This document shows positions 1-64,000 of a stretch of 64,000 nt of DNA, piece by piece. Numbering within the stretch: position 1 is the first letter of the stretch; each line of letters opens with the position of its first letter. The notes under the pieces are model-generated. The model ran no database searches. It worked only from the letters and a program-made list of their open reading frames with translations, and was not told the DNA's origin. The position numbers were made by a program, and so were the translations under genes. Source of the DNA: Thioalkalivibrio sp. ALJ16 (GTDB lineage Bacteria > Pseudomonadota > Gammaproteobacteria > Ectothiorhodospirales > Ectothiorhodospiraceae); the NCBI RefSeq assembly GCF_000377345.1, contig NZ_KB898038.1, positions 62,001-126,000 on the forward strand, in the 5' to 3' direction.

Positions 1-185
1 ATGTGGACCAACATCAGCTCGGAATAGCTCCCTGGGTTCGTCAGGCGCAGGTGAGCCACCGGGCCATCGGAAGGCTCGACGTACGCCGGAATAAACACCC
101 GCGCCAAGCCGGAGGTTGCAAGGCAGCCCTGCAGCCCCGCCGCCAGTAACACTGCAATCAAGACCAAACCCAGCTTCTTGTACAT
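1..185 (-). CDS. Lipoprotein, N-terminal fragment (runs off window)
   Basis: The minus strand opens with an ATG at 185 and has no stop to the window edge, so only the first 61 codons are present. The product begins MYKKLGLVLIAVLLAAG followed by LQGC, a good lipobox with Cys at residue 21, so an exported lipoprotein is likely. AGGA precedes the start by a few bases. The mature part (ATSGLARVFIPAYVEPSDG...) contains no domain I recognise. Function is unknown. Confidence 0.6.
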   Translation of the reverse strand, partial: MYKKLGLVLIAVLLAAGLQGCLATSGLARVFIPAYVEPSDGPVAHLRLTNPGSYSELMLVH

Positions 186-681
186 GTTCCTGTCCCCAAT
201 GATCCCTGTTGGATAAAGCCGAACCCGAAGCGCTCGAACTGCCCCCCGGTCTTGTGTTTCTGCCGTGCCCGCAGAGCCGCCCGTCCGGGCGAAAAACGCC
301 AGGCAGACAACAACACCTGCGGATACAACCTGTCGCCGGGCGGGCAGAAACTTGCGCGAGCCCATGCGCACCTTTGTGGTCGGCCAGGGTCGGTACCAGC
401 CGCCACCACGGGAATTATTGAAGTATTTTGCCCACCAATGCCACTACAGGCGTGAAGGCTTCGCGACCGCCCCCGAAAGCCCGGGCGGGGAACGCGGCCC
501 CGCGCCCCGATCCGCCCGGTAGACGCGCGCCCGATCTGGGGTATGCTGCAGGCATGCCCCGGCTATCGCCCGCCATCGGCAGCGGCCGGGATTACGGCAC
601 CCGCGCGGGCGTCGGGGAGCACCGCGAACCACGCGGCGCCGCAGCCCGATGCCGCGCGCGTTAACCAGGAGCCACACCGTC
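186..681. other. Intergenic spacer between divergent genes
   Basis: No convincing coding sequence. GC-rich spacer between the divergent lipoprotein fragment and the amidohydrolase. A possible plus-strand promoter is TAGACG (520-525), 16 bp, TATGCT (542-547). It would give the amidohydrolase mRNA a leader of about 125 bases. Short open frames here lack ribosome-binding sites and protein-like composition. Confidence 0.3.
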
Positions 682-2148
682 ATGGGCATGGCCTGTTGTG
701 CACCGCACGGCGCGAGTGTCGCCATCAACCCCTGCCACTGTGGCGCGGCCCATACCCAGGCGGCCCTCCGGCGCATCGAGGCCGACCTGAACCGGCGCCA
801 GTTCCTCGGCGGTGCCGCCGCCGTGCTGGGGATGTTCGCGGGCTTCGGCCTCGCCCCGCGCGAGGTCAAGGCCGGTGAACCCGGGCAACCGCTGCTGCTC
901 ACCCACCTGCGACTGTTCGACGGCGAAACCCTCGAGCTGCGCGAAGACGTGGACATCCTGATCGAGGACGGCCGCATCGCCGCACTACCCCGACGCGGCG
1001 AGGGCCCGACCGCCGCACGCACAATCGACTGCGGCGGGCGCGCGGTCATCCCCGGCCTGATCGACGCCCACTGGCACAGCACGCTGGTCGGCGTTAGCCA
1101 GATGACCGCCATGACCGCGGACATCGGCTTCCTGCACCTGATGGCCGGGCGCGAGGCCGGCGCGACCCTGATGCGCGGCTTCACCACCGTGCGCGATCTC
1201 GGCGGCCCGGCCTTCGGCCTGAAGATGGCCATTGACCGCGGCGCGGTGGCCGGCCCGCGCATCTTCCCCTGCGGCGCGATGATCTCCCAGACCTCCGGGC
1301 ACGGCGATTTTCGCCAGCGCCACGAATTGCCACGCATGCCGAGCACCCCGCCGAGTTACATCGAGAGCAGCGGTGTCGCTGCAATCGCCGATGGCGTGGA
1401 CGAGGTGCTGCGCCGCACCCGGGAACAGTTGATGCAAGGCGCCAGCCAGATCAAGATCATGGCCGGGGGCGGCGTCTCCAGCCTGTACGACCCGCTGGAC
1501 ACCGCCCAGTACCTGGAAGAGGAGATGCGTGCCGCCGTGCGCGCCGCCGCCGACTGGGGCACCTACGTATGCGCCCATGTCTACACGCCGCAGGGCATCC
1601 AGCGCGCGATCCGTGCCGGGGTGCGTTCCATCGAGCACGGCCAGCTCGCCGACGAGGAGACGGTGCGCATGATGGCGGATGCCAACGTGTGGTGGAGCAT
1701 CCAGCCCTTCCTGGACGACGAAGACGCCAACCCCAAGACGGACCCCGTCTCCCGGGCCAAGCAGCTCCAGGTGAGCGCGGGCACCGAGCGCGCCTTCGAA
1801 CTGGGCCGCCAGTATGGCGTGCCCATGGCCTTCGGGACCGACATCCTGTTCAGCCCCGAGGGCGCCGCCAGCCAGGGCCGCCAGCTGGCCAAGCTGACCC
1901 GCTTCATGCCCCCGCTGGAGGCCCTGCACATGGCCACCGGCGCGGCCGGCCAACTGCTCGCCCTGTCCGGCGACCGCGCCCCCTACCCCGGCCGCCTCGG
2001 CGTCATCGCCGAAGGAGCCCTGGCCGACCTGCTCGTGGTCGATGCCGACCCGGCGGCCGGCCTGGACTGGCTGGATGCACCCGACGACCACCTGCACCTG
2101 ATCATGAAGGGCGGCAGCATCGTCCGGAACGAACTGGACCGCACCTGA
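682..2148 (+). CDS. Tat-exported metal-dependent amidohydrolase
   Basis: 488-residue member of the amidohydrolase superfamily, closest in feel to imidazolonepropionase/Xaa-Pro dipeptidase-like hydrolases; the substrate cannot be read from sequence. All metal-ligand positions are present: HWH at 130-132, the candidate carboxylated Lys258 in QIKIMAGG, His299, His319 in SIEHGQ and Asp387 in FGTDI. A twin-arginine signal (NRRQFLGG, Arg38-Arg39, then a hydrophobic stretch) predicts folded export to the periplasm. ATG 682 is preferred over the upstream ATG 649 because AGGAG lies at 667-671. The 37 residues before the twin arginines are unusually long and carry four Cys (CC and CHC). It stands alone, convergent with the next gene. 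Confidence 0.8.
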   Translation: MGMACCAPHGASVAINPCHCGAAHTQAALRRIEADLNRRQFLGGAAAVLGMFAGFGLAPREVKAGEPGQPLLLTHLRLFDGETLELREDVDILIEDGRIAALPRRGEGPTAARTIDCGGRAVIPGLIDAHWHSTLVGVSQMTAMTADIGFLHLMAGREAGATLMRGFTTVRDLGGPAFGLKMAIDRGAVAGPRIFPCGAMISQTSGHGDFRQRHELPRMPSTPPSYIESSGVAAIADGVDEVLRRTREQLMQGASQIKIMAGGGVSSLYDPLDTAQYLEEEMRAAVRAAADWGTYVCAHVYTPQGIQRAIRAGVRSIEHGQLADEETVRMMADANVWWSIQPFLDDEDANPKTDPVSRAKQLQVSAGTERAFELGRQYGVPMAFGTDILFSPEGAASQGRQLAKLTRFMPPLEALHMATGAAGQLLALSGDRAPYPGRLGVIAEGALADLLVVDADPAAGLDWLDAPDDHLHLIMKGGSIVRNELDRT

Positions 2149-2236
2149 TCCGCATAGGCGTAGATCAGGACACCCACCTTGCTCGGGAGACAGGACGCAA
2201 CGCTTCGCTCGATTCGCGTTTACTCGGCGCCCCCCT

Positions 2237-5056
2237 TCAGATGTCCCCGAACACTTCCGACGCGGGCACCGGGTGGCTCAGGTGGTAGCCCTGTCCAAAG
2301 GCAACCCGGTAGTCCTGCAGGATGGGAATAATCGCCTCCTGATCAACGAATTCAGCGATCGCCTCCTTGCCAAGGCCAACAGCAAGATCTGCGATCGCCC
2401 GGACAATGACCCGACTGTCATGGTCATCCACCAGTTTACGAGTAAAGCTTCCGTCGATCTTGATGTAGTCCACTGGCAGCTGGCCCAGGTAGTGGAAACT
2501 GCTGAACCCCACACCAAAGTCATCCAGCGCCGTGCGGCAGCCAAGCTCGCGCATGCCGGTCAACACACCCCGAGCCGTAGAAAAGTCGCTGACGGCCGCG
2601 GTCTCGGTCACTTCCAGGATGAGTTGCCGTGGGTTGGCACCACTGGCGCGTAACTCCTCGGCCAGGTAATCAGTAAGGTAATCGTCACGTAATGACTGTC
2701 CGGAAAGGTTCACGGCCAGACTGATCTCTTCGTCCTGAATCCTTCCCAACAACTGCAGCGCCGCGCGCAGCACCCAACGATCCAGCTGCACGATCTGACC
2801 ACTGCGCTCGGCAAAGGGGATAAAACGTCCCGGCATCAGTAACTCGCCTTCATCACCGTGCATGCGCAGCAGCACCTCATAGTGACGCACGCTGCGGTCA
2901 CTCAGGCGCACAATGGGCTGAACCATCAGCTCAAAGGTGTTGGTCTTCAGGGCCTTGTGCAACTGATCCACCCAGAAGACCCGCTGCTCCAGTTCATCCC
3001 TGACGTCTTCCACCGCGTGCAGCAAGTGCCAGCGTTGAGGCCCTCCCTCTTTCGCCTGGTACATCGCCACATCGGCGCTTGCCATCAGCTCGGCAGGCGT
3101 AGCGCCGTGCTCCGGGAAACGGGCAATACCGATGCTGGCCGACACTCGATGGCGCTGCTCACCGATAGCGAGGTCCACATCCTCCAGCAGCTTCACCACG
3201 TATTGCGCCACGTACATGGCCTGATCGTCGCTCGCGCCCTCCAGCAACAGGGCGAACTCGTCACCGCCCAGGCGCGCGATTACGCCGCGGTACCCCAGAT
3301 ACTCGTACAGGGTATGGCCCACTCGGCGCAGCAACTCGTCCCCGGCGTGGTAGCCCCGTAGCTCGTTCACATCCCGGAACTGATCCAGGTCCATCAACAG
3401 GACGGCGCCATGGGCACCCTTGGCAAGGGCCTGATCCAGCGCCTCATGGAAGTAGCGGCGATTGTAGAGTTCGGTGAGCGGATCGCGCTGGGCCAGCCAG
3501 GTCAGTCGAGCCTCGGCGGCCTTGCGTTCGCTGATGTCCAGCCCCACGGAGATCCGGCCCGGCTCATCCCCGGGAAGCGGCGCGTGGTACCAAACGACCA
3601 CCCGTTCCTCACCACCGGGCGTGCGCAACGAACGTTCTTCCTCCCCCTTCTGGGCATCTCCATCCAGGATGGCAGATCCGATGGGCAGGACCTCATCAAA
3701 CGTCCGGCCGATCAAGTCCTCCTCGGAATGCTCCAGAACGCTCGTCGTGTATTCATTGACCAGGGTGATCCGCCCGTCCGAATCCTGGCTGATGATAAAC
3801 ACCCGTGCCGTATCCAGAAGGCTACCGATGAAATCGCGCTCGCGCGCCAGAGCCTGAATCTGCGCCGCCAGCTGCTGATCCCGGTTCTGCACCGTCCCCT
3901 CCAGGGTCTCCAGCTGATCGGCCAGATCCAGGGTCGTGGTCTCCAGTTCATCAATCTCGTCCTGAAACCGCCGGCGCGGTTCCGGAATCACCTCCCGGGT
4001 TCGTTCGAAGCCACCGCTGGCCAGCCCGGGCAGCACCTCAGCCAGTCGATGCAGGCGCCGCATCGGTGGCCATACGATCAGCAACACGATCACCTCCGCG
4101 ATCACCCAACCGGTCATCCCGGCGAGGAACAGGTTACGGGTGTGCTCCCGGATGGCAGCGACCTGAAAGGTGATATCCGAGAGCGACAGCAAGTACCCCT
4201 CGACATCGGTATCCGTACCGTCCTCGCCCGCAAGCGGGAGCGCCTGGATCTCCAGAACCCGCGATCCATCCTTAAACGTCACTGGGTCCCGAGACAGCGA
4301 GGACCACGCCACCTCCTCGGCCATGGCGCGCAGGGTCGGCAACGTCTGTTCGATCCGGGTGATCGCCAGGAGATGGCCGCCCCATTCCGGCACCTGACGG
4401 AGCGGATCCCCTGTCTCGGGCTGCCCTGCGCTGCGCAATAACAGGGCAACCTCACTGCCGGATACGTTACGGACCTGTTGGGTGAGATCGGCCAGGGACC
4501 GGGAAACCAGCACAGTCCCCGCCATTTCTCCATCCACCAGCACCGGTACCAGACTGTGAATAAGACAGTCGGCGGCGCAGCGCAGATCGCTGTGAGGCTG
4601 CTCCGTGTCGCGGAGCCGATCCAGCCATTCTTCGACGAGCCCAGGCGTCAGGCTCTCGTCGTCACCTCGGCTGGAGAGCAAACGCCCCGATTCGAGATAG
4701 ATCCGGACCTGCGCCACCCCGGCGTCCAGTTCCAACGTGGGCCATTGGGTCGCCAGCACCTGACCGGCCAGCATCCTGTCTCGCTGCTCGAGCGCCCGCG
4801 ACAAGCCCGGCGCCGCCGCCACCACGGCTGCCAATTGCTGCAGGCTGTCCTCGGCGCGTTCCAGCGCCAGCCGCATCTCGCGCTGCTCGCGGGCTTGGCT
4901 GTCCTCGCGCTCCTGCTGGAACTGGCTTTCCAGGATGTCATGGCCCAGCGTGGTAATCAGCGCTACCAGCCCAACCAGCACCAGACTGGTCAGCACAATA
5001 AGGCGCCCCGTGAGTCCCACCCGGATGCGCGAATGCGGCGTGCGTTGCTTCGTCAT
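2237..5056 (-). CDS. Membrane-bound PAS-GGDEF-EAL protein
   Basis: About 939 residues; predicted cyclic-di-GMP synthesis/degradation enzyme of the inner membrane. A transmembrane segment near 19-39, a periplasmic sensor region of roughly 270 residues and a second segment near 309-332 are followed by a coiled coil, a PAS domain (about 410-515), GGDEF (intact motif at 598-602) and EAL (EVLLR at 728-732 in place of EAL, DDFG at 846-849). No RxxD inhibitory site precedes GGDEF. It is the last gene of a three-gene run, 35 bp after the porin gene, so it may sense something delivered by the upstream periplasmic protein. ATG 5056 is used; GTG 5059 is the alternative start. Confidence 0.85.
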   Translation of the reverse strand: MTKQRTPHSRIRVGLTGRLIVLTSLVLVGLVALITTLGHDILESQFQQEREDSQAREQREMRLALERAEDSLQQLAAVVAAAPGLSRALEQRDRMLAGQVLATQWPTLELDAGVAQVRIYLESGRLLSSRGDDESLTPGLVEEWLDRLRDTEQPHSDLRCAADCLIHSLVPVLVDGEMAGTVLVSRSLADLTQQVRNVSGSEVALLLRSAGQPETGDPLRQVPEWGGHLLAITRIEQTLPTLRAMAEEVAWSSLSRDPVTFKDGSRVLEIQALPLAGEDGTDTDVEGYLLSLSDITFQVAAIREHTRNLFLAGMTGWVIAEVIVLLIVWPPMRRLHRLAEVLPGLASGGFERTREVIPEPRRRFQDEIDELETTTLDLADQLETLEGTVQNRDQQLAAQIQALARERDFIGSLLDTARVFIISQDSDGRITLVNEYTTSVLEHSEEDLIGRTFDEVLPIGSAILDGDAQKGEEERSLRTPGGEERVVVWYHAPLPGDEPGRISVGLDISERKAAEARLTWLAQRDPLTELYNRRYFHEALDQALAKGAHGAVLLMDLDQFRDVNELRGYHAGDELLRRVGHTLYEYLGYRGVIARLGGDEFALLLEGASDDQAMYVAQYVVKLLEDVDLAIGEQRHRVSASIGIARFPEHGATPAELMASADVAMYQAKEGGPQRWHLLHAVEDVRDELEQRVFWVDQLHKALKTNTFELMVQPIVRLSDRSVRHYEVLLRMHGDEGELLMPGRFIPFAERSGQIVQLDRWVLRAALQLLGRIQDEEISLAVNLSGQSLRDDYLTDYLAEELRASGANPRQLILEVTETAAVSDFSTARGVLTGMRELGCRTALDDFGVGFSSFHYLGQLPVDYIKIDGSFTRKLVDDHDSRVIVRAIADLAVGLGKEAIAEFVDQEAIIPILQDYRVAFGQGYHLSHPVPASEVFGDI

Positions 5057-5091
5057 CACCAGGTGCCCGTTCTATTGCATTCCCGCCGGTT

Positions 5092-6312
5092 TCAAAAACG
5101 CAGGGAGAGCTGCAACATCAGCATATTCCAGCGCTTCCGGGTCTCGGATGGGTCGGGATTGTCACCGGATGGCAACCAGCCCGTGCCTTCGACGTGGTGA
5201 TACTCCGCCCCCAGCATGACCTGCGGGTGCGGATACCAGCGCAAGCCAACGGTCCAGTCTTCGGCGTAGCGTGCATGTGCCGGCAGGCCAGTGGCGGCCG
5301 CAAAACCGCGTCCGGAACGGTCACTGCGATCCGCCACCAGGCTGTCGTAACGAATCAACCACTCCCAGTCGTCATTGAAACGACGCGTGTACTGCAGATA
5401 CCAACTCTCCCCGGTGATATCGAAATCGGCCCCGAGCTCGCTTAGTCCCTCCATGCTGGAATGACGCAACGCATATTCACCGGTCAGGCTCCACAATGGC
5501 TGGTTGTACTGGAGGGAAAGAATCCAGGGCTCGAATTCAAACTGCCCGTCGCCCCCGCCATCGCGCTCAAAGCGTGCCTTGACCTGAGCGGCACTCAGTC
5601 CAGCGACCACACGGCCACCGTCATGCTCGTAGAGCAGCTGCGCGATCGTCGAGTTACGCGGCTCGATGGAACCCGGGACGTTATCCAGTCGCAGCGCCCC
5701 CTGTAGGTCGTCATCGACCTGAGGCCGTCCGAACCCGACCTCGCCGCGCAGGAGCCCGGCATCGCCTATCCGCTCCTCGAAATAGGCCTTGCCACCGTCC
5801 GAGGCCAGCGCCAACGAGCGGGCACGATCGAAATAAATGGATTGAGGCAGGAGGATGCCCGGCCGGGTAAAGGGCATATCGCGGGTTTGGTTGTAGAGGC
5901 CGAAAGGATTCTTCACTCGCCCTAGCTGCACACCCACCGTTCGCTCGGGCCCGGATAGCGCCTGGTAGTCGAGCAAACCATGATCCAGTTTCGGCCGGCC
6001 ACCATCCCCGATCTCCCCGGCACGCCGGCTGAGCACTTGCGCCGATAGCAGCACGTCTTCGCGGGGCCGCAGGGAGGCGTTAGCCCCAAGCTCCGTGAAG
6101 TCGAAGCTGCCGCCGCCGTCGCTGCTGGATCCGAAAAAGTTGTTGTAGTCCGTCGTCACCCAGCCCTGACTGAGAAACCCGTGCAGCTGCAAGCTCCCCA
6201 GCGCACCCTCGTCGGCCATCGCCGGGCCAGCCGCCGATGACGCAATCAGTAGCAGGGTCCCGCCCAGGGCAGGCCGCACCTTATTCCATCTCGATGACTT
6301 GGATACGCTCAT
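5092..6312 (-). CDS. Outer-membrane beta-barrel porin
   Basis: 406 residues. It starts MSVSKSSRWNKVRPALGGTL with a classical signal peptide ending near PAMA-DE, and continues with many alternating amphipathic strands (LHGFLSQGW, GVQLGRVKNPFGLYNQ, SLQYNQPLWSLTGEYAL) and a terminal Phe (LSLRF), typical of outer-membrane barrels. AAGGAG lies seven bases before ATG 6312, which excludes the longer upstream frame. The start overlaps the end of the preceding PstS-like gene by 32 bases, implying translational coupling. Substrate specificity cannot be assigned. Confidence 0.75.
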   Translation of the reverse strand: MSVSKSSRWNKVRPALGGTLLLIASSAAGPAMADEGALGSLQLHGFLSQGWVTTDYNNFFGSSSDGGGSFDFTELGANASLRPREDVLLSAQVLSRRAGEIGDGGRPKLDHGLLDYQALSGPERTVGVQLGRVKNPFGLYNQTRDMPFTRPGILLPQSIYFDRARSLALASDGGKAYFEERIGDAGLLRGEVGFGRPQVDDDLQGALRLDNVPGSIEPRNSTIAQLLYEHDGGRVVAGLSAAQVKARFERDGGGDGQFEFEPWILSLQYNQPLWSLTGEYALRHSSMEGLSELGADFDITGESWYLQYTRRFNDDWEWLIRYDSLVADRSDRSGRGFAAATGLPAHARYAEDWTVGLRWYPHPQVMLGAEYHHVEGTGWLPSGDNPDPSETRKRWNMLMLQLSLRF

Positions 6313-6880
6313 CCAGGTACTCCTTTGTGAGGTAGCCAACCGCGCCGGGCGTGGAGCCCACACGCTCATGCATCTCCGACAGAGATCCCACTCGACGGGG
6401 TGCCTGGCCGGTGCCGGAAAATACCGCTCGGTCCCACGCGAGGCGTAATTGATGGGGGAACACCCCGAGCTCTTCCTTCGCAAAGCGCACATGCACGGGG
6501 TCGTTGTCCCCCAGCACAAACACGCGCGCGATCTCGCCGTCCGGCCAGCTGCGCTGGCGCATACCAAACAAGGCCCGGGTCGTGTCGCGGGTCAGGGTCT
6601 GCGTCGCCACGCTTGGATGGGCGACCACGAATACCGCTTCATCATCCGCCTTGGACAGACCTGTGATGCCGAAAGCGGCACCCACCCAGAGCGCGATGAA
6701 CAGCCGAAGCACGCCGCGTCGAGCAGGGACGCACGCACCAGCGGATCCCGCAGAGGGAAGACTACGGTTAGCAGGACAGATGATGGGCGCTCCCTTTCCT
6801 GTCAGGCATCCGGAGGAACCGGACCCATGGCGTGAATCAGCCGCATCTCGCCGGTCCTGACATTCCCGGATACGAAACAT
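6281..6880 (-). CDS. PstS-like periplasmic substrate-binding domain protein
   Basis: Small phosphate-binding-protein-like domain (PBP-like family), about 120 residues in the mature part: VVAHPSVATQTLTRDTTRALF, RQRSWPDGE and TPGAVGYLT match the fold's usual motifs. No permease or ATPase gene is nearby, so it probably acts as a sensor or carrier rather than in uptake. The ATG at 6880 has a strong GGAG site but leaves a 56-residue polar leader before a good signal peptide (VLRLFIALWVGAAFG). A GTG at 6712 would start right at that signal peptide but lacks a clear ribosome-binding site. First gene of the run with the porin and the GGDEF/EAL gene. Confidence 0.65.
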   Translation of the reverse strand: MFRIRECQDRRDAADSRHGSGSSGCLTGKGAPIICPANRSLPSAGSAGACVPARRGVLRLFIALWVGAAFGITGLSKADDEAVFVVAHPSVATQTLTRDTTRALFGMRQRSWPDGEIARVFVLGDNDPVHVRFAKEELGVFPHQLRLAWDRAVFSGTGQAPRRVGSLSEMHERVGSTPGAVGYLTKEYLDERIQVIEME

Positions 6881-7010
6881 CGGTCTCCTTCGCGGGCTTG
6901 TCAGGACTACAACACTCAAACTCAGGATTGTACTTGGCTGCTCACCGAAATCTACTCGCCTGCGCGCCGGGTTCCACCTTCGAGCTTCGTATTATCAAGA
7001 ATTCAAGAAC

Positions 7011-7950
7011 GGGGTCGGACCTCGCTACCTGACTGTTTCAAATTGAATTTTCAGTCAAGAAGCCGTCTATGCATGCCTTATAGGCCATTTTCATGGTCAA
7101 AACTGCCCGTCCATAGCATAGCTCGCGGCATCCTCACGAACGCACGCCGTATCCCCCAACTCTTCCACCTCGCGGCCCGGCGAGCGTATCCCCAACGCCT
7201 TCTGCACTTCGTCCACATACGGCCGACTACCCACGGCCACGGACGTCGTCCAGCGACCGTCCCGGCTGGCACAATCCGACGCAAGCGCATCGTCTACCCA
7301 CATTCGATGACATTCCCTCAGCTCAAGGAATGAACCGATCTCCAGCGACTCCAGCAGTGCTTGCTGGTCTGTTACGCGATATCGATCCCGAGGGTCCTGG
7401 ATCTCTCGATAACCGCTCGCTTCCCACTCACGCGGATGCTGCACCACCCCTGCCCGGACCATGTTCAGGTCGATGTACACCACACAACGCGCCAGATGGG
7501 GGCCAGTCTCTACCGCCGTGGCATGGTAGCGGTCCTCCCAGAACGCGCCCTTCCGGCCCTTGCGCCGGTTGTAAGCCTGACCGACTCGCCCCGCGATCAA
7601 CTGCATGGCCCGCGGGATCTCGCCGCGGCCCTCATCCCGCACCAGCAGGTGCACGTGGTTGGACGTGACGATGTAATTCAACACGCACAGCCCATACCGT
7701 CGCCGCGCTTGATACAACCAGTACCGCCACAACCGGCGATCGCACGCGAACTTCAGTAGAAACTCCTGCTTATGGCACCGGTGCGTGATATGCCAGACAT
7801 GGCCCGGCAAGTGATGGCGATTCGCACGTGGCATGGCTTCCCTCCCTGGAAGGCCGATTTCCCGGCCAAAATGGTCGCGATAAGCTCCAATTACACCCTT
7901 TCTAGACCATTTTCCTTCTATCTTTCCGTGGGTTACCGTGGTCCGACCCC
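7011..7950. repeat. Inverted repeats flanking RAYT copy 1
   Basis: GGGGTCGGACC at 7011-7021 and its reverse complement at 7940-7950 bracket the first transposase gene. A third, one base shorter copy lies at 8486-8495 upstream of the second, truncated transposase. Bases 7889-7953 and 8441-8497 are near-identical upstream segments. These are probably the REP-type ends recognised by the RAYT. Confidence 0.6.
7097..7834 (-). CDS. REP-associated tyrosine transposase (RAYT, IS200/Y1-like)
   Basis: 245 residues. Opens MPRANRHHLPGHVWHITHRC, and has the metal-binding HVH of the Y1 transposase family in NHVHLLV and a downstream AYNRRKGRKGAFWEDRY block typical of RAYTs. Such single-copy transposases mobilise REP palindromes rather than a full insertion sequence. 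It looks full length and is bracketed by the inverted GGGGTCGGACC elements. A truncated near-identical copy follows at 8033-8380. Confidence 0.85.
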   Translation of the reverse strand: MPRANRHHLPGHVWHITHRCHKQEFLLKFACDRRLWRYWLYQARRRYGLCVLNYIVTSNHVHLLVRDEGRGEIPRAMQLIAGRVGQAYNRRKGRKGAFWEDRYHATAVETGPHLARCVVYIDLNMVRAGVVQHPREWEASGYREIQDPRDRYRVTDQQALLESLEIGSFLELRECHRMWVDDALASDCASRDGRWTTSVAVGSRPYVDEVQKALGIRSPGREVEELGDTACVREDAASYAMDGQF

Positions 7951-8032
7951 GCTATTTCAACCCGCCTCAGACCGTCAAGAAATCATGGGTGTCCTCTTCT
8001 TCGGCGTGTGGAAAAGATGGGTGTCCTCTTCT

Positions 8033-8380
8033 TCTCGCCAGATGGGTGCCGGTCTCTACCGCCGTGGCGTGATAGCGGTCCTCCCAGAACGCCCCCTTCC
8101 GGCCCTTTCGTCGGTTGTAAGCCTGGCCGACCCGCCCCGCGATCAACTGCATGGCCCGCGGGATCTCGCTACGGCCCTCATCCCGCACCAGCAGATGCAC
8201 GTGGTTAGACGTCACGATGTAGTTCAGCACACACAGCCCGTAGCGCCGCCGCGCCTGATACAGCCAGTACCGCCATAACCGGCGGTCGCGCGCAAACTTC
8301 AGCAGAAACTCCTGCTTATGGCACCGGTGTGTGATATGCCAGACATGGCCCGGCAAATGATGGCGATTCGCCCGTGGCAT
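8033..8380 (-). pseudogene. Truncated RAYT copy
   Basis: From ATG 8380 the product is almost identical to the first 116 residues of the RAYT at 7097-7834, then diverges abruptly after THLAR at about 8033 into unrelated sequence that stops at 7967. The C-terminal half, including the YIDLNMVRAG block of the intact copy, is missing, so this is a nonfunctional duplicate. Confidence 0.8.
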
Positions 8381-8478
8381 GACTTCCCTCCCTGGAAGGC
8401 CCATTTCCTAGCCAAAATCGCCGCGATAAGCTCGAATTATACCCTTTCTAGACCATTTTCCTTCGATCTTTCTGAGGC

Positions 8479-8661
8479 TTACCGTGGTCCGACCCACTGC
8501 TGTCCGCGCAGGCGCTCCAGCACCCAGCCGCGCCGGTCCTCGTAGCTCTTGCCCGAATAGGAATCCTCGCCACACAGGAACGCGCGGCGAACACAGCGAC
8601 AAATACAGTGGTAATACGGCGTCGTCTCGACCGAGACGAGCTCCTTCCTGGCTCGCGTCAT
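8479..8661 (-). pseudogene. Fragment of a different IS200-like transposase
   Basis: The first about 53 residues (MTRARKELVSVETTPYYHCI, then CRCVRRAFLCGED) match the start of a second RAYT-type family. The frame then runs into the GGTCCGACCC repeat and ends. The catalytic HxH and Tyr regions are lost. Remnant only. Confidence 0.6.
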
Positions 8662-8762
8662 CTCCGGACCCTCCCTGGTCCATGCACTCCCCCTGAAACC
8701 TAGACAGCCCGCCTCAGACCGTCAAGAAATCATGGGTATCCTCTTCTTTCGCTATTAGTCCG

Positions 8763-9611
8763 TTACGCATCATGGGTAACCTCCCCTTCGTGATCATGAC
8801 TCTCGACCTTCTGCCAGTCCTCTACGTGCCTCTTCAACCGATCCAAGTTCCATATCGTAAATGGCACATCTGCCCACGCCTGCATTTCAGCACATAGACT
8901 CGGATGTGGGGTACCATTGGTGCTCCAGTCGGACTTCCCATCGTCGGTAACAAGAACACAATGGCTGAAACCCATTTGAAACTCTCTAGCCATATCCAAC
9001 CCGACGAGAAACTCACTCCAAACAAAAAAATCGCCAAATTCACTATCCTTAAATCCAGGTGGCGTCCGTGTCGTACGTCGTGCCTGCGCAACTTCCATCA
9101 AACTTGGCCGGTCCACCTGCGGAAATAATGCACTTGAACACAGCGTCCTAAAAAGCGTCCTCAGTTCCTCAGCAACACGCCCTTGCAGCACATGCCCGTA
9201 GCGTTCTTCGAAGTCACGCACAAGGACCTCAGCTCGCTGAGAAAAATCAGAATAGGAGGGGTCAAGCTCTTTAAGCGTATCGCCGAGCGCACTGAAATGT
9301 TTCTTAAGCTTACCTCCCAATCCCTCCACCCCACCCATATAGTTATTCCAAAACTCTATAAGAACTTGACTTGGAACGATAACGGGCCCTTGGTGTCTCG
9401 AACCTAAGTAGTCAACAATATCCGCACCCGCCCTGCCTTTCCCCATATTGAGGAGAACATTTGCGTCAATTCCGATAGCAAAAGGTTCGTCGACGGTATC
9501 CACCTTACCGTCGTCCAGTGCGCAGACGAGATGGGTCGCCAGATCAAGACGCTGACTACCACCAAGAAGGTCCTTCAACCGGGCAAGCCTTTCTATTTCG
9601 GATGATTCCAT
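8763..9611 (-). CDS. PIN-like domain protein (DUF4935-type)
   Basis: 282 residues. The central region resembles PIN-like nucleases: IGIDANVLL (Asp49), VLIEFWNNY (Glu86), KDSEFGDFFVW (Asp189/Asp194) and VLVTDDGKSDW (Asp223/224) provide the expected acidic residues for metal-dependent RNA or DNA cleavage. Its ATG directly follows the TAA of the DUF262 gene with no spacing, so the two are co-translated. Base composition is clearly more AT-rich than the neighbours, consistent with transfer. Likely the nuclease partner in a two-gene defence or toxin module. Confidence 0.7.
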   Translation of the reverse strand: MESSEIERLARLKDLLGGSQRLDLATHLVCALDDGKVDTVDEPFAIGIDANVLLNMGKGRAGADIVDYLGSRHQGPVIVPSQVLIEFWNNYMGGVEGLGGKLKKHFSALGDTLKELDPSYSDFSQRAEVLVRDFEERYGHVLQGRVAEELRTLFRTLCSSALFPQVDRPSLMEVAQARRTTRTPPGFKDSEFGDFFVWSEFLVGLDMAREFQMGFSHCVLVTDDGKSDWSTNGTPHPSLCAEMQAWADVPFTIWNLDRLKRHVEDWQKVESHDHEGEVTHDA

Positions 9612-11252
9612 TTAATGCCTCTCCGGAAACCAGATCTTCGCCGCGACCTCGGCCAACGCCATCCCTCGTTCCTCGACCTCCGCCGTACTCCATACGTCGC
9701 GGTGCTCAAGGTCCTCAAGGTCGCCACACGTGAGGGCGTATGGAAGCAGATTGTTCTTAAATCCATCCCAAGACGAGGCGCCTGGTGGTCGTCGCTCAAC
9801 ACTCGCCAGAAATGTATTACCCATCGTGGACCCCCAGAACGCGAACTCATCGTCTGGGAAGCCATGCCAGTCCGTTGCCTGCCTGGGTCGAATCAAGTGC
9901 GTTGTGCCTTCTGAAGTTGGCGTTATAGTATTCTGTTGGTTGCAACGATGAAGGAAGCCAAGGGTGGCCTTGTTAAATGATCGTTTCCGCAGTTGCTCAA
10001 CAAATTCCCCAGGTTCGTGATTAAGATCGTCGAGGTCCTCGAGTGGCTTCACCCAATCCCCGGTGCCCGCAACCTCATACGCAGCTTCACTCAATCGGCG
10101 CTCGACGTTCCCCGTTCCAAGATTGCCGACGACTATACGGCGCACGACCAGGCGCAAGACGCTCTCCATGCCCTCCTTTGCGTTGATCGATTGTGACAGC
10201 GCCATTAGGAGCGGCCTTACCGTGATGACACCAAGGTCTCTGAGCGCTGAGAAGATGGCTAGCCACTCAGGATCGGCAGGCCCTTCAACAGTTGGATCAA
10301 CCATCTGGAGATACAAGGGAAGCTGGCCTTCCAGAGCATCCATAAGCTCTGGGACACTGGGCGGCTTCCGTTTTGAGCGTAGCTGCTTAGCCCTTCCCCT
10401 TGCGAGATAGGAGTACAGATCCTTAGGGGCGACGTGCCCCGCGCGTAGTGTCGCAACGTGCCGTATGAACTGAACGAGGTTTACCGGTCCGTCCTGAGGG
10501 GATAAGGGTCTGGCGACACTTTGCCACCGGTTGTAGGCTGAAGTACGTTCACGCGCCGGAGTCTGGCTCAAAATATAATTCTTCAGAAGCTCCGCGGTGG
10601 TAAGATCTTTCCCCCTCGTGTTGATAACTTCGAAAACCCGGTAAGCGGACGCCGGGTCTGGGTGGACGAAGGACGCGACGTACACTTGATTTGTGAGGTA
10701 GTCTGCCCAAGCCCCCAATCGCCTAAAAGGATCCTGATCAAGATCGGTCGCCAGTTTCTGTCTTATGACCTCAGAAGCAGCGACCAGCCGCGCAGAAACA
10801 TCTTCGTCTCCAGACTCCCTTTCAACAATTTCGGACGACTCTAGTAATTCTTCGAGCGTACTATTATCGCGTTCATTACTTAGCCTAACTCGCGCGAATT
10901 GCTCATCGGTTTCGTAATTGATTGACTTCAAAAAGTCGGCTTGTATCCTATCAGCGAGAGCATTTCGTCCATGCCGCACCGCTTCATGGTAGAGAGCTGC
11001 GGCAAGAAGCGTCAGAGTTAGGATCCGCTGCTGACCATCAACGACGTGCTTCCGGCCTTCGTCGTCCGTTAAGACGAATAGGCCTAGAAAGTAAGCTCCT
11101 TCATCCATCCCCTGCGAAAGGTCTTCCCAGAACTCTCTGACTTCGTCTACCTCCCATGCGTATTCTCGTTGGAATGGAGGCACACTGAATGTATTACCTG
11201 AGAAAAATGCGCCGACGGAAGTAGCACTAGCACTCAAGGGAGTTTCTATCAC
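9612..11252 (-). CDS. DUF262 (GmrSD/ParB-like NTPase) protein
   Basis: 546 residues from GTG 11252, which has GAGG upstream and places VIETPLSASATSV where DUF262 proteins usually begin; a TTG at 11333 would start inside the nrd terminator. DUF262 hallmarks are clear: PPFQREYAWE (about residues 25-34), VVDGQQRILT (about 70-79) and VFEVINTRGKDLT. The C-terminal part resembles the DUF1524 HNH region of GmrSD-type enzymes (THLIRP, MGNTFL, final AAKIWFP) but the HNH pattern is diverged. DUF262 families act in restriction of modified DNA and phage defence. Paired with a PIN-like nuclease, so nucleotide-driven sensing with a separate nuclease is a reasonable guess. Confidence 0.75.
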   Translation of the reverse strand: MIETPLSASATSVGAFFSGNTFSVPPFQREYAWEVDEVREFWEDLSQGMDEGAYFLGLFVLTDDEGRKHVVDGQQRILTLTLLAAALYHEAVRHGRNALADRIQADFLKSINYETDEQFARVRLSNERDNSTLEELLESSEIVERESGDEDVSARLVAASEVIRQKLATDLDQDPFRRLGAWADYLTNQVYVASFVHPDPASAYRVFEVINTRGKDLTTAELLKNYILSQTPARERTSAYNRWQSVARPLSPQDGPVNLVQFIRHVATLRAGHVAPKDLYSYLARGRAKQLRSKRKPPSVPELMDALEGQLPLYLQMVDPTVEGPADPEWLAIFSALRDLGVITVRPLLMALSQSINAKEGMESVLRLVVRRIVVGNLGTGNVERRLSEAAYEVAGTGDWVKPLEDLDDLNHEPGEFVEQLRKRSFNKATLGFLHRCNQQNTITPTSEGTTHLIRPRQATDWHGFPDDEFAFWGSTMGNTFLASVERRPPGASSWDGFKNNLLPYALTCGDLEDLEHRDVWSTAEVEERGMALAEVAAKIWFPERH

Positions 11253-11337
11253 ACTAAGAGCCTCAGATTTTCTGCCATATAGACGGGGGAAGAACGACAG
11301 TCTTGTGCGCGACTCTGAGCAAACTGTTCGCAATCAC

Positions 11338-11365
11338 AAGAAAGGCGCCTTATGGCGCCTTTCTT
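11338..11365 (-). terminator. Rho-independent terminator of nrdAB
   Basis: Perfect 12-bp stem AAGAAAGGCGCC / GGCGCCTTTCTT with a 4-base loop (11350-11353), 55 bp after the nrdB stop. The A- and T-rich stem ends make it potentially bidirectional. It also separates nrdAB from the DUF262 gene on the same strand. Confidence 0.8.
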
Positions 11366-11420
11366 ATTGAAAACACAAGCATCCTCTGCTTCCTTCCTGA
11401 TCGGTGACGTTTCGTCCGCC

Positions 11421-12659
11421 TCAATCCCAGCTCAACGCCCCGCCCGTCTGATACTCGGTAACCCGCGTCTCAAAGAAGTTCTTCTCCTTCTTCAGATCGA
11501 GCACCTCGCTCATCCACGGGAACGGGTTATCAGCCCCCGGGTACAGCTCGGCCAGGCCGATCTGGGCGCAGCGGCGGTTGGCGATGAAGTGCAGGTATTC
11601 CTCGAACATCCCGGCATTCATGCCGAGCACGCCGCGGGGCATGGTGTCGCGCGCGTACTGCGCCTCGAGCTCGACCGCGTCGCGGATCAGGGTGCGCATC
11701 TCGTTCTTGAAGTCTTCGGTCCACAGGTGCGGGTTTTCGAGCTTGATCTGGTTGATCACGTCGATGCCGAAGTTCATGTGCATGGACTCGTCGCGCAGGA
11801 TGTACTGGAACTGCTCGGCGACGCCGGTCATCTTGTTGCGCCGGCCCATGGAGAGGATCTGCACAAAGCCGACGTAGAAGAAGATCCCTTCGAACACGAC
11901 GTAGAAGGCGATCAGCTCGCGCAGCAGCTTCTGGTCCGCCTCCGGGGTGCCGGTGCGGAAGTTCGGGTCCGCCAGGTGCTTGGTGAACGGCAGGGCCCAC
12001 TCCGCCTTGGTGGCCACGGAGGGCACCTCGCGGTACATGTTGAAGATCTCGCCTTCGTCCAGGCCCAGGCTTTCCACGCAGTACTGGTAGGCGTGGGTGT
12101 GCAGCGCCTCCTCGAAGGCCTGGCGCAGCAGGTACTGGCGGCACTCGGGGTTGGTGATATGGCGGTACACGGCCAGCACCAGGTTGTTCGCCACCAGCGA
12201 GTCGGCGGTGGAAAAGAAGCCCAGGTTGCGCTTGACGATGGTGCGCTCGTCCTCGGTCAGCCCGTTCGGGTCCTTCCACAGGGCGATGTCCGCGTTCATG
12301 TTGATTTCCTGCGGCATCCAGTGGTTGGCGCAGCCGTCCAGGTACTTCTGCCAGGCCCACTTGTACTTGAAGGGCACGAGCTGGTTGAGGTCCGCGTGGC
12401 AGTTGATGATCTTCTTGTCATCCACACGGATGCGCTCGGCCCCCATCTCCAGGTCTTCCAGACCGGTGCCGGTCAGGGCGTCTTCGTTGGGCTCGGCCAG
12501 CGGCTGGCCGGCGTTTTCCGGCTCCGGCGAGACGCTGGGCGCGGCGCCGGCGGTGCTCATCAGGGCTTCGTTCTCCTGAAAGCCCATGCCGGGGCGGACG
12601 GCGGGTTCCTTCTGGCCTTCGCCTTTGATGGCTGCGATCGGATCGTCCCAGGAAAGCAT
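11421..12659 (-). CDS. nrdB: Ribonucleotide reductase class Ia, beta subunit
   Basis: 412 residues. Provides the diiron-tyrosyl radical used by NrdA to reduce ribonucleoside diphosphates to deoxyribonucleotides. Iron-ligand motifs are visible: [13 protein letters not shown] (Glu, His and a nearby Tyr) and DESMHMNFG (Glu, His). The N-terminal about 80 residues before the conserved core ([12 protein letters not shown]) are acidic and low-complexity. The C-terminal tail GGALSWD is the expected NrdA-docking peptide. GAGG lies before ATG 12659. It lies 108 bp downstream of nrdA in one operon. Confidence 0.95.
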
Positions 12660-12767
12660 AGTGTCCCCTCTTCTTTCGGTGGCGGCCCGGCGCGGTAGCC
12701 GGGCCTTTTGTTCAGTACGTTGTGATCGGTGCTTGGTGCGTATTCGGTGCCCGTGGGCGGGGCCGCC

Positions 12768-15662
12768 TTACTGGCAGGCCTCGCAGTCCGGGTCGAGGAT
12801 GGAGCAGGCTTTCGGGGCCTCGGGCTCGGCCGCCTGCTGGCCACCGGAGACGGCGTTCAGCTTGTTGGCGCGCGAGGAGTCGGCCACGGTGCTCTTTTCC
12901 ACGTGGGTCGCGCCCATGGAGCGCAGGTAGTAGGTCGTCTTCAGCCCGCGCACCCAGGCCAGCTTGTACAGGGCGTCCAGCTTGGGCCCGGAGGGCTCGG
13001 CCATGTAGAGGTTCAGGCTCTGCGCCTGGTCGATCCACTTCTGCCGGCGCGAGGCGGCCTCGACCAGCCAGCGGGTGTCCAGCTCGAATGCGGTGGCGTA
13101 CAGGGCCTTGATGTCCTCCGGCACGCGGTCCAGCGGCTGCACGGAGCCGTCGTAGTACTTGAGGTCGTTGACCATCACCTCGTCCCACAGCTCGCGGTCT
13201 TTCAGGTCGCGCACCAGGTACGGGTTGATCACGGTGAACTCGCCGGACAGGTTCGATTTGACGAACAGGTTCTGGTAGGTCGGCTCGATCGACTGGCTGA
13301 CCCCGCAGATGTTGGAGATGGTCGCGGTCGGCGCGATCGCCATGGTGTTGGAGTTGCGCATGCCGACCTTCTTCACCCGCTTGCGCAGCTTGTCCCACTC
13401 CAGGCGCTGGGTGGTGTCCATCTGCAGGTAGTCGCCGCGGGTCTCGGCCAGCCTGTCGATCGAGTCGATCGGCAGGATGCCCTGGCTCCACAGGCTGCCG
13501 GGGAAGCTCTCGTAGCGCCCGCGTTCCTCGGCCAGGTCGGTCGAGGCTTTGATGGCGTAGTAGGAGACCGCCTCCATGGAGGTGTCGGCAAACTCCACCG
13601 CCGCCTCGGAGGCATACGGCACGCGCAGCTTGTACAGCGCGTCCTGGAAGCCCATGACCCCCAGCCCCACCGGACGGTGGCGCAGGTTGGAGCGCCGCGC
13701 CTGCGGCACGGAGTAGTAGTTGTAGTCGATTACGTTGTCGAGCATGCGCATGGCGGTGTTCACGGTCTGCTCGAGCTTGGGCAGGTCCAGCTCGCCGGCA
13801 GCGCTGATGTGCTGGGCCAGGTTGATCGAGCCCAGGTTGCACACCGCGATCTCGTCATCCGAGGTGTTCAGGGTGATCTCGGTGCACAGGTTCGAGCTGT
13901 GGACCACGCCGGTGTGCTGCTGCGGGCTGCGCAGGTTGCACGGGTCCTTGAAGGTCATCCACGGATGGCCGGTCTCGAACAGCATGCCGAGCATCTTCCG
14001 CCACAGGTCCACGGCCTTCATGGTCTTGTGCACGCGCAGCTCGCCGCGCGCGGCCTTCTCTTCGTATTCGCAGTAGCGCTTCTCGAACTCGGCGCCGACC
14101 AGGTCGTGCAGATCCGGGGTCTCGTTCGGGGAGAACAGGGTCCAGTCGCCGTCCTCGGCCACGCGCTTCATGAACAGGTCCGGGATCCAGTTGGCGCTGT
14201 TCATGTCGTGGGTGCGGCGGCGGTCGTCGCCGGTGTTCTTGCGCAGCTCGATGAACTCCTCGACATCGATATGCCAGGTCTCGAGGTAGGCGCACACGGC
14301 ACCCTTGCGCTTGCCGCCCTGGTTCACGGCCACGGCGGTGTCGTTGGCGACCTTCAGGAACGGGACGACACCCTGCGACTTGCCGTTGGTGCCCTTGATG
14401 TGGGCACCCATGCCGCGCACGCGGGTCCAGTCGTTGCCCAGGCCGCCGGCAAACTTGGACAGCAGCGCGTTGTCGCGGATGGCGCTGTAGATGCCGTCCA
14501 GGTCGTCCGGGACGCTGGTCAGGTAGCAGCTCGAGAGCTGCGGGCGCAGGGTGCCGGAGTTGAACAGCGTCGGCGTGGAGCTCATGAAGTCGAACGAGCT
14601 CAGCAGGTTGTAGAACTCGATCGCGCGCGCCTCGCGGTCGATCTCGTTGATCGCCAGGCCCATCGCCACGCGCATGAAGAACGCCTGCGGCAGCTCGAAG
14701 CGCGTGCCATCCGAGTGGATGAAGTAGCGGTCGTACAGGGTCTGCAGGCCCAGGTAGGTGAACTGCAGGTCGCGCTCGGGCTTGATCGCCGCGCCCAGCT
14801 TGTCGAGGTTGTAGCGGGTCAGCTCGCTATCGACCAGCTCCAGGTCCGCGGCGCGCTTGATGTAGGCGCCGAAGTACTCGGCGTAGCGCTCGGCCAGCTG
14901 GGCCTGGGTGGCCTCTTCCGGGCGGCCGTGCACGAAGCTCAGGGCCTCGCGGCGCAGGGCATCCATCAGCAGGCGCGCAGTGACCTGCGAGTAGTTCGGC
15001 TCCTGCTCGATCATCACGCGGGCGGCCATCACCAGCGCGGTGGAGACATCCTTCTCGGCCACGCCGTCGAACAGGTTGCGGCGTGCCTCGGTCAGAATCT
15101 TCTCGCCGTCCACCTGCTCGATACCAGCGCAGGCCTCGGCGACGACCGCCTGCAGGCGCTCTTCGTCCAGCGGGGCCTGGGTGCCGTCGGCGCGGGTCAC
15201 GTTCAGGGCCGGGGCAATCTCCTGCTCGTCCAGGCCCTGTTCCGCGGCCTCGGCGGCGCGCTTCTGCGCCTGCTGTTCGCGGTAGATCACGTAGGCCCGC
15301 GCGACCTTGTGGTGGCCGCCACGCATCAGGGCCAGTTCCACCTGGTCCTGGATGTCCTCGATGTGCACCGTCATGCCCTGGGTGCCGGCGCGGCGGAACA
15401 GGCTGTCCACCACCTGGCCGGCGACCTCCTTGGAGATGTCGTGAATGCGACGGCTGGCCGCGGCGCTGCCACCCTCCACCGCGAGGAAGGCCTTGGTAAC
15501 CGCCACCTCGATCTTCGAGGCGTCGAAGCCGGTGACCTTGCCGTTGCGGCGGATCACCTGGTGCTGCCCCGGGCTGGTGGCCAGGACCTCGGCCGACGGT
15601 TCGGCTTGCGGCGGGTACTGGATGCCCTCGTGGGCTTCGGCGGTCTGGGTTTCGCTGTGCAT
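12768..15662 (-). CDS. nrdA: Ribonucleotide reductase class Ia, alpha subunit
   Basis: 964 residues. Catalytic and allosteric subunit. An N-terminal ATP-cone (VIRRNGKVTGFDASKIEVAV...) is followed by a second, weaker ATP-cone-like segment near residues 140-230. Active-site motifs are complete: LSSCYL, NLCTEI, AVCNLGSINL, the paired Tyr in TYYLRS and a C-terminal redox pair CEAC. ATG 15662 is chosen for GAGG six bases upstream; the longer frame would read through the promoter. Two NrdR boxes and two DnaA boxes lie upstream, so repression by NrdR and cell-cycle control are likely. Confidence 0.95.
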   Translation of the reverse strand: MHSETQTAEAHEGIQYPPQAEPSAEVLATSPGQHQVIRRNGKVTGFDASKIEVAVTKAFLAVEGGSAAASRRIHDISKEVAGQVVDSLFRRAGTQGMTVHIEDIQDQVELALMRGGHHKVARAYVIYREQQAQKRAAEAAEQGLDEQEIAPALNVTRADGTQAPLDEERLQAVVAEACAGIEQVDGEKILTEARRNLFDGVAEKDVSTALVMAARVMIEQEPNYSQVTARLLMDALRREALSFVHGRPEEATQAQLAERYAEYFGAYIKRAADLELVDSELTRYNLDKLGAAIKPERDLQFTYLGLQTLYDRYFIHSDGTRFELPQAFFMRVAMGLAINEIDREARAIEFYNLLSSFDFMSSTPTLFNSGTLRPQLSSCYLTSVPDDLDGIYSAIRDNALLSKFAGGLGNDWTRVRGMGAHIKGTNGKSQGVVPFLKVANDTAVAVNQGGKRKGAVCAYLETWHIDVEEFIELRKNTGDDRRRTHDMNSANWIPDLFMKRVAEDGDWTLFSPNETPDLHDLVGAEFEKRYCEYEEKAARGELRVHKTMKAVDLWRKMLGMLFETGHPWMTFKDPCNLRSPQQHTGVVHSSNLCTEITLNTSDDEIAVCNLGSINLAQHISAAGELDLPKLEQTVNTAMRMLDNVIDYNYYSVPQARRSNLRHRPVGLGVMGFQDALYKLRVPYASEAAVEFADTSMEAVSYYAIKASTDLAEERGRYESFPGSLWSQGILPIDSIDRLAETRGDYLQMDTTQRLEWDKLRKRVKKVGMRNSNTMAIAPTATISNICGVSQSIEPTYQNLFVKSNLSGEFTVINPYLVRDLKDRELWDEVMVNDLKYYDGSVQPLDRVPEDIKALYATAFELDTRWLVEAASRRQKWIDQAQSLNLYMAEPSGPKLDALYKLAWVRGLKTTYYLRSMGATHVEKSTVADSSRANKLNAVSGGQQAAEPEAPKACSILDPDCEACQ

Positions 15663-15697
15663 GACGGGCCTCGCGCTGGTGTAGGATCGAACGGCAA

Positions 15698-15745
15698 GTA
15701 CTATAGATCGGGGATCAAGGCCTGCATAGCCACTACATATTGTGT
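15698..15745 (-). promoter_or_regulatory. Tandem NrdR boxes upstream of nrdA
   Basis: On the minus strand ACACAATATGTAGTGG (15745-15730) matches the NrdR consensus ACACWATATWTWGTGT closely. A weaker second box, CCCCGATCTATAGTAC, lies at 15713-15698, exactly 16 bp away. Paired boxes with 15-16 bp between them are the standard NrdR arrangement, giving ATP/dATP-dependent repression of nrdAB. Confidence 0.7.
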
Positions 15746-15784
15746 ATCGTTCGCGAACAACGCCTGTACAAGCGGTGAGCAAGC

Positions 15785-15849
15785 TGTGGATAAAAATGCC
15801 CATTCGCCGTCCTGTCGCCGTTCCCGGCGAGGCCGGCGGGTTATCCACC
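15785..15849. promoter_or_regulatory. Two DnaA boxes upstream of nrdA
   Basis: TTATCCACA, the perfect DnaA box, is on the minus strand at 15793-15785, and TTATCCACC, one mismatch, on the plus strand at 15841-15849. DnaA is known to control nrdAB in Escherichia coli. The remainder of the 464-bp spacer to trxB (15850-16126) shows no gene; it must contain the trxB promoter, which I could not pinpoint. Confidence 0.55.
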
Positions 15850-15976
15850 AAATGACGATGTAGTGACTGCGCGGTGACCCTCCGCGACCCGCGCGATCAT
15901 GAAAATGTTTTATGGTCCGTCATTACCGAACCTGACTGCGGACACCCGGTCGGCGCGGTTCCCGCAGCATGCGTGA

Positions 15977-17224
<1,248 letters not shown>

Positions 17225-17227
17225 GTC

Positions 17228-18451
17228 GTGAACGCCGAGGGCGACACCCAGGCACCGGACCCATCGGAGCACGAGGTGGGCGAGTCGGCCGAGCGCGTCG
17301 AACTGCGCGACGGCCTGGCCGACGTGGACCCGGCCGCCTGGGATGCCCTGACCGGCGGCACCGAGCCGTTCCTGCGCCACGCATTCCTGGAGGGCCTGGA
17401 ACGCCACGGCTGCCTGGGGCGCCAGTTCGGCTGGTTCCCGCAGCATGTGCTGATCTTCCGCGAGGATCAGCTCGTCGCGGCGGCACCGGCATACGCCAAG
17501 ACCAACAACTACGGCGAGTTCGTGTTCGACTTCGCCTGGGAAGGCGCGTGGAACCGCCACGGGCTCAACTACTACCCCAAGCTGGTCGTCTCCGTGCCCT
17601 ACACCCCGGCCACCGGGCCGCGCCTGCTGGTGCACCCGGAGGCCCCGGACTTCGATCACCTGCGCACCCTGCTGGTGCGCGCCCTGGTCACCCGCGGGCG
17701 CGAACTGAACGCCTCGGGCGTGAACATCCTGTTCCCCAACGAGGATGATCTGGACGTGACCCGCGAGATGGGGCTGGCCGAGCGCATGGGCTGCCAGTAC
17801 CACTGGACCAACGCCGGCTACGCAGACTTTGACGACTTCCTGGCCGCGCTCAGCTCGAAAAAGCGCAAGAACATCAAGCGCGAACGTCGCCGCGTCAACG
17901 AGGCCGGCATCGAGTTCCGTACGCTGACCGGGTCCACCGGATCGCCCGAGGACTGGGCGCGCTTCCACCGCTTCTACGTCGACACCTTCGAGAAGCACAT
18001 GGGCATCCCGACGCTGTCGGAGGCCTTTTTTGTGGAGACGGCTGCCGCGCTAGGCGACCAGGTGGTGCTGTTCGAGGCGCAACGAAACCGCGAAACCATC
18101 GCCGCGGCCCTGTGCTATCGCAGCCACGACACCCTGTACGGGCGCTTCTGGGGCTGCACCGAGGAACTGGCCGACCTGCACTTCGAGACCTGCTACTACC
18201 AGGGCATCGCGTTCTGCATCCGCGAAGGGCTTGCCCGCTTCGAGCCCGGCGCCCAGGGTGAGCACAAGATCCCGCGCGGCTTCCTGCCCACGCCCACCTA
18301 CTCCGCCCACATGATCCTGACCGAAGGCTTCGACCAGCCCGTGCGCGACTTCTGCGAGCGCGAGGCCCAGATGATGCAGGCCCAGTGCGAACGCCTGCAC
18401 GAACACTCGCCCTATCGGCAAGCCCAGCCCGACGATGCACCCCGCACCTGA
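17228..18451 (+). CDS. GNAT-like acyltransferase (DUF482, peptidogalycan biosynthesis family)
   Basis: 407 residues of the DUF482/PF04339 family, an FemAB-like double GNAT fold. Visible conserved blocks are LNYYPKLVVSVPYTP, SKKRKNIKRERR and CYYQGIAFCI. The real substrate is unproven in the family. The GTG start at 17228 sits three bases after trxB, implying translational coupling. In many proteobacteria this gene lies next to aat, as here. Confidence 0.75.
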   Translation: MNAEGDTQAPDPSEHEVGESAERVELRDGLADVDPAAWDALTGGTEPFLRHAFLEGLERHGCLGRQFGWFPQHVLIFREDQLVAAAPAYAKTNNYGEFVFDFAWEGAWNRHGLNYYPKLVVSVPYTPATGPRLLVHPEAPDFDHLRTLLVRALVTRGRELNASGVNILFPNEDDLDVTREMGLAERMGCQYHWTNAGYADFDDFLAALSSKKRKNIKRERRRVNEAGIEFRTLTGSTGSPEDWARFHRFYVDTFEKHMGIPTLSEAFFVETAAALGDQVVLFEAQRNRETIAAALCYRSHDTLYGRFWGCTEELADLHFETCYYQGIAFCIREGLARFEPGAQGEHKIPRGFLPTPTYSAHMILTEGFDQPVRDFCEREAQMMQAQCERLHEHSPYRQAQPDDAPRT

Positions 18452-18901
18452 CCAACACCCCTCCCCACCCGCCGGCGCCTGCGCGCGGACGAAGACCCAT
18501 CCGCGCCGCACGCTACCCACCGGCGCACCCCGCCCCCCTGTGGGAGCGGGCTTGCCCGCGAAGCCCCTGCCCGCGCGGGACACCGGCACCGCCCCTTCGC
18601 CTGCAAGCAGGCTCCCACAAGGCTTTGCATACCACCTGGGCCCGAGTATTCGTCTTCCATGCCACTGCGCCCCAACCTGTCACCCCGGCCGCAGCGCAGC
18701 GACGAGCCGGGATCTCCGGGCCTCGACGACACCCCTGACCTTCACACCGTGGGCACCCGCAAGGCCCCCCGACCACCCCGTGGGAGCGGGCTCGCCCGCG
18801 AAGCCCCTGCCCACGCGGGGCTCCGCCACAGGCCATTTGCCTGCAAGCAGACTCCTACAGAACTCGGGCCTCCAACCCCGGGTCTTGCGCGGAAGCGCCC
18901 C
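18452..18901. repeat. Intergenic spacer with two REP pairs and a second palindromic repeat
   Basis: No gene seen. It holds an inverted pair built from GTGGGAGCGGGCTTGCCCGC at 18540-18564 with its partner at 18596-18619, and a second pair at 18780-18804 with partner at 18836-18860. Between them, 18679-18717 carries another family (GTCACCCCGGCCGCAGC... ending GAGCCGGGATCTCC). The pairs can fold into long hairpins and may affect mRNA stability or termination after the trxB operon. Confidence 0.7.
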
Positions 18902-19657
18902 ATGACCTCCGGCCCGCAGATCACCCTGCCCTGGCTGGACCCGGAACACCCGGAGGCCCCCTTCCCGGATCCGGAGCGGGCCCTGCCCGACCCGAACGGC
19001 CTGCTCGCGGCCGGGGGCGATCTCTCGGTGCCGCGACTGCTGAACGCCTATCGTTCCGGCGTGTTCCCCTGGTTCGAGGCCGGGCAGCCGATCCTGTGGT
19101 GGAGCCCGGACCCGCGCGCGGTGCTGGAACCGGCCCAATTCCGGATGCACCGCAGCCTGAAAAAGGCGATCCGCAATCGCGGCTACACGGTCAGCTTCGA
19201 TCGCGCCTTCGAGGCCGTCATCCAGGCCTGCGCCGGACCGCGCGACTACGCCGACGGCACCTGGATCACCTCCAGCATGCAGCAGGCCTACATCGCGATG
19301 CACCGCACCGGGCACGCGCACTCGGTGGAGGTCTGGGACGGGCCACGTCTGATCGGCGGGCTCTATGGCGTGGCCGTGGGCCGGCTGTTCTGCGGCGAGT
19401 CGATGTTCTCGCGCGAGCGCGACGCCTCCAAGATCGCGCTCGCCTGGCTCAGCCGCCACCTGGTCGCCTGGGGCTGGCCTCTGGTGGACGTGCAGATGGA
19501 GACCGGGCACCTGTGCAGCCTCGGCGCCATCACCCTGCCCCGGCGCGAGTTCATCGCCCGCATCCGCGAGATCGCGCACGCGCCCGAAGTACCCGAGCCC
19601 TGGCGGGTCGATCCTGCCCTGAGCCCACTCGACCCAGACTGGAACACCGCCCCGTAG
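18902..19657 (+). CDS. aat: Leucyl/phenylalanyl-tRNA-protein transferase
   Basis: 251 residues. Adds Leu or Phe from aminoacyl-tRNA to proteins with N-terminal Lys or Arg, marking them for ClpS/ClpAP degradation. Family signatures are clear: [57 protein letters not shown] and [11 protein letters not shown] 18902 places the protein start at the expected distance before FPDPERAL. Ribosome-binding site is weak (GGAAG). Confidence 0.93.
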
Positions 19658-19696
19658 CACAAGCGGTGGGAGTGCTCCTTGTGGCAGGTGCTTGCT

Positions 19697-19792
19697 TGTG
19701 GGAGCGGGCTTGCCCGCGAATGGAACTTGTCAAAGTCCGACGCGGGCAAGGGCTTCGCGGGCAAGGGCTTCGCGGGCAAGCCCGCTCCCACA
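19697..19792. repeat. Inverted REP pair with 15-bp tandem repeats
   Basis: TGTGGGAGCGGGCTTGCCCG... at 19697-19720 is mirrored at 19769-19792. Between them a 15-bp unit CGCGGGCAAGGGCTT is repeated two to three times at 19741-19785, apparently derived from the arm of the REP itself. Located between aat and the transglycosylase gene. Confidence 0.7.
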
Positions 19793-19950
19793 GACATCTC
19801 CCACAAGCAAGTCCACTCCCACAGACCCTGCCACAGAGCCCCCTCGCCACCCGCCCTTTGCGCCGACCGAGGGTGCTATATACTCCCGGCCACTGGGGAA
19901 CCGGACGGGAGATTCGGGTGGGCAAGGCAGATCAGGGGGAATGGCGGGCC

Positions 19951-20592
19951 ATGGCGCTCAACGGGCTGCGCACGGGCCTGCTGCTGGCACTGGCCGCGAT
20001 CACTGCGGGCTGTGCCACGCTGGCGCCATCGCCGCCGTCGGATCAGAGCAATATCTGCGAGATCTTCCGCGAGCAGCCGCGCTGGTACGACTACGCGCGC
20101 GACTCCGAACGCGAATGGGGTACGCCGATCGCCACCCAGATGTCGTTCATCCAGCAGGAGTCCTCCTTCCGCAGCCACGTGCGCCCGGACCGCGAGCGGC
20201 TGCTGGGCTTCATCCCCTGGAGCCGGCCGTCCTCCGCCTATGGCTACGCCCAGGCGCAGGACCCGGTCTGGGGCGAATACCGCGAGGATGCCGGCAGCCG
20301 CTTCGCGCGGCGCACCCACATGAAGCACGCGACCGACTTCATCGGCTGGTACAACGACCGCACCCGGCGCATGACTGGCGTACCGCTGCACAACGCGGAG
20401 CACCTCTACCTCGCCTACCACGAGGGCCAGGGCGGCTACAGCCGCGGCAGCTACCAGAACAAGCCGCAGGTACGGGCCGCGGCGCGCCAGGTCGCCCAGC
20501 GGGCCGACCGCTACGAATCCCAGTTGGCGAGCTGCGAATCCGAGTTCCGCTGCCGCCGCTTCTATCAGGTCTGGCCCTTCTGCCGACAGTAA
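19951..20592 (+). CDS. Lytic transglycosylase-like lipoprotein
   Basis: 213 residues. MALNGLRTGLLLALAAITAG then Cys21 is a lipoprotein signal with lipobox. The mature domain contains QMSFIQQESSFRSHVRP, in which the Glu fits the catalytic residue of SLT-type lysozyme-like folds, then SSAYGYAQAQD and LAYHEGQGGYSRGSY, both typical of SLT domains. It probably cleaves peptidoglycan from the periplasmic face of a membrane. GGGGGA lies about ten bases upstream; an in-frame GTG at 19918 is a less likely start. Confidence 0.75.
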   Translation: MALNGLRTGLLLALAAITAGCATLAPSPPSDQSNICEIFREQPRWYDYARDSEREWGTPIATQMSFIQQESSFRSHVRPDRERLLGFIPWSRPSSAYGYAQAQDPVWGEYREDAGSRFARRTHMKHATDFIGWYNDRTRRMTGVPLHNAEHLYLAYHEGQGGYSRGSYQNKPQVRAAARQVAQRADRYESQLASCESEFRCRRFYQVWPFCRQ

Positions 20593-20621
20593 ACGGAGCC
20601 GCGAATGCCCTGCCCGCCCCG

Positions 20622-20757
20622 GGAGATCCCGGATAACCGCTACGCGGTTTCCGGGATGACATCCCTGTTCGGCACGCTCGGCGCACCCCAACCCCTCTAG
20701 GGGCCTTCCCAACCCCCGGTCATCCCAGCCGTAGCGCAGCGAAGAGCCGGGATCTCC
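20622..20757. repeat. Two inverted copies of a GGGATCTCC palindromic repeat
   Basis: In the 330-bp spacer before gloA, 20622-20660 (GGGAGATCCCGGATAACCGC... TTTCCGGGATGAC) and 20719-20757 (GTCATCCCAGCCGTAGC... GAGCCGGGATCTCC) are opposite-orientation members of the family also seen at 18679-18717. No gene is visible in the spacer. Confidence 0.65.
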
Positions 20758-20922
20758 TGCCCCTGCCCCGGCCTCCTCGGGGCCACCTCGCCGGCCAGCC
20801 GCATCGGCTTCGCCATCGCTCGATGCGAAGGGCGTGCACGACGTGACGACGACACTTGAGGGAACCCGGCCGGACGTGTTCCAGTCTCCGAACTACCCTC
20901 TTACGGAATACAAGGACGCACC

Positions 20923-21423
20923 ATGAGTGACAACCCGACCGCTGGCTTTCGCTTCAACCACACCATGCTGCGCGTGAAGGACCCGCAGAAGGCGCTGAAC
21001 TTCTACCAGCGCGTGTTCGGCATGCAGCTGGTGAAGACGCTGGACTTCCCGGAGTTCGAGTTCACGCTGTACTTCCTGGCCCAGCTCGGCGAGGACGAAC
21101 CGCAGCCGCCGAAGGACGCCGGCGAAGCCACGCGCTGGATGTTCAGCCAGCGCGGCATCCTCGAGCTGACCTACAACTACGGCACGGAGAAGGACGCCGA
21201 CTTCCATTACCACGACGGCAACGCGGAGCCGCAGGGCTTCGGCCACATCTGCTTCTCGGTCCCGGACCTGGACGCGGCCGTGCGCTGGTTCGACCAGAAC
21301 GACGTGGAGTTCGTGAAGCGCCCGGACGAGGGCGGCCTGAAGGACATCGCCTTCGTGAAGGACATGGACGGCTACTGGATCGAAATCCTCGAGCCCAACC
21401 GCCTGACCGGGCTGGGGCACTGA
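20923..21423 (+). CDS. gloA: Lactoylglutathione lyase (glyoxalase I)
   Basis: 166 residues. Converts the hemithioacetal of methylglyoxal and glutathione to S-lactoylglutathione, detoxifying methylglyoxal in the cytoplasm. Metal ligands are in place: His in FNHTMLRV, Glu in ILELTYNYGTE, His in GFGHICFSV and Glu in YWIEILEP. AAGGA precedes ATG 20923. Standalone gene. Confidence 0.93.
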   Translation: MSDNPTAGFRFNHTMLRVKDPQKALNFYQRVFGMQLVKTLDFPEFEFTLYFLAQLGEDEPQPPKDAGEATRWMFSQRGILELTYNYGTEKDADFHYHDGNAEPQGFGHICFSVPDLDAAVRWFDQNDVEFVKRPDEGGLKDIAFVKDMDGYWIEILEPNRLTGLGH

Positions 21424-21490
21424 CACGCAAACCCGGTTGCTGCTGACCACTGGCAGGCGCGTATTGCCGAAACCTGACGCGGGCCGGGGC

Positions 21491-21513
21491 TTCGCCGGCA
21501 AGCCGGCTCCTAC
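21491..21513 (-). repeat. Variant REP element
   Basis: TTCGCCGGCAAGCCGGCTCC and following TAC is a diverged single copy of the REP arm, on the opposite strand to the 18540 element. It lies in the spacer between gloA and the integrated element, which has no gene. Confidence 0.5.
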
Positions 21514-21584
21514 CGGTCGGCTGTCATCCCTCGGGCGCACGCCAGCGGCCGAGGCCGCGTGGTTCATGATCGAGGCTTCAGATG

Positions 21585-21837
21585 CCGGAAATGCCGGGGC
21601 CAGACATGCGAAAGGGGCCACTCGGGCCCCTTTGCAGGATTTGGCGGAGAGTACGGATTACGCCCGGCTGCGCCGGGCGCCCTTCGGGCCGCCTTCGCTG
21701 CGCTGCGGCGTTCCGGTGTCGCTGCGCGCCACCGGTCGAACCATCATTCTTATATCTCGGGTTCGAATCCCGGAAATGCCGGGGCCAGACGTGCGAAAGG
21801 GGCCACTCGGGCCCCTTTGCAGGATTTGGCGGAGAGT
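21585..21837. repeat. 68-bp direct repeat ending in tRNA-Ser 3' sequence
   Basis: 21585-21652 and 21770-21837 are identical over 68 bp except one base, 185 bp apart. Each contains a strong hairpin (AAAGGGGCC-ACTC-GGGCCCCTTT) and ends in TGGCGGAGAGT, the reverse complement of a tRNA-Ser 3' end with CCA. The second copy merges into the left attachment site. This may mark earlier integrations at the same place. Confidence 0.65.
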
Positions 21838-21840
21838 GAG
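21827..21840. repeat. attL
   Basis: TGGCGGAGAGTGAG, reverse complement of the last 14 bases of the tRNA-Ser gene, 140 bp upstream of the integrase start. Identity with the right copy stops on both sides. Confidence 0.75.
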
Positions 21841-21980
21841 TCTGCCGATCACCGACCGGACACTACCCATATCGACGCTGTAAGCCCCTAATACTTCGAC
21901 CTTTCTGCTTTACCCTTGTAGTCGATAGTAGCGCAGCGTAGGCTATAGTTACAAGCACTATTTGGGGATAGGTAAAGGGA

Positions 21981-23174
21981 ATGCCTCGTAAGGCGGAGGA
22001 AATGGGGGCGCTGGCGATCAAGCGCCTTGAGCATCCAGGAGAGTACACCGTTGGGGGCGTGGCGGGCCTGCGCGTCCGCGTCTACGACAACGGGCACAAG
22101 TACTGGCTTCTGCGCGCGACGATCGCCGGCCGCGTCCGAGAGATAGGCATTGGGCCCTATCCCGAGGTGACGCTCGCCAAGGCCCGCGAGGCCGCGTCCG
22201 ACATGCGTATGCAGATCCGCGAAGGTATCGACCCGCTCGCGGAGCGCAGAGCCGCGAAGGACGCTCTGGCTGCTGCGACCGCAAAGGCCCTGACATTCAG
22301 CGATTGCACCGACCGCTACCTCGCGAACAAGAGTGCCGGTTTCCGGAACGAAAAGCATCGGCGGCAATGGCGATCCTCGCTGGAGCAATATGCAGACCCG
22401 ATCATAGGGCGGCTGCCGGTCGACAGGATCGAGCTGGCACACGTCCTGGAGGTGTTGCAGCCCGTATGGCGCACCCGCACAGAAACGGCCAGTCGCGTCA
22501 GGGGCCGAATGGAGAAGGTGCTCGACTACGCGACCGTGAGCGGCTATCGCGACGGCTCGAACCCTGCGAGATGGCGCGGCAACCTGGACGCGATTCTGCC
22601 GGCCCCTTCCAAGCTCAAGAAGGTTCGGCACCACCGCGCCCTACCCTGGGCTGAGGTGCCGCCATTCATGGCGGCATTGCGCGAGCGCAGCGGGACCGCC
22701 GCTCAAGCCCTGCAGTTCCTCGTCCTGACCGCGACCCGATCCGGTGAAGTCCGCGGCGCGACATGGGACGAGATCGACCTCGAATCCAGCACGTGGTCCA
22801 TACCCGCCGAACGCATGAAAGCGGGCAGAACTCACGTGGTCCCATTGTCGGACGCGGCGCTCGAGATTCTGGAGGCCCGCCCCGATCGAGACGGCCTTGT
22901 CTTCCCTGGGCAGCGAGGCGGGATGCTGAGCGATATGTCACTGAGCTCCGTGCTGAAACGCATGCAGGTCGACGCCACGGTCCACGGCTTCCGATCCTCG
23001 TTCCGGGACTGGGTGTCTGAAACCACCCGCTACCCGCACGAGGTCGCCGAGATGGCCCTCGCGCACACGATCCCGAACGCCACAGAGCGGGCCTATCGGC
23101 GCGGCGACCTACTGGAGAAACGACGCGCCCTGATGGACGAATGGGCCGCGTACATCGTGGAGGCAGAGAAATGA
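21981..23174 (+). CDS. int: Tyrosine recombinase integrase (P4-like, DUF4102 N-terminus)
   Basis: 397 residues. The N-terminal arm-binding domain (VGGVAGLRVRV, YWLLRATIAGRVREIGIGPYP) is typical of P4-type integrases. The catalytic set is complete: Arg253 in TATRSGEVRG, Lys280, His335 and Arg338 in HGFRSSF, His362 and nucleophile Tyr372 in ERAYRRGD. It should catalyse integration into and excision from the tRNA-Ser site. It lies beside attL, at the opposite end from the intact tRNA. AAAGGGA precedes ATG 21981. Confidence 0.93.
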   Translation: MPRKAEEMGALAIKRLEHPGEYTVGGVAGLRVRVYDNGHKYWLLRATIAGRVREIGIGPYPEVTLAKAREAASDMRMQIREGIDPLAERRAAKDALAAATAKALTFSDCTDRYLANKSAGFRNEKHRRQWRSSLEQYADPIIGRLPVDRIELAHVLEVLQPVWRTRTETASRVRGRMEKVLDYATVSGYRDGSNPARWRGNLDAILPAPSKLKKVRHHRALPWAEVPPFMAALRERSGTAAQALQFLVLTATRSGEVRGATWDEIDLESSTWSIPAERMKAGRTHVVPLSDAALEILEARPDRDGLVFPGQRGGMLSDMSLSSVLKRMQVDATVHGFRSSFRDWVSETTRYPHEVAEMALAHTIPNATERAYRRGDLLEKRRALMDEWAAYIVEAEK

Positions 23175-23707
23175 CCGGCACTCGACCGACCGACAACTGG
23201 GAGGCGGCCGTCGAACGCGTGAAGGCCACCGGGAAGGGCTGGGAAGCGCTGCTGTATCACGCGGCCCGGCTACTGCGGGAAGGCCGCGCCCTGCCGCCGC
23301 CGCTGGCGGACTTCATTGCCGGGGGGCTCGACGAGATCCGCGAGACCGAACACAAGGGGGCCGCCAAGCTGTTCGGTTGCCATCATGCGCGGGGCCGCCG
23401 GGGGAACGCGTCCAGGGGGCTGAAACGCGCTATCGACGTTGAAATTCTGATGCGGATGACCGGCGTTTCCCAGATCCAGGCGGCTGCTGCGCTGACCCAG
23501 GATGACACCCTCAACAACAAGGAGCAGCTCGCACCGTCTACCTGGGTTCGGGCGCACGACGATCACAAGGAGGACGCCTGCGCGATCATCGCATCGGGCA
23601 AACCAGAAGGCCCCGAGCCCCGCCCGATTGATTGGCTAACGGAGTCCGAAGAAAAAGCCGCCAGGATCGCAAAGCGTATGAAGAATAGGGGCCCTAATCC
23701 CGCATAG
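23171..23707 (+). CDS. Unknown element protein, 178 residues
   Basis: Starts with an ATGA overlap on the integrase stop, so it is translated with it. The sequence has an amphipathic N-terminal part (LYHAARLLREGRALPPPLAD) and a middle region (ILMRMTGVSQIQAAAALTQD) that resembles a helix-turn-helix, followed by a charged C-terminus. No family recognised. Possibly a DNA-binding accessory to integration or regulation, by position only. Confidence 0.6.
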   Translation: MTGTRPTDNWEAAVERVKATGKGWEALLYHAARLLREGRALPPPLADFIAGGLDEIRETEHKGAAKLFGCHHARGRRGNASRGLKRAIDVEILMRMTGVSQIQAAAALTQDDTLNNKEQLAPSTWVRAHDDHKEDACAIIASGKPEGPEPRPIDWLTESEEKAARIAKRMKNRGPNPA

Positions 23708-23768
23708 ATCGCCCCTCCCGCACTCGCCAATCTGTACCCGTCACCACCAAAAACGACGAGGTACGGTA

Positions 23769-23969
23769 ATGGCTGACACGACGAACGAATCGGTGTACTT
23801 GTCGGAGCGCGACATTGCCCGCAGGTACAGCATCCACCCCAAGACCGTTTGGCCCTGGATTCATAACCAGGGGTTCCCGCAGCCGATCCGGCTGAGCCCG
23901 CGATGCACCCGTTGGCGTCTGGAGGACCTGTTGGCCTGGGAAGCCCGCCGCGCAGGCGGTGCGGCATGA
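23769..23969 (+). CDS. AlpA-like excisionase/transcriptional regulator
   Basis: 66 residues with a winged-helix DNA-binding pattern: LSERDIARRYSIHPKTVWPW, GFPQPIRLSPRCTRW and EDLLAWE. This is the usual form of AlpA/excisionase regulators on P4-like satellites and integrative islands, where they turn on or direct excision. GAGG lies before ATG 23769. Its stop overlaps the next start. Confidence 0.8.
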   Translation: MADTTNESVYLSERDIARRYSIHPKTVWPWIHNQGFPQPIRLSPRCTRWRLEDLLAWEARRAGGAA

Positions 23970-24196
23970 GGCCCGCCAACAGAAAAGCGCTGGCCGAGGG
24001 GGCGGCACAGCGCTTTGGGGGCGAGCTACACGGTCACAAGCTCACGTCTGAGCATAGCACAGAAGATCTGTTTCGCATCGCCAATCGGCGGGCTCACGTA
24101 ATCGGCTGCTACCGAAGGGGCCCCGATCGCACGCGGGCCATACTGCGATGCCTGCGGGCCCTCAAGGCCGCACTGGCCAAGGGGGCGCGGCCATGA
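23966..24196 (+). CDS. Unknown small basic element protein, 76 residues
   Basis: Begins in an ATGA overlap with the AlpA-like gene. Lys/Arg/Ala-rich (KALAEGAAQRFGGELHGHKL, ILRCLRALKAALAKGA). No family recognised. Coupled both upstream and downstream, so it is probably a real gene of the element's replication/regulation run. Confidence 0.5.
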   Translation: MRPANRKALAEGAAQRFGGELHGHKLTSEHSTEDLFRIANRRAHVIGCYRRGPDRTRAILRCLRALKAALAKGARP

Positions 24197-24522
24197 CTCG
24201 GAAAGTGCCGCCGTATGCGAAGCGCCATGCCGAAGCCCTACGCCACCCGCCGCACACCGTCTGGATCGCGGCCGGGCCGAATGCCTGGAAGTGGGCCCGG
24301 CAGCGACCGAGCCACGTAGTCCTGGTCGCCCCACCCGAGGAAGATCCCGCCGCTCTGGACTGGCGCATGTGCCGAGGCCATGACCCGGTGCTGGTCGTTC
24401 GCACGGGACCAGCCGAAGGCGCGCAGGTACGCGGGCTGATCGCGGCCCTGTTGCGGGATGGTGTCGAGCGCGTGCTGGACGAAGCCGGAACGCTATTCGT
24501 GCCGGAGGTGCGCCATGCCTGA
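24193..24522 (+). CDS. Unknown element protein, 109 residues
   Basis: ATGA overlap with the previous gene. The sequence alternates short strands and helices (HTVWIAAGPNAWKWARQ, SHVVLVAPPEEDPAALDW, DPVLVVRTGPAEGAQVRGLI), suggesting a small alpha/beta domain. No family recognised. Its last eight bases overlap the start of the ATPase gene. Confidence 0.5.
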   Translation: MTRKVPPYAKRHAEALRHPPHTVWIAAGPNAWKWARQRPSHVVLVAPPEEDPAALDWRMCRGHDPVLVVRTGPAEGAQVRGLIAALLRDGVERVLDEAGTLFVPEVRHA

Positions 24523-25600
24523 AACCGTGGTTATCCCTGTCGAGCGGACGGAGCCGCGGTTCAAGCTGTTACACGTTGCCGAGCTCGAGTTCCGGCCACC
24601 GCGTTTTTTAGTGCGGGACTACCTCGAGGCCGAATCTCTGGCGTTGGTATTCGGCGATCCCGGGTGCGGCAAGTCGTTTCTGGCCGTCGATCTGGCCTGC
24701 TGTATTGCAACCGGTGCGGACTTCCACGGCAACCCCACCACGCAGGGCCCCGTTGTGTACGTCGCGGGAGAGGGCCACAACGGCCTGAAGCGGCGTTTCG
24801 TGGCATGGGAGACCCACACCGGCCAGAGCGCCGCAGACGCGCCCCTGTACGTGTCGAGCGCGGCCGCAGCCCTATGCGATCCCGATTCCGCGCAGGCAGT
24901 CGTGACCGCCGTGGATGCGGTGCCGACCGATGGGCCGCCCGCCCTGGTCGTGATCGACACCGTGGCCCGCAACTTCGGCCCGGGAGACGAGAACAGCACC
25001 AGCGATATGGGCGTGTTCATCCAGGCGGCCGACCGTATCCGCACCCGGTACGGCTGCACGGTGCTACTCGTCCATCACAGCGGCCACGCGGACAAAGGGC
25101 GTGCCCGAGGGGCTACCGCCCTGCGGGGTGCCCTGGACGCTGAATATCGAGCGGACAAGGACGAAGCCGGCACCGTCCGCGTGGAGGCGTCCAAAATGAA
25201 GGACGCACCCTTTCCCCAGCCCTTGGCGTTCGAGCTGCGCAGCGTGCCCCTCGGTATCGAGGACCACGACGGTCGCGAGGTCACGTCCGCCGCGCTGGTA
25301 TCCACGACCTATGAGCCGCCCGCCAAGCCGTCCGGGCGCCAGGGCAAGTGGAAGCAACTCGCCCTGGACGAGCTGGCCCGTTTGTATGAGTCCAGGCGGG
25401 CGAACCTTGAGCGCGGTGGGTTCGACCCTGACACCGCCCGGGTTGAGGTCTCCGAGTGGCAACAGCAATGCCGGGATGCCGGGATGCCGAAGCAACGATG
25501 GTCCGATGTTCGCCGGGCCTGTCTCGACTCCGAGCTGGTTTCCATTGAGCACGGGTTTGCCTATCCGAGGGTCCGGAAGTCCGGTCCGTCCGGTTCCTGA
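24515..25600 (+). CDS. RepA-like AAA ATPase (AAA_25), putative replicative helicase
   Basis: 361 residues. RecA-fold ATPase of the type encoded by plasmid RepA/mobile-element helicases: Walker A GDPGCGKS (47-54), Walker B LVVIDT with Asp147, and the VLLVHHSGH sensor block (183-190), all near the expected spacing. The C-terminal part carries a charged helix-turn-helix-like region (WKQLALDELARLYESRR, VSEWQQQCRDAGMPKQRW). CCGGAC repeats start inside its 3' end, supporting a role in replicating the excised element. It overlaps the preceding gene by eight bases. Confidence 0.8.
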   Translation: MPETVVIPVERTEPRFKLLHVAELEFRPPRFLVRDYLEAESLALVFGDPGCGKSFLAVDLACCIATGADFHGNPTTQGPVVYVAGEGHNGLKRRFVAWETHTGQSAADAPLYVSSAAAALCDPDSAQAVVTAVDAVPTDGPPALVVIDTVARNFGPGDENSTSDMGVFIQAADRIRTRYGCTVLLVHHSGHADKGRARGATALRGALDAEYRADKDEAGTVRVEASKMKDAPFPQPLAFELRSVPLGIEDHDGREVTSAALVSTTYEPPAKPSGRQGKWKQLALDELARLYESRRANLERGGFDPDTARVEVSEWQQQCRDAGMPKQRWSDVRRACLDSELVSIEHGFAYPRVRKSGPSGS

Positions 25601-25678
25601 AGGAAACCGGACCGGACCGGACGCCCTTAACCGGACAAGCGGACCCTAACCGGACCAAAACCGGACCCGTAACCGGAC
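25571..25678 (+). repeat. CCGGAC iteron-like repeats and hairpin, candidate replication origin
   Basis: Seven exact CCGGAC and one GCGGAC lie between 25607 and 25678, several extended to AACCGGAC. Three inverted copies (GTCCGG) end the upstream gene at 25571-25593. The two orientations form a long imperfect hairpin at 25579-25622 that straddles the ATPase stop codon. AT-richer sequence follows immediately. Repeats next to a RepA-like helicase suggest an origin; a regulator-binding array or terminator is the alternative. Confidence 0.55.
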
Positions 25679-25709
25679 CGAAAATCACGCAGAATCAATA
25701 GTCTGCACC

Positions 25710-25738
25710 TTGACACACCAACCAATCCGATAGACAAT
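25710..25738 (+). promoter_or_regulatory. Sigma70-like promoter
   Basis: TTGACA at 25710-25715, 17-bp spacer, GACAAT at 25733-25738, followed by AGGGGG and the ATG at 25761. The -35 is perfect. It would drive the second gene run of the element. Confidence 0.55.
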
Positions 25739-25760
25739 ACCTATCATGTAGGGGGCTCCA

Positions 25761-26144
25761 ATGGACCAAGACGAATTCGAGCAACGGCTCCGCGAAGACT
25801 CCAGCCGGATGTTCTCCAGCGAGGACGCCGGACGGCGGTACTTCATCCGCAAGCCGCCCACCTTCCCCAAGATCGAATCCTTCTCCGAATTCCAGAAGGC
25901 GCACGACGCCATCGTCGCGGCTGCCTCCGAGCGCCTGAACGAGATTGTCGGGGCCGGCCTGTCCACCCGGGACGTCGCGCTGGCCAGCCAGATCGAGGGC
26001 ATCAACATGAACTTGTCCCTGCGCGCGCTAGAGGCCGCCGGTGATCCTCGGTGGACGGTCCTGGATTCGCGGGTCGAGAGCCTGCGCCAAGGGGTCGCGA
26101 TTGCTATGGAAATCTGGAAGCAAAAGCGAGGGGGTGACGCATGA
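25761..26144 (+). CDS. Unknown element protein, 127 residues
   Basis: Acidic, mostly helical protein (MDQDEFEQRLREDSSRMFSS, then FSEFQKAHDAIVAAASERL). No recognised family. Preceded by a good promoter and ribosome-binding site, and the first of a run of five tightly coupled genes. Its last four bases overlap the start of a 29-codon ORF. Confidence 0.6.
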   Translation: MDQDEFEQRLREDSSRMFSSEDAGRRYFIRKPPTFPKIESFSEFQKAHDAIVAAASERLNEIVGAGLSTRDVALASQIEGINMNLSLRALEAAGDPRWTVLDSRVESLRQGVAIAMEIWKQKRGGDA

Positions 26145-26230
26145 ACATCCCGCTGATACACGCGCAGATGAGTTTCCTCGCCACCTATATGGCCGCGCGC
26201 CAATACCGAGCACCGGAGCCCACGCGATGA
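26141..26230 (+). CDS. 29-residue small ORF coupled to both neighbours
   Basis: ATG 26141 overlaps the TGA of the upstream gene, and its own TGA overlaps the ATG at 26227 of the next gene, both as ATGA. The peptide starts MNIPLIHAQMSFLATYMAAR and ends in EPTR. The exact fit between two coupled genes suggests either a real micro-protein or a translational relay. It resembles no family I know. Confidence 0.45.
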   Translation: MNIPLIHAQMSFLATYMAARQYRAPEPTR

Positions 26231-26637
26231 ACCGACCCAAGCCCCGATCGTTCACGCCCGAGCGCGACCCCATGATCCCGTCCGGGCCGGCCAGCCAGTA
26301 CCTGACGAAGAACCGCGGCCGCCCGAGCGACCAGCCCAAGGCGCAGAACCCCCAGCGCGTGAAGATCCCACGGGCCGCTCGCAAGGTGGCGCGGGCGTCG
26401 ATTCTGGCCAAGCTCTCGACCGCTCCCCTGGCCTTCACCGGGGAGAGCGGGGAGCAATGGCTGGGGCTGGCAGAGATCGGCCTTGTCCTGGGCCTCGACG
26501 TGGCCGAAGTGGCAGACCAGCACGCACGCGGCGAAGGGCCGCCGCTCGAGATGCGCAAGAACGAACAGGGCCACCACGAGCTGATGGGCTCGGTAACGAA
26601 CCTGACCCTGTACCTGATTACCGAAGCGACGAGGTAG
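26227..26637 (+). CDS. Unknown element protein, 136 residues
   Basis: Basic, proline-rich N-terminus (MNRPKPRSFTPERDPMIPSG, then GRPSDQPKAQNPQRVK) and a more globular C-terminal half (EQWLGLAEIGLVLGLDVAEV). No family recognised. Starts in an ATGA overlap with the 29-codon ORF. Confidence 0.55.
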   Translation: MNRPKPRSFTPERDPMIPSGPASQYLTKNRGRPSDQPKAQNPQRVKIPRAARKVARASILAKLSTAPLAFTGESGEQWLGLAEIGLVLGLDVAEVADQHARGEGPPLEMRKNEQGHHELMGSVTNLTLYLITEATR

Positions 26638-26641
26638 ACCC

Positions 26642-27280
26642 ATGGCAGCGAAACCCGATTTCAAGAGCAAGCTGGGTTCTCTGGCCGAAAGCCAGAAAGC
26701 CATCCAGGACGAGATGAAGGGCGCGCACGATGGCCTGATGGCAAAGATCCAGGCCAAGCGCGATGAGCTGAAGGAGATCACCAGCGCCGCCCCGAACGTT
26801 GGCGAGATCCTTCACCGCGCCCAACTGTCGATCGACGAGATGGCCGGGCGGTATGAGAAGCGCCTTAAGGGCGCGTTTGTGGAGTCGCGGACAGCCGAGG
26901 CGATGCTCCAGACGGGGGCAGCGATCCCGGACAACAAGAACTTGTTGGGGCCGCACGGTGCGGTGCTGCGCAGTCGCATGCAAGAAAACTGGCGCAAGCA
27001 ACTGGTGCTCGACCTGTTTGCGCCCGGACCAGGACCTGCCAACCAGGAGCACCGGGACCACCAGATCGATGGAACGGATACGGCCATGCTGATCGCCTGG
27101 CTGTTCCGCGACGAACTGGTCGAGCGCATGCGCACCTTCGCGGAGACCCACGCCCCCGCCGGCGAATCCCGCGCAGCCGATATCGAACGGCTGAAGGCGG
27201 AGATCGCAGACCTCGAAGAACAGGCCGCGCAGATCCGCCGGGAAGCCTCCGAGGCCGGTTTGCACCTGGAGGCCGCATGA
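26642..27280 (+). CDS. Unknown coiled-coil element protein, 212 residues
   Basis: Highly charged helical protein with likely coiled coils at the N-terminus (LAESQKAIQDEMKGAHDGLM, AKIQAKRDELKEI) and the C-terminus (ADIERLKAEIADLEEQAAQI). The middle contains LLGPHGAVLRSRMQENWRKQ. No family recognised. Starts four bases after the previous stop and ends in an ATGA overlap with the Mor-like gene. A scaffold or tail-assembly partner of the tape measure is possible but is inference from position. Confidence 0.55.
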   Translation: MAAKPDFKSKLGSLAESQKAIQDEMKGAHDGLMAKIQAKRDELKEITSAAPNVGEILHRAQLSIDEMAGRYEKRLKGAFVESRTAEAMLQTGAAIPDNKNLLGPHGAVLRSRMQENWRKQLVLDLFAPGPGPANQEHRDHQIDGTDTAMLIAWLFRDELVERMRTFAETHAPAGESRAADIERLKAEIADLEEQAAQIRREASEAGLHLEAA

Positions 27281-27633
27281 ACACGCGCGTTATCGAGGAA
27301 ATCGCCGAACTGATCGGGTTCCGCGGCGCGTATGAGCTGAGTCTCCAGCGCGCCGGGACGAGCTTCTACGTTCCTGTCGACCCAGCCCCTCAACACTGGC
27401 TGAACGACATCCTAACCCCCGATGAGATTCAGGCTCTGGCCGCTCGGTTCGGCGGGGAAACGATCACCCTCCCCCCCCTTCGCGACAACACCCGGCACCG
27501 TATTGAGGTTGCGCTGAAGAACAAGCTCGAGGTTCGGATGGTGGCGATGCTCGCGAATCGCAGTGAGCGGTACGTGGCGCGCGTGAAGGAAGAACTGGCG
27601 CAGGCGGGCCGGCTGCCGAGCGATGCGGCGTAG
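27277..27633 (+). CDS. Mor-like transcriptional activator
   Basis: 118 residues. The C-terminal half resembles the Mor/C family of phage Mu middle/late activators: DEIQALAARFGGETITLPPL, then a helix-turn-helix (LEVRMVAMLANRSERYVARV). The first half repeats a weaker form of the same pattern (IAELIGFRGAYELSLQRAGT). Likely activates the gene just downstream, the tape measure, whose own promoter region follows. ATGA overlap with the previous gene. Confidence 0.6.
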   Translation: MNTRVIEEIAELIGFRGAYELSLQRAGTSFYVPVDPAPQHWLNDILTPDEIQALAARFGGETITLPPLRDNTRHRIEVALKNKLEVRMVAMLANRSERYVARVKEELAQAGRLPSDAA

Positions 27634-27734
27634 GGGACCCTGTGAGGCCCTAGCAGGCGGGCACGCAGAACACCTCGGATGTCGGCAGTTTTTGAGACGC
27701 ATTCGCATTTGTTTATTCCCACCAGGAACACGCC

Positions 27735-30362
27735 ATGGCTGACAAGCGCAGCACCGTTGAATTAATCTTTCAGGGGATCGACCGAACGGGCGAAGCCACC
27801 CAGGCCGCGCTACGCAACGCACAGTCGTTCAGCGATTCCATCGGCAACGTCACCGCACCGATCGCGGACTTCACCAAGAAGGCCGTGGCGTTCGAGGCCG
27901 CCTTGCTCGGGGCCGGCGCTGCCATCACCGCATTCTCGATCAAGGCCGCCGGGGACTTCGATTCGGCGTTCCGTGAAATCTCGACCCTTATCGACCAGCC
28001 GGTCGAGGATCTCGGGGAATTCCGCGATGCCATCCTCGAATACTCGCAGACGAGTACGCAGCCCCTGGAGTCGATCACGTCCGCGATCTACAGCGCGATC
28101 TCCGCGGGCGTCGATTATGCCGATAGTGTGGAAGCGGTGGCGCAGGCGGAACAGCTCGCTGTAGCGGGCAAAGCCGACCTCAATGACTCCCTGACGGTCC
28201 TGGTCTCCAGTCTCAACGCCTACGGCCTTGAGATGGAAGAAGCGGCCCGGTTCAGCGATGCGCTGTTTACGGCGGTCCAGGAGGGCCAGACGACCCTGCC
28301 GGAGCTTGGCAACAGCCTCTCGCGTGTCACTGGCCTGGCCGCGACCGGTGGGGTCGAGTTCGAGGAATTGCTGGCGGCGATCTCTGCGCTGACCGCGACC
28401 GGCACGCCCACGAACGAGGCCATCACCCGGATTCAACAGGCGCTGTCGAACATCATCAACCCGACGCAGCAAGCGCGGACGATGGCCGCAGAACTCGGGA
28501 TCGAGTTCAACGCGACCACGCTACGGTCCGAGGGCCTGGCCGGGATGCTGGACATGGTGGCGCAGGCTACCGGGGGCAGCGAGGAACAGATGGGCAAGCT
28601 GTTCGGTAGCACGAACGGCTTGCTGGCGGTCCTGGACCTGACGGGCAACGCGGCGGAAGGCTTCGCGGGCTCGCTGGACAGCATGGCGGACAACGCGGGC
28701 GCGACTGATCGCGCGTTCGCGGACATGGCCGGGAGCGTCGAACAGCAGAATCAGCGCGTGGCCAACAGCCTGCGCGGGCTCGCGATCGAGATTGGCGGGC
28801 CGTTGCTCGAGCAATACGGCGGCGTCACAGACGCGCTGACGGCCGTTTTCCAGGCGGTCGGGGCGAATGTGCGCGATGGCCAGTTGGGCGGCCTGGTGGG
28901 CGTCGTGGAGGGCATTCTGGCGGATACCGAGTCAGTGTTCCGCAGCATGGCCGAAAACATGGGCGAGGCGCTGGAAGATGCCGACCTTTCGGGGTTCGAG
29001 CGTGGCATTGATGCGCTGCGGGAAGCCGTACAGAACCTGTTCCAGAATCAGGACTTGAGCACCGCCGAAGGGCTCGCCAGTGCCATGACCACCCTGGCCG
29101 ATGCGTTCGCGGGTCTGTCGCAGTTTACCGCGGGCGTGATCGAGTCGTTCCAGTTCCTGTTCGACCTGATGGTCCGGGCCGGTTCCGCGACGGCAGAGCT
29201 GGACGATAGCCTGTTCCGCCTGGCCGGCCGGTTCGGGGGTATCGCCACGCAGATCGACCTGGTGTTGCCGCTGCTGAACGGCCTGCTGGGGCTGATGATC
29301 CTCAACCAGGGCAAGAATCTGGTATTCGGGGCCAATGCGTCCGCGGCGGCCCTGGCGAATCTGGCGAAGTGGCTGGGGCCTGCGGGGCTTGCGGGCGCGG
29401 CCGGCTGGGGCATCGGATCGTTCCTGAACGACAACATCATCGATCCTCTGGTCAACGCGGTCACGGAGAACGAGAACACGCTCGGGACGTGGATCTACGA
29501 GGTGATCCACGGCACCGAGGAATGGGAAAGCGCCACGCGCGATATGAGCACTGCGCAGCGCGATCTTGCAAAGGACCTGGGCAGCACCAACGAAGCCCTG
29601 GAGAAGCAAGGCCGGGACTACGACCGCATCGTCAACGAAATGACCGAGGCCGACGATATCGCCCGGGAATCGAAGCGCCGCCTGGCTGCGGAGTTCGAGG
29701 CTCAGGGCCTCCAGTGGGACGCCACCACCGGGAAGATTGGCGAGACCAAGACGATCATCGACGGCACCGAGGAAAGCAACCGGCGCTGGGTCGAGACCAT
29801 GGAAGGCGGCGTCACCACGTTCACGCAGGTGGGCAAGGTGTTCCGTGGCGAGATGGAAGGTGCCAAGACCGCCACGCAGGAAGTGGCCGAACAGTCCGAC
29901 GAACTCAAGATCGCGCTGGAAGAGCTCGCGAGTAACGAGCGCATCAAGTACATGGAGTTCGAGGCGCAGATGAACGTGGCCGAAGTCCAGGCGCAGGCGC
30001 AGGAAGTCGAGGCGGTGTTCGGGTCGATCAACAACACGATGGACAGCACGGCGGATCTTCTCGGCGGCCTGTTCGGGCAGTTGGAAGGCGCGTCACGCTG
30101 GGACCAGTTGGATATCCGCAGCCAGATCGAGCGCGAGAACCGAATCCGCGAGGAAGCCCACGAACGGCAGATGCGGATGGCGGATGCCCATATCGACGCG
30201 CTCAAGGAGCGCACCAAGGCCATGCGCCGCGGCGACAGCATGATTAAGGTGGACGGCGCCGGCCTCCAGCCGCACCTCGAAGCGTTCATGTGGGAGATCC
30301 TGCGCACGATCCAGGTGCGCGTGAACGAGGATGGATTGGACATGCTTCTCGGGACGTCTTAG
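27735..30362 (+). CDS. Phage tail tape-measure protein (TP901 family)
   Basis: 875 residues. The N-terminal third fits the TP901 core of tape-measure proteins (FDSAFREISTLIDQPVEDLG, then SAGVDYADSVEAVAQAEQLA and LTVLVSSLNAYG). A hydrophobic patch (LVLPLLNGLLGLMIL, near residue 515) and a charged helical C-terminus with Gln/Glu/Arg coiled coil follow. The tape measure sets phage tail length and helps DNA entry. No other tail gene is on this element. It has its own ribosome-binding site (AGGA) and a possible promoter (TTGAGA at 27692, TATTCC at 27714), and is followed by a terminator. Confidence 0.85.
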   Translation: MADKRSTVELIFQGIDRTGEATQAALRNAQSFSDSIGNVTAPIADFTKKAVAFEAALLGAGAAITAFSIKAAGDFDSAFREISTLIDQPVEDLGEFRDAILEYSQTSTQPLESITSAIYSAISAGVDYADSVEAVAQAEQLAVAGKADLNDSLTVLVSSLNAYGLEMEEAARFSDALFTAVQEGQTTLPELGNSLSRVTGLAATGGVEFEELLAAISALTATGTPTNEAITRIQQALSNIINPTQQARTMAAELGIEFNATTLRSEGLAGMLDMVAQATGGSEEQMGKLFGSTNGLLAVLDLTGNAAEGFAGSLDSMADNAGATDRAFADMAGSVEQQNQRVANSLRGLAIEIGGPLLEQYGGVTDALTAVFQAVGANVRDGQLGGLVGVVEGILADTESVFRSMAENMGEALEDADLSGFERGIDALREAVQNLFQNQDLSTAEGLASAMTTLADAFAGLSQFTAGVIESFQFLFDLMVRAGSATAELDDSLFRLAGRFGGIATQIDLVLPLLNGLLGLMILNQGKNLVFGANASAAALANLAKWLGPAGLAGAAGWGIGSFLNDNIIDPLVNAVTENENTLGTWIYEVIHGTEEWESATRDMSTAQRDLAKDLGSTNEALEKQGRDYDRIVNEMTEADDIARESKRRLAAEFEAQGLQWDATTGKIGETKTIIDGTEESNRRWVETMEGGVTTFTQVGKVFRGEMEGAKTATQEVAEQSDELKIALEELASNERIKYMEFEAQMNVAEVQAQAQEVEAVFGSINNTMDSTADLLGGLFGQLEGASRWDQLDIRSQIERENRIREEAHERQMRMADAHIDALKERTKAMRRGDSMIKVDGAGLQPHLEAFMWEILRTIQVRVNEDGLDMLLGTS

Positions 30363-30412
30363 CCAGCGCCCCCAAGCGGTCCGCCGGGAACCGTGCTCCT
30401 GCAATCCCGGTG

Positions 30413-30458
30413 AACCCCGCAGACGAGACCGCCAGTCCTCTGTCCGCGGGGTTTTTTT
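30413..30458 (+). terminator. Rho-independent terminator after the tape-measure gene
   Basis: AACCCCGC (30413-30420) pairs with GCGGGGTT (30446-30453), followed by a T-run. Loop of 25 bases. Clear end of the element's rightward transcript. Confidence 0.8.
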
Positions 30459-30462
30459 GTGC

Positions 30463-30789
30463 CTACCGCAGGCTGCGGCGTTCCTCAATCGAGAGCGGTT
30501 CCCGTTCATCCGTCCAGCGGGCGAGGCGAGCGCCGGACTCGCGGCGATCCTTCAACGCGGCCTGGGCTTGGTCACGGGTGTCGAACGGCCCGGCGACGAT
30601 ATCCCCTAGCAGGCGGCGCCCATCGGGTAGATCGCGGTCCTGGACCACGTAGAAGCGGTCGAACTCGGGCTGGCGGCGGGTGATGCCCTGGGCAAGAGCC
30701 AGCCTGTCGAGATAGCGCTGGTAGTCGCTGCGGGCTGCGGGGGTGTCGCTGTAGCCGTAGTGATCGGCCCATTCGTGGAAGCTGTACAT
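30463..30789 (-). CDS. Unknown small element protein, 108 residues
   Basis: ATG 30789 has AGGAG eight bases upstream, which excludes the longer frame reaching into the tRNA. Starts MYSFHEWADHYGYSDTPAAR; the rest is Asp/Arg-rich (YVVQDRDLPDGRRLLGDIVA). No family recognised. It is convergent with the tape-measure gene and sits beside attR; control of excision or superinfection is possible from position only. Confidence 0.6.
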   Translation of the reverse strand: MYSFHEWADHYGYSDTPAARSDYQRYLDRLALAQGITRRQPEFDRFYVVQDRDLPDGRRLLGDIVAGPFDTRDQAQAALKDRRESGARLARWTDEREPLSIEERRSLR

Positions 30790-30902
30790 GGTCTTTCTCC
30801 TGTCGTTGGGTAAACAGGGAAAGCAGCCAGGTAGATCGTTAGGGGATACAGCGGGGGACGGTCGTTGCGACCGTCCATAACCCACTGATTTTATTGAATA
30901 GG

Positions 30903-30916
30903 TGGCGGAGAGTGAG
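30903..30916. repeat. attR within the tRNA-Ser 3' end
   Basis: TGGCGGAGAGTGAG, identical to 21827-21840, forming the last 14 bases (including CCA) of the minus-strand tRNA-Ser gene. Confidence 0.75.
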
Positions 30917-30993
30917 GGATTCGAACCCTCGATGGGCTTTTGACCCATACTCCCTTAGCAGGGGAGCGCCTTCGACCACTCGGCCAACTCTCC
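30903..30993 (-). tRNA. serX: tRNA-Ser (GCT anticodon)
   Basis: 91 bases. Reading the minus strand: acceptor GGAGAGT pairs with ACTCTCC before G-CCA; D-arm GGCCGAGTGGTCGAAGGC; anticodon loop CTGCTAA giving GCU; long variable arm (TATGGGTCAAAAGCCCATCG) of class II tRNAs; T-arm GGGTTCGAATCCC. CCA is encoded. It is the insertion site of the 9.1-kb element. A candidate promoter is TTTCAA (31034-31029), 17 bp, TATCCT (31011-31006). Confidence 0.95.
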
Positions 30994-31005
30994 GAAACGC
31001 GGCAC

Positions 31006-31034
31006 AGGATACGATCTTGAGCCGGCAATTGAAA
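31006..31034 (-). promoter_or_regulatory. Candidate promoter of tRNA-Ser
   Basis: On the minus strand TTTCAA, 17-bp spacer, TATCCT, ending 13 bases before the tRNA 5' end. It starts within the csrA terminator stem. The -35 is weak. Confidence 0.35.
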
Positions 31035-31070
31035 GGCCCGGAAGGCGGGATGCGCGCCTCCGGGCCTTTC
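31031..31070 (-). terminator. Terminator of csrA
   Basis: 12-bp stem GAAAGGCCCGGA / TCCGGGCCTTTC around a 16-base GC-rich loop, 18 bp after the csrA stop and followed by a short T-rich end on the minus strand. Confidence 0.7.
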
Positions 31071-31087
31071 CGTACCGAGCGGAAGGT

Positions 31088-31339
31088 TCAGTCGTCTCGC
31101 GCAGAGGCCGCCGCGCCACCGGCGCCGGCACCCCCACCGGAGTTGCCGCCCCCTTCGCCGCTGCCCGCAACGTTGGATTCCCGCTGAATACGCTGGAAAA
31201 TCTCCTCGCGGTGGACAGCAACGTCCTGAGGGGCGTTGATCCCGATACGAACCTGATTGCCCTTGACCCCCAAGACGGTGACGGACACGTCCTCGCCGAT
31301 CATGAGGGTCTCGCCCACACGCCGAGTCAAAATGAGCAT
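31088..31339 (-). CDS. csrA: Carbon storage regulator, RNA-binding translational regulator
   Basis: 83 residues. Homodimeric RNA-binding protein that represses or stabilises mRNAs by binding GGA motifs. The core is standard: [33 protein letters not shown] and [13 protein letters not shown]. About 22 Gly/Ser/Ala-rich residues follow the normal family end and are unusual. GGAG precedes ATG 31339; the longer frame is not needed. It lies 68 bp after lysC, the common gammaproteobacterial position. Confidence 0.95.
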
Positions 31340-31407
31340 GCTCTTCTCCGCAGTGCCTGTGTCGGACGCAGTCGGTCGTCCGGTAACCGTTTTACGGTCT
31401 GTCATCC

Positions 31408-32652
31408 CTAGCCGTCCCCTTGTTGACCGACAGGTTCCTGTTCGAGTTCAAAGGCATCGTGCAATGCACGCACGGCCAGTTCGAGATACTTCTCATCGAC
31501 GACCACGGAGATCTTGATTTCCGAAGTGGAAATCATCCGGATGTTGATGGTTTCCCGCGACAGGGCCTCGAACATCTTGCTCGCAATTCCCGCGTGCGAG
31601 CGCATGCCGACACCCACCACCGAGATCTTCACGATGTGGGTATCCCCGGAAACCTCGCGCGCGCCCAGCTCGCGAGCCGCCGCCTGCAGGATCTCCAGCG
31701 CCTTGTCGTAGTCGTTGCGATGGACGGTGAACGTGAAGTCGGTGGAGTTATCCCCGCCGACGTTCTGCACGATCATGTCCACCTCGATATTGGCGTCCGC
31801 GATCGGGCCGAGGATGCGATGCGCGACCCCCGGTTGATCGGGGACGCCCTGAACCGTGAGTTGGGCCTCGTTCTGATTGAACGCGATGCCCGCAACCAGC
31901 GCCTGTTCCACCTGCGCATCCTCCTCCGTGGTAATCAGGGTTCCCGGGCCTTCCTCGAACGAGGACAGCACCCGCAACGGGACGTTGTACTTTCCGGCAA
32001 ATTCCACCGCGCGGATCTGCAGCACCTTGGAGCCCAGGCTGGCCATCTCCAGCATCTCCTCGAAGGTGATGCTGTCAAGGCGCCGGGCACTGGGGACCAG
32101 CCGCGGATCGGTGGTGTATACACCGTCCACGTCCGTGTAGATCCGGCACTCGTCCGCCTTCAGCGCCGCGGCCAGTGCGACCGCCGTGGTATCCGAACCG
32201 CCGCGGCCCAGCGTGGTGATCGCGCCGTGCTCATCCACACCCTGGAACCCGGCCACCACCACGACACGGCCGGCCTCCAGATCGGCGCGCACGCGCACAT
32301 CGTCGATGCTGCGAATGCGGGCCTTGTTATGCGCGCTGTCGGTCAGGATCGTGACCTGCGCGCCAGTGTAGGACCGGGCCGGGCAGCCATGCGCCGCCAG
32401 TGCCATCGACAGCAGGGCGATGGTCACCTGCTCGCCGGTGGACAGCAGCACGTCCAGCTCGCGGCCGTCCGCACGCGGGTTCAGCGCATGGGCAAGCCCC
32501 ATCAGGCGATCGGTCTCGCCGCTCATTGCGGACACCACGATCACCAGCTGATGGCCTTCCTCGCGCAGCCGCAGCGCGCGTTCCGCCACCGCCTGGATGC
32601 GCTCGGGCGACCCGACCGAGGTCCCGCCAAATTTGAGTACCAGCAACGCCAT
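31408..32652 (-). CDS. lysC: Aspartate kinase
   Basis: 414 residues. Phosphorylates aspartate, the first step to lysine, methionine, threonine and diaminopimelate. The kinase signature [13 protein letters not shown] is at the N-terminus, followed by [16 protein letters not shown] and a C-terminal pair of ACT domains (beginning [15 protein letters not shown] and [20 protein letters not shown]) for feedback inhibition. Monofunctional type. The AT-rich 32712-32755 just upstream is the likeliest promoter region. Confidence 0.95.
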
Positions 32653-32898
32653 TTGAAGATTCCGTTCTGCGCCCGGCCCTTGCGGCCGTTCGGACGAGGG
32701 AGTGCCCTGTCCATTAGCGTTTACTTAAAAGGTGACATTAGACAACAAATAATGCGCCGTTGCGAGGCCCGGCGCGGCCGCAGCGGCCGCTAACCAAAGC
32801 CTCAGCGTCCATCAGGCCCCGAGCACCAGGGCTGGGGCCCGGAGACCGGGCCGGCACGTCGCGCCTCGCGTTAACGAGCGGCCCGGTCCCGGGCGCGG
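32653..32898. other. alaS-lysC spacer with hairpin and AT-rich patch
   Basis: No gene. A perfect hairpin GGCCCGG-AGA-CCGGGCC lies at 32836-32852 without a T-run, possibly an alaS transcript end. AT-rich bases 32712-32755 stand out from the GC-rich background and may hold the lysC promoter. Confidence 0.35.
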
Positions 32899-35508
32899 TC
32901 AGGCGCGCTCGCGCACCCAGTCCGCGACCGAGGCCAGCGCGGCCTCCAGCTTGTCCGGGCTCTGGCCACCGGCCATCGCCATGTCCGGGCGGCCGCCGCC
33001 CTTGCCGTCGACCTGCGCGGCGACGTGACCGACCAGATCGCCGGCCTTGAACTGGCCGGTCTCGGCCTTGGTGACGCCGGCCACCAGGCTGACCTTGCCC
33101 TCGCCGGTCGCGGTTCCCAGGACCACGACCGCCTTGCCAAGTTTCTGCTTGAGCTGATCGACCATGTCGCGCAGGGCCTTGGGCTCCACGCCCTCGACCT
33201 TCGCGGCCAGCACCTGCACGCCGCCGACCTCCTGCGCCTGCGAGGCCAGATCGCTGCCGGCCTGGCTGGCCAGCTTGCCCTTGAGCTGGCTGACCTGCTT
33301 CTCCAGTTCGCGGTTGCGTTCCTGCAACTGGCCGACCTTGTCGGCAGCCTCGCCACGCCCGGCACGCAGACGATCGGCGATCGCGTCGAGATGGCTGATC
33401 TGCTGGTCGACCCAGTGCAGGGCGACCTCGCCGGCCACCGCCTCTATACGACGAATGCCAGCGGCGACACCGCCCTCGGAGGTGATACGGAACAAGCCGA
33501 TGTCGCCGGTGCGGTGCACATGCGTGCCGCCGCACAGCTCCACGGAGGTGCCGATCTTCAGCACCCGCACCTGATCGCCGTACTTCTCGCCGAACAGCGC
33601 GACCGCACCGGACTCCATCGCCGACTCGATGTCCATTACGCGGGTGTCGGTGGCCTCGTTGGCCAGGATCTCGGCGTTCACCTGGGCCTCGATGGCACGC
33701 AGCTGCTCGTCGGTCAGTGGCTCCATGTGGGTGAAGTCGAAACGCAGGCGATCGGGGTCCACCAACGAGCCCTTCTGCTGCACGTGATCGCCCAACTGAT
33801 CGCGCAGGGCCTTGTGCAGCAGGTGCGTCGCGGAATGGTGACGGCGGATATTCTCGCGGCGCGGGCCTTCGACCGCGGCCTGCAGACTCTGGCCGACCTC
33901 CAGCGTGCCGGCACGGACCTGGCCGACATGGATATGCGCCGCGCCCTGCTTGCGGGTGTCGGCGACCTGAAAGCGCACGCCGGAACCACTCAGCGTGCCG
34001 ACATCGCCCACCTGGCCACCGGACTCACCGTAGAACGGCGTACGATCCAGCACTACCAGGCCCTCGGCGCCGACCTCGAGTCGCTCGACCGGCTCGCCGT
34101 TCTGGTACAGCGCGACCACGCGACCCTCGTCGTCGACGGTCTCGTAGCCGGAGAATTCGGTTTCCTGATCGACCTGCGGCAGGCCGCCGTCGTCCATGGA
34201 GAAGTGACTCGCGGCGCGGGCACGGGCACGCTGATCCCCCATCGCGGACTCGAAGCCCGCCATGTCCAGTTCCAGGCCGCGCTCGCGGGCGATGTCGCCG
34301 GTCAGGTCCACCGGGAAGCCGTAGGTGTCATACAGCAGGAAGATAGTCTCGCCCGGGATCACCTGGCCTTCGAGATCACGCAGGTCGTCCTCGAGGATCT
34401 TCATGCCCTTGTCGAGCGTCTCCAGGAACTTGCGCTCTTCCTTCTCCAGCACCTTCTCGACCTGCGCCTGCGCCTCGGCCAGCTCAGGGAAGGCCTCGCC
34501 CATCGCGTGCACCAGGTCGCCGACCATCTGATAGAGGAAGGCGTCCTGCGCGCCCACCTTGAAGCCATGGCGCGCGGCGCGACGGATGATGCGGCGCAGC
34601 ACGTAGCCGCGGCCCTCGTTCGAGGGCAGCACGCCGTCGGTAATCAGGAAGGCGATGGAGCGGATGTGGTCGGCGATCACGCGCAGCGAGGCGGAGTCCT
34701 GTTCCTTCGCCCCGGTCACGCGCGCGGCGGCCGCGATCAGGTCCTGGAACAGGTCGATCTCGTAGTTGGAGTGCACACCCTGCAACACCGCGGCCAGGCG
34801 CTCCAGGCCCATGCCGGTATCCACCGAGGGGCGCGGCAGCGGGTTCAGCGTGCCGTCCGCGTCGCGGTCGTACTGCATGAACACGAGATTCCAGATCTCG
34901 ATGTAGCGATCGCCGTCCTCGTCCGGGGAACCGGGCGGGCCGCCCTCGACCTCCGGGCCGTGGTCATAGAAGACCTCGGTGCAGGGACCGCAGGGGCCGG
35001 TGTCGCCCATCTGCCAGAAGTTGTCGGAACCGCCATCGGGGTCGTCGCCAATGCGGATGATACGCTCGGCCGGCACCCGGATCTCGTTCGCCCAGACGTT
35101 GTAGGCGTCGTCGTCGGTCTCGTAGACCGTGACCCACAGCTTCTCCGGCGGCAGGCCGATGGTCTCGGTCAGGAACTGCCAGGCGTAGTGGATCGCGTCG
35201 CGCTTGAAGTAGTCGCCGAAGCTGAAGTTGCCCAGCATCTCGAAGAACGTGTGGTGGCGCGCGGTATAGCCGACGTTCTCGAGGTCGTTGTGCTTGCCGC
35301 CCGCGCGCACGCAGCGCTGCGTGGACACCGCTCGGGTGTACGGACGCTTCTCGCGCCCGAGGAACACATCCTTGAACTGCACCATGCCCGCGTTGGTAAA
35401 CAGCAACGTGGGATCATTGCCCGGTACCAGCGGGCTGGACGGCACGATCGTGTGCCCGTGGCCTTCAAAGAATTCGAGGAAACTCCGGCGAATGTCGGCG
35501 CTTTTCAT
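32899..35508 (-). CDS. alaS: Alanyl-tRNA synthetase
   Basis: 869 residues, the full family length. Charges tRNA-Ala with alanine. Class II core motifs at the N-terminus ([56 protein letters not shown]), the editing domain with zinc-type HHSATHLLH and CGGTHV, and the C-terminal oligomerisation domain (coiled coil, then [12 protein letters not shown]). Part of the recA-recX-alaS-lysC block. Confidence 0.97.
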
Positions 35509-35620
35509 GCGGTTCCGGTGAGCGTTGGGGTCAAACCCGGAATGCTATCACGCAAGCGCCCCAGCCGCGTATTGCCGGGCCCGCCTTCGGGCCATGTTGC
35601 CGGTGCTCGGGAAGTGCATT

Positions 35621-35695
35621 GTGGGAGCTGGCTTGCCCGCGAAAAACGCCAGCATAACCATCGGCGGGAGCATTCGCGGGCAAGCCCGCTCCCAC
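35621..35695. repeat. Inverted REP pair between alaS and recX
   Basis: GTGGGAGCTGGCTTGCCCGC and GAA at 35621-35643, and its inverted counterpart at 35673-35695, separated by 29 bp. It ends one base before the recX stop codon. Same family as the REPs at 18540 and 19697. Confidence 0.75.
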
Positions 35696-35696
35696 A

Positions 35697-36159
35697 TCAG
35701 TCCCTGGATGATACGTCTTTCCAGGCGGCAAGGGCCTGGTGGGCGACACCACCGGGAAAGCCCCTGCCGGCCAGGTGGCGGAGCATGCGGGCCTCGTCCT
35801 CGCGGGTCTCGGGGGGGTGGCGGAAGTGGCGTTCGAGCTGGCCGCGGGCCTGGTCGGTCCAGTTGGCCTCCAGGGCGTCGATGGCGGCATTGACGGTGTC
35901 GCTGCCGATGCCGTTGTGGGCGAGCTCGGCGCGGATGCGCTGCTCGCCGTAGCCCTGCTCGGTGCGGTGGCGGGCGATGAAGTCCGCGTAGCGGCTGTCG
36001 CTCAGGTAGTCGAGCTCGCGCGCACGCTCGAGCGCGGTATCGACCGCATCCCGCTCGAAGCCGCGCTCGGCCAGCTTGCGGGCCAGTTCCAGCGCGGAGT
36101 GTTCGCGCCGGACCAGCAACCGCAGGCCCGCCTCCAGCGCGGCCTCGGGATCGGCCGGG

Positions 36160-36185
<26 letters not shown>
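35697..36185 (-). CDS. recX: Regulatory protein RecX
   Basis: 162 residues. Small helical repeat protein that binds and modulates RecA filaments. Typical motifs [34 protein letters not shown] and [16 protein letters not shown]. Starts 26 bases inside the recA 3' end, giving coupled translation and low expression relative to recA. Confidence 0.9.
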
Positions 36186-37206
<1,021 letters not shown>

Positions 37207-37359
37207 GGTATGTCTCCCGATACTTGCAGCGATGGTTTCCGATCCGTTGCGGGGCGGATACGGGGCCGCAGTATCCCACAGGGCGGGAAGCGACCCAACC
37301 CGGGTGCACGGCTCGAAGGGGATCACCGGGGTGCCATGCCCCGGGGCATGACTGACGCG

Positions 37360-37896
37360 TCAGGCCGCCTCGTGCGCTAGCAGTTCACTCAGGGCATGGA
37401 GCATCGCCTGCAGCCGCACATCGTGGCGTTCGCCCTCGAAATGGCGGGTCTCGATGCGCGCATCCTGCCCGCGCTCCTGCCAGCCGAAGCAGACCGTGCC
37501 GACCGGCTTGTCCGCGCTGCCACCACCGGGCCCGGCGATGCCGGTCACCGAGAGCGCCAGGTCGGCATCGCAGTGGGCAAGCCCGCCCTCGACCATTGCC
37601 CGCGCCACGGCCTCGCTGACCGCGCCATGCTGCTCGATCAGCTCGGCGGGGACCCCGACCATCCGCGTCTTGGCCGCATTGGAGTACGCGACCCAGCCGC
37701 ACTCGAACCACTGCGAACTGCCGGGAACGTCCGTCATGGCCTGAGCGATGCCGCCGCCGGTACAGGACTCGACCGTGCACAGGCGCTCGCCGCGCCCCAG
37801 CAGCCGTTCGCCGAGGTCATAGACCAGGGCCGACAGGCCGGTCGTGTCCGCTGCGCGCCGGGCGGGCGCCAGGCTGTTTTCGGGTTCTGTCTTCAT
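37360..37896 (-). CDS. pncC: Nicotinamide-nucleotide amidase (CinA C-terminal domain)
   Basis: 178 residues, the stand-alone C-terminal CinA domain. Deamidates nicotinamide mononucleotide in the pyridine-nucleotide cycle. Signatures TVESCTGGGIAQAMTDVPGS, GWVAYSNAAKTRMVGV, GAVSEAVARAMVEG and VTGIAGPGGGSADKPVGTV. Lies directly before recA, as in many gammaproteobacteria. A PilZ gene precedes it by 15 bp. Confidence 0.92.
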   Translation of the reverse strand: MKTEPENSLAPARRAADTTGLSALVYDLGERLLGRGERLCTVESCTGGGIAQAMTDVPGSSQWFECGWVAYSNAAKTRMVGVPAELIEQHGAVSEAVARAMVEGGLAHCDADLALSVTGIAGPGGGSADKPVGTVCFGWQERGQDARIETRHFEGERHDVRLQAMLHALSELLAHEAA

Positions 37897-37911
37897 GCTG
37901 CGCTCACTCCT

Positions 37912-38214
37912 TCAGTCCCCTGCCTCGAACGCAACGGCGACCCTCCAGCGGCCCCCGCCGTCCGGCCCGAGCGCCTCACAGCGCACCACCCGCCCCTGAC
38001 GCTCCAGCCCGTCGAGACGACCGTCCGGGCTGGGCACCGAGACATTCACATCCACGCCTTCGTCACACCCGCGCGATGCCACAAAGGCACAGCCCGTGGC
38101 CGACAGGTCCTCCAGCTGCACCGAAATGGATTCGCCACTCGAACGCCAGGTCACCCGGGCCTTGCCCGTCACCTGCATGCGCCGGTGGTTGCGCCGGTCC
38201 TCTTCCCCGATCAT
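37912..38214 (-). CDS. PilZ-domain c-di-GMP-binding protein
   Basis: 100 residues. RRNHRR (the RxxxR arm) followed by DLSATG (D/NxSxxG) is the PilZ signature. GGGAGG sits about nine bases before ATG 38214, favouring it over ATG 38220. It is a plausible receptor for c-di-GMP made by the window's GGDEF/EAL proteins, though no partner is evident here. Co-directional with pncC and probably transcribed with it. Confidence 0.8.
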   Translation of the reverse strand: MIGEEDRRNHRRMQVTGKARVTWRSSGESISVQLEDLSATGCAFVASRGCDEGVDVNVSVPSPDGRLDGLERQGRVVRCEALGPDGGGRWRVAVAFEAGD

Positions 38215-38357
38215 TGCCATCGCCTCCCTGATGCCCGCCGGTTGCGCAGCCCCGAGTGTGGCACAAGTTGCCGGCTCGCCCACACCTGCCGTCGCCGGCC
38301 CGGCATCCGTATACTGTGGCGCCCGCCCGGACCCCGAACAGCCCGCGAGCGTAATGC

Positions 38358-41003
38358 ATGAGTACAGTCGAGCCCCTGTCCGCGCACACCCCGATGATGC
38401 AGCAGTACCTCGGCATCAAGGCCGAGCACCCGAAAACCCTGCTGCTCTACCGCATGGGGGACTTCTACGAGCTGTTCTACGAAGACGCCGAGCGTGCGGC
38501 CGGGCTGCTCGACATCACCCTGACCCGGCGCGGCGAATCGGCCGGCCAGCCGATCCCGATGGCCGGGATTCCCGTGCACACGCTGGAGAGCTACCTGGCC
38601 CGCCTGCTGAAGATGGGCGAGAGCGTGGCGATCTGCGAGCAGACCGGCGCGGTGGGTGCGCAGAAGGGCCCGGTCAAGCGCGAGGTCGTGCGCATCGTGA
38701 CCCCGGGCACGGTTACCGAGGAGGCCCTGCTGGATGCCCGCCAGGTGAACCGCCTGGTCGCGGTCTGCCCGGCCGCCTCCGCCGCCGTAAAGGGCCGCAA
38801 GACCGGCTACGGCATCGCCAGCCTGGAGTTCGCCAGCGGCCAGTTCCGCGTGCTGGAGGTCGGCGACGAAACCGAACTCGCCGCGGAACTGGCACGGCTC
38901 GACCCGGTGGAGCTGCTGATGCCGGACCAGGCGGGCGCGATCGCGGGCACCGAACCCTTCGACCCCCAGCGCCACGCCGACTGGCATTTCGACGCCGTAT
39001 CCGCCCATCGCCTGCTGATCACCCATTTCGGCACCCGCGACCTGTCCGGCTTTGGCTGCGAGGGACTGGACCTGGGCATCGCCGCCGCCGGCGCCCTGCT
39101 CGCCTACGTGCAGAACCGCCATCGCGGTGACCTCGCCCACATCACCAGCCTGGCGCACGAACAGCGCAGCCAAATGCTGATACTGGACCCGGCCACCCGC
39201 CGCAATCTGGAACTCACGCGCACCCTGACGGGCGAACGCCGCGGCTCCCTGCTCGCCCTGCTGGACACGACCCAGTCCGCGATGGGCGCCCGCCGCCTGA
39301 TGCAGTGGCTGCACCAGCCACTGCGCGAGCGCGCGATCATCCGCGAGCGCCAGACCGCCATCACCGCCCTGCTGGAACGGGAGGCCGTCACCCCGATCCG
39401 CGACGCCCTGGCCGGCAGCGCCGACAGCGAGCGCATCCTCTCGCGCATCGTGCTGGGCAGCGCGCGACCGCGCGACCTGACCGCCCTGCTCGCCAGCCTG
39501 GAACGCCTGCCGGCCCTGCACGCGGCCCTGGCGCCGCTGGCCGATGCCGCCGAGCGCCTGTCCGCGCTGCATGCCGCGCTGGCGCCGGAGGATGAGCTGA
39601 CCGCCCGCCTCGGCGCAGCGCTGGTGGAGGAGCCCCCGCTGCGCGTGACCGACGGTGGCATGATCCGCGCCGGCTACGACCCCGAGCTGGATCGCCTGCG
39701 CGCGCTGGAAAGCGACGCCGACACCTTCCTGCGCGAGATCGAGGCGCGCGAGCGCGAGGCCACCGGCATCCCCACGCTGAAGGTCGCCTACAACCGCGTG
39801 CATGGCTACTACATCGAGGTCTCGCGCAGCCGCTCGGGCGAGCTCCCCGGCCGCTTCATGCGCCGGCAGACGCTGAAGAACGCCGAGCGCTACACCACCG
39901 AGGAACTCAAGCGCTTCGAGGACGAGATCCTCTCCGCCCGCGAGCAGGCCATGCTCCGCGAGCGCGCGCTGTTCGACGCCCTGATCGCCGACCTCCAGGC
40001 CTGCGCCCCGCGCCTGCGCACGATCGCGGACGCCGTGGCCGAACTGGACGTGCTCGCCTGCCTGGCCGAGCGCGCGGCCCGCCTCGACTGGCACTGCCCA
40101 GAACTGGTCGCCGAACCCGGCATCCAGATCGAGCAGGGCCGGCACCCCGTCGTGGAGGCCGGCCTGGACGCGCCCTTCGTCGCCAACGACACCGAACTGG
40201 ACCCGGAGGCACGCCGCCTGCTGGTGATCACCGGCCCCAATATGGGCGGCAAGTCCACCTACATGCGCCAGACAGCGCTGATCGTGCTGCTCGCCTGCAT
40301 GGGCAGCTTCGTACCGGCCGCGCGTGCGCAGATCGGCCCCGTGGACCGCATCTTTACCCGCATCGGCGCCTCCGATGACCTGACCTCCGGACGCTCGACC
40401 TTCATGGTGGAGATGACCGAGGCCGCGAACATCCTGCACAACGCCGGCCCGGAGAGCCTGGTGCTGATGGACGAGATCGGCCGCGGGACCAGCACCTTCG
40501 ACGGGCTGGCGCTCGCCCTGGCCTGCGCCGAGCGCCTGACGCGCCACAACCGCGCGCTGACCCTGTTCGCCACGCATTACTTCGAGCTGACCGCGCTGGC
40601 CGAGCGCGAAGCAGCCGTGGCCAACGTGCACACGGACGCCATGGAGTACGAACACAGCATCGTATTCCTGCACCAGGTCCGCGAAGGCCCGGCGAACCAG
40701 AGTTACGGGTTGCAGGTGGCGCAACTGGCCGGCGTGCCAGCCGACGTGCTGAAGCTCGCCCGCACCCACTTGCGCGAGCTGGAGGACCGCGCCGCCGCGA
40801 CGGATTCGCCGCAGCTGGGGCTGTTCTCCCCCGCGCCCGCTCCGGCGGTCGCCGCCGCGGCGGAGGCGGAACCGGAACCCGCCCCGGAGGGGCATGCGCT
40901 GAAGGCCCTGTTCGACACCCTCGACCCGGACGAGATGTCCCCGCGCGAGGCGCTGGACGCGCTCTACCGCATGAAGGCGGCATTGCGCGGCACGGATTCC
41001 TGA
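38358..41003 (+). CDS. mutS: DNA mismatch repair protein MutS
   Basis: 881 residues. Recognises base mismatches and small loops. N-terminal mismatch-binding domain with [17 protein letters not shown] (the Phe-x-Glu clamp), MutS core and clamp, then the ATPase: Walker [10 protein letters not shown] (about 626-634), Walker [19 protein letters not shown], and [12 protein letters not shown]. The C-terminal ends in a MutL/tetramerisation-type tail. Divergent from the pncC/recA block. Ribosome-binding site is weak. Confidence 0.97.
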
Positions 41004-41130
41004 TCACGGGACTGCGAACGCCGCAAGGACGCCCCTTCGCCAGAGATCCGGCAGACGCCAGCGGCCGCCGGCAAACCAGCGAATGTGGCCAGCGTTCGCC
41101 CGGGATTCCCGACCCTAGGCGACGAGGCGT

Positions 41131-41136
41131 TACAAT
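41131..41136 (+). promoter_or_regulatory. Possible -10 of the fdxA promoter
   Basis: TACAAT at 41131-41136 lies about 100 bp before fdxA in the 234-bp mutS-fdxA spacer. No clear -35 is present, so the call is weak. Nothing else is seen in the spacer. Confidence 0.3.
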
Positions 41137-41237
41137 GCCGCAGGATCGAATGGACGGGCCCGGAGACCGGCCCCGCCAGGCCCGCGACCGGCCGCAGGAA
41201 AAAGCGGCTTACCGACTGAATTCAAAGGGAGAAAAGC

Positions 41238-41561
41238 ATGGCTTTCATCGTTCTCGAGAACTGCATCAAGTGCAAGTACACCGATTGCGTCGAGGTCTGC
41301 CCGGTCGACTGCTTCCATGAGGGCCCGAACTTCCTGGTGATCGATCCCGACGAGTGCATCGACTGCACCCTGTGCGAGCCGGAATGCCCGGCCGAGGCCA
41401 TCGTCCCGGAAGACGACGTCCCCGAAGATCAGCTCCAGTTTATCGAGCTCAACGCCGAGCTCTCCCGCACCTGGCCGGTCATCACCGCGCGCAAGGACCC
41501 GCTGGCCGATGCGGAAGAATGGGACGGTGTGGAAGGCAAGCTCCAGCACCTGGAACGCTGA
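41238..41561 (+). CDS. fdxA: Seven-iron ferredoxin
   Basis: 107 residues. Electron carrier with one [3Fe-4S] and one [4Fe-4S] cluster: [20 protein letters not shown] and [15 protein letters not shown], with the extended C-terminal helix region of the FdxA (Azotobacter-type) family. AAGGGAGAAAAGC precedes ATG 41238. Common neighbour of mutS in gammaproteobacteria. Confidence 0.95.
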
Positions 41562-41631
41562 CCCGGAAATCGTCGGCTGCACGCCCTCGCGCGTGCGGCC
41601 GTCCTGGCCACCCGCAACCGCCCACCCGGGC

Positions 41632-43158
41632 TCAGGCCCGCTCGTCGTCGATCCGGAAGCGCTCCATCCCCGCGCCCAGCTCCTGGCTCAGGCGCTGCAG
41701 CTGATCCGCCACCTCGCGGCTGGCGGCCGCATCCTCGGCCACCGCACGGGCCACCTCCGACACGTGCTCCACATTCTCCGCGGTTTCGCCCGTCACACGG
41801 GTCTGTTCCTCGGCGGCCAGGGCAATCTGGTCGTTCATCTGCCGGATATGGGTCACGGCGTCAGCGATGGTCTGCAGGGCATGCGTGGCCTGGCGTACTT
41901 GATCCACCCCGGCCGCCGCCTGCTCGCCGGCCTCGCGGCTCGCCACCTCCGCGCGCCTCGCGCCTTCCTGCAGGCGTTCGACGATGCCCCGGATCTCCTC
42001 GGTGGACTCACCGGTCTGCGAGGCCAGCCGGCGCACCTCGTCGGCCACCACCGCAAAGCCACGACCCTGCTCGCCGGCCCGTGCGGCCTCGATCGCGGCA
42101 TTCAGGGCCAGCAGGTTGGTCTTCTCGGCGACCGACTGGATAACCTCGAGCACGCCGCCCACCGTCTCCGCCTGGGCCACCAGGTCGCGCACGCCCGCGC
42201 CTGAGGTTTCCACCTGCTGCGCCAGGGACTCGATCATGGCGACCGTATCCTTCAGTTCCGCCTGTGCACTACGCCCCTGTTCGTCCGCGCTGCCGGTGGC
42301 CGCCGCGGCATCGCGGGCATGGCCCGAGACCTCGCGCGCGCTGGCCTCCATCTCGGTGACCGCCGAGGCGATCTGATCGGTATCCGACTGCTGGCCACGC
42401 GCCGCCTGTTCACTGCGGTTGACCGTCGCCCCCAGCCGCGCCGACATCTCATCCAGCGCCGAGGCGGTCGCACGGGTCTCCTGCACCGCACGCCGCACCG
42501 CGCCGAGGTAATCGCCCAGTTGCCGGGCGATGGCGCTACGCCCCTGCGCCGCATCCAGGCTCAGGTTCACGACACCATCCCGGACCTGGAGCTGACCGGT
42601 GATGGCATGCAGTTCCTCGGCTTCTTGGCCCTCGCGATGCAGCAGCCGGGCCATGTACACCAGCAAGCCGGTCTGGAACACCACGAACGCCGCGTGCAGC
42701 ATCACCAGCCCCAGCCCGTGTGCGTGGCCCGCGTGCGGCGGGAAGACGTAAACCCCCACCCCGGCCTCCTGCAGGTAATGAAACGACAGGTGATGGACCG
42801 CGATCACGGCCGCGGCAAATACCAATACGCGCCAGTCGCGGTAGTAGAGCAGGAAGGCCAGCAGGACGAAGATCGCAAAGTGCATCTCGATCATGCCCTG
42901 CCCCTGATGGATCAGCAGCGCCGAGAAGCCCATCAGCAGCCCGCCAATCACCAGACGCGTCAGCAGGCAGCCGGGACAGAACCCGACCAAGAGCGCGGCC
43001 GCCAGAAACCCGGGCACCCCAAAGGCCAGTGCGAAAACCAGCGTCCCGTGCCAGCCAGAAATCCCCAGGGAAAGGAGCAGCAGAAAGCCGAGCACGGCCA
43101 CCATGATGCGGTCCCCCTGACGGTACAGGCGGTCAAGGGTGAATCCTTCAGAGGCCAT
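41632..43158 (-). CDS. Methyl-accepting chemotaxis protein with multi-pass membrane sensor
   Basis: 508 residues. The first about 190 residues form about six hydrophobic segments ([59 protein letters not shown]-like HHLSFHYL) rather than the usual two, so sensing is within or at the membrane. The cytoplasmic signalling hairpin is standard ([35 protein letters not shown]). Controls CheA-driven motility. Ligand unknown; His-rich segments ([20 protein letters not shown]) raise the option of heme or metal. Stands alone, convergent with fdxA. Confidence 0.88.
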
Positions 43159-43298
43159 GCCATTCTCCGGTTGACGGGCTTATGTGACAGAACAGATCCC
43201 CAATCCACCGCCCGGGTTCCCCGTTTTCGGGGCAGGCGGCGAACGCACCCATATCGGGCAGTGCGTATATGTCCGTTAACGGCCGGCTGGAGACAGAT

Positions 43299-44264
43299 TC
43301 AAGCGCCTTTTTCCGGAAACAGGTGGCGCGGCACCCACCACAGGAACAGGACCATGCCGATCAGCTCCACCAGCGACTGAAACACCACGACCACCACCGC
43401 CAGCTCGAAACCCGCCGGCAGGGCCAGCGCCAGCGGGAGCACCACAAAAGAGTTGCGTGAGCCCAGACTGAACGCCAGCACACGCCCCTCCGACGAGTCC
43501 AGCCGGAAGAACCGAGCCAGGCCTCGGGCCAGCACCCCGGCTGCGAGCAGGAAGCCCGCGAACACAACCAGCAACACCGGCAGTAGGCCTGCCCCTTCCA
43601 GCACGGTGCTTGCCTGCGACAGCGCGACCAGCCACACCACCACCGCCAGCAGCGGCACCGGCAGCCAGGCCAGCCCGTCGATCACGCGCCCCCGGCCACC
43701 ATCGCCCTCCGCCCAGCGCTGGGTTGCGTAGGCCGCGAGTAACGGGAGCACGATCACCCCGGAAAAGGCCAGCAGCAGGTCACCGCTGCCCAGTGCTCGG
43801 GTGAACTCGCCACCGAAGATCAGCCACAGATAGGCCGGCAGCAACAGCATCTGCAGCAGCAGCGACACCGGCGCAAAGGCGATCGCCTTGCGGGTATCGC
43901 CACCACCGAGATGGGTAAAGGTGATGAACCAGTCGGTACAGGGGACCAGCAGGACCAGGGCAATCCCGAGCAGCACCACCGGCGGCAGCGGGAGCAGCCA
44001 GACCAGCAGCGCCACCAGCAGCGGGATCAGCACGAAATTGCCAACCACGGCCGCCAGCAGCAGCCGCGGCTCGCGCAGCGCCGCACCAAGCTGGTTCAGC
44101 GGTGTCTGCGTGAACGTGGCATACAGCAGCACCGCCAGCAGTGGCCACAGGGCCGGCTCCAGTGCCGTCCCGATCTCCGGTGCCGCCCGGCCCACCCAGA
44201 GCCCCAGGCCGATCGCCCCCAGGTAAATCAGGACCTGGTGCTGCTCCAGGCGCTCCCGCCTCAT
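43299..44264 (-). CDS. Arsenic-resistance-protein-like transporter (BASS/ACR3 type)
   Basis: 321 residues, about ten transmembrane segments. VPCTDWFITFTHLGGGD matches the conserved Cys motif of ACR3-like arsenite carriers within the bile acid/Na+ symporter superfamily. No arsR or arsC is adjacent, so the transported anion is uncertain. Stands alone on the minus strand. Confidence 0.75.
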   Translation of the reverse strand: MRRERLEQHQVLIYLGAIGLGLWVGRAAPEIGTALEPALWPLLAVLLYATFTQTPLNQLGAALREPRLLLAAVVGNFVLIPLLVALLVWLLPLPPVVLLGIALVLLVPCTDWFITFTHLGGGDTRKAIAFAPVSLLLQMLLLPAYLWLIFGGEFTRALGSGDLLLAFSGVIVLPLLAAYATQRWAEGDGGRGRVIDGLAWLPVPLLAVVVWLVALSQASTVLEGAGLLPVLLVVFAGFLLAAGVLARGLARFFRLDSSEGRVLAFSLGSRNSFVVLPLALALPAGFELAVVVVVFQSLVELIGMVLFLWWVPRHLFPEKGA

Positions 44265-44310
44265 GGACCCGATTCCGGCCGCGACGCGGCGCCGAACCCC
44301 TGCGGCCGGT

Positions 44311-44700
44311 CTACCAGAGCCAGGTTTCGGGCTGCTCGATGGCGCGGTCGTCGTTGTTGGCCAGCAGGCCCTTGATGCAGCGCACCAGCAGCCAGACGAC
44401 CAGGAACAGCAGGATCAGGAAGCCGATCATGATCGGGGCGGTCAGCATCCCGACCACCGCGAACAGCAGCCCGATCCAGAACGTCCGAATCTGGTAGGTG
44501 AAGTGGGAATCGCTGACGGCATCGCCCTCGCCCCGCTTGATGTAGGCAATGATCAGGCCGGCGATGGCCGTGATGGCGGTCAGGAAGCTGACCAGATAGA
44601 GCACGTACACCACGGTGACCATGGTGCTTTCCTTGCGTGGGCCCGGGCGCGGCTCGCTGACCTCGCTGGGGATGACTTCCGGTCGGGACTGTTCGGACAC
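44311..44700 (-). CDS. Small membrane protein, DUF4870-like
   Basis: 129 residues with three hydrophobic segments (VVYVLYLVSFLTAITAIAGL, FWIGLLFAVVGMLTAPIMIG, ILLFLVVWLLVRCIKGLL) and a YIKRG loop that fit the DUF4870/Tic20-like family. Function unknown. The GTG start has a near-perfect AGGAGGTGCAAG ribosome-binding site. Confidence 0.65.
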   Translation of the reverse strand: MSEQSRPEVIPSEVSEPRPGPRKESTMVTVVYVLYLVSFLTAITAIAGLIIAYIKRGEGDAVSDSHFTYQIRTFWIGLLFAVVGMLTAPIMIGFLILLFLVVWLLVRCIKGLLANNDDRAIEQPETWLW

Positions 44701-44796
44701 CTTGCACCTCCTGATTGCGCGGATCGTACCGTCCGATCGAGACTACCAGACTGACTCCCGATCGGCTCGTGCCGCCAGGGTAAACACCGAACCGTA

Positions 44797-45678
44797 CTAC
44801 CCAAGCACGATCATCACGATACCGGCCAGCGCGAACCCGAAACCCGCGATCTGCACCCGCGACATGCGCTCGGCCTGGAAGATGCGCGCCATGATGGCGG
44901 TCGGCGCCGGTGACAGCGCCCCGGCGACCGCGATGATGGACAGCAGCCCCATCCGCACCGCCACCACGAAGGCCAGCGTGGCCGCCGCCTGAAACAGGCC
45001 GGCCAGCGCCAGCAGCACAAAGGTGGAACGGTGCATGCCGGTCGCCGGCCGCAGCACCAGCATCACCAGAGCCAGGGTGAGCGCGCCGACGGCGGAGGTC
45101 GCCACCACGGGCCAGATCGGGGGGCCTTCGCTGGCCTGATCGAGGAACACGAACACCAGCCCGAAACAGACCCCGGCGATGACCGCATCCAGCAGCCCCT
45201 TGACCGGGTGTGCACCGCGCGCCAGCGCGACCAGACCGCGCACCGGCTGATCCAGACGCCGCGGGCTGGCCTTGCGCGCCCCGCCCGAGATCATCCCGAT
45301 CGCGACCACAATTGCGGCCACGCCGGCCAGGGCCAGCAGGCCCGGGCGCTCGCCCAGGGCAAGCCCCGCGATCAGCGGCACCAGGGCGGAGATCACGCCG
45401 GTAATCGCTGCGACCAGGCCCATGGAGCCCTCGGCCAGGCCGCGGTAGTAGGCAAGCAGGCCGAGTGCCAGGCCGAGACCCGAGGCCCCGCCCCAGATCA
45501 GGGCCTGCGGGCCCGGCAGACCCGCGAGCGGCAGGGCGATCAGCAGCAGGACGAAGGTGGCCAGGATCTGCGAATAGCAGGCCACCACCAGTGCCGGGAT
45601 GCGCCGCGAGGCCAGCCCGCCGAGGAAGTCCCCGGCCCCGAAGCCCAGGGCCGTCAGCAGGCCGAGGAAGAAGGCCAT
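44797..45678 (-). CDS. DMT-family exporter (EamA)
   Basis: 293 residues with about ten transmembrane helices in two EamA repeats. Family of drug/metabolite exporters of unknown individual substrate. First repeat FFLGLLTALGFGAGDFLGGL, second LLDAVIAGVCFGLVFVFLDQ. Alone, between unrelated genes. Confidence 0.8.
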   Translation of the reverse strand: MAFFLGLLTALGFGAGDFLGGLASRRIPALVVACYSQILATFVLLLIALPLAGLPGPQALIWGGASGLGLALGLLAYYRGLAEGSMGLVAAITGVISALVPLIAGLALGERPGLLALAGVAAIVVAIGMISGGARKASPRRLDQPVRGLVALARGAHPVKGLLDAVIAGVCFGLVFVFLDQASEGPPIWPVVATSAVGALTLALVMLVLRPATGMHRSTFVLLALAGLFQAAATLAFVVAVRMGLLSIIAVAGALSPAPTAIMARIFQAERMSRVQIAGFGFALAGIVMIVLG

Positions 45679-45721
45679 GTCAGGCCCCCGCGCGAGTCGC
45701 GGGCCGTATCAAGCGCGGCCC

Positions 45722-46234
45722 CTACTCGGCGGCGTCCGCGAGCAGGTCCTTCAGGGCCTCTTCGCTGCCGGCGTGGCCGACACCCGTCACTACGCCGTTT
45801 TCATCCAGCAGCACCACGGTCACCTGTTCGCGCTGGTGCGGCAGGAAGCCGGCATCGGCCTCGCTGGAGGTGATGACGATGGAATAGTCCCGGGCCTGCA
45901 TGCGCGGCAGGACCACGTTCTGCATCGGCTGCGCCGGCATCTCGTGGATATCGGCAATGTAAATGATGCCCAGCGCGTCACGCTCCTCGGCACTCATCGC
46001 GCCGAGCACCGCGTTGGCGACGCCGGACGGTGCGGCCTCGACGGTCTTCAGTATCACGCGCGCGTTGCCCGGCAGCTCCACGGGGTTGCCGTGCTGGTCG
46101 TTCAGCGTGCGCTCGGGAAACGGCTGGCCCTCGGCGAATTCGGGCTCGGGACCGCCCCCGGACATGCAGCCGGCGACAAGTCCGGCCGCAAGCAGCATCA
46201 GGGCGGGCAGAAAGGATCGGGCGACGAGCGGCAT
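45722..46234 (-). CDS. Putative lipoprotein of unknown function
   Basis: 170 residues from ATG 46234, which has AGGAG eight bases upstream. LLAAGLVAGC is a lipobox with Cys at about residue 23. The mature part begins SGGGPEPEFAEGQPFPERTL and continues LNDQHGNPVELPGNARVILK and VVLLDENGVVTGVGHAGSEE, a pattern like thioredoxin-fold scaffolds, but no CxxC is present. Periplasmic face of a membrane. Confidence 0.65.
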   Translation of the reverse strand: MPLVARSFLPALMLLAAGLVAGCMSGGGPEPEFAEGQPFPERTLNDQHGNPVELPGNARVILKTVEAAPSGVANAVLGAMSAEERDALGIIYIADIHEMPAQPMQNVVLPRMQARDYSIVITSSEADAGFLPHQREQVTVVLLDENGVVTGVGHAGSEEALKDLLADAAE

Positions 46235-46383
46235 GGCGGTTCTCCTGCAGATCGGGATCGGGAAACGGGCATGCGCATCCATGCGGAGAGCCGGCCTCCC
46301 GGGGATGCGCTCGATAGCGGCGCCGATGGTAACGCATCGAAGGCGTCAGTAGACTGCAGCTCCCTTCATCGATAACCGCGTAC

Positions 46384-47262
46384 ATGCTGCAATCGCTGAT
46401 CAAACTGCTGCGACCGCACCAGTACATCAAGAACGGGTTCGTGTTCCTGGGCGTGGTGTTCGCGCACGAATGGGGCGAGGCGGACACGGTGCTGGCCGCA
46501 AGCCTCACCTTTCTTGCGTTCAGTGCGATGGCCAGCGCGGTCTACGTACTCAACGACATCGTCGACGTGGAGGCCGACCGCCGCCACCCGACCAAGTGTC
46601 GGCGCCCCATCGCCAGTGGCGCGATCGCGGTCCCCACCGCCTGGGTGATCTTCGCGGTCGCGGTGGTGTTGGCACTGGCCCTGGCGGCGCTGGTCAGCAC
46701 CTGGGTGATCGCGCTGATCACGATCTACCTGGTCCTGAACGTGGCCTACTCCTGGTCGCTCAAGCACATCGTGATCCTCGATGTCTTCAGCATTGCGGCC
46801 GGATTCATGCTGCGCATCCTGGCCGGCACCCTGGGGCTCGGCATCGAGCCCTCGCAGTGGCTGCTGCTGTGCGGCCTGATGCTGACCCTGTTCCTCGGGT
46901 TCGCCAAGCGCCGCGCGGAACTGGCCGACGTCCGCATCGAGCGCGGCGAGACCGGCGAAGGCGCGCGCCGCGTGCTCGACGACTACAGCGTCAGCCTGCT
47001 GGATCAGTTCATCGCCATCAGCGCCGCCTGCACTGTGCTCGCCTACGGCCTGTACACCGTCAGCGCCGAGACCATCGCGCTGCACGGCACGGATGGGCTG
47101 ATCTACACCCTGCCGTTCGTGATCTACGGCATCTTCCGCTACCTGTTCCTGCTGCACGCCCGCGGCGGCGGCAACGACACCTCGCGCGACCTGGTGACCG
47201 ACCCTCACCTGCTGGCCACGGTAGCGGTGTGGCTGGGGGTCACCATCGCCGTGCTCGCATGA
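46384..47262 (+). CDS. UbiA-type polyprenyl-phosphate phosphoribosyltransferase
   Basis: 292 residues, nine or so transmembrane helices. The first Asp-rich motif NDIVDVEADRRHPTK (Asn57, Asp58, Asp61, Asp65) followed by CRRPIASG is characteristic of decaprenyl-phosphate phosphoribosyltransferase (Rv3806c type), which joins PRPP to polyprenyl phosphate. It heads a co-directional run with DprE1/DprE2 homologues, which strongly supports this over ubiquinone-type prenyl transfer. The stop overlaps the next start. Confidence 0.85.
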   Translation: MLQSLIKLLRPHQYIKNGFVFLGVVFAHEWGEADTVLAASLTFLAFSAMASAVYVLNDIVDVEADRRHPTKCRRPIASGAIAVPTAWVIFAVAVVLALALAALVSTWVIALITIYLVLNVAYSWSLKHIVILDVFSIAAGFMLRILAGTLGLGIEPSQWLLLCGLMLTLFLGFAKRRAELADVRIERGETGEGARRVLDDYSVSLLDQFIAISAACTVLAYGLYTVSAETIALHGTDGLIYTLPFVIYGIFRYLFLLHARGGGNDTSRDLVTDPHLLATVAVWLGVTIAVLA

Positions 47263-48233
47263 GCGGCGTCCTGCTGTCGGGCTGGCGCCTGCGCGCGGTC
47301 ATGGCCTCGGTCGTGGTCGCGGTGGCGCTGTATCTGGGTATCACCCTGTGGGCCGGCGCCGACGAGGTCTGGCGCGCCCTGCAGCTGGTCGGTATCGGCG
47401 GGTTGCTGCTCGCCCTGTCACTCTCGCTGGTGAACTACACGCTGCGCTTTACCCGCTGGCAGCTGTACCTGCGCACGCTGCAGCACCGTGTGCCGGCAAT
47501 GGCCAGTCTGCACATCTACCTGGCCGGCTTCGCCCTGACCACGACACCGGGAAAGGCCGGCGAGGCCCTGCGCGGGGTCCTGCTCAAGCGCCGCGGCCTC
47601 CCCTACCCGGACAGCTTCGCCGCGTTCGTCTCTGAGCGCCTGTCCGACCTGATCGCCGTCGTGCTGCTGTCGATGCTGGGGCTGACCCTGGTCACCCAGG
47701 GCACCTGGCTGATCGCGGCCGGTGCCGCCAGCGTACTGGCGGCACTGATGGTGCTCTCCTGGCGCCGCCCGCTGGCCTGGCTGCAGGGCATCAGCGACCG
47801 TCCGGGGCGACGGCTGTGGCGCAGCCTGCATCACCTGGCCACGGTCCTGCTGCAGGCCCGGCGCTGCCATCGGCCGGGCCTGCTGGCGGGCGCCACCGGC
47901 CTCAGCGTGGTGGCCTGGAGTGCCGAGGCCCTGGCCTTCTGGTGGATTCTCAATGCCATGGGATTCGAGGTTGGCTTTGCCTTCGCCGCCTTCGTGTTCG
48001 CCCTGGCCATGCTGGCCGGCGCGCTGAGCTTCCTGCCGGGCGGGCTGGGCGGAACCGAGGCGGTAATGGTCGGGCTGCTGCTCCTGCACGACATGCCGGC
48101 CGCCGATGCCGTCGCGGCGACCATGCTGATCCGCTTCACCACCCTCTGGTTCGCGGTGATCCTGGGGCTGATCGCCCTATCCACCAACCCCGAGGCGCGC
48201 GGCCGCGAACACCCGGAAAAGCGCCATGCCTAG
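47259..48233 (+). CDS. Multi-pass membrane protein, LPG-synthase transmembrane (UPF0104) family
   Basis: 324 residues, about eight transmembrane helices; motifs LRFTRWQLYLRTL, TTTPGKAGEALRGVLLKRRG and LSFLPGGLGGTEAVM are typical of the UPF0104/flippase-domain family. Starts in an ATGA overlap with the phosphoribosyltransferase gene. By context it may translocate the polyprenyl-phosphoryl pentose across the inner membrane; this is inference. Confidence 0.8.
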   Translation: MSGVLLSGWRLRAVMASVVVAVALYLGITLWAGADEVWRALQLVGIGGLLLALSLSLVNYTLRFTRWQLYLRTLQHRVPAMASLHIYLAGFALTTTPGKAGEALRGVLLKRRGLPYPDSFAAFVSERLSDLIAVVLLSMLGLTLVTQGTWLIAAGAASVLAALMVLSWRRPLAWLQGISDRPGRRLWRSLHHLATVLLQARRCHRPGLLAGATGLSVVAWSAEALAFWWILNAMGFEVGFAFAAFVFALAMLAGALSFLPGGLGGTEAVMVGLLLLHDMPAADAVAATMLIRFTTLWFAVILGLIALSTNPEARGREHPEKRHA

Positions 48234-48269
48234 AAGCGCGAAACCAGTACCGTCAGGGCGAGGCCCGGC

Positions 48270-49568
48270 ATGACCGTCAGCTGGAACCGCATCCCGCAGG
48301 TGGAGCACGCCGCCGAGACCACGCTGGAGCGGCGCGGCCGGGCCCTGCCCGAGGTTCCGCGGCCGCTGCTCGCCCACGGCCTCGGGCGCAGCTATGGCGA
48401 TGTCTGCCTGAACCCGGGGGCCTCGCTGCTGCACACCCCGGGGCTGGATCGCTTCGTCGCCTTCGATCCGGCGACCGGCATCCTCCGCGCCGAGGCCGGG
48501 CTTTCGCTGGATGCCCTGCTGCGCTTCGCGGTGCCGCGCGGCTGGTTCCCGCCGGTGGTGCCCGGCACCCGCTTCGTCACGCTGGGCGGGGCCGTGGCCA
48601 ACGACGTGCACGGCAAGAATCATCACCAGGCGGGAAGCTTCGGCGATCACGTGCTCGCGCTGACCCTGCGCCGTTCCGATGGCCAGCTGCTGGAAATCAC
48701 CCCGCAGGGGCACCCCGAGTGGTTCGCGGCCACCGTCGGCGGCCTGGGCCTGACCGGCCTGATCGAGACCGTGACCCTGCAGCTGGCGCCGGTCCGCAGC
48801 GCCTGGATGCGCGCCTGGTCAGAGCGCTTCGACAGTCTCGACGAGTTCTGGGAACTGAACGCCCGCGGCGAGCGCGAGTGGCCGTACACGGTGGCCTGGA
48901 TCGACTGCCTGAATCCGGGCCGCGACGGCCGCGTGGGGCGCGGCATCTACAGCGCCGCCCGCCACGCCACCACGGCCCCGCGCAAGGCAGCCTGGCGCGA
49001 GCCACGCCGCAGCATCCCGCTGGACCCGCCGGTATCTCTGGTCAACCGGTTCACCCTGCGCGCCTTCAACCACCTCTATTACCGCCAGCCGGTGCATGCA
49101 ACCCCGCGCGCGGTCCATCACCAGCCGTGGCTGTTTCCGCTGGACGCGATTCGGCACTGGAACCGCATCTACGGGCACCAGGGCTTCTACCAGTACCAGT
49201 GCGTCCTGCCCCCCCATGCCGCACAGGACGGCGTGCAGGCCCTGCTGGATACGATCGCCGCCAGCGGCCAGGGCTCGTTTCTCGCGGTCCTGAAGACCTT
49301 CGGGGCGCGCGCCGCCCCGGGCATGCTGTCGTTTCCCCGCCCCGGGGCCACGCTCGCACTGGACTTCCCGAAGAAGGGCCAGGCCACCGAGCGCCTGTTT
49401 GCGCGCCTGGACGCGATCGTGCAGGAGGCCGGTGGCGCCCTGTACCCGGCCAAGGACGCGCGCATGCCCGCCACGATGTTTCGCACGGGGTTTCCCTGCT
49501 GGGAGGCGTTCGCCGATTATGTCGACCCCGAATTCTCCTCCGGCTTCTGGCGCAGGGTGACCGCATGA
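48270..49568 (+). CDS. dprE1: Decaprenylphosphoryl-ribose 2'-oxidase homologue (DprE1-like)
   Basis: 432 residues, FAD-binding oxidoreductase. Oxidises the 2'-hydroxyl of polyprenyl-phosphoryl-ribose in the first half of epimerisation to arabinose. FAD/active-site motif GGAVANDVHGKNHHQAGSFG (about 106-125) and catalytic Lys395 (YPAKDAR) match the mycobacterial enzyme. The position aligned with Cys387 there, target of benzothiazinones, is Ala363 in TLALDF. Overlaps the reductase gene by four bases. Confidence 0.88.
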   Translation: MTVSWNRIPQVEHAAETTLERRGRALPEVPRPLLAHGLGRSYGDVCLNPGASLLHTPGLDRFVAFDPATGILRAEAGLSLDALLRFAVPRGWFPPVVPGTRFVTLGGAVANDVHGKNHHQAGSFGDHVLALTLRRSDGQLLEITPQGHPEWFAATVGGLGLTGLIETVTLQLAPVRSAWMRAWSERFDSLDEFWELNARGEREWPYTVAWIDCLNPGRDGRVGRGIYSAARHATTAPRKAAWREPRRSIPLDPPVSLVNRFTLRAFNHLYYRQPVHATPRAVHHQPWLFPLDAIRHWNRIYGHQGFYQYQCVLPPHAAQDGVQALLDTIAASGQGSFLAVLKTFGARAAPGMLSFPRPGATLALDFPKKGQATERLFARLDAIVQEAGGALYPAKDARMPATMFRTGFPCWEAFADYVDPEFSSGFWRRVTA

Positions 49569-50338
49569 CCCCATCAAAAAACCCGATGCAGCGCATCGTC
49601 CTCTTTGGTGCCACTTCGGCAATCGCAAGCGCCGTAGCCCGCGAGCTGGCCACGCCCGAGGCACGGCTGTTCTGCGTGGCCCGCGACGGCGACGCCCTGG
49701 AGGCCCTGCTGGCCGATCTCCGGGTGCGCGCCGACGACACCGACAGTACCCGCATCCAGGGCACCACCGCCGACCTCGCCGATATCGACGCCCAGGCGGC
49801 CGTATGGCAGCAGGCACAACAGGCCCTGGGCCAGGTGGATGGCGTGCTGCTCGCCTGGGGTACCCTGCCGGACCAGGCCGCCTGCGAGGCCTCGGTCGAG
49901 GCCACGCTGGACGCCATCCACGTCAACGGCACCAGCGCGATCGCCCTGCTCGCGCGGATCGCCCCGGACTTCGAGCGCCAGGGCCGCGGCGTGATCGCCG
50001 CGATCGGCTCGGTTGCGGGGGACCGCGGGCGCCAGAGCAACTACGCCTACGGCACCGCCAAGGGCATGCTCGCGACCTATCTCCAGGGGCTGCGCAACCG
50101 CCTGTTCTTCCACGGTGTGGACGTGGTGACCATCAAGCCCGGCTTCGTGCGCACCCCGATGACCGCGGGCTTCAACCGCGCCGGTGCGTTGTGGGCTGAA
50201 CCCGAAGCCGTGGCCTCCGGCATCGTGAAGGCCATGCGGCGCGGGCGCGAGGTCGCGTACCTGCCATGGATCTGGCGAGTGATCATGACTGTGATCCGGC
50301 TGCTCCCCGAATACCTGTTCAAGCGCCTGAAACTCTGA
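49565..50338 (+). CDS. dprE2: Decaprenylphosphoryl-2-keto-ribose reductase homologue (DprE2-like SDR)
   Basis: 257 residues, short-chain dehydrogenase. Nucleotide-binding FGATSAIASAVAREL near the N-terminus and a YxxxK active site (SNYAYGTAKGML). Reduces the keto intermediate of DprE1 to polyprenyl-phosphoryl-arabinose. Starts in a four-base overlap with DprE1; C-terminal hydrophobic region (WRVIMTVIRLLPEYLF) fits membrane association. Confidence 0.88.
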   Translation: MTPSKNPMQRIVLFGATSAIASAVARELATPEARLFCVARDGDALEALLADLRVRADDTDSTRIQGTTADLADIDAQAAVWQQAQQALGQVDGVLLAWGTLPDQAACEASVEATLDAIHVNGTSAIALLARIAPDFERQGRGVIAAIGSVAGDRGRQSNYAYGTAKGMLATYLQGLRNRLFFHGVDVVTIKPGFVRTPMTAGFNRAGALWAEPEAVASGIVKAMRRGREVAYLPWIWRVIMTVIRLLPEYLFKRLKL

Positions 50339-51000
50339 TGCACCACTCCGCACCACTGCCTGTCGCGCTGTTCGACTTCGACGGCACCCTGAGCCGTCGC
50401 GACAGCCTGTTTCCGTTCCTGCGCTTTGTTCTGGGTACGCCCGCGTTCGCCGCGCGGCTGCCTGGCTGCCTGCCGCCGTTGCTGGGCATGGCGGCCGGGC
50501 GACTGTCCCGCCAGGCCGCCAAGGAACAGGTGCTGACCCGCATGCTCGGCCGGCATGCCCTGGCCGACCTGGAGGCGCAGGCGCAGGCCTACGCGGCCGG
50601 GCCGCTGGACCGCCTGCTGCGCCCGGCCGGCATGCAGCAGCTGCACTGGCACCAGGCGCGCGGCGACACCTGCGTGCTGGTCTCCGCCTCGCCGGAGCTG
50701 TACCTGCGGCCCTGGGCGCGCCGCCACGGCATCGACCACGTGATCGGCTCGCGCCTGGCGGTGGATGCCGAGAGCCTCGTGACGGGTCGGCTCGTCGGCG
50801 CGAACTGCCAGGGTGCGGCCAAGCCGCCGGCCATCGCCGCCTGGTGCGAGCAGCTGAGCCCGCAAGTCCGCGTGGAGTACGTCGCCGCCTACGGCGACAC
50901 CGCCGGCGACCGCCCCATGCTGGCCCTGGCGCGCGAGGGCTACCTGTGGCGCTCCGGCGCCTTCCAGCGGGTGTTCCCCGCCGCGGAGTCCGACGCATGA
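50338..51000 (+). CDS. HAD-superfamily IB phosphatase
   Basis: 220 residues. HAD motif I FDFDGTLSRRDS, motif II VLVSASPELYL, motif IV YGDTAGDRPML. Overlaps the DprE2 stop by one base, and its own end overlaps the next gene by four. In the pathway, the phosphoribosylated lipid must lose its 5-phosphate before DprE1; this HAD protein is a natural candidate, replacing the PAP2-type enzyme of mycobacteria. Confidence 0.82.
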   Translation: MHHSAPLPVALFDFDGTLSRRDSLFPFLRFVLGTPAFAARLPGCLPPLLGMAAGRLSRQAAKEQVLTRMLGRHALADLEAQAQAYAAGPLDRLLRPAGMQQLHWHQARGDTCVLVSASPELYLRPWARRHGIDHVIGSRLAVDAESLVTGRLVGANCQGAAKPPAIAAWCEQLSPQVRVEYVAAYGDTAGDRPMLALAREGYLWRSGAFQRVFPAAESDA

Positions 51001-52544
51001 ACAACCATCCCCCATCGCAGCAGGCCCCATCGCAGCAAGCCGCATGGCAGGACGCGCCCTGGCTGGCGCGTCATTACGGCGCGGTGCTGCTGGCCGTCGT
51101 GCTGGTCAAGCTGGCAATGGCCTGGACGCTCCCGATCACCGGCGACGAGGCCTATTTCCTGATCTGGGGGCAGCACCCGGATCTGGGCTACTACGACCAC
51201 CCGCCGATGGTGGGCTGGTGGCTGAGCCTGATCCTGCCGCTGTCCGAACACCCGCTGGCGATCCGCGCGCCGGGCATCCTCGTGTCCATGGCGCCGGCCC
51301 TGGCGATCCTGCTGCTGTGGCGGCGCGAAGACCCGGTACGGGCGCGGCTGGCATCACTGATCGCCCTGTTCATGCCGCTGTTCTTCATCGCGGTACTGAC
51401 CGCCACCGACACCCCGCTGATCCTGTTCAGCCTGCTCGCCACCGGACTGCTCTGGCAGGCCCTGCGTACCGGGGCCGCGCACTGGTTCCTGCTCGGCGGC
51501 CTGGCCCTGGGGCTGGCATTCCTGTCCAAGTACTTCGCGGTCCTCCTGGGGATCGCGTTCGGGCTGCATATCCTGCTGTTCGCGCGCCAGCACTGGCGCG
51601 GGTTGCTCCTGGTCATCCTCGGCGTACTGCCGGCCGTGGCCGTCAACCTGTACTGGAACTGGGGCAACTGCTGGTACAACGTGATGTTCAACATCGTGAA
51701 CCGGCATGGCGACGGCGGCTTCGACCCCGGCAACTGGCTGACCTACGCGCTACTGCTGATCTACCTGTTCACACCCTGGCTGCTGTGGTTCTACGCCCGC
51801 CAGTGGCGCGCGCTGGGCGCGGGCATCCGCCGCCACCGCCTCGCGGTGTTCCTCTCTGCCGGCCTGATCCCGCTGCTGGTGTTCGCCCTGCTGGCCCCGT
51901 TCAAGAGCATCGGGCTGCACTGGCTGGCCGCCTTCGCCCCGTTCCTGCTGCTGCCGGCACTGTTCCTGGGCGTGCGCGCGCTGGCCATCAGCGCCTGGCT
52001 CTCCGGCGGGCTGGCGCTCGTGCACGCCACCGTCCTGCTGACCATCGCGCTGATGCCGGTGGAATGGCTGGAGCGCCACGACCGCTACCCGGACGCAGTG
52101 TTCTACCTGGCCCCCCAGGCGCTGGCCGAGGTAGTGAACGCGTACGACCCCGACTGGCCGGTCTTCACCCGCAGCTATTCGCGCTCGGCGGTGCTCGCCT
52201 ACTACGCCGGGCGCGAGGTCGGGGTGTTCGGGCCCGGCTCGCATTACGGCCGCCAGGACGACCTGCTGACCGACTTCCGCGCGCTGGACGGCGCCAACCT
52301 GCTGTACGTCCCGGTCCGCGGCGAACTGGATCCGGCCCACGTGGAGCCCTTCTTCGAGGAGGTCCGGGTGCGCACAGTGGAGGTGCGCGGGATCGAGTGG
52401 TCGCTCGCGGAGGGCCACGGCTTCGACTACGCCGCCTATCACGAGCAGGTGCTGCAGCCAGTACTTGCACGCTACTACGACTTCCCGGCCTGGCTGCCGG
52501 AGGGGCGCTGCGCCTTCACCGACCGCTACGCGAACAGAGAATAA
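50997..52544 (+). CDS. GT39/ArnT-like glycosyltransferase
   Basis: 515 residues, about eleven to twelve transmembrane helices. The GDE near the end of the first helix (ITGDEAYF) and the YYDHPPMVGWW loop mark the ArnT/PMT-type (GT39, GT-C fold) family, which use polyprenyl-phosphoryl sugars on the periplasmic side. In this operon it probably transfers arabinose, made by the upstream genes, to a lipid, glycan or protein acceptor that cannot be named. C-terminal about 150 residues are soluble and periplasmic. Confidence 0.85.
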   Translation: MNNHPPSQQAPSQQAAWQDAPWLARHYGAVLLAVVLVKLAMAWTLPITGDEAYFLIWGQHPDLGYYDHPPMVGWWLSLILPLSEHPLAIRAPGILVSMAPALAILLLWRREDPVRARLASLIALFMPLFFIAVLTATDTPLILFSLLATGLLWQALRTGAAHWFLLGGLALGLAFLSKYFAVLLGIAFGLHILLFARQHWRGLLLVILGVLPAVAVNLYWNWGNCWYNVMFNIVNRHGDGGFDPGNWLTYALLLIYLFTPWLLWFYARQWRALGAGIRRHRLAVFLSAGLIPLLVFALLAPFKSIGLHWLAAFAPFLLLPALFLGVRALAISAWLSGGLALVHATVLLTIALMPVEWLERHDRYPDAVFYLAPQALAEVVNAYDPDWPVFTRSYSRSAVLAYYAGREVGVFGPGSHYGRQDDLLTDFRALDGANLLYVPVRGELDPAHVEPFFEEVRVRTVEVRGIEWSLAEGHGFDYAAYHEQVLQPVLARYYDFPAWLPEGRCAFTDRYANRE

Positions 52545-52624
52545 AGCCCTGCATTGACCGGGGAATACACCCCCCGGATACTGTTGGCCGTGAGCCATCG
52601 ACTTCATCCAGGGAGGGGCGGGCG

Positions 52625-53662
52625 ATGATCGCTGCCGGAGCGGCGATCCCTGCCCGCCAGCGTCCACCGCGCGCATGGGCCCGGTGGCCCAGCGTGCTCG
52701 CTATGGCCGTTCTGCTGCTGCCGCTGTTGCTGGCCGGCTGCGGTGGTTCCCAGGAACCCCCGCTGCGGGTCGCCACCATCGAGTGGATCGGCTACCAGCC
52801 CCTCCACCTGGCCGCCTCCGAGGGCAGGCTTCCCAGCGACGAGATTCGCCTCGCCCGCTTCGGCTCGAACGTGGAGTCGCTGCGCGCCTTTCGCAACGGC
52901 AATGTCGACGCCGCCGCCCTGACCCTCGACGAGGCGCTGCTACTGCGCGCCGACGGCCACGATATCCGCATCATCCTGCTGCTGGACTACTCGCATGGTG
53001 GCGACACCATCCTGGCGCAGCCCGGCATCACCCGCATGGCGGATCTCGAGGGCCGCCGCATCGGGGTCGAGAATGACGCCGCCACCGCCTACCTGCTCGC
53101 CCGCGGCCTGGAGCACGGCGGCCTCGACCGCGAGAGCGTGGATATTGTTCGCGTGGATGCCGGGCGCCACGAGGAGGCCTTCCGCGGCGGGGAAGTCGAC
53201 GCCCTGGCGACCTTCGAACCGACCCGCACCCGGCTGCTGAATGCCGGTGCCGAGGAGCTGTTCGACAGCACCCGGATCCCGGGCGAGATTATCGATGTCC
53301 TGGTGGTCCAGCGCCAAGCGCTCGACGACCACCCGAGACACCTCCGGCAGCTTGTGGATGCCTGGTTCGGCGCACTCGAGTATCTGGATGCCGAGCCGGA
53401 ACCCGCCAAGGCCACCATGGCCCGGTACAGCGACCTCAGCGTGGCGGAACTGGAAGGTGCGCTGGCCGGGGTCCGCTTCCCGTCGCGGGCGGAAAACTGC
53501 GCAGCCCTGGCCGACGACGGCGCATCCCTGCGCGCCAGCAGCGAGCGCCTGGCCACCCTGATGCAGCAGCAGGGACTGCTGCAACGCGAGGTGGCGCTGG
53601 AACGACTCTTCGATGACCGCATCCTGCAGGCGGCGGGCTGCCCGCCATCGGAAGACGGCTGA
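52625..53662 (+). CDS. NMT1/SsuA-like substrate-binding lipoprotein
   Basis: 345 residues. LLPLLLAGC lipobox (Cys about residue 39). The mature domain belongs to the nitrate/sulfonate/taurine-type periplasmic binding fold (ATIEWIGYQPLHLAASEGRL, GNVDAAALTLDEALLL, LEGRRIGVENDAATAYLLAR, GGEVDALATFEPTR). No permease or ATPase follows; instead the stop overlaps the start of a GGDEF/EAL protein, so it likely feeds signal to it. Strong AGGGAGGGG site. Confidence 0.85.
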   Translation: MIAAGAAIPARQRPPRAWARWPSVLAMAVLLLPLLLAGCGGSQEPPLRVATIEWIGYQPLHLAASEGRLPSDEIRLARFGSNVESLRAFRNGNVDAAALTLDEALLLRADGHDIRIILLLDYSHGGDTILAQPGITRMADLEGRRIGVENDAATAYLLARGLEHGGLDRESVDIVRVDAGRHEEAFRGGEVDALATFEPTRTRLLNAGAEELFDSTRIPGEIIDVLVVQRQALDDHPRHLRQLVDAWFGALEYLDAEPEPAKATMARYSDLSVAELEGALAGVRFPSRAENCAALADDGASLRASSERLATLMQQQGLLQREVALERLFDDRILQAAGCPPSEDG

Positions 53663-56571
53663 TGTGGCAGGGTCTGTTCCGCTATCCGATCAACACCACG
53701 CTGCCGCTTTTCCTGCTGGTGGTAGCGCTCATTCTCGGCACCCTGTATGCCCTGACACTGGTCCATAACCAGCAGCGCAGCATCCTCGAGAACGCCGAAC
53801 GCGAACTGGCGACCGAGATCAGCCGCATGCAGCGCATCGTCCAGAACCATCTGGAGGACAACGGTACGCAGGCCATCCAGGACGAGATCGCGGCGCTCAA
53901 TGTCGATATCCGGGTTCGCCTGGCCGGGGTCGTCGATGAACGCGAGCGCTACCTCGCCGCCCTGAACCGCGGCAAGCGCGAACGCCCGCTCGCGGAGACC
54001 CTGGACGCCGAACCCATGGCCGCGCTCGCCGACCCGCTGCGCACACTGCTGGCCGACACCCACGACCGCCGCGCCGCCAAGGTACGCCATGTCACGGCCG
54101 AGAACACCCTGATCGCAGCAGCACCGCTGCAGTTCACCGGCCCCGTGGTCGACCTGGGGCGCAGCCCCTCGGGCGCAGTCATCCTCGCCTGGGACCTGTC
54201 ATTACCCTTTCGGCAGGCACGCACTGCGGCTCTGAATTCGGCGCTGCTGCTCGCGCCGGTCCTGATCGCGGCGCTCGCGGCGCTATGGTGGCTGATCTAC
54301 CAGGCACTGGGGCGGCGCCTGAGCCGCCTGAGCCGGACCGCGGAGCAGATTGCCAGCGGCGAACACCACCAGCGTGCCGGGATCACCGGGCGCGACGAGA
54401 TTGGCCGCCTGGCACACGCCTTCGACCGCATGGCAGATGGCCTGGTGCGGGAACAGGCGCGCCTACGCGAGAGCGAGCAGCGGCTGTATCTGGCCCAGGC
54501 GTTCTCCGGGGTCGGCACCTGGGAATGGGATATCGCCAGCGGCGACGTGGTCTGGACCCGTCCGACCTACCAGCTCTTCGACCTGCCGGAGGACACCACC
54601 GAGGTCACCTTCGAGCATTACCTGGAGCGGGTCCATCCCGGCGACCGCGCAAGGGTCCAGGCCGCGGTGGAACAGTCCCTCGAGCAGGGTACCGCCTACA
54701 GCATCGAGCACCGCGTGGTCACGCGGGACGGCGACGAACGCTGGCTGCTCGGCAGTGGCGACGTGCTGCGCGACGCGGACGGCCAACCCCGGCGCATGTA
54801 CGGCATCGTGCAGGACATCACCGCCACCAAGCGCGCCGAGGCGGCCCTGTTCCGCGAGAAGGAATACGCCCAGGTAACCCTGGCCTCCATCGGCGACGGC
54901 GTGATCACCACCGATACCCAGGGCCGGGTCACGTTCCTGAACCCGATCGCGGAATACCTGACCGGCTGGACCACCGACAACGCCGCCGGCGAACCACTGA
55001 CCCGGGTGTTCAACATCCTCAACGAGATTACCCGCAAGCCGGCGGTCAACCCGGTCGAGCGCTGCCTCAAGGAAGGCCGCATCGTCGGGCTGGCCAACCA
55101 CACCATGCTGCTGCGCCGGGACGGGCAGGAGTTCGCGATCGAGGACTCGGCCGCACCGATCCGCGATCGTGACGGCGAGATCGTGGGTGTGGTGCTGGTG
55201 TTCCATGACGTGACCCGGGCGCGCGAGCTGGCCAACCAGCTCAGCTGGCAGGCCACCCACGATGCCCTGACCGGGCTGCCCAACCGCCACGCCTTCGAGC
55301 AGCGCCTGGAACAGCTGGCGCGCTACCCCGAAAGCCAGAAGGGGCACGAAAACCATACCCTGCTGTACATCGACCTCGACCAGTTCAAGGTGGTGAACGA
55401 TGTCGCCGGCCACGTCGCCGGGGATCAGATGATCCGCCAGGTCGGTGAACTGATGCTGGACCAGGTGCGCGAGACCGACCTGCTGGCCCGCCTTGGCGGA
55501 GACGAGTTCGGCATCATCCTCACGCACTGCGATATCGCCCACGCCGAACGCATCGCCAACGCCATTCATACGGTCCTCGACGAACTGCGCTTCGCCTGGG
55601 AAGACCGCGTGTTCCGCATCAGCGCATCCATCGGCATCCTCGAGTTTCAGCCCGGCGAGCGCAACATGAACCAGCTGCTGGCCGATGCCGACATCGCGGT
55701 CTACGCGGCGAAGAACGCCGGCCGCCGGCGCTCGCATATCTTCCGCCCGGAAGATCAGGACCTGCAGCAGCACCGACGCGAGATGGACTGGGCCACGCAG
55801 ATCTCCGACGCCGTCGAACAGGGCCGTCTGGTGCTGTTTGCCCAGAAAATCCATCCGCTGGCCGAGCCCGACTCCGACGCCCCGCCCGCGGGACTCTCCT
55901 TCGAGGTGCTCGTACGCTTGCGCAGCCAGGATGACGAGCTGATCCCCCCCGGGGTCTTCCTGCCGGCCGCCGAACGCTTCGACCTGATTACCATCGTCGA
56001 CCGCTGGATCATCACCCGGGCCTTCTCCATGGTGGCTGACCATATCCGCGTGCATGGCCCGGCGAGCATCGAGCACTGCGCGGTCAACCTCTCCGGCGCG
56101 ACCCTGAGTGACGAGACCCTGCTGCCATTTATCCGCAACCAGCTGAGCCTGCACCAGCTACCGGGCGAGATCTTCTGCTTCGAGGTCACCGAGACCGCGG
56201 CGATCTCCAACCTGCAGGCGGCAATGCGCTTTATCCGCGAGCTGCGCGGCATGGGCTGCCGTTTCGCGCTGGACGACTTTGGCTCCGGGCTGTCGTCGTT
56301 CGCCTATCTGAAGACCCTGCCGGTGGACTACCTGAAGATCGACGGCAGCTTCGTGCGCAACATCGCCACCGACCCGGTCAATGACGCCCTGGTCGGCAAC
56401 ATCAACGATATCGGCCACCTGCTCGACAAGAAGACGATCGCCGAGTTTGCGGAGGACGAATCGACCATCGCCCGCCTGCGCGAGCTGAAGGTGGACTTTG
56501 CCCAGGGCTACGGGCTGCACCGCCCGCAGCCCCTGGAGGAGCTGTTCGCATTGCACAACCCACCGCGCTGA
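53662..56571 (+). CDS. Membrane HAMP-PAS-PAS-GGDEF-EAL protein
   Basis: 969 residues. Transmembrane helices near 14-34 and 194-214 enclose a periplasmic domain; then HAMP (about 215-270), two PAS domains (about 275-390 and 400-520), GGDEF (612-616) and EAL (EVL at 748-750, DDFG at 871-874). An RxxD inhibitory site (Arg603, Asp606) is present, unlike in the first GGDEF/EAL protein of the window. Starts in a one-base overlap with the NMT1-like gene, so the binding lipoprotein and this protein are one signalling unit. Confidence 0.9.
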   Translation: MWQGLFRYPINTTLPLFLLVVALILGTLYALTLVHNQQRSILENAERELATEISRMQRIVQNHLEDNGTQAIQDEIAALNVDIRVRLAGVVDERERYLAALNRGKRERPLAETLDAEPMAALADPLRTLLADTHDRRAAKVRHVTAENTLIAAAPLQFTGPVVDLGRSPSGAVILAWDLSLPFRQARTAALNSALLLAPVLIAALAALWWLIYQALGRRLSRLSRTAEQIASGEHHQRAGITGRDEIGRLAHAFDRMADGLVREQARLRESEQRLYLAQAFSGVGTWEWDIASGDVVWTRPTYQLFDLPEDTTEVTFEHYLERVHPGDRARVQAAVEQSLEQGTAYSIEHRVVTRDGDERWLLGSGDVLRDADGQPRRMYGIVQDITATKRAEAALFREKEYAQVTLASIGDGVITTDTQGRVTFLNPIAEYLTGWTTDNAAGEPLTRVFNILNEITRKPAVNPVERCLKEGRIVGLANHTMLLRRDGQEFAIEDSAAPIRDRDGEIVGVVLVFHDVTRARELANQLSWQATHDALTGLPNRHAFEQRLEQLARYPESQKGHENHTLLYIDLDQFKVVNDVAGHVAGDQMIRQVGELMLDQVRETDLLARLGGDEFGIILTHCDIAHAERIANAIHTVLDELRFAWEDRVFRISASIGILEFQPGERNMNQLLADADIAVYAAKNAGRRRSHIFRPEDQDLQQHRREMDWATQISDAVEQGRLVLFAQKIHPLAEPDSDAPPAGLSFEVLVRLRSQDDELIPPGVFLPAAERFDLITIVDRWIITRAFSMVADHIRVHGPASIEHCAVNLSGATLSDETLLPFIRNQLSLHQLPGEIFCFEVTETAAISNLQAAMRFIRELRGMGCRFALDDFGSGLSSFAYLKTLPVDYLKIDGSFVRNIATDPVNDALVGNINDIGHLLDKKTIAEFAEDESTIARLRELKVDFAQGYGLHRPQPLEELFALHNPPR

Positions 56572-56718
56572 CATCGAGGGCTGCGAGACGCTTCTTGAGC
56601 CCCTGCACGGGGAACATGCATCAGCCAGCACGGTCTCTATTGTCCCCGGCCACGGTTGCCACCGAGGGCCGCCATTGGCCATTCTGTACGGCTGAATACA
56701 AGTTCCGGAGCACACCGA

Positions 56719-57258
56719 ATGACGATCCGTCCCCTGCGCGCAGGCCTGATCCCGGCCCTGTTTCTTCTCCTGCCCGGCCTGGCGCCGGCGCAGCAGGCCG
56801 ACCCGCAGATGCAGCAACAAATGCAGCAGCAGGAGCCGGAGACCACGGTCTACCAGGACTGGGAGGTGGCGTGCATCGCCACGCCACAAGGCGAGCGCTG
56901 CCGGATGCAGCAGACGCTGGAGATCCAGGACGAACAGGCACAGGGCCTGTTCCTGCAGGCGACCGTGCGCCGCGAGGGCGACCAGCACATCATCGAGATC
57001 CTGGTGCCGCTGGGCGTAGACCTGCGCCCCGGAATCCGCATGCAGGTGGACGATGCGGGCGAAGAGATGGACGCGGGCTATGTGACCTGCGTGCAGCAGG
57101 GCTGCGTCGCCGGGCGCGAACTGAACAGCCAGCAGATGAGCGCGCTGCGCGGCGGGCGCGCCCTGACAGTGGCCTTCCGCGCCCTGCACCAGGAACAACC
57201 CTTCGTCTTTGACGTGTCCCTGATGGGCTTCACCAACGCCAGCAACCAGCTGCAATAA
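56719..57258 (+). CDS. IalB-like invasion-associated locus B family protein
   Basis: 179 residues. Signal peptide MTIRPLRAGLIPALFLLLPG ending near APA-QQ, then a Gln-rich stretch (QMQQQMQQQ) and the IalB/PF06776 domain: VYQDWEVACIATPQGERCRM, VPLGVDLRPGIRMQVD, YVTCVQQGCVAGRELN and four Cys. Periplasmic; exact role unknown. GGAG upstream of ATG 56719. Confidence 0.8.
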   Translation: MTIRPLRAGLIPALFLLLPGLAPAQQADPQMQQQMQQQEPETTVYQDWEVACIATPQGERCRMQQTLEIQDEQAQGLFLQATVRREGDQHIIEILVPLGVDLRPGIRMQVDDAGEEMDAGYVTCVQQGCVAGRELNSQQMSALRGGRALTVAFRALHQEQPFVFDVSLMGFTNASNQLQ

Positions 57259-57296
57259 CCGACGACGCCATCAAGAACCCACACGACGATCACGCG

Positions 57297-57860
57297 ATGG
57301 CGCGCGCCTCGGTCCCGTCCAATGCCGGCCGCAGATTTGCGGGCCGCGGTCGGTCGCGGGCACGACGGGCACTGGCAACCGCCGCGGCCGCCACACTGCT
57401 CTGGTGGATCCTGGCCGGCAGCGCCGCCCTGCTGGAACCCCTGGCCCTGCTTGCAATCGTCCTGGCCGCTGTCGCGAGCCTGCTGCTGCCGGCCGGACGG
57501 CCGCTGCCGCTGCGACCCGTCGCGCTTCCGGGCCTGCTGGGGTTCTTCCTGCGCAGCTCGTTCCTCGGTGGGCTGGACGTCGCGCGCCGCGCCCTGGACC
57601 CGCACCTGCCGATCCGGCCGGACTTCCTGACCTACCGCACGGAACTGGCCCACGGCCCGCCCCTGACCCTGTTCATGGCGGTCGTCAGTCTGCTGCCCGG
57701 CACACTCAGCGTACGCCTGGAGGGGCGCCTGCTGACCCTGCATGTGCTGGACCGGGACGCCGATACACGGGCGGCACTGATCGCCCTGGAACAACGAATC
57801 CGCAAGGCATTCCACGACCCGCGTGACCGCCAAGCCAGTGACGACGGAGCCGCTCCATGA
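57297..57860 (+). CDS. mnhE: Mrp-type antiporter subunit E
   Basis: 187 residues. MnhE/MrpE domain: FLRSSFLGGLDVARRALDPH, LTYRTELAHGPPLTLFMAVV, VSLLPGTLSVRLEG and LTLHVLDRD. First gene of the Na+/H+ antiporter run; its stop overlaps MnhF. Basic N-terminal extension of about 25 residues. Confidence 0.9.
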   Translation: MARASVPSNAGRRFAGRGRSRARRALATAAAATLLWWILAGSAALLEPLALLAIVLAAVASLLLPAGRPLPLRPVALPGLLGFFLRSSFLGGLDVARRALDPHLPIRPDFLTYRTELAHGPPLTLFMAVVSLLPGTLSVRLEGRLLTLHVLDRDADTRAALIALEQRIRKAFHDPRDRQASDDGAAP

Positions 57861-58183
57861 GCCTCTTCTACATGGCCGCCGCCCTGTTCCTGCTCGGCAC
57901 CATACTGCTCGGGCTGGTCCGTGTGCTGCGCGGCCCGGGTTCCGGCGACCGCATGCTGGCCGCACAACTGTTCGGCACCACCGGGGTCACGATCCTCCTG
58001 CTGCTGTCGCTGGCACTGGAGGAATCCGCCCTGGTAGACGTGGCACTGGTCTTCGCCCTGCTGGCCGTCGTGGCCGCGGTGGCCTTCGTCCGCCAGCACG
58101 GCCTGCCGGAACCACCGGATACCCCGATCCACCGCCAGCCGCCGGACACCCCCGGCCCCGAGAGGCCCCACGATGATCGCTAA
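57857..58183 (+). CDS. mnhF: Mrp-type antiporter subunit F
   Basis: 108 residues, three hydrophobic segments typical of MnhF (LFLLGTILLGLVRVLRGPG, ILLLLSLALEESALVDVALV, FALLAVVAAVAFVRQHG). RxxxGPxxxDR-like loop GPGSGDRML. Overlaps subunits E and G. Confidence 0.88.
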   Translation: MSLFYMAAALFLLGTILLGLVRVLRGPGSGDRMLAAQLFGTTGVTILLLLSLALEESALVDVALVFALLAVVAAVAFVRQHGLPEPPDTPIHRQPPDTPGPERPHDDR

Positions 58184-58469
58184 TGCACTGACCGTGATCC
58201 TGATCTTCGCCGGACTGGTGTTCTTCGCGGCCGGCACCGCCGGGCTGCTGCGTTTTCCCGATGTCTATTCGCGCCTGCACGCCCTGACCAAGGCCGACAA
58301 CGTCGGGCTCGGGCTGGTGATACTCGGACTGATGTTCCAGGCCGGCGGCCCGGCGGATATCCTGAAGCTGCTGCTGATCTGGGTGCTGGTACTGGCGGCG
58401 GGGACCACGGCCGCGCACATGGTCGCGCAGCGCACCTGGACCCACGGGGAGTTCGAGTCGGACCGATGA
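58173..58469 (+). CDS. mnhG: Mrp-type antiporter subunit G
   Basis: 98 residues. MnhG hallmark LLRFPDVYSRLHALTKADNVG and three hydrophobic segments. Overlaps F by 11 bases and the next gene by four. Part of the antiporter membrane module. Confidence 0.9.
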   Translation: MIANALTVILIFAGLVFFAAGTAGLLRFPDVYSRLHALTKADNVGLGLVILGLMFQAGGPADILKLLLIWVLVLAAGTTAAHMVAQRTWTHGEFESDR

Positions 58470-59461
58470 ACGTCCTGCTGGTCCTCTTCGATCTGGTCCT
58501 GCTGGCCGGCATCGTCGGGGTGGCCTGGCGCTGCCTGGCGAGCACCGACCTGTTCCGGGCCGTGGTGCTGTTCATCACCTTCGGGCTGCTGCTTGCGCTG
58601 GCCTGGGTGCGGCTGGAGGCGCCGGACATCGCGCTGGCCGAGGCGGCCATCGGCGCAGGCATCACCGGCGCTCTGCTGCTGGTGACGCTGGAGCGCCTGC
58701 GCAGCATCATGGCAGAGCGCCGCAGCGGGCGGCGGCACACGCCACCGCCCGACCCCACCGGGCCCCATGCCCTGCTGCGCGCCCTGCATGACCCGCCGCC
58801 CGAACGCCGGACCTTCCTGCCCGCGCTGACCTTTGCCCTGGTGGTCGGCGGCCTGCTGGTAACCGCGCTGTGGCACCAGCCGCAGTCCGTCGGGCTGGAG
58901 CCGGTGGTAGACGCGCACATGGACATCTCCGGGGTCGATCATCCGATCACCGCGGTGCTGCTGAACTTCCGCGCGTACGACACTTTCCTGGAGTTGGCGA
59001 TCGTGCTGATCGCGCTGCTGGGCGCGTGGTCTCTGGGGCGGCACGACCTGATCCCGGCCCGCCCGGCCCCGGGCCCGATCCTGCCCGGTACCCTGCGGCT
59101 TCTGGTACCGGTCGCGGTCGTCACCGGGGTGTACGTGCTGTGGGCCGGAAGCCACGCCCCCGGCGGGGCCTTCCAGGCCGGGGCGATCCTCGGGGCGGCC
59201 GGCATCCTGCTGGTGCTGGCCCGACCGCGGCAGCTACCCATGGCCCCGGGGACACCGCTGCGCCTGGGGATCACTGCGGGTGTTGTGCTGTTCCTGCTGG
59301 TGGGGACCTATGGGCTTGTCGCCGGGCACGGCTTTCTCGGCTACGCCGACGCGTGGGCCTATCCGCTCATCATCCTGATCGAGGTGGCGGCGACGCTGTC
59401 CATTGCCCTGACGCTGGTGGCCCTGTTCGTGGCCGGTCGTCCGGCCGGAGACGACACATGA
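58466..59461 (+). CDS. mnhB: Fused DUF4040 (MrpA C-terminal part) and MnhB subunit
   Basis: 331 residues. The N-terminal half has the DUF4040/MbhD region found in the C-terminus of MrpA (LEAPDIALAEAAIGAGITGA). The C-terminal half is MnhB (DTFLELAIVLIALLGAWSLG, GSHAPGGAFQAGAILGAAGI). The usual NuoL-like part of MrpA is missing from this gene. Overlaps neighbours by four bases. Confidence 0.85.
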   Translation: MNVLLVLFDLVLLAGIVGVAWRCLASTDLFRAVVLFITFGLLLALAWVRLEAPDIALAEAAIGAGITGALLLVTLERLRSIMAERRSGRRHTPPPDPTGPHALLRALHDPPPERRTFLPALTFALVVGGLLVTALWHQPQSVGLEPVVDAHMDISGVDHPITAVLLNFRAYDTFLELAIVLIALLGAWSLGRHDLIPARPAPGPILPGTLRLLVPVAVVTGVYVLWAGSHAPGGAFQAGAILGAAGILLVLARPRQLPMAPGTPLRLGITAGVVLFLLVGTYGLVAGHGFLGYADAWAYPLIILIEVAATLSIALTLVALFVAGRPAGDDT

Positions 59462-59886
59462 ACGGGCTGGCGGAGACGGTCGCGCACACCCTGGCCCCGG
59501 GCCTGCTGTATCCCACCGGAGGTGCGATCCTGTTCGCCCTGGGCCTGTACGGGCTGATCCGCCGCCACCACCTGGTACTGCGCATCCTGGCCCTGAACAT
59601 CATGGGCTCGGGCGTATTCATGGTGCTGCTGGGCGTCGCCGCCCGCGGCGAGGGAGCGCCGGACCCGGTGGCGCAGGCCCTGACGCTGACGGGTATCGTG
59701 GTGGCAGTCAGCGCGACCGCCTTCGCCCTGGCCCTGGTGGTGCACCTGACCCGCCTGACCGGCCACGCGGTAATGCTGCCCGGCCCGCCGGACGATGACG
59801 CCCCGGTGGAAGATATCTCGCGCGAGGCGCATCACGCCGACGGCGGTCCGGCCGAATCGTCCGCTGGCGAGGACCGGTCGGCGTGA
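59458..59886 (+). CDS. mnhC: Mrp-type antiporter subunit C (NuoK-like)
   Basis: 142 residues, three transmembrane segments homologous to NuoK (GGAILFALGLYGLIRRHHLV, LNIMGSGVFMVLLGVAARGE, PVAQALTLTGIVVAVSATAF). Acidic C-terminal tail of about 30 residues. Overlaps the next gene. Confidence 0.9.
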   Translation: MNGLAETVAHTLAPGLLYPTGGAILFALGLYGLIRRHHLVLRILALNIMGSGVFMVLLGVAARGEGAPDPVAQALTLTGIVVAVSATAFALALVVHLTRLTGHAVMLPGPPDDDAPVEDISREAHHADGGPAESSAGEDRSA

Positions 59887-61367
59887 TCCCGGCGAATGCC
59901 GAATGGCTCCCGGCGGGGAGCGCCGGACTGGTCGCGCTGTCATTGGGGGTGGCCGTACTGGCAACGGCGTGGCCGCGCCAGGCCCACCGGATCGGCCTGC
60001 TGGGAGCACTCGCCGTGACGGCCTGGGTGCTCGGACTGAGTGCGCTGTTCCTGCACGCCGGGCCGGACCCGAACACCGCCGCGACGCGCATCGCACTGGG
60101 TGGCTGGGAAGCCCCGCTGGGGCTCATGCTGCAGCTGGACGGGCTGTCCATGACCCTGCTGGTGCTCACCGCGGTGGTGGCCCTGGCCACCAGCCTCTAC
60201 AGCCTCGGCTACGTGCACGACCGCATCGAGCGCCGCCAGTTCTGGCCCCTGTGGCTGTGGCTGTGGGCCGGGCTTAACATGCTGTTTCTCTCCGGCGATG
60301 CCTTCAACCTGTACATCACCCTGGAGGTGGTGTCGCTCGCGGCGGTCGCCCTGGTGGCCTTCACCGGTACGGCCGCCGCGGTCTCCGGCGCGGTGCGCTA
60401 CCTGCTGGTCAACATCCTCGGCTCGCTCAGCTTCCTGATGGGCGTGGTCCTGCTTTTCGGGGAACATGGGGTACTCGACCTGGTGCTGCTGGAGGCCCGT
60501 ACCGAAGCGGGCCCGACGGAGCGTATGGCGGCGGTGCTGATGACCGCGGGCCTGATGCTCAAGGCCGCCCTGTTCCCGCTGCATGTCTGGCTGGCCCCGG
60601 CCCATGGCTCGGCCCCGGCACCGGTCAGCGCGGTCCTCTCCGGGCTGGTGGTCACGGGGTCGTTCTACCTGATCCTGCGGCTGTGGATGGGGGTGTTTGC
60701 CCCGCTGACGACCCCGGCCTTCGGCATCCTGGTCGGCCTGCTCGGGGTGGGGGCGCTGATCTGGGGCTCGCTGCAGGCGCTGCGCGCGGGGCGGCTCAAA
60801 TCCATCGTGGCCTATTCCACGGTGGCCCAGTTCGGCTATCTGCTGGTCGCCTTCCCCTTGATGCTGGTGGACCCGGGCGCCTGGCGGGTCGTGGTGTTCT
60901 TCGCGGTGGTCCATGCCCTGGCCAAGGCCTCGGTGTTCCTGGCCGCGGGCACGCTGCAGCACGCTGCCGGGCATGACCGCCTGGCCGAGCTGGGCGCGGT
61001 ACTGCGGGCCCGGCCACGCACGGTATTCGCCCTGGGCCTGGCCGGGGTCAGCTTGATGGGACTGCCGTTCAGCGGTGGCTTCATCGCCAAGTACCTGCTG
61101 CTGGAGGCCGGCCTGGGCACGGTCCTGGCCGGCAGCCTGATCGGCGTGCTGTGGGTGCTCGCGATCGCCGGCGGCGGGCTGCTGGCGGCGGCCTACGTGC
61201 TGCGCATGGTGGCCTCGGCGTTTCACCGCGGCCGCCGCGACGTGGGCGAGGCGGTGTCGCCGTGGATGGACTGGGTTCCGCTGGGCCTGGCCACGGTCGC
61301 GGCGCTGGCCGGGCTGGCCGGCACCCTCACCCTGAACACGCTGGCCCTGACCCCGGGGGCCCCGTGA
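59883..61367 (+). CDS. mnhD: Antiporter subunit, NuoN/MnhD-like (first of three)
   Basis: 494 residues, about fourteen transmembrane helices. Proton-channel-type motifs: LMLKAALFPLHVWLAPAHGS (Lys-centred), KSIVAYSTVAQFGYLLVAFP and HALAKASVFLAAG. GTG start in a four-base overlap with MnhC. Cation/proton exchanging core. Confidence 0.9.
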   Translation: MIPANAEWLPAGSAGLVALSLGVAVLATAWPRQAHRIGLLGALAVTAWVLGLSALFLHAGPDPNTAATRIALGGWEAPLGLMLQLDGLSMTLLVLTAVVALATSLYSLGYVHDRIERRQFWPLWLWLWAGLNMLFLSGDAFNLYITLEVVSLAAVALVAFTGTAAAVSGAVRYLLVNILGSLSFLMGVVLLFGEHGVLDLVLLEARTEAGPTERMAAVLMTAGLMLKAALFPLHVWLAPAHGSAPAPVSAVLSGLVVTGSFYLILRLWMGVFAPLTTPAFGILVGLLGVGALIWGSLQALRAGRLKSIVAYSTVAQFGYLLVAFPLMLVDPGAWRVVVFFAVVHALAKASVFLAAGTLQHAAGHDRLAELGAVLRARPRTVFALGLAGVSLMGLPFSGGFIAKYLLLEAGLGTVLAGSLIGVLWVLAIAGGGLLAAAYVLRMVASAFHRGRRDVGEAVSPWMDWVPLGLATVAALAGLAGTLTLNTLALTPGAP

Positions 61368-62887
61368 TGGACGGTGGCTGGCTGCTGCTCGCGATCCTGT
61401 TCAGCTCGCTGGGACCGGGCATCGCGATCTTCTTCCTGCCCGAGCATCGCCAGGGACTGCGTACGGCGCTGAACCTGGGCGGCGCCGGCACCAAGCTGGC
61501 GCTGGTCGGGGTGCTGCTGGCGGGCGTACTGCGAGGCGACGAATACCGCTTCAGCCTGCCGCTGATGCCCGGCATCGACCTGGTGCTCGCGGCCGATGCG
61601 CTGTCGCTCCTGTTCGCCAGCCTTTCGGCCGTGCTGTGGTTCGTGACCACGGTCTACGCCATCGGCTACCTCGAGGGTTCGCCGCGGCGCAGCCGCTTCT
61701 TCGGCTTCTTCTCGCTGTGCGTCAGCGCAACGGTGGGGATTGCCCTGTCCGGCAACCTGATCACCTTCCTGATCTTCTACGAGATCCTGACCCTGGCGAC
61801 CTGGCCCCTGGTGGTCCACCGCGGCACGCCGGCGGCGCTGCGGGCCGGACGCCTCTATCTCGGCTATACCCTGACCAGCGGGCTGGTGCTGTTCACGGCC
61901 ATCGTCTGGCTCACGCTGCTGGCCGGGGCCGAGGGCTTTACCCCGGGCGGCTACCTTGAAGGCCTCGCGGAGACCCACGCGGTCACGCTGCAAGTCCTGT
62001 TCGTGCTGCTGATGGTCGGCTTCGGGGTCAAGGCCGCGCTGGTGCCGCTGCACTCCTGGCTGCCCATCGCCATGGTCGCGCCGGCTCCAGTCAGCGCGCT
62101 GCTGCACGCGGTGGCGGTGGTCAAGGCCGGGGCCTTCGGCATCATCCGCGTGGTCAACGATGTCTATGGCGCGGAACTGGCGATCGAGCTGGGCCTGACG
62201 GCCGGGCTGCTGGTGATCGCCGCGGTCACTATCATCTATGGCTCCATTCAGGCCCTGCGCACCGACGACCTGAAGCAACGCCTGGCATTCTCCACCGTGA
62301 GCCAGGTCTCCTACATCATCCTGGGCGTCGCGCTGGCCGGACCCCTGGGGGTCATCGGCGGGCTGGTGCATCTGGTACACCAGGGCATTACCAAGATCAC
62401 GCTGTTCTTCTGCGCCGGCAATTTCGCCGAGACCCTGGGCATCCATCGCATCAGCGAGCTCGACGGCGTGGGCCGGCGCATGCCGCTGACCATGCTGGCG
62501 TTTACCGCGGGCGCGCTGGGCATGATCGGCCTGCCACCCCTGGCGGGTTTCGTAACCAAGTGGCACCTGGGGCTGGGGGCGCTGGAGGCCGGCATGCCCT
62601 GGATACTCGGGGTGCTGGTCCTGTCGAGCCTGCTGAACGCGGCCTACTTCCTGCCCCCGGTGATCCGGGGCTGGCTGGGCGAGCGCCGCGAGCCGTGGCA
62701 TGAACCCCTGCAGGGCCATGCCGGCCCGACCCGCTTCGAGACCCACTGGATGCTGCTGTTCCCGGTGGTCTTCACCGCCGCGCTGGGGCTGCTGGTCGGG
62801 CTGTTTGCCGGGCTGGGGCTGAGCCCGCTGGGCTGGGTCAGCCTGATCGTCCAGCGTGACTATTCGCTGCCGGGGTTCGGGCTGTGA
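61367..62887 (+). CDS. Antiporter subunit, NuoL/M-like (second of three)
   Basis: 506 residues. FLIFYEILTLATWPLV, VGFGVKAALVPLHSWLPIAM and KQRLAFSTVSQVSYIILGVA are standard. ATG 61367 shares one base with the previous stop. May take the place of the NuoL-like part of MrpA, which no gene in the window supplies in the canonical form. Confidence 0.88.
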   Translation: MDGGWLLLAILFSSLGPGIAIFFLPEHRQGLRTALNLGGAGTKLALVGVLLAGVLRGDEYRFSLPLMPGIDLVLAADALSLLFASLSAVLWFVTTVYAIGYLEGSPRRSRFFGFFSLCVSATVGIALSGNLITFLIFYEILTLATWPLVVHRGTPAALRAGRLYLGYTLTSGLVLFTAIVWLTLLAGAEGFTPGGYLEGLAETHAVTLQVLFVLLMVGFGVKAALVPLHSWLPIAMVAPAPVSALLHAVAVVKAGAFGIIRVVNDVYGAELAIELGLTAGLLVIAAVTIIYGSIQALRTDDLKQRLAFSTVSQVSYIILGVALAGPLGVIGGLVHLVHQGITKITLFFCAGNFAETLGIHRISELDGVGRRMPLTMLAFTAGALGMIGLPPLAGFVTKWHLGLGALEAGMPWILGVLVLSSLLNAAYFLPPVIRGWLGERREPWHEPLQGHAGPTRFETHWMLLFPVVFTAALGLLVGLFAGLGLSPLGWVSLIVQRDYSLPGFGL

Positions 62888-64000
62888 GCGGGGTCCTGTT
62901 GCTGGCCGTCCCGCTCGTGCCGCTGATGCTGGCGGTGTTCATCGGCCTGCGTCCGGGGCGGGCGCGACTGAACCGTCTGGTGCCCTGGGCGGCGCTCCCC
63001 GGCCTGGCGCTGGCCGCCCTCGCCCCGCCCGGGCTGGAGGCGACCTTCTCCAGCCTGCTGATGGGTACCCACCTGGCAGTCGACCCGACCGGCCGGGCCT
63101 TCCTGGGCCTGACCGCGGGCCTGTGGCTGGCCGCCGGGCTGTTCGCACTCTCCGATCGGCGCGACGATCCGCGGCGGCATCGCTTCTATGTGTTCTGGTT
63201 GCTGGCCCTGGCCGGCAACCTGGGCCTGATCCTGGCGCAGGACGCGATCGCCTTCTACCTGTTCTTTTCCCTGATGAGCCTTTCGGCCTACGGACTGGTG
63301 ATCCATTCCGGTAAGCCGGAGGCCTGGCGGGCCGGCCGGATCTACCTGATCCTCGCGGTGATAGGTGAGGTCTTCCTGTTCGCGGGTCTGGTGCTGGCCG
63401 CCCATGCGGCGGGGCAGTCCAGCCTGGCGGCGGTGGCCGCGGCGCGCCCCGAGGGCTGGGCACAAGTCCTTCTGGTCCTGGGCCTCGGCATCAAGGCCGG
63501 CATGCTGCCACTGCATTTCTGGTTGCCGCTGGCCCACCCGGCCGCGCCGGTACCCGCGAGCGCCGTGCTGTCCGGGGCGATGATCAAGGCCGGCCTGCTC
63601 GGCTGGATGCGCCTGCTGCCAATCGACGCCGCCGGTCATGCCGCGCTGGGCGAGGCGCTGGTCCTGCTGGGCCTGGCAGCGGCCTTCCTCGGCGTCGCGG
63701 TCGGGGTCCTTCAGGTGCGGCCGAAGACGATCCTTGCCTACTCCAGCATCTCGCAGATGGGGCTGATGACCACGGGTATCGGCCTGGCCCTGCTCCTGCC
63801 CGAGGCGCGCGGCTGGCTGCTGGCAGCGGTCACGCTGTACGCCGTTCATCATGGCCTGGCCAAGGGGGCGTTGTTCCTGACCGCCGGCATGCAGCGTCAG
63901 TGGCCGGTTGCCCGCCCGGCGCGGGCCGCCTTTGCGCTGTTCACGCTGTTGCCGGCGCTGGCCCTGGCGGGCCTGCCCTTCACCAGTGGCGCGCTGGCCA
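62884..64000 (+). CDS. Antiporter subunit, NuoM/N-like (third of three), partial at window end
   Basis: GTG 62884 in a four-base overlap with the preceding gene; open to the window end, so at least 372 residues and truncated here. Begins MSGVLLLAVPLVPLMLAVFI; GLGIKAGMLPLHFWLPLAHP, KTILAYSSISQMGLMTTGIG and HHGLAKGALFLTAG are the usual proton-pathway motifs. More antiporter or respiratory genes may follow beyond the window. Confidence 0.85.
   Translation, partial: MSGVLLLAVPLVPLMLAVFIGLRPGRARLNRLVPWAALPGLALAALAPPGLEATFSSLLMGTHLAVDPTGRAFLGLTAGLWLAAGLFALSDRRDDPRRHRFYVFWLLALAGNLGLILAQDAIAFYLFFSLMSLSAYGLVIHSGKPEAWRAGRIYLILAVIGEVFLFAGLVLAAHAAGQSSLAAVAAARPEGWAQVLLVLGLGIKAGMLPLHFWLPLAHPAAPVPASAVLSGAMIKAGLLGWMRLLPIDAAGHAALGEALVLLGLAAAFLGVAVGVLQVRPKTILAYSSISQMGLMTTGIGLALLLPEARGWLLAAVTLYAVHHGLAKGALFLTAGMQRQWPVARPARAAFALFTLLPALALAGLPFTSGALA

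What the first reader, a model, noticed from the sequence alone, without database searches (positions are those of the whole stretch)
21827..30916. Minimal tRNA-integrated satellite whose only phage structural gene is a tape measure
Seen: a 9.1-kb element in tRNA-Ser(GCT) with integrase, AlpA-like regulator, RepA-like ATPase with repeats, a run of small genes, and an 875-residue tape-measure protein. No capsid, terminase, portal, lysis or other tail gene is present. Known satellites (P4, PICI, cf-PICI) carry integrase, AlpA, replication and packaging or capsid-redirecting genes; I know of none whose cargo is a lone tape measure. Inference: it may reprogramme the tail length of a helper phage, or give helper tails that suit its own particles. 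A decayed prophage is the main alternative, but overlapping intact genes argue against decay.
Basis: partly seen in the sequence, partly recalled or inferred. Interest (0 to 1): 0.85.

Follow-up and report, generated by a model that had tools for sequence, protein, structure and literature searches.

The report
Phage satellite carrying a tail ruler
A small mobile DNA element in a soda-lake bacterium carries one gene for a phage's tail-length ruler and no other recognisable phage particle part, so it probably inserts that ruler into the tails of a helper phage; this trick was first proven in cholera satellites in 2026, and this looks like a separate, unusually minimal version.

Summary
A 9,076-bp element in Thioalkalivibrio lies between 14-nt direct repeats (21827-21840, 30903-30916); the second is the 3' end of tRNA-Ser(GCT). 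Two relatives show the empty site. Scans of its 12 called genes found no other virion gene. T. thiocyanoxidans ARh2 has the same order in the same tRNA, plus a small terminase gene (terS); dN/dS of the TMP pair is 0.25, so this is not decay. Related 8-10 kb elements carry terS alone, or terS plus a lone capsid protein; more distant backbone relatives carry head-gene sets, like cf-PICIs. The closest full-length phage TMPs are in PS3-like siphophages. Satellite TMPs are no longer unprecedented: V. cholerae PLEs build chimeric tails with theirs, and TMPs were predicted in cf-PICIs (PMC12987554, 2026). Best reading: a new satellite family whose TMP replaces the helper's. That step is inferred; the helper is unknown. 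Verdict: real, a new variant of a known kind.

The parts
21827..21840 (.). left attachment repeat TGGCGGAGAGTGAG
   Evidence: longest exact word shared with the tRNA 3' end; empty site in G024 and G011
30903..30916 (.). right attachment repeat, 3' end of tRNA-Ser(GCT)
30903..30993 (-). tRNA-Ser(GCT), the integration target
   Evidence: ARAGORN
21981..23174 (+). tyrosine integrase, 397 aa
   Evidence: three Pfam domains over cut-off; 77% in ARh2
23171..23707 (+). orf2, 178 aa, unknown
   Evidence: 78% in ARh2; no family over cut-off
23769..23969 (+). AlpA-like regulator, 66 aa
   Evidence: phrog_66 1.3e-7, phrog_4745 2.5e-8; Pfam AlpA below cut-off
23966..24196 (+). orf4, 76 aa, unknown
   Evidence: 63% over residues 20-76 in ARh2
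24193..24522 (+). orf5, 109 aa, unknown
   Evidence: 91% in ARh2, 51% in G004
24515..25600 (+). RepA-like AAA_25 ATPase, 361 aa
   Evidence: PF13481 1.6e-43; 97% in ARh2, 46% in G004
25604..25679 (+). iteron-like cluster (five AACCGGAC), candidate replication origin
   Evidence: also after repA in ARh2
25761..26144 (+). orf7, 127 aa, unknown
   Evidence: 52% in ARh2
26227..26637 (+). orf8, 136 aa, unknown
   Evidence: 56% in ARh2, 33% in the G000:C7 element
26642..27280 (+). orf9, 212 aa, predicted helical coiled-coil protein
   Evidence: 97% in the G000:C7 element, 31% in ARh2; AlphaFold2 mean pLDDT 71, all helices
27277..27633 (+). Mor-like late transcriptional activator, 118 aa
   Evidence: phrog_836 7.7e-17; Pfam Mor below cut-off
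27634..27661 (+). conserved noncoding site GGGACCCTGTGAGGCCCTAGCAGGCGGG; candidate late operator or packaging site
   Evidence: 3 sites in 192 genomes at up to 3 mismatches, all in these elements, reversed control 0; no exact match in IMG/VR
27735..30362 (+). full-length siphophage tail tape measure protein, 875 aa
   Evidence: PF10145, PHROGs, TIGR01760; dN/dS 0.25 against ARh2
30438..30458 (+). terminator-like hairpin with T run after the TMP gene
   Evidence: 7 such sites in the region against 6.7 expected in shuffles, so weak
30463..30789 (-). orf12, 108 aa, unknown
   Evidence: 70% in the G000:C7 element; not found in ARh2

Best explanation
The element is an intact phage satellite of a small (8.4-10.1 kb) family found here in Thioalkalivibrio. 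It integrates at a tRNA gene, has its own AlpA/RepA/iteron module and a Mor-like late activator, and its late gene supplies a virion subunit. Shown: boundaries, empty site, gene content, the same plan in ARh2, purifying selection on the TMP, and descent of the TMP from a PS3-like siphophage TMP family. Inferred: when a siphophage helper infects, the element excises and replicates, and the Mor-like protein turns on the TMP. The satellite TMP docks on the helper's tail initiation complex through its conserved end, replaces the helper's TMP and gives chimeric tails for the particles that carry the element, as the TMP of PLE satellites does.
For: Precise insertion and empty site. Same order and same tRNA in T. 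thiocyanoxidans ARh2, TMP 69% identical over residues 1-873. Genes open in both; dN/dS TMP 0.25 at dS 0.95, int 0.19, RepA 0.03. The two satellite TMPs form one clade (100/99) apart from 18 phage TMPs, so the gene was probably kept while the two elements diverged. The TMP matches phage TMPs end to end; residues 831-875 average 55% identity to the 18 phages, residues 561-740 only 21%. Sister elements carry other packaging or virion genes: terS in G000:C7, terS-like gene plus lone capsid protein in G004, terS plus capsid protein in G041. Precedent: PLE TMPs are built into chimeric tails and needed for transfer (PMC12987554, sections 8 and 9 read).
Against: No helper, induction, particle or expression was observed. 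The own genome has no second PF10145 TMP and no hit to two large-terminase families, so no resident helper is evident. The window element lacks the terS of ARh2 and no packaging site is proven. No tail assembly chaperone or hub gene comes with the TMP, unlike in PLE11. One phage TMP (859 aa) is shorter than the satellites'. Only two intact TMP-bearing members were found. Mor (dN/dS 0.69) and orf8 (0.60) are under weaker constraint between the two elements. Distant backbone relatives carry head genes.
Confidence: 0.6

Rival explanations
1. The TMP is an anti-phage weapon: a dominant-negative ruler that spoils the tails of an infecting siphophage and protects the host, without serving satellite particles.
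For: Satellites carry tail-targeting defences (Tai: PMC11364771, passages; Rta: PMC12987554). Residues 641-740 are 77% identical between the two satellites but 15-21% to the three phages shown and 21% on average to 18; a tblastn of this segment found no phage record and a pattern scan of IMG/VR, which reaches close relatives only, none either.
Against: The whole length, both ends included, is under constraint, more than an inhibitor needs. In ARh2 the gene overlaps a terS, which suggests use in particles. PADLOC on 10 of the 12 proteins gave only weak matches (RepA to mad8 1.3e-5 and IetA, orf9 to LmuB 0.088).
Confidence: 0.15
2. The element is a reduced remnant: a cf-PICI-like element or prophage that lost its other head or tail genes, the TMP being a leftover.
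For: Two IMG/VR elements with related int, AlpA and RepA carry head genes: L200 has large terminase (phrog_9 3.5e-62) and major head protein (phrog_617 1.5e-13); L193 has neck, tail terminator and head closure genes.
Against: Same minimal content in two species, open genes, TMP dN/dS 0.25. The three nearest relatives have no such set. The head-gene relatives showed no TMP match.
Confidence: 0.08
3. The TMP is carried by a satellite for a non-assembly role, for example helping DNA entry into a new host or excluding a second phage at the membrane, without replacing the helper's ruler.
For: TMPs act in genome injection (listed in the references of PMC11364771, seen in passages). The membrane-proximal C-terminal end is the best conserved part.
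Against: End-to-end similarity to phage rulers fits the assembly role with no extra assumption.
Confidence: 0.1

Closest known systems
PLE satellites of Vibrio cholerae (TMP/TAC/BhuB chimeric tails, PMC12987554)
   Same: an integrated satellite encodes its own phage-type tape measure
   Different: PLE TMPs come with a tail assembly chaperone (and in PLE11 a baseplate hub) and serve the contractile-tail phage ICP1; here a siphophage-type TMP stands alone and nothing has been tested
Gram-negative PICIs (PMC6092414)
   Same: order integrase, AlpA-like regulator, replication genes with origin, late genes; terS in relatives
   Different: a structural gene is present; 9 kb rather than about 15 kb; Mor-like activator and RepA of another type
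cf-PICIs (capsid-forming PICIs)
   Same: putative tmp genes were reported in some (PMC12987554, figure legend seen); distant backbone relatives here carry head genes
   Different: the window element has no capsid or packaging gene
Marinobacter phage PS3 and related siphophages
   Same: source family of the TMP, end-to-end match (37%)
   Different: complete ~40-kb phages with full head and tail modules; no match to the other satellite genes in PS3

Membership tests
PICI | order integrase, regulator, replication module, late genes | tested here: met
   definition from PMC6092414 section 3
[quoted passage not shown]
   TMP present; so not filed as a PICI
PICI | size typically around 15 kb | tested here: not met
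   9,076 bp; relatives 8.4-10.1 kb
PICI | attachment site never used by prophages | tested here: inconclusive
   17 tRNA-Ser(GCT) loci of the genus examined showed no gene of this element, some cut short by contig ends; prophages were not systematically sought there
PICI | interference with helper reproduction | not testable with these tools
   needs a helper phage
PLE | satellite-encoded TMP | tested here: met
PLE | tmp accompanied by tac gene (all PLEs, PMC12987554) | tested here: not met
   no other tail family among the 12 genes, no similarity to PS3 tail genes; sequence similarity to PLE itself was not tested
cf-PICI | own capsid and packaging genes (recalled) | tested here: not met
   none in the window element
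P4-like satellites | alpha primase-helicase, Sid, Psu, Delta (recalled) | tested here: not met
   no such family in the Pfam and PHROGs scans; the Mor-like protein could play the part of Delta
PS3-like siphophage TMP family | end-to-end homology, placement in a TMP tree | tested here: met

The most novel reading that the evidence does not exclude
A satellite family that hijacks helper particles with a very small, exchangeable set of virion parts. A common integrase-AlpA-RepA backbone carries at its tRNA end a tape measure, a terS, terS plus tape measure, or terS plus a lone capsid protein; in the Mor-bearing members the late gene follows a Mor-like activator and a conserved site. The satellite tape measures keep the phage ends but own a private segment (residues 641-740) that lets satellite tails win over helper tails.
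Probability: 0.35. Interest if true: 0.78.

Novelty: new variant of a known kind. Interest (0 to 1): 0.6.

Why it matters
Satellite control of phage tails was shown for the first time in 2026, in one family (PLE), where the TMP comes with a chaperone. A 9-kb element that carries only the TMP, of siphophage type and in another bacterial group, suggests that tail substitution arose more than once. It offers a minimal case for asking what a satellite gains from its own ruler and how one foreign protein wins assembly over the helper's. The sister elements with a lone capsid protein or terS would allow a comparison of which single part is enough.

Tried and rejected
Plain prophage decay: unlikely on open genes, dN/dS and synteny; descent by reduction stays a rival. 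Recent capture of the TMP from a known phage: not supported, full-length phage matches are 41% or less; the 55% match in L002 covers residues 1-427. Resident helper: no second PF10145, no PF05876, no phrog_2 hit in the own genome; phrog_2 misses some terminases, since a G013 prophage protein matching PS3's large terminase was not among its hits, and its hits in five relatives are weak (18-19 bits). CRISPR spacers: of the short matches I fetched 15 chosen places; 0 of 15 contain a repeated 20-mer. Mor and orf9 relatives in IMG/VR: none confirmed. RNA structure before the TMP: none beyond chance (z 0.69). orf9 model: helices only, no function assigned. Plasmids: 10 records with partial TMP matches, 0 covering 80% of the query. 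Whole element against phage records as DNA: no match. The conserved site: looser 17-nt matches (3 mismatches) occur at several unrelated loci, so only the long form counts. Rows left out of the TMP tree: L002 (broken frame), L124 and L127 (truncated), L130-L132 (partial matches, not extracted), L185 (did not pass my end filter); 20 rows, 18 different.

Full report
What is there. The window is G000:C2:62001-126000. It is placed in Thioalkalivibrio because G021 of the same genus has the TMP on a 66,854-base contig, the length of the T. thiocyanoxidans ARh2 contig NZ_ARQK01000045.1. Between 21827 and 30916 lies an element bounded by the exact repeat TGGCGGAGAGTGAG; the right copy is the 3' end of tRNA-Ser(GCT). 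In G024 and G011 the joined flanks align across the junction in one piece (86% and 87%), with gloA about 0.23 and 0.45 kb from the tRNA. So this is a precise 9,076-bp insertion. A third, shorter copy of the repeat lies outside the element at 21643, and G011 has tandem copies too, so the site may have been used more than once.

Genes. Integrase, orf2, AlpA-like regulator, orf4, orf5, RepA-like AAA_25 ATPase, an iteron-like cluster, orf7, orf8, orf9, Mor-like late activator, TMP, and orf12 on the other strand. All 12 are open with ATG starts; five neighbouring pairs overlap by 4 to 8 bases. Pfam and PHROGs scans of the 12 showed no other virion, packaging or lysis gene; NCBIfam on 8 of the 12 agreed.

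The same plan in ARh2. T. thiocyanoxidans ARh2 has the same order in the same tRNA (L001). tblastn identities: int 77%, orf2 78%, AlpA 69%, orf4 63%, orf5 91%, RepA 97%, orf7 52%, orf8 56%, orf9 28%, Mor 48%, TMP 69%; orf12 had no match. ARh2 has an additional small terminase gene between Mor and TMP (phrog_141 1.7e-14, DUF1441 over cut-off) that overlaps the TMP start. dN/dS: TMP 0.25 (dS 0.95), int 0.19, orf2 0.29, RepA 0.03, orf8 0.60, Mor 0.69. The spread of identities points to mosaic exchange.

Relatives with other late genes. The same genome has an 8.4-kb element in tRNA-Val(CAC) on G000:C7 (41-nt repeat) with orf9 97%, Mor 82%, orf12 70% and a terS 71% identical to that of ARh2, and no TMP match. 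G004 has an 8.9-kb element at tRNA-Ser(GCT): int 69%, AlpA 76%, orf5 51%, RepA 46%, a weakly supported terS-like gene (phrog_57 1.8e-7) and a lone major capsid protein that matches only the capsid half of protease-capsid fusions. G041, in another genus of the family, has terS (phrog_141 2.4e-36) and a capsid protein of the same type. G004 and G041 are not among the 35 of 192 genomes with a phrog_836 match, so the Mor-like gene is not shared by all. More distant backbone relatives in IMG/VR carry head genes: L200 (int about 50%, AlpA 41%, RepA 51%) has large terminase and major head protein, L193 has connector genes. These look like cf-PICIs, and they keep open a descent by reduction.

How rare. 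The window TMP matched 7 of 192 relatives, but only G000 and G021 closely over the full length; G044 has a C-terminal relic. A profile of three TMPs at E 1e-40 matched 6 of 369 genomes of the class, one besides the own genome over the full length (G263), where PS3-like tail genes lie around it. RepA-like matches occur in 20 of 192 genomes.

The tape measure. Of 82 phage records with a match, one, Marinobacter phage PS3, covers at least 80% of the query (37%). A profile scan of IMG/VR gave 22 loci. Five contigs compared with PS3 gene by gene (L002, L111, L113, L115, L119) have PS3-like tail genes on both sides of the TMP; head genes match clearly in L111 and L115 and weakly in L119. In a tree of 2 satellite and 18 phage TMPs the satellites group together (100/99), with L113 as sister on a long branch whose place is unsure. 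17 of 18 phage TMPs are 911-923 aa, one is 859; the satellites' are 875 and 877. Against L111, 49 of 50 inserted residues fall after residues 380-685. Mean identity to the 18 phages is 44-53% at residues 1-260, 55% at 831-875 and 21% at 561-740. Residues 641-740 are 77% identical between the satellites but 15, 20 and 21% to L113, PS3 and L111; no phage record matched this segment, nor did a scan of IMG/VR for close relatives. With two satellites only, this may as well be a feature of an unsampled helper.

A conserved site. Directly after Mor in the three Mor-bearing Thioalkalivibrio elements lies GGGACCCTGTGAGG(C/G)CC(T/C)AGCAGGCGGG. With up to 3 mismatches it occurs 3 times in 192 genomes, exactly these, with 0 for the reversed control, and not exactly in IMG/VR. 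It precedes terS in two elements and the TMP in the window. It may be the operator of the late gene or a packaging site; nothing here decides. A 17-nt match with 3 mismatches lies after the Mor-like gene of a G072 element, but similar weak matches occur elsewhere.

How it probably works. Shown: an intact integrated element with integrase and replication module and a maintained full-length phage ruler. Inferred from known satellites: helper infection leads to excision and replication, the Mor-like protein switches on the late gene, and the TMP enters helper tails in place of the helper's own. The direct precedent is PLE11: its TMP replaces that of ICP1 in the particle, tails are about 10 nm shorter, and deleting tmp cut transfer by about 99.9% in PLE11, 96% in PLE1 and 99% in PLE4 (PMC12987554, sections 8 and 9 read, other parts as passages). 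The helper here is unknown; with no terminase of two tested families in the genome an incoming phage is more likely than a resident one.

Novelty. That paper removes the claim of no precedent: it reports TMPs in PLEs and, in a figure legend, putative tmp genes in PLE-like elements and cf-PICIs. In six searches of the paper library (listings, with passages of four papers read) I found no satellite described with a lone TMP and none described in Thioalkalivibrio; subscription journals and preprints are mostly not held. By the PICI definition (PMC6092414 section 3) this is not a PICI, because it has a structural gene; it works like one. I file it as a new variant of a known kind.

Noticed in passing
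L037 4421-12851 (G000:C7:48000-66000): A second satellite in the same genome, in tRNA-Val(CAC), sharing orf9 (97%), Mor (82%) and orf12 (70%) with the window element but carrying terS and no TMP.
   Followed up: partly
L033 3469-12410 (G004:C3): Element at the same tRNA-Ser(GCT) with a related backbone, a terS-like gene and a lone major capsid protein without the usual fused protease.
   Followed up: partly
L038 1400-12000 (G041:C4): Element of another genus with RepA, terS and a capsid protein of the same stand-alone type.
   Followed up: partly
L039 2430-4961 (G012:C1): Integrase-RepA element with an 843-aa tail protein bearing a transglycosylase domain and weak tape-measure similarity; 8 further ORFs scanned showed no virion gene.
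   Followed up: partly
L031 10002-10229 (G044:C1): Relic of a TMP C-terminus (64% to the window TMP over residues 825-873) beside tRNA-Asn(GTT).
   Followed up: partly
L200 1-10027 and L193 1-12526: IMG/VR elements with related integrase, AlpA and RepA that carry head or connector genes, cf-PICI-like.
   Followed up: partly
window 27634-27661: Noncoding site after the Mor-like gene, found 3 times in 192 genomes, only in the three Mor-bearing elements.
   Followed up: partly
window 21569-21837: Two 84-nt copies, 92% alike, with a hairpin and a tRNA-end-like piece just outside the element.
   Followed up: no
window 7001-12000: Stretch of lower G+C (0.52-0.59) than its surroundings, possibly another acquired region.
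   Followed up: no
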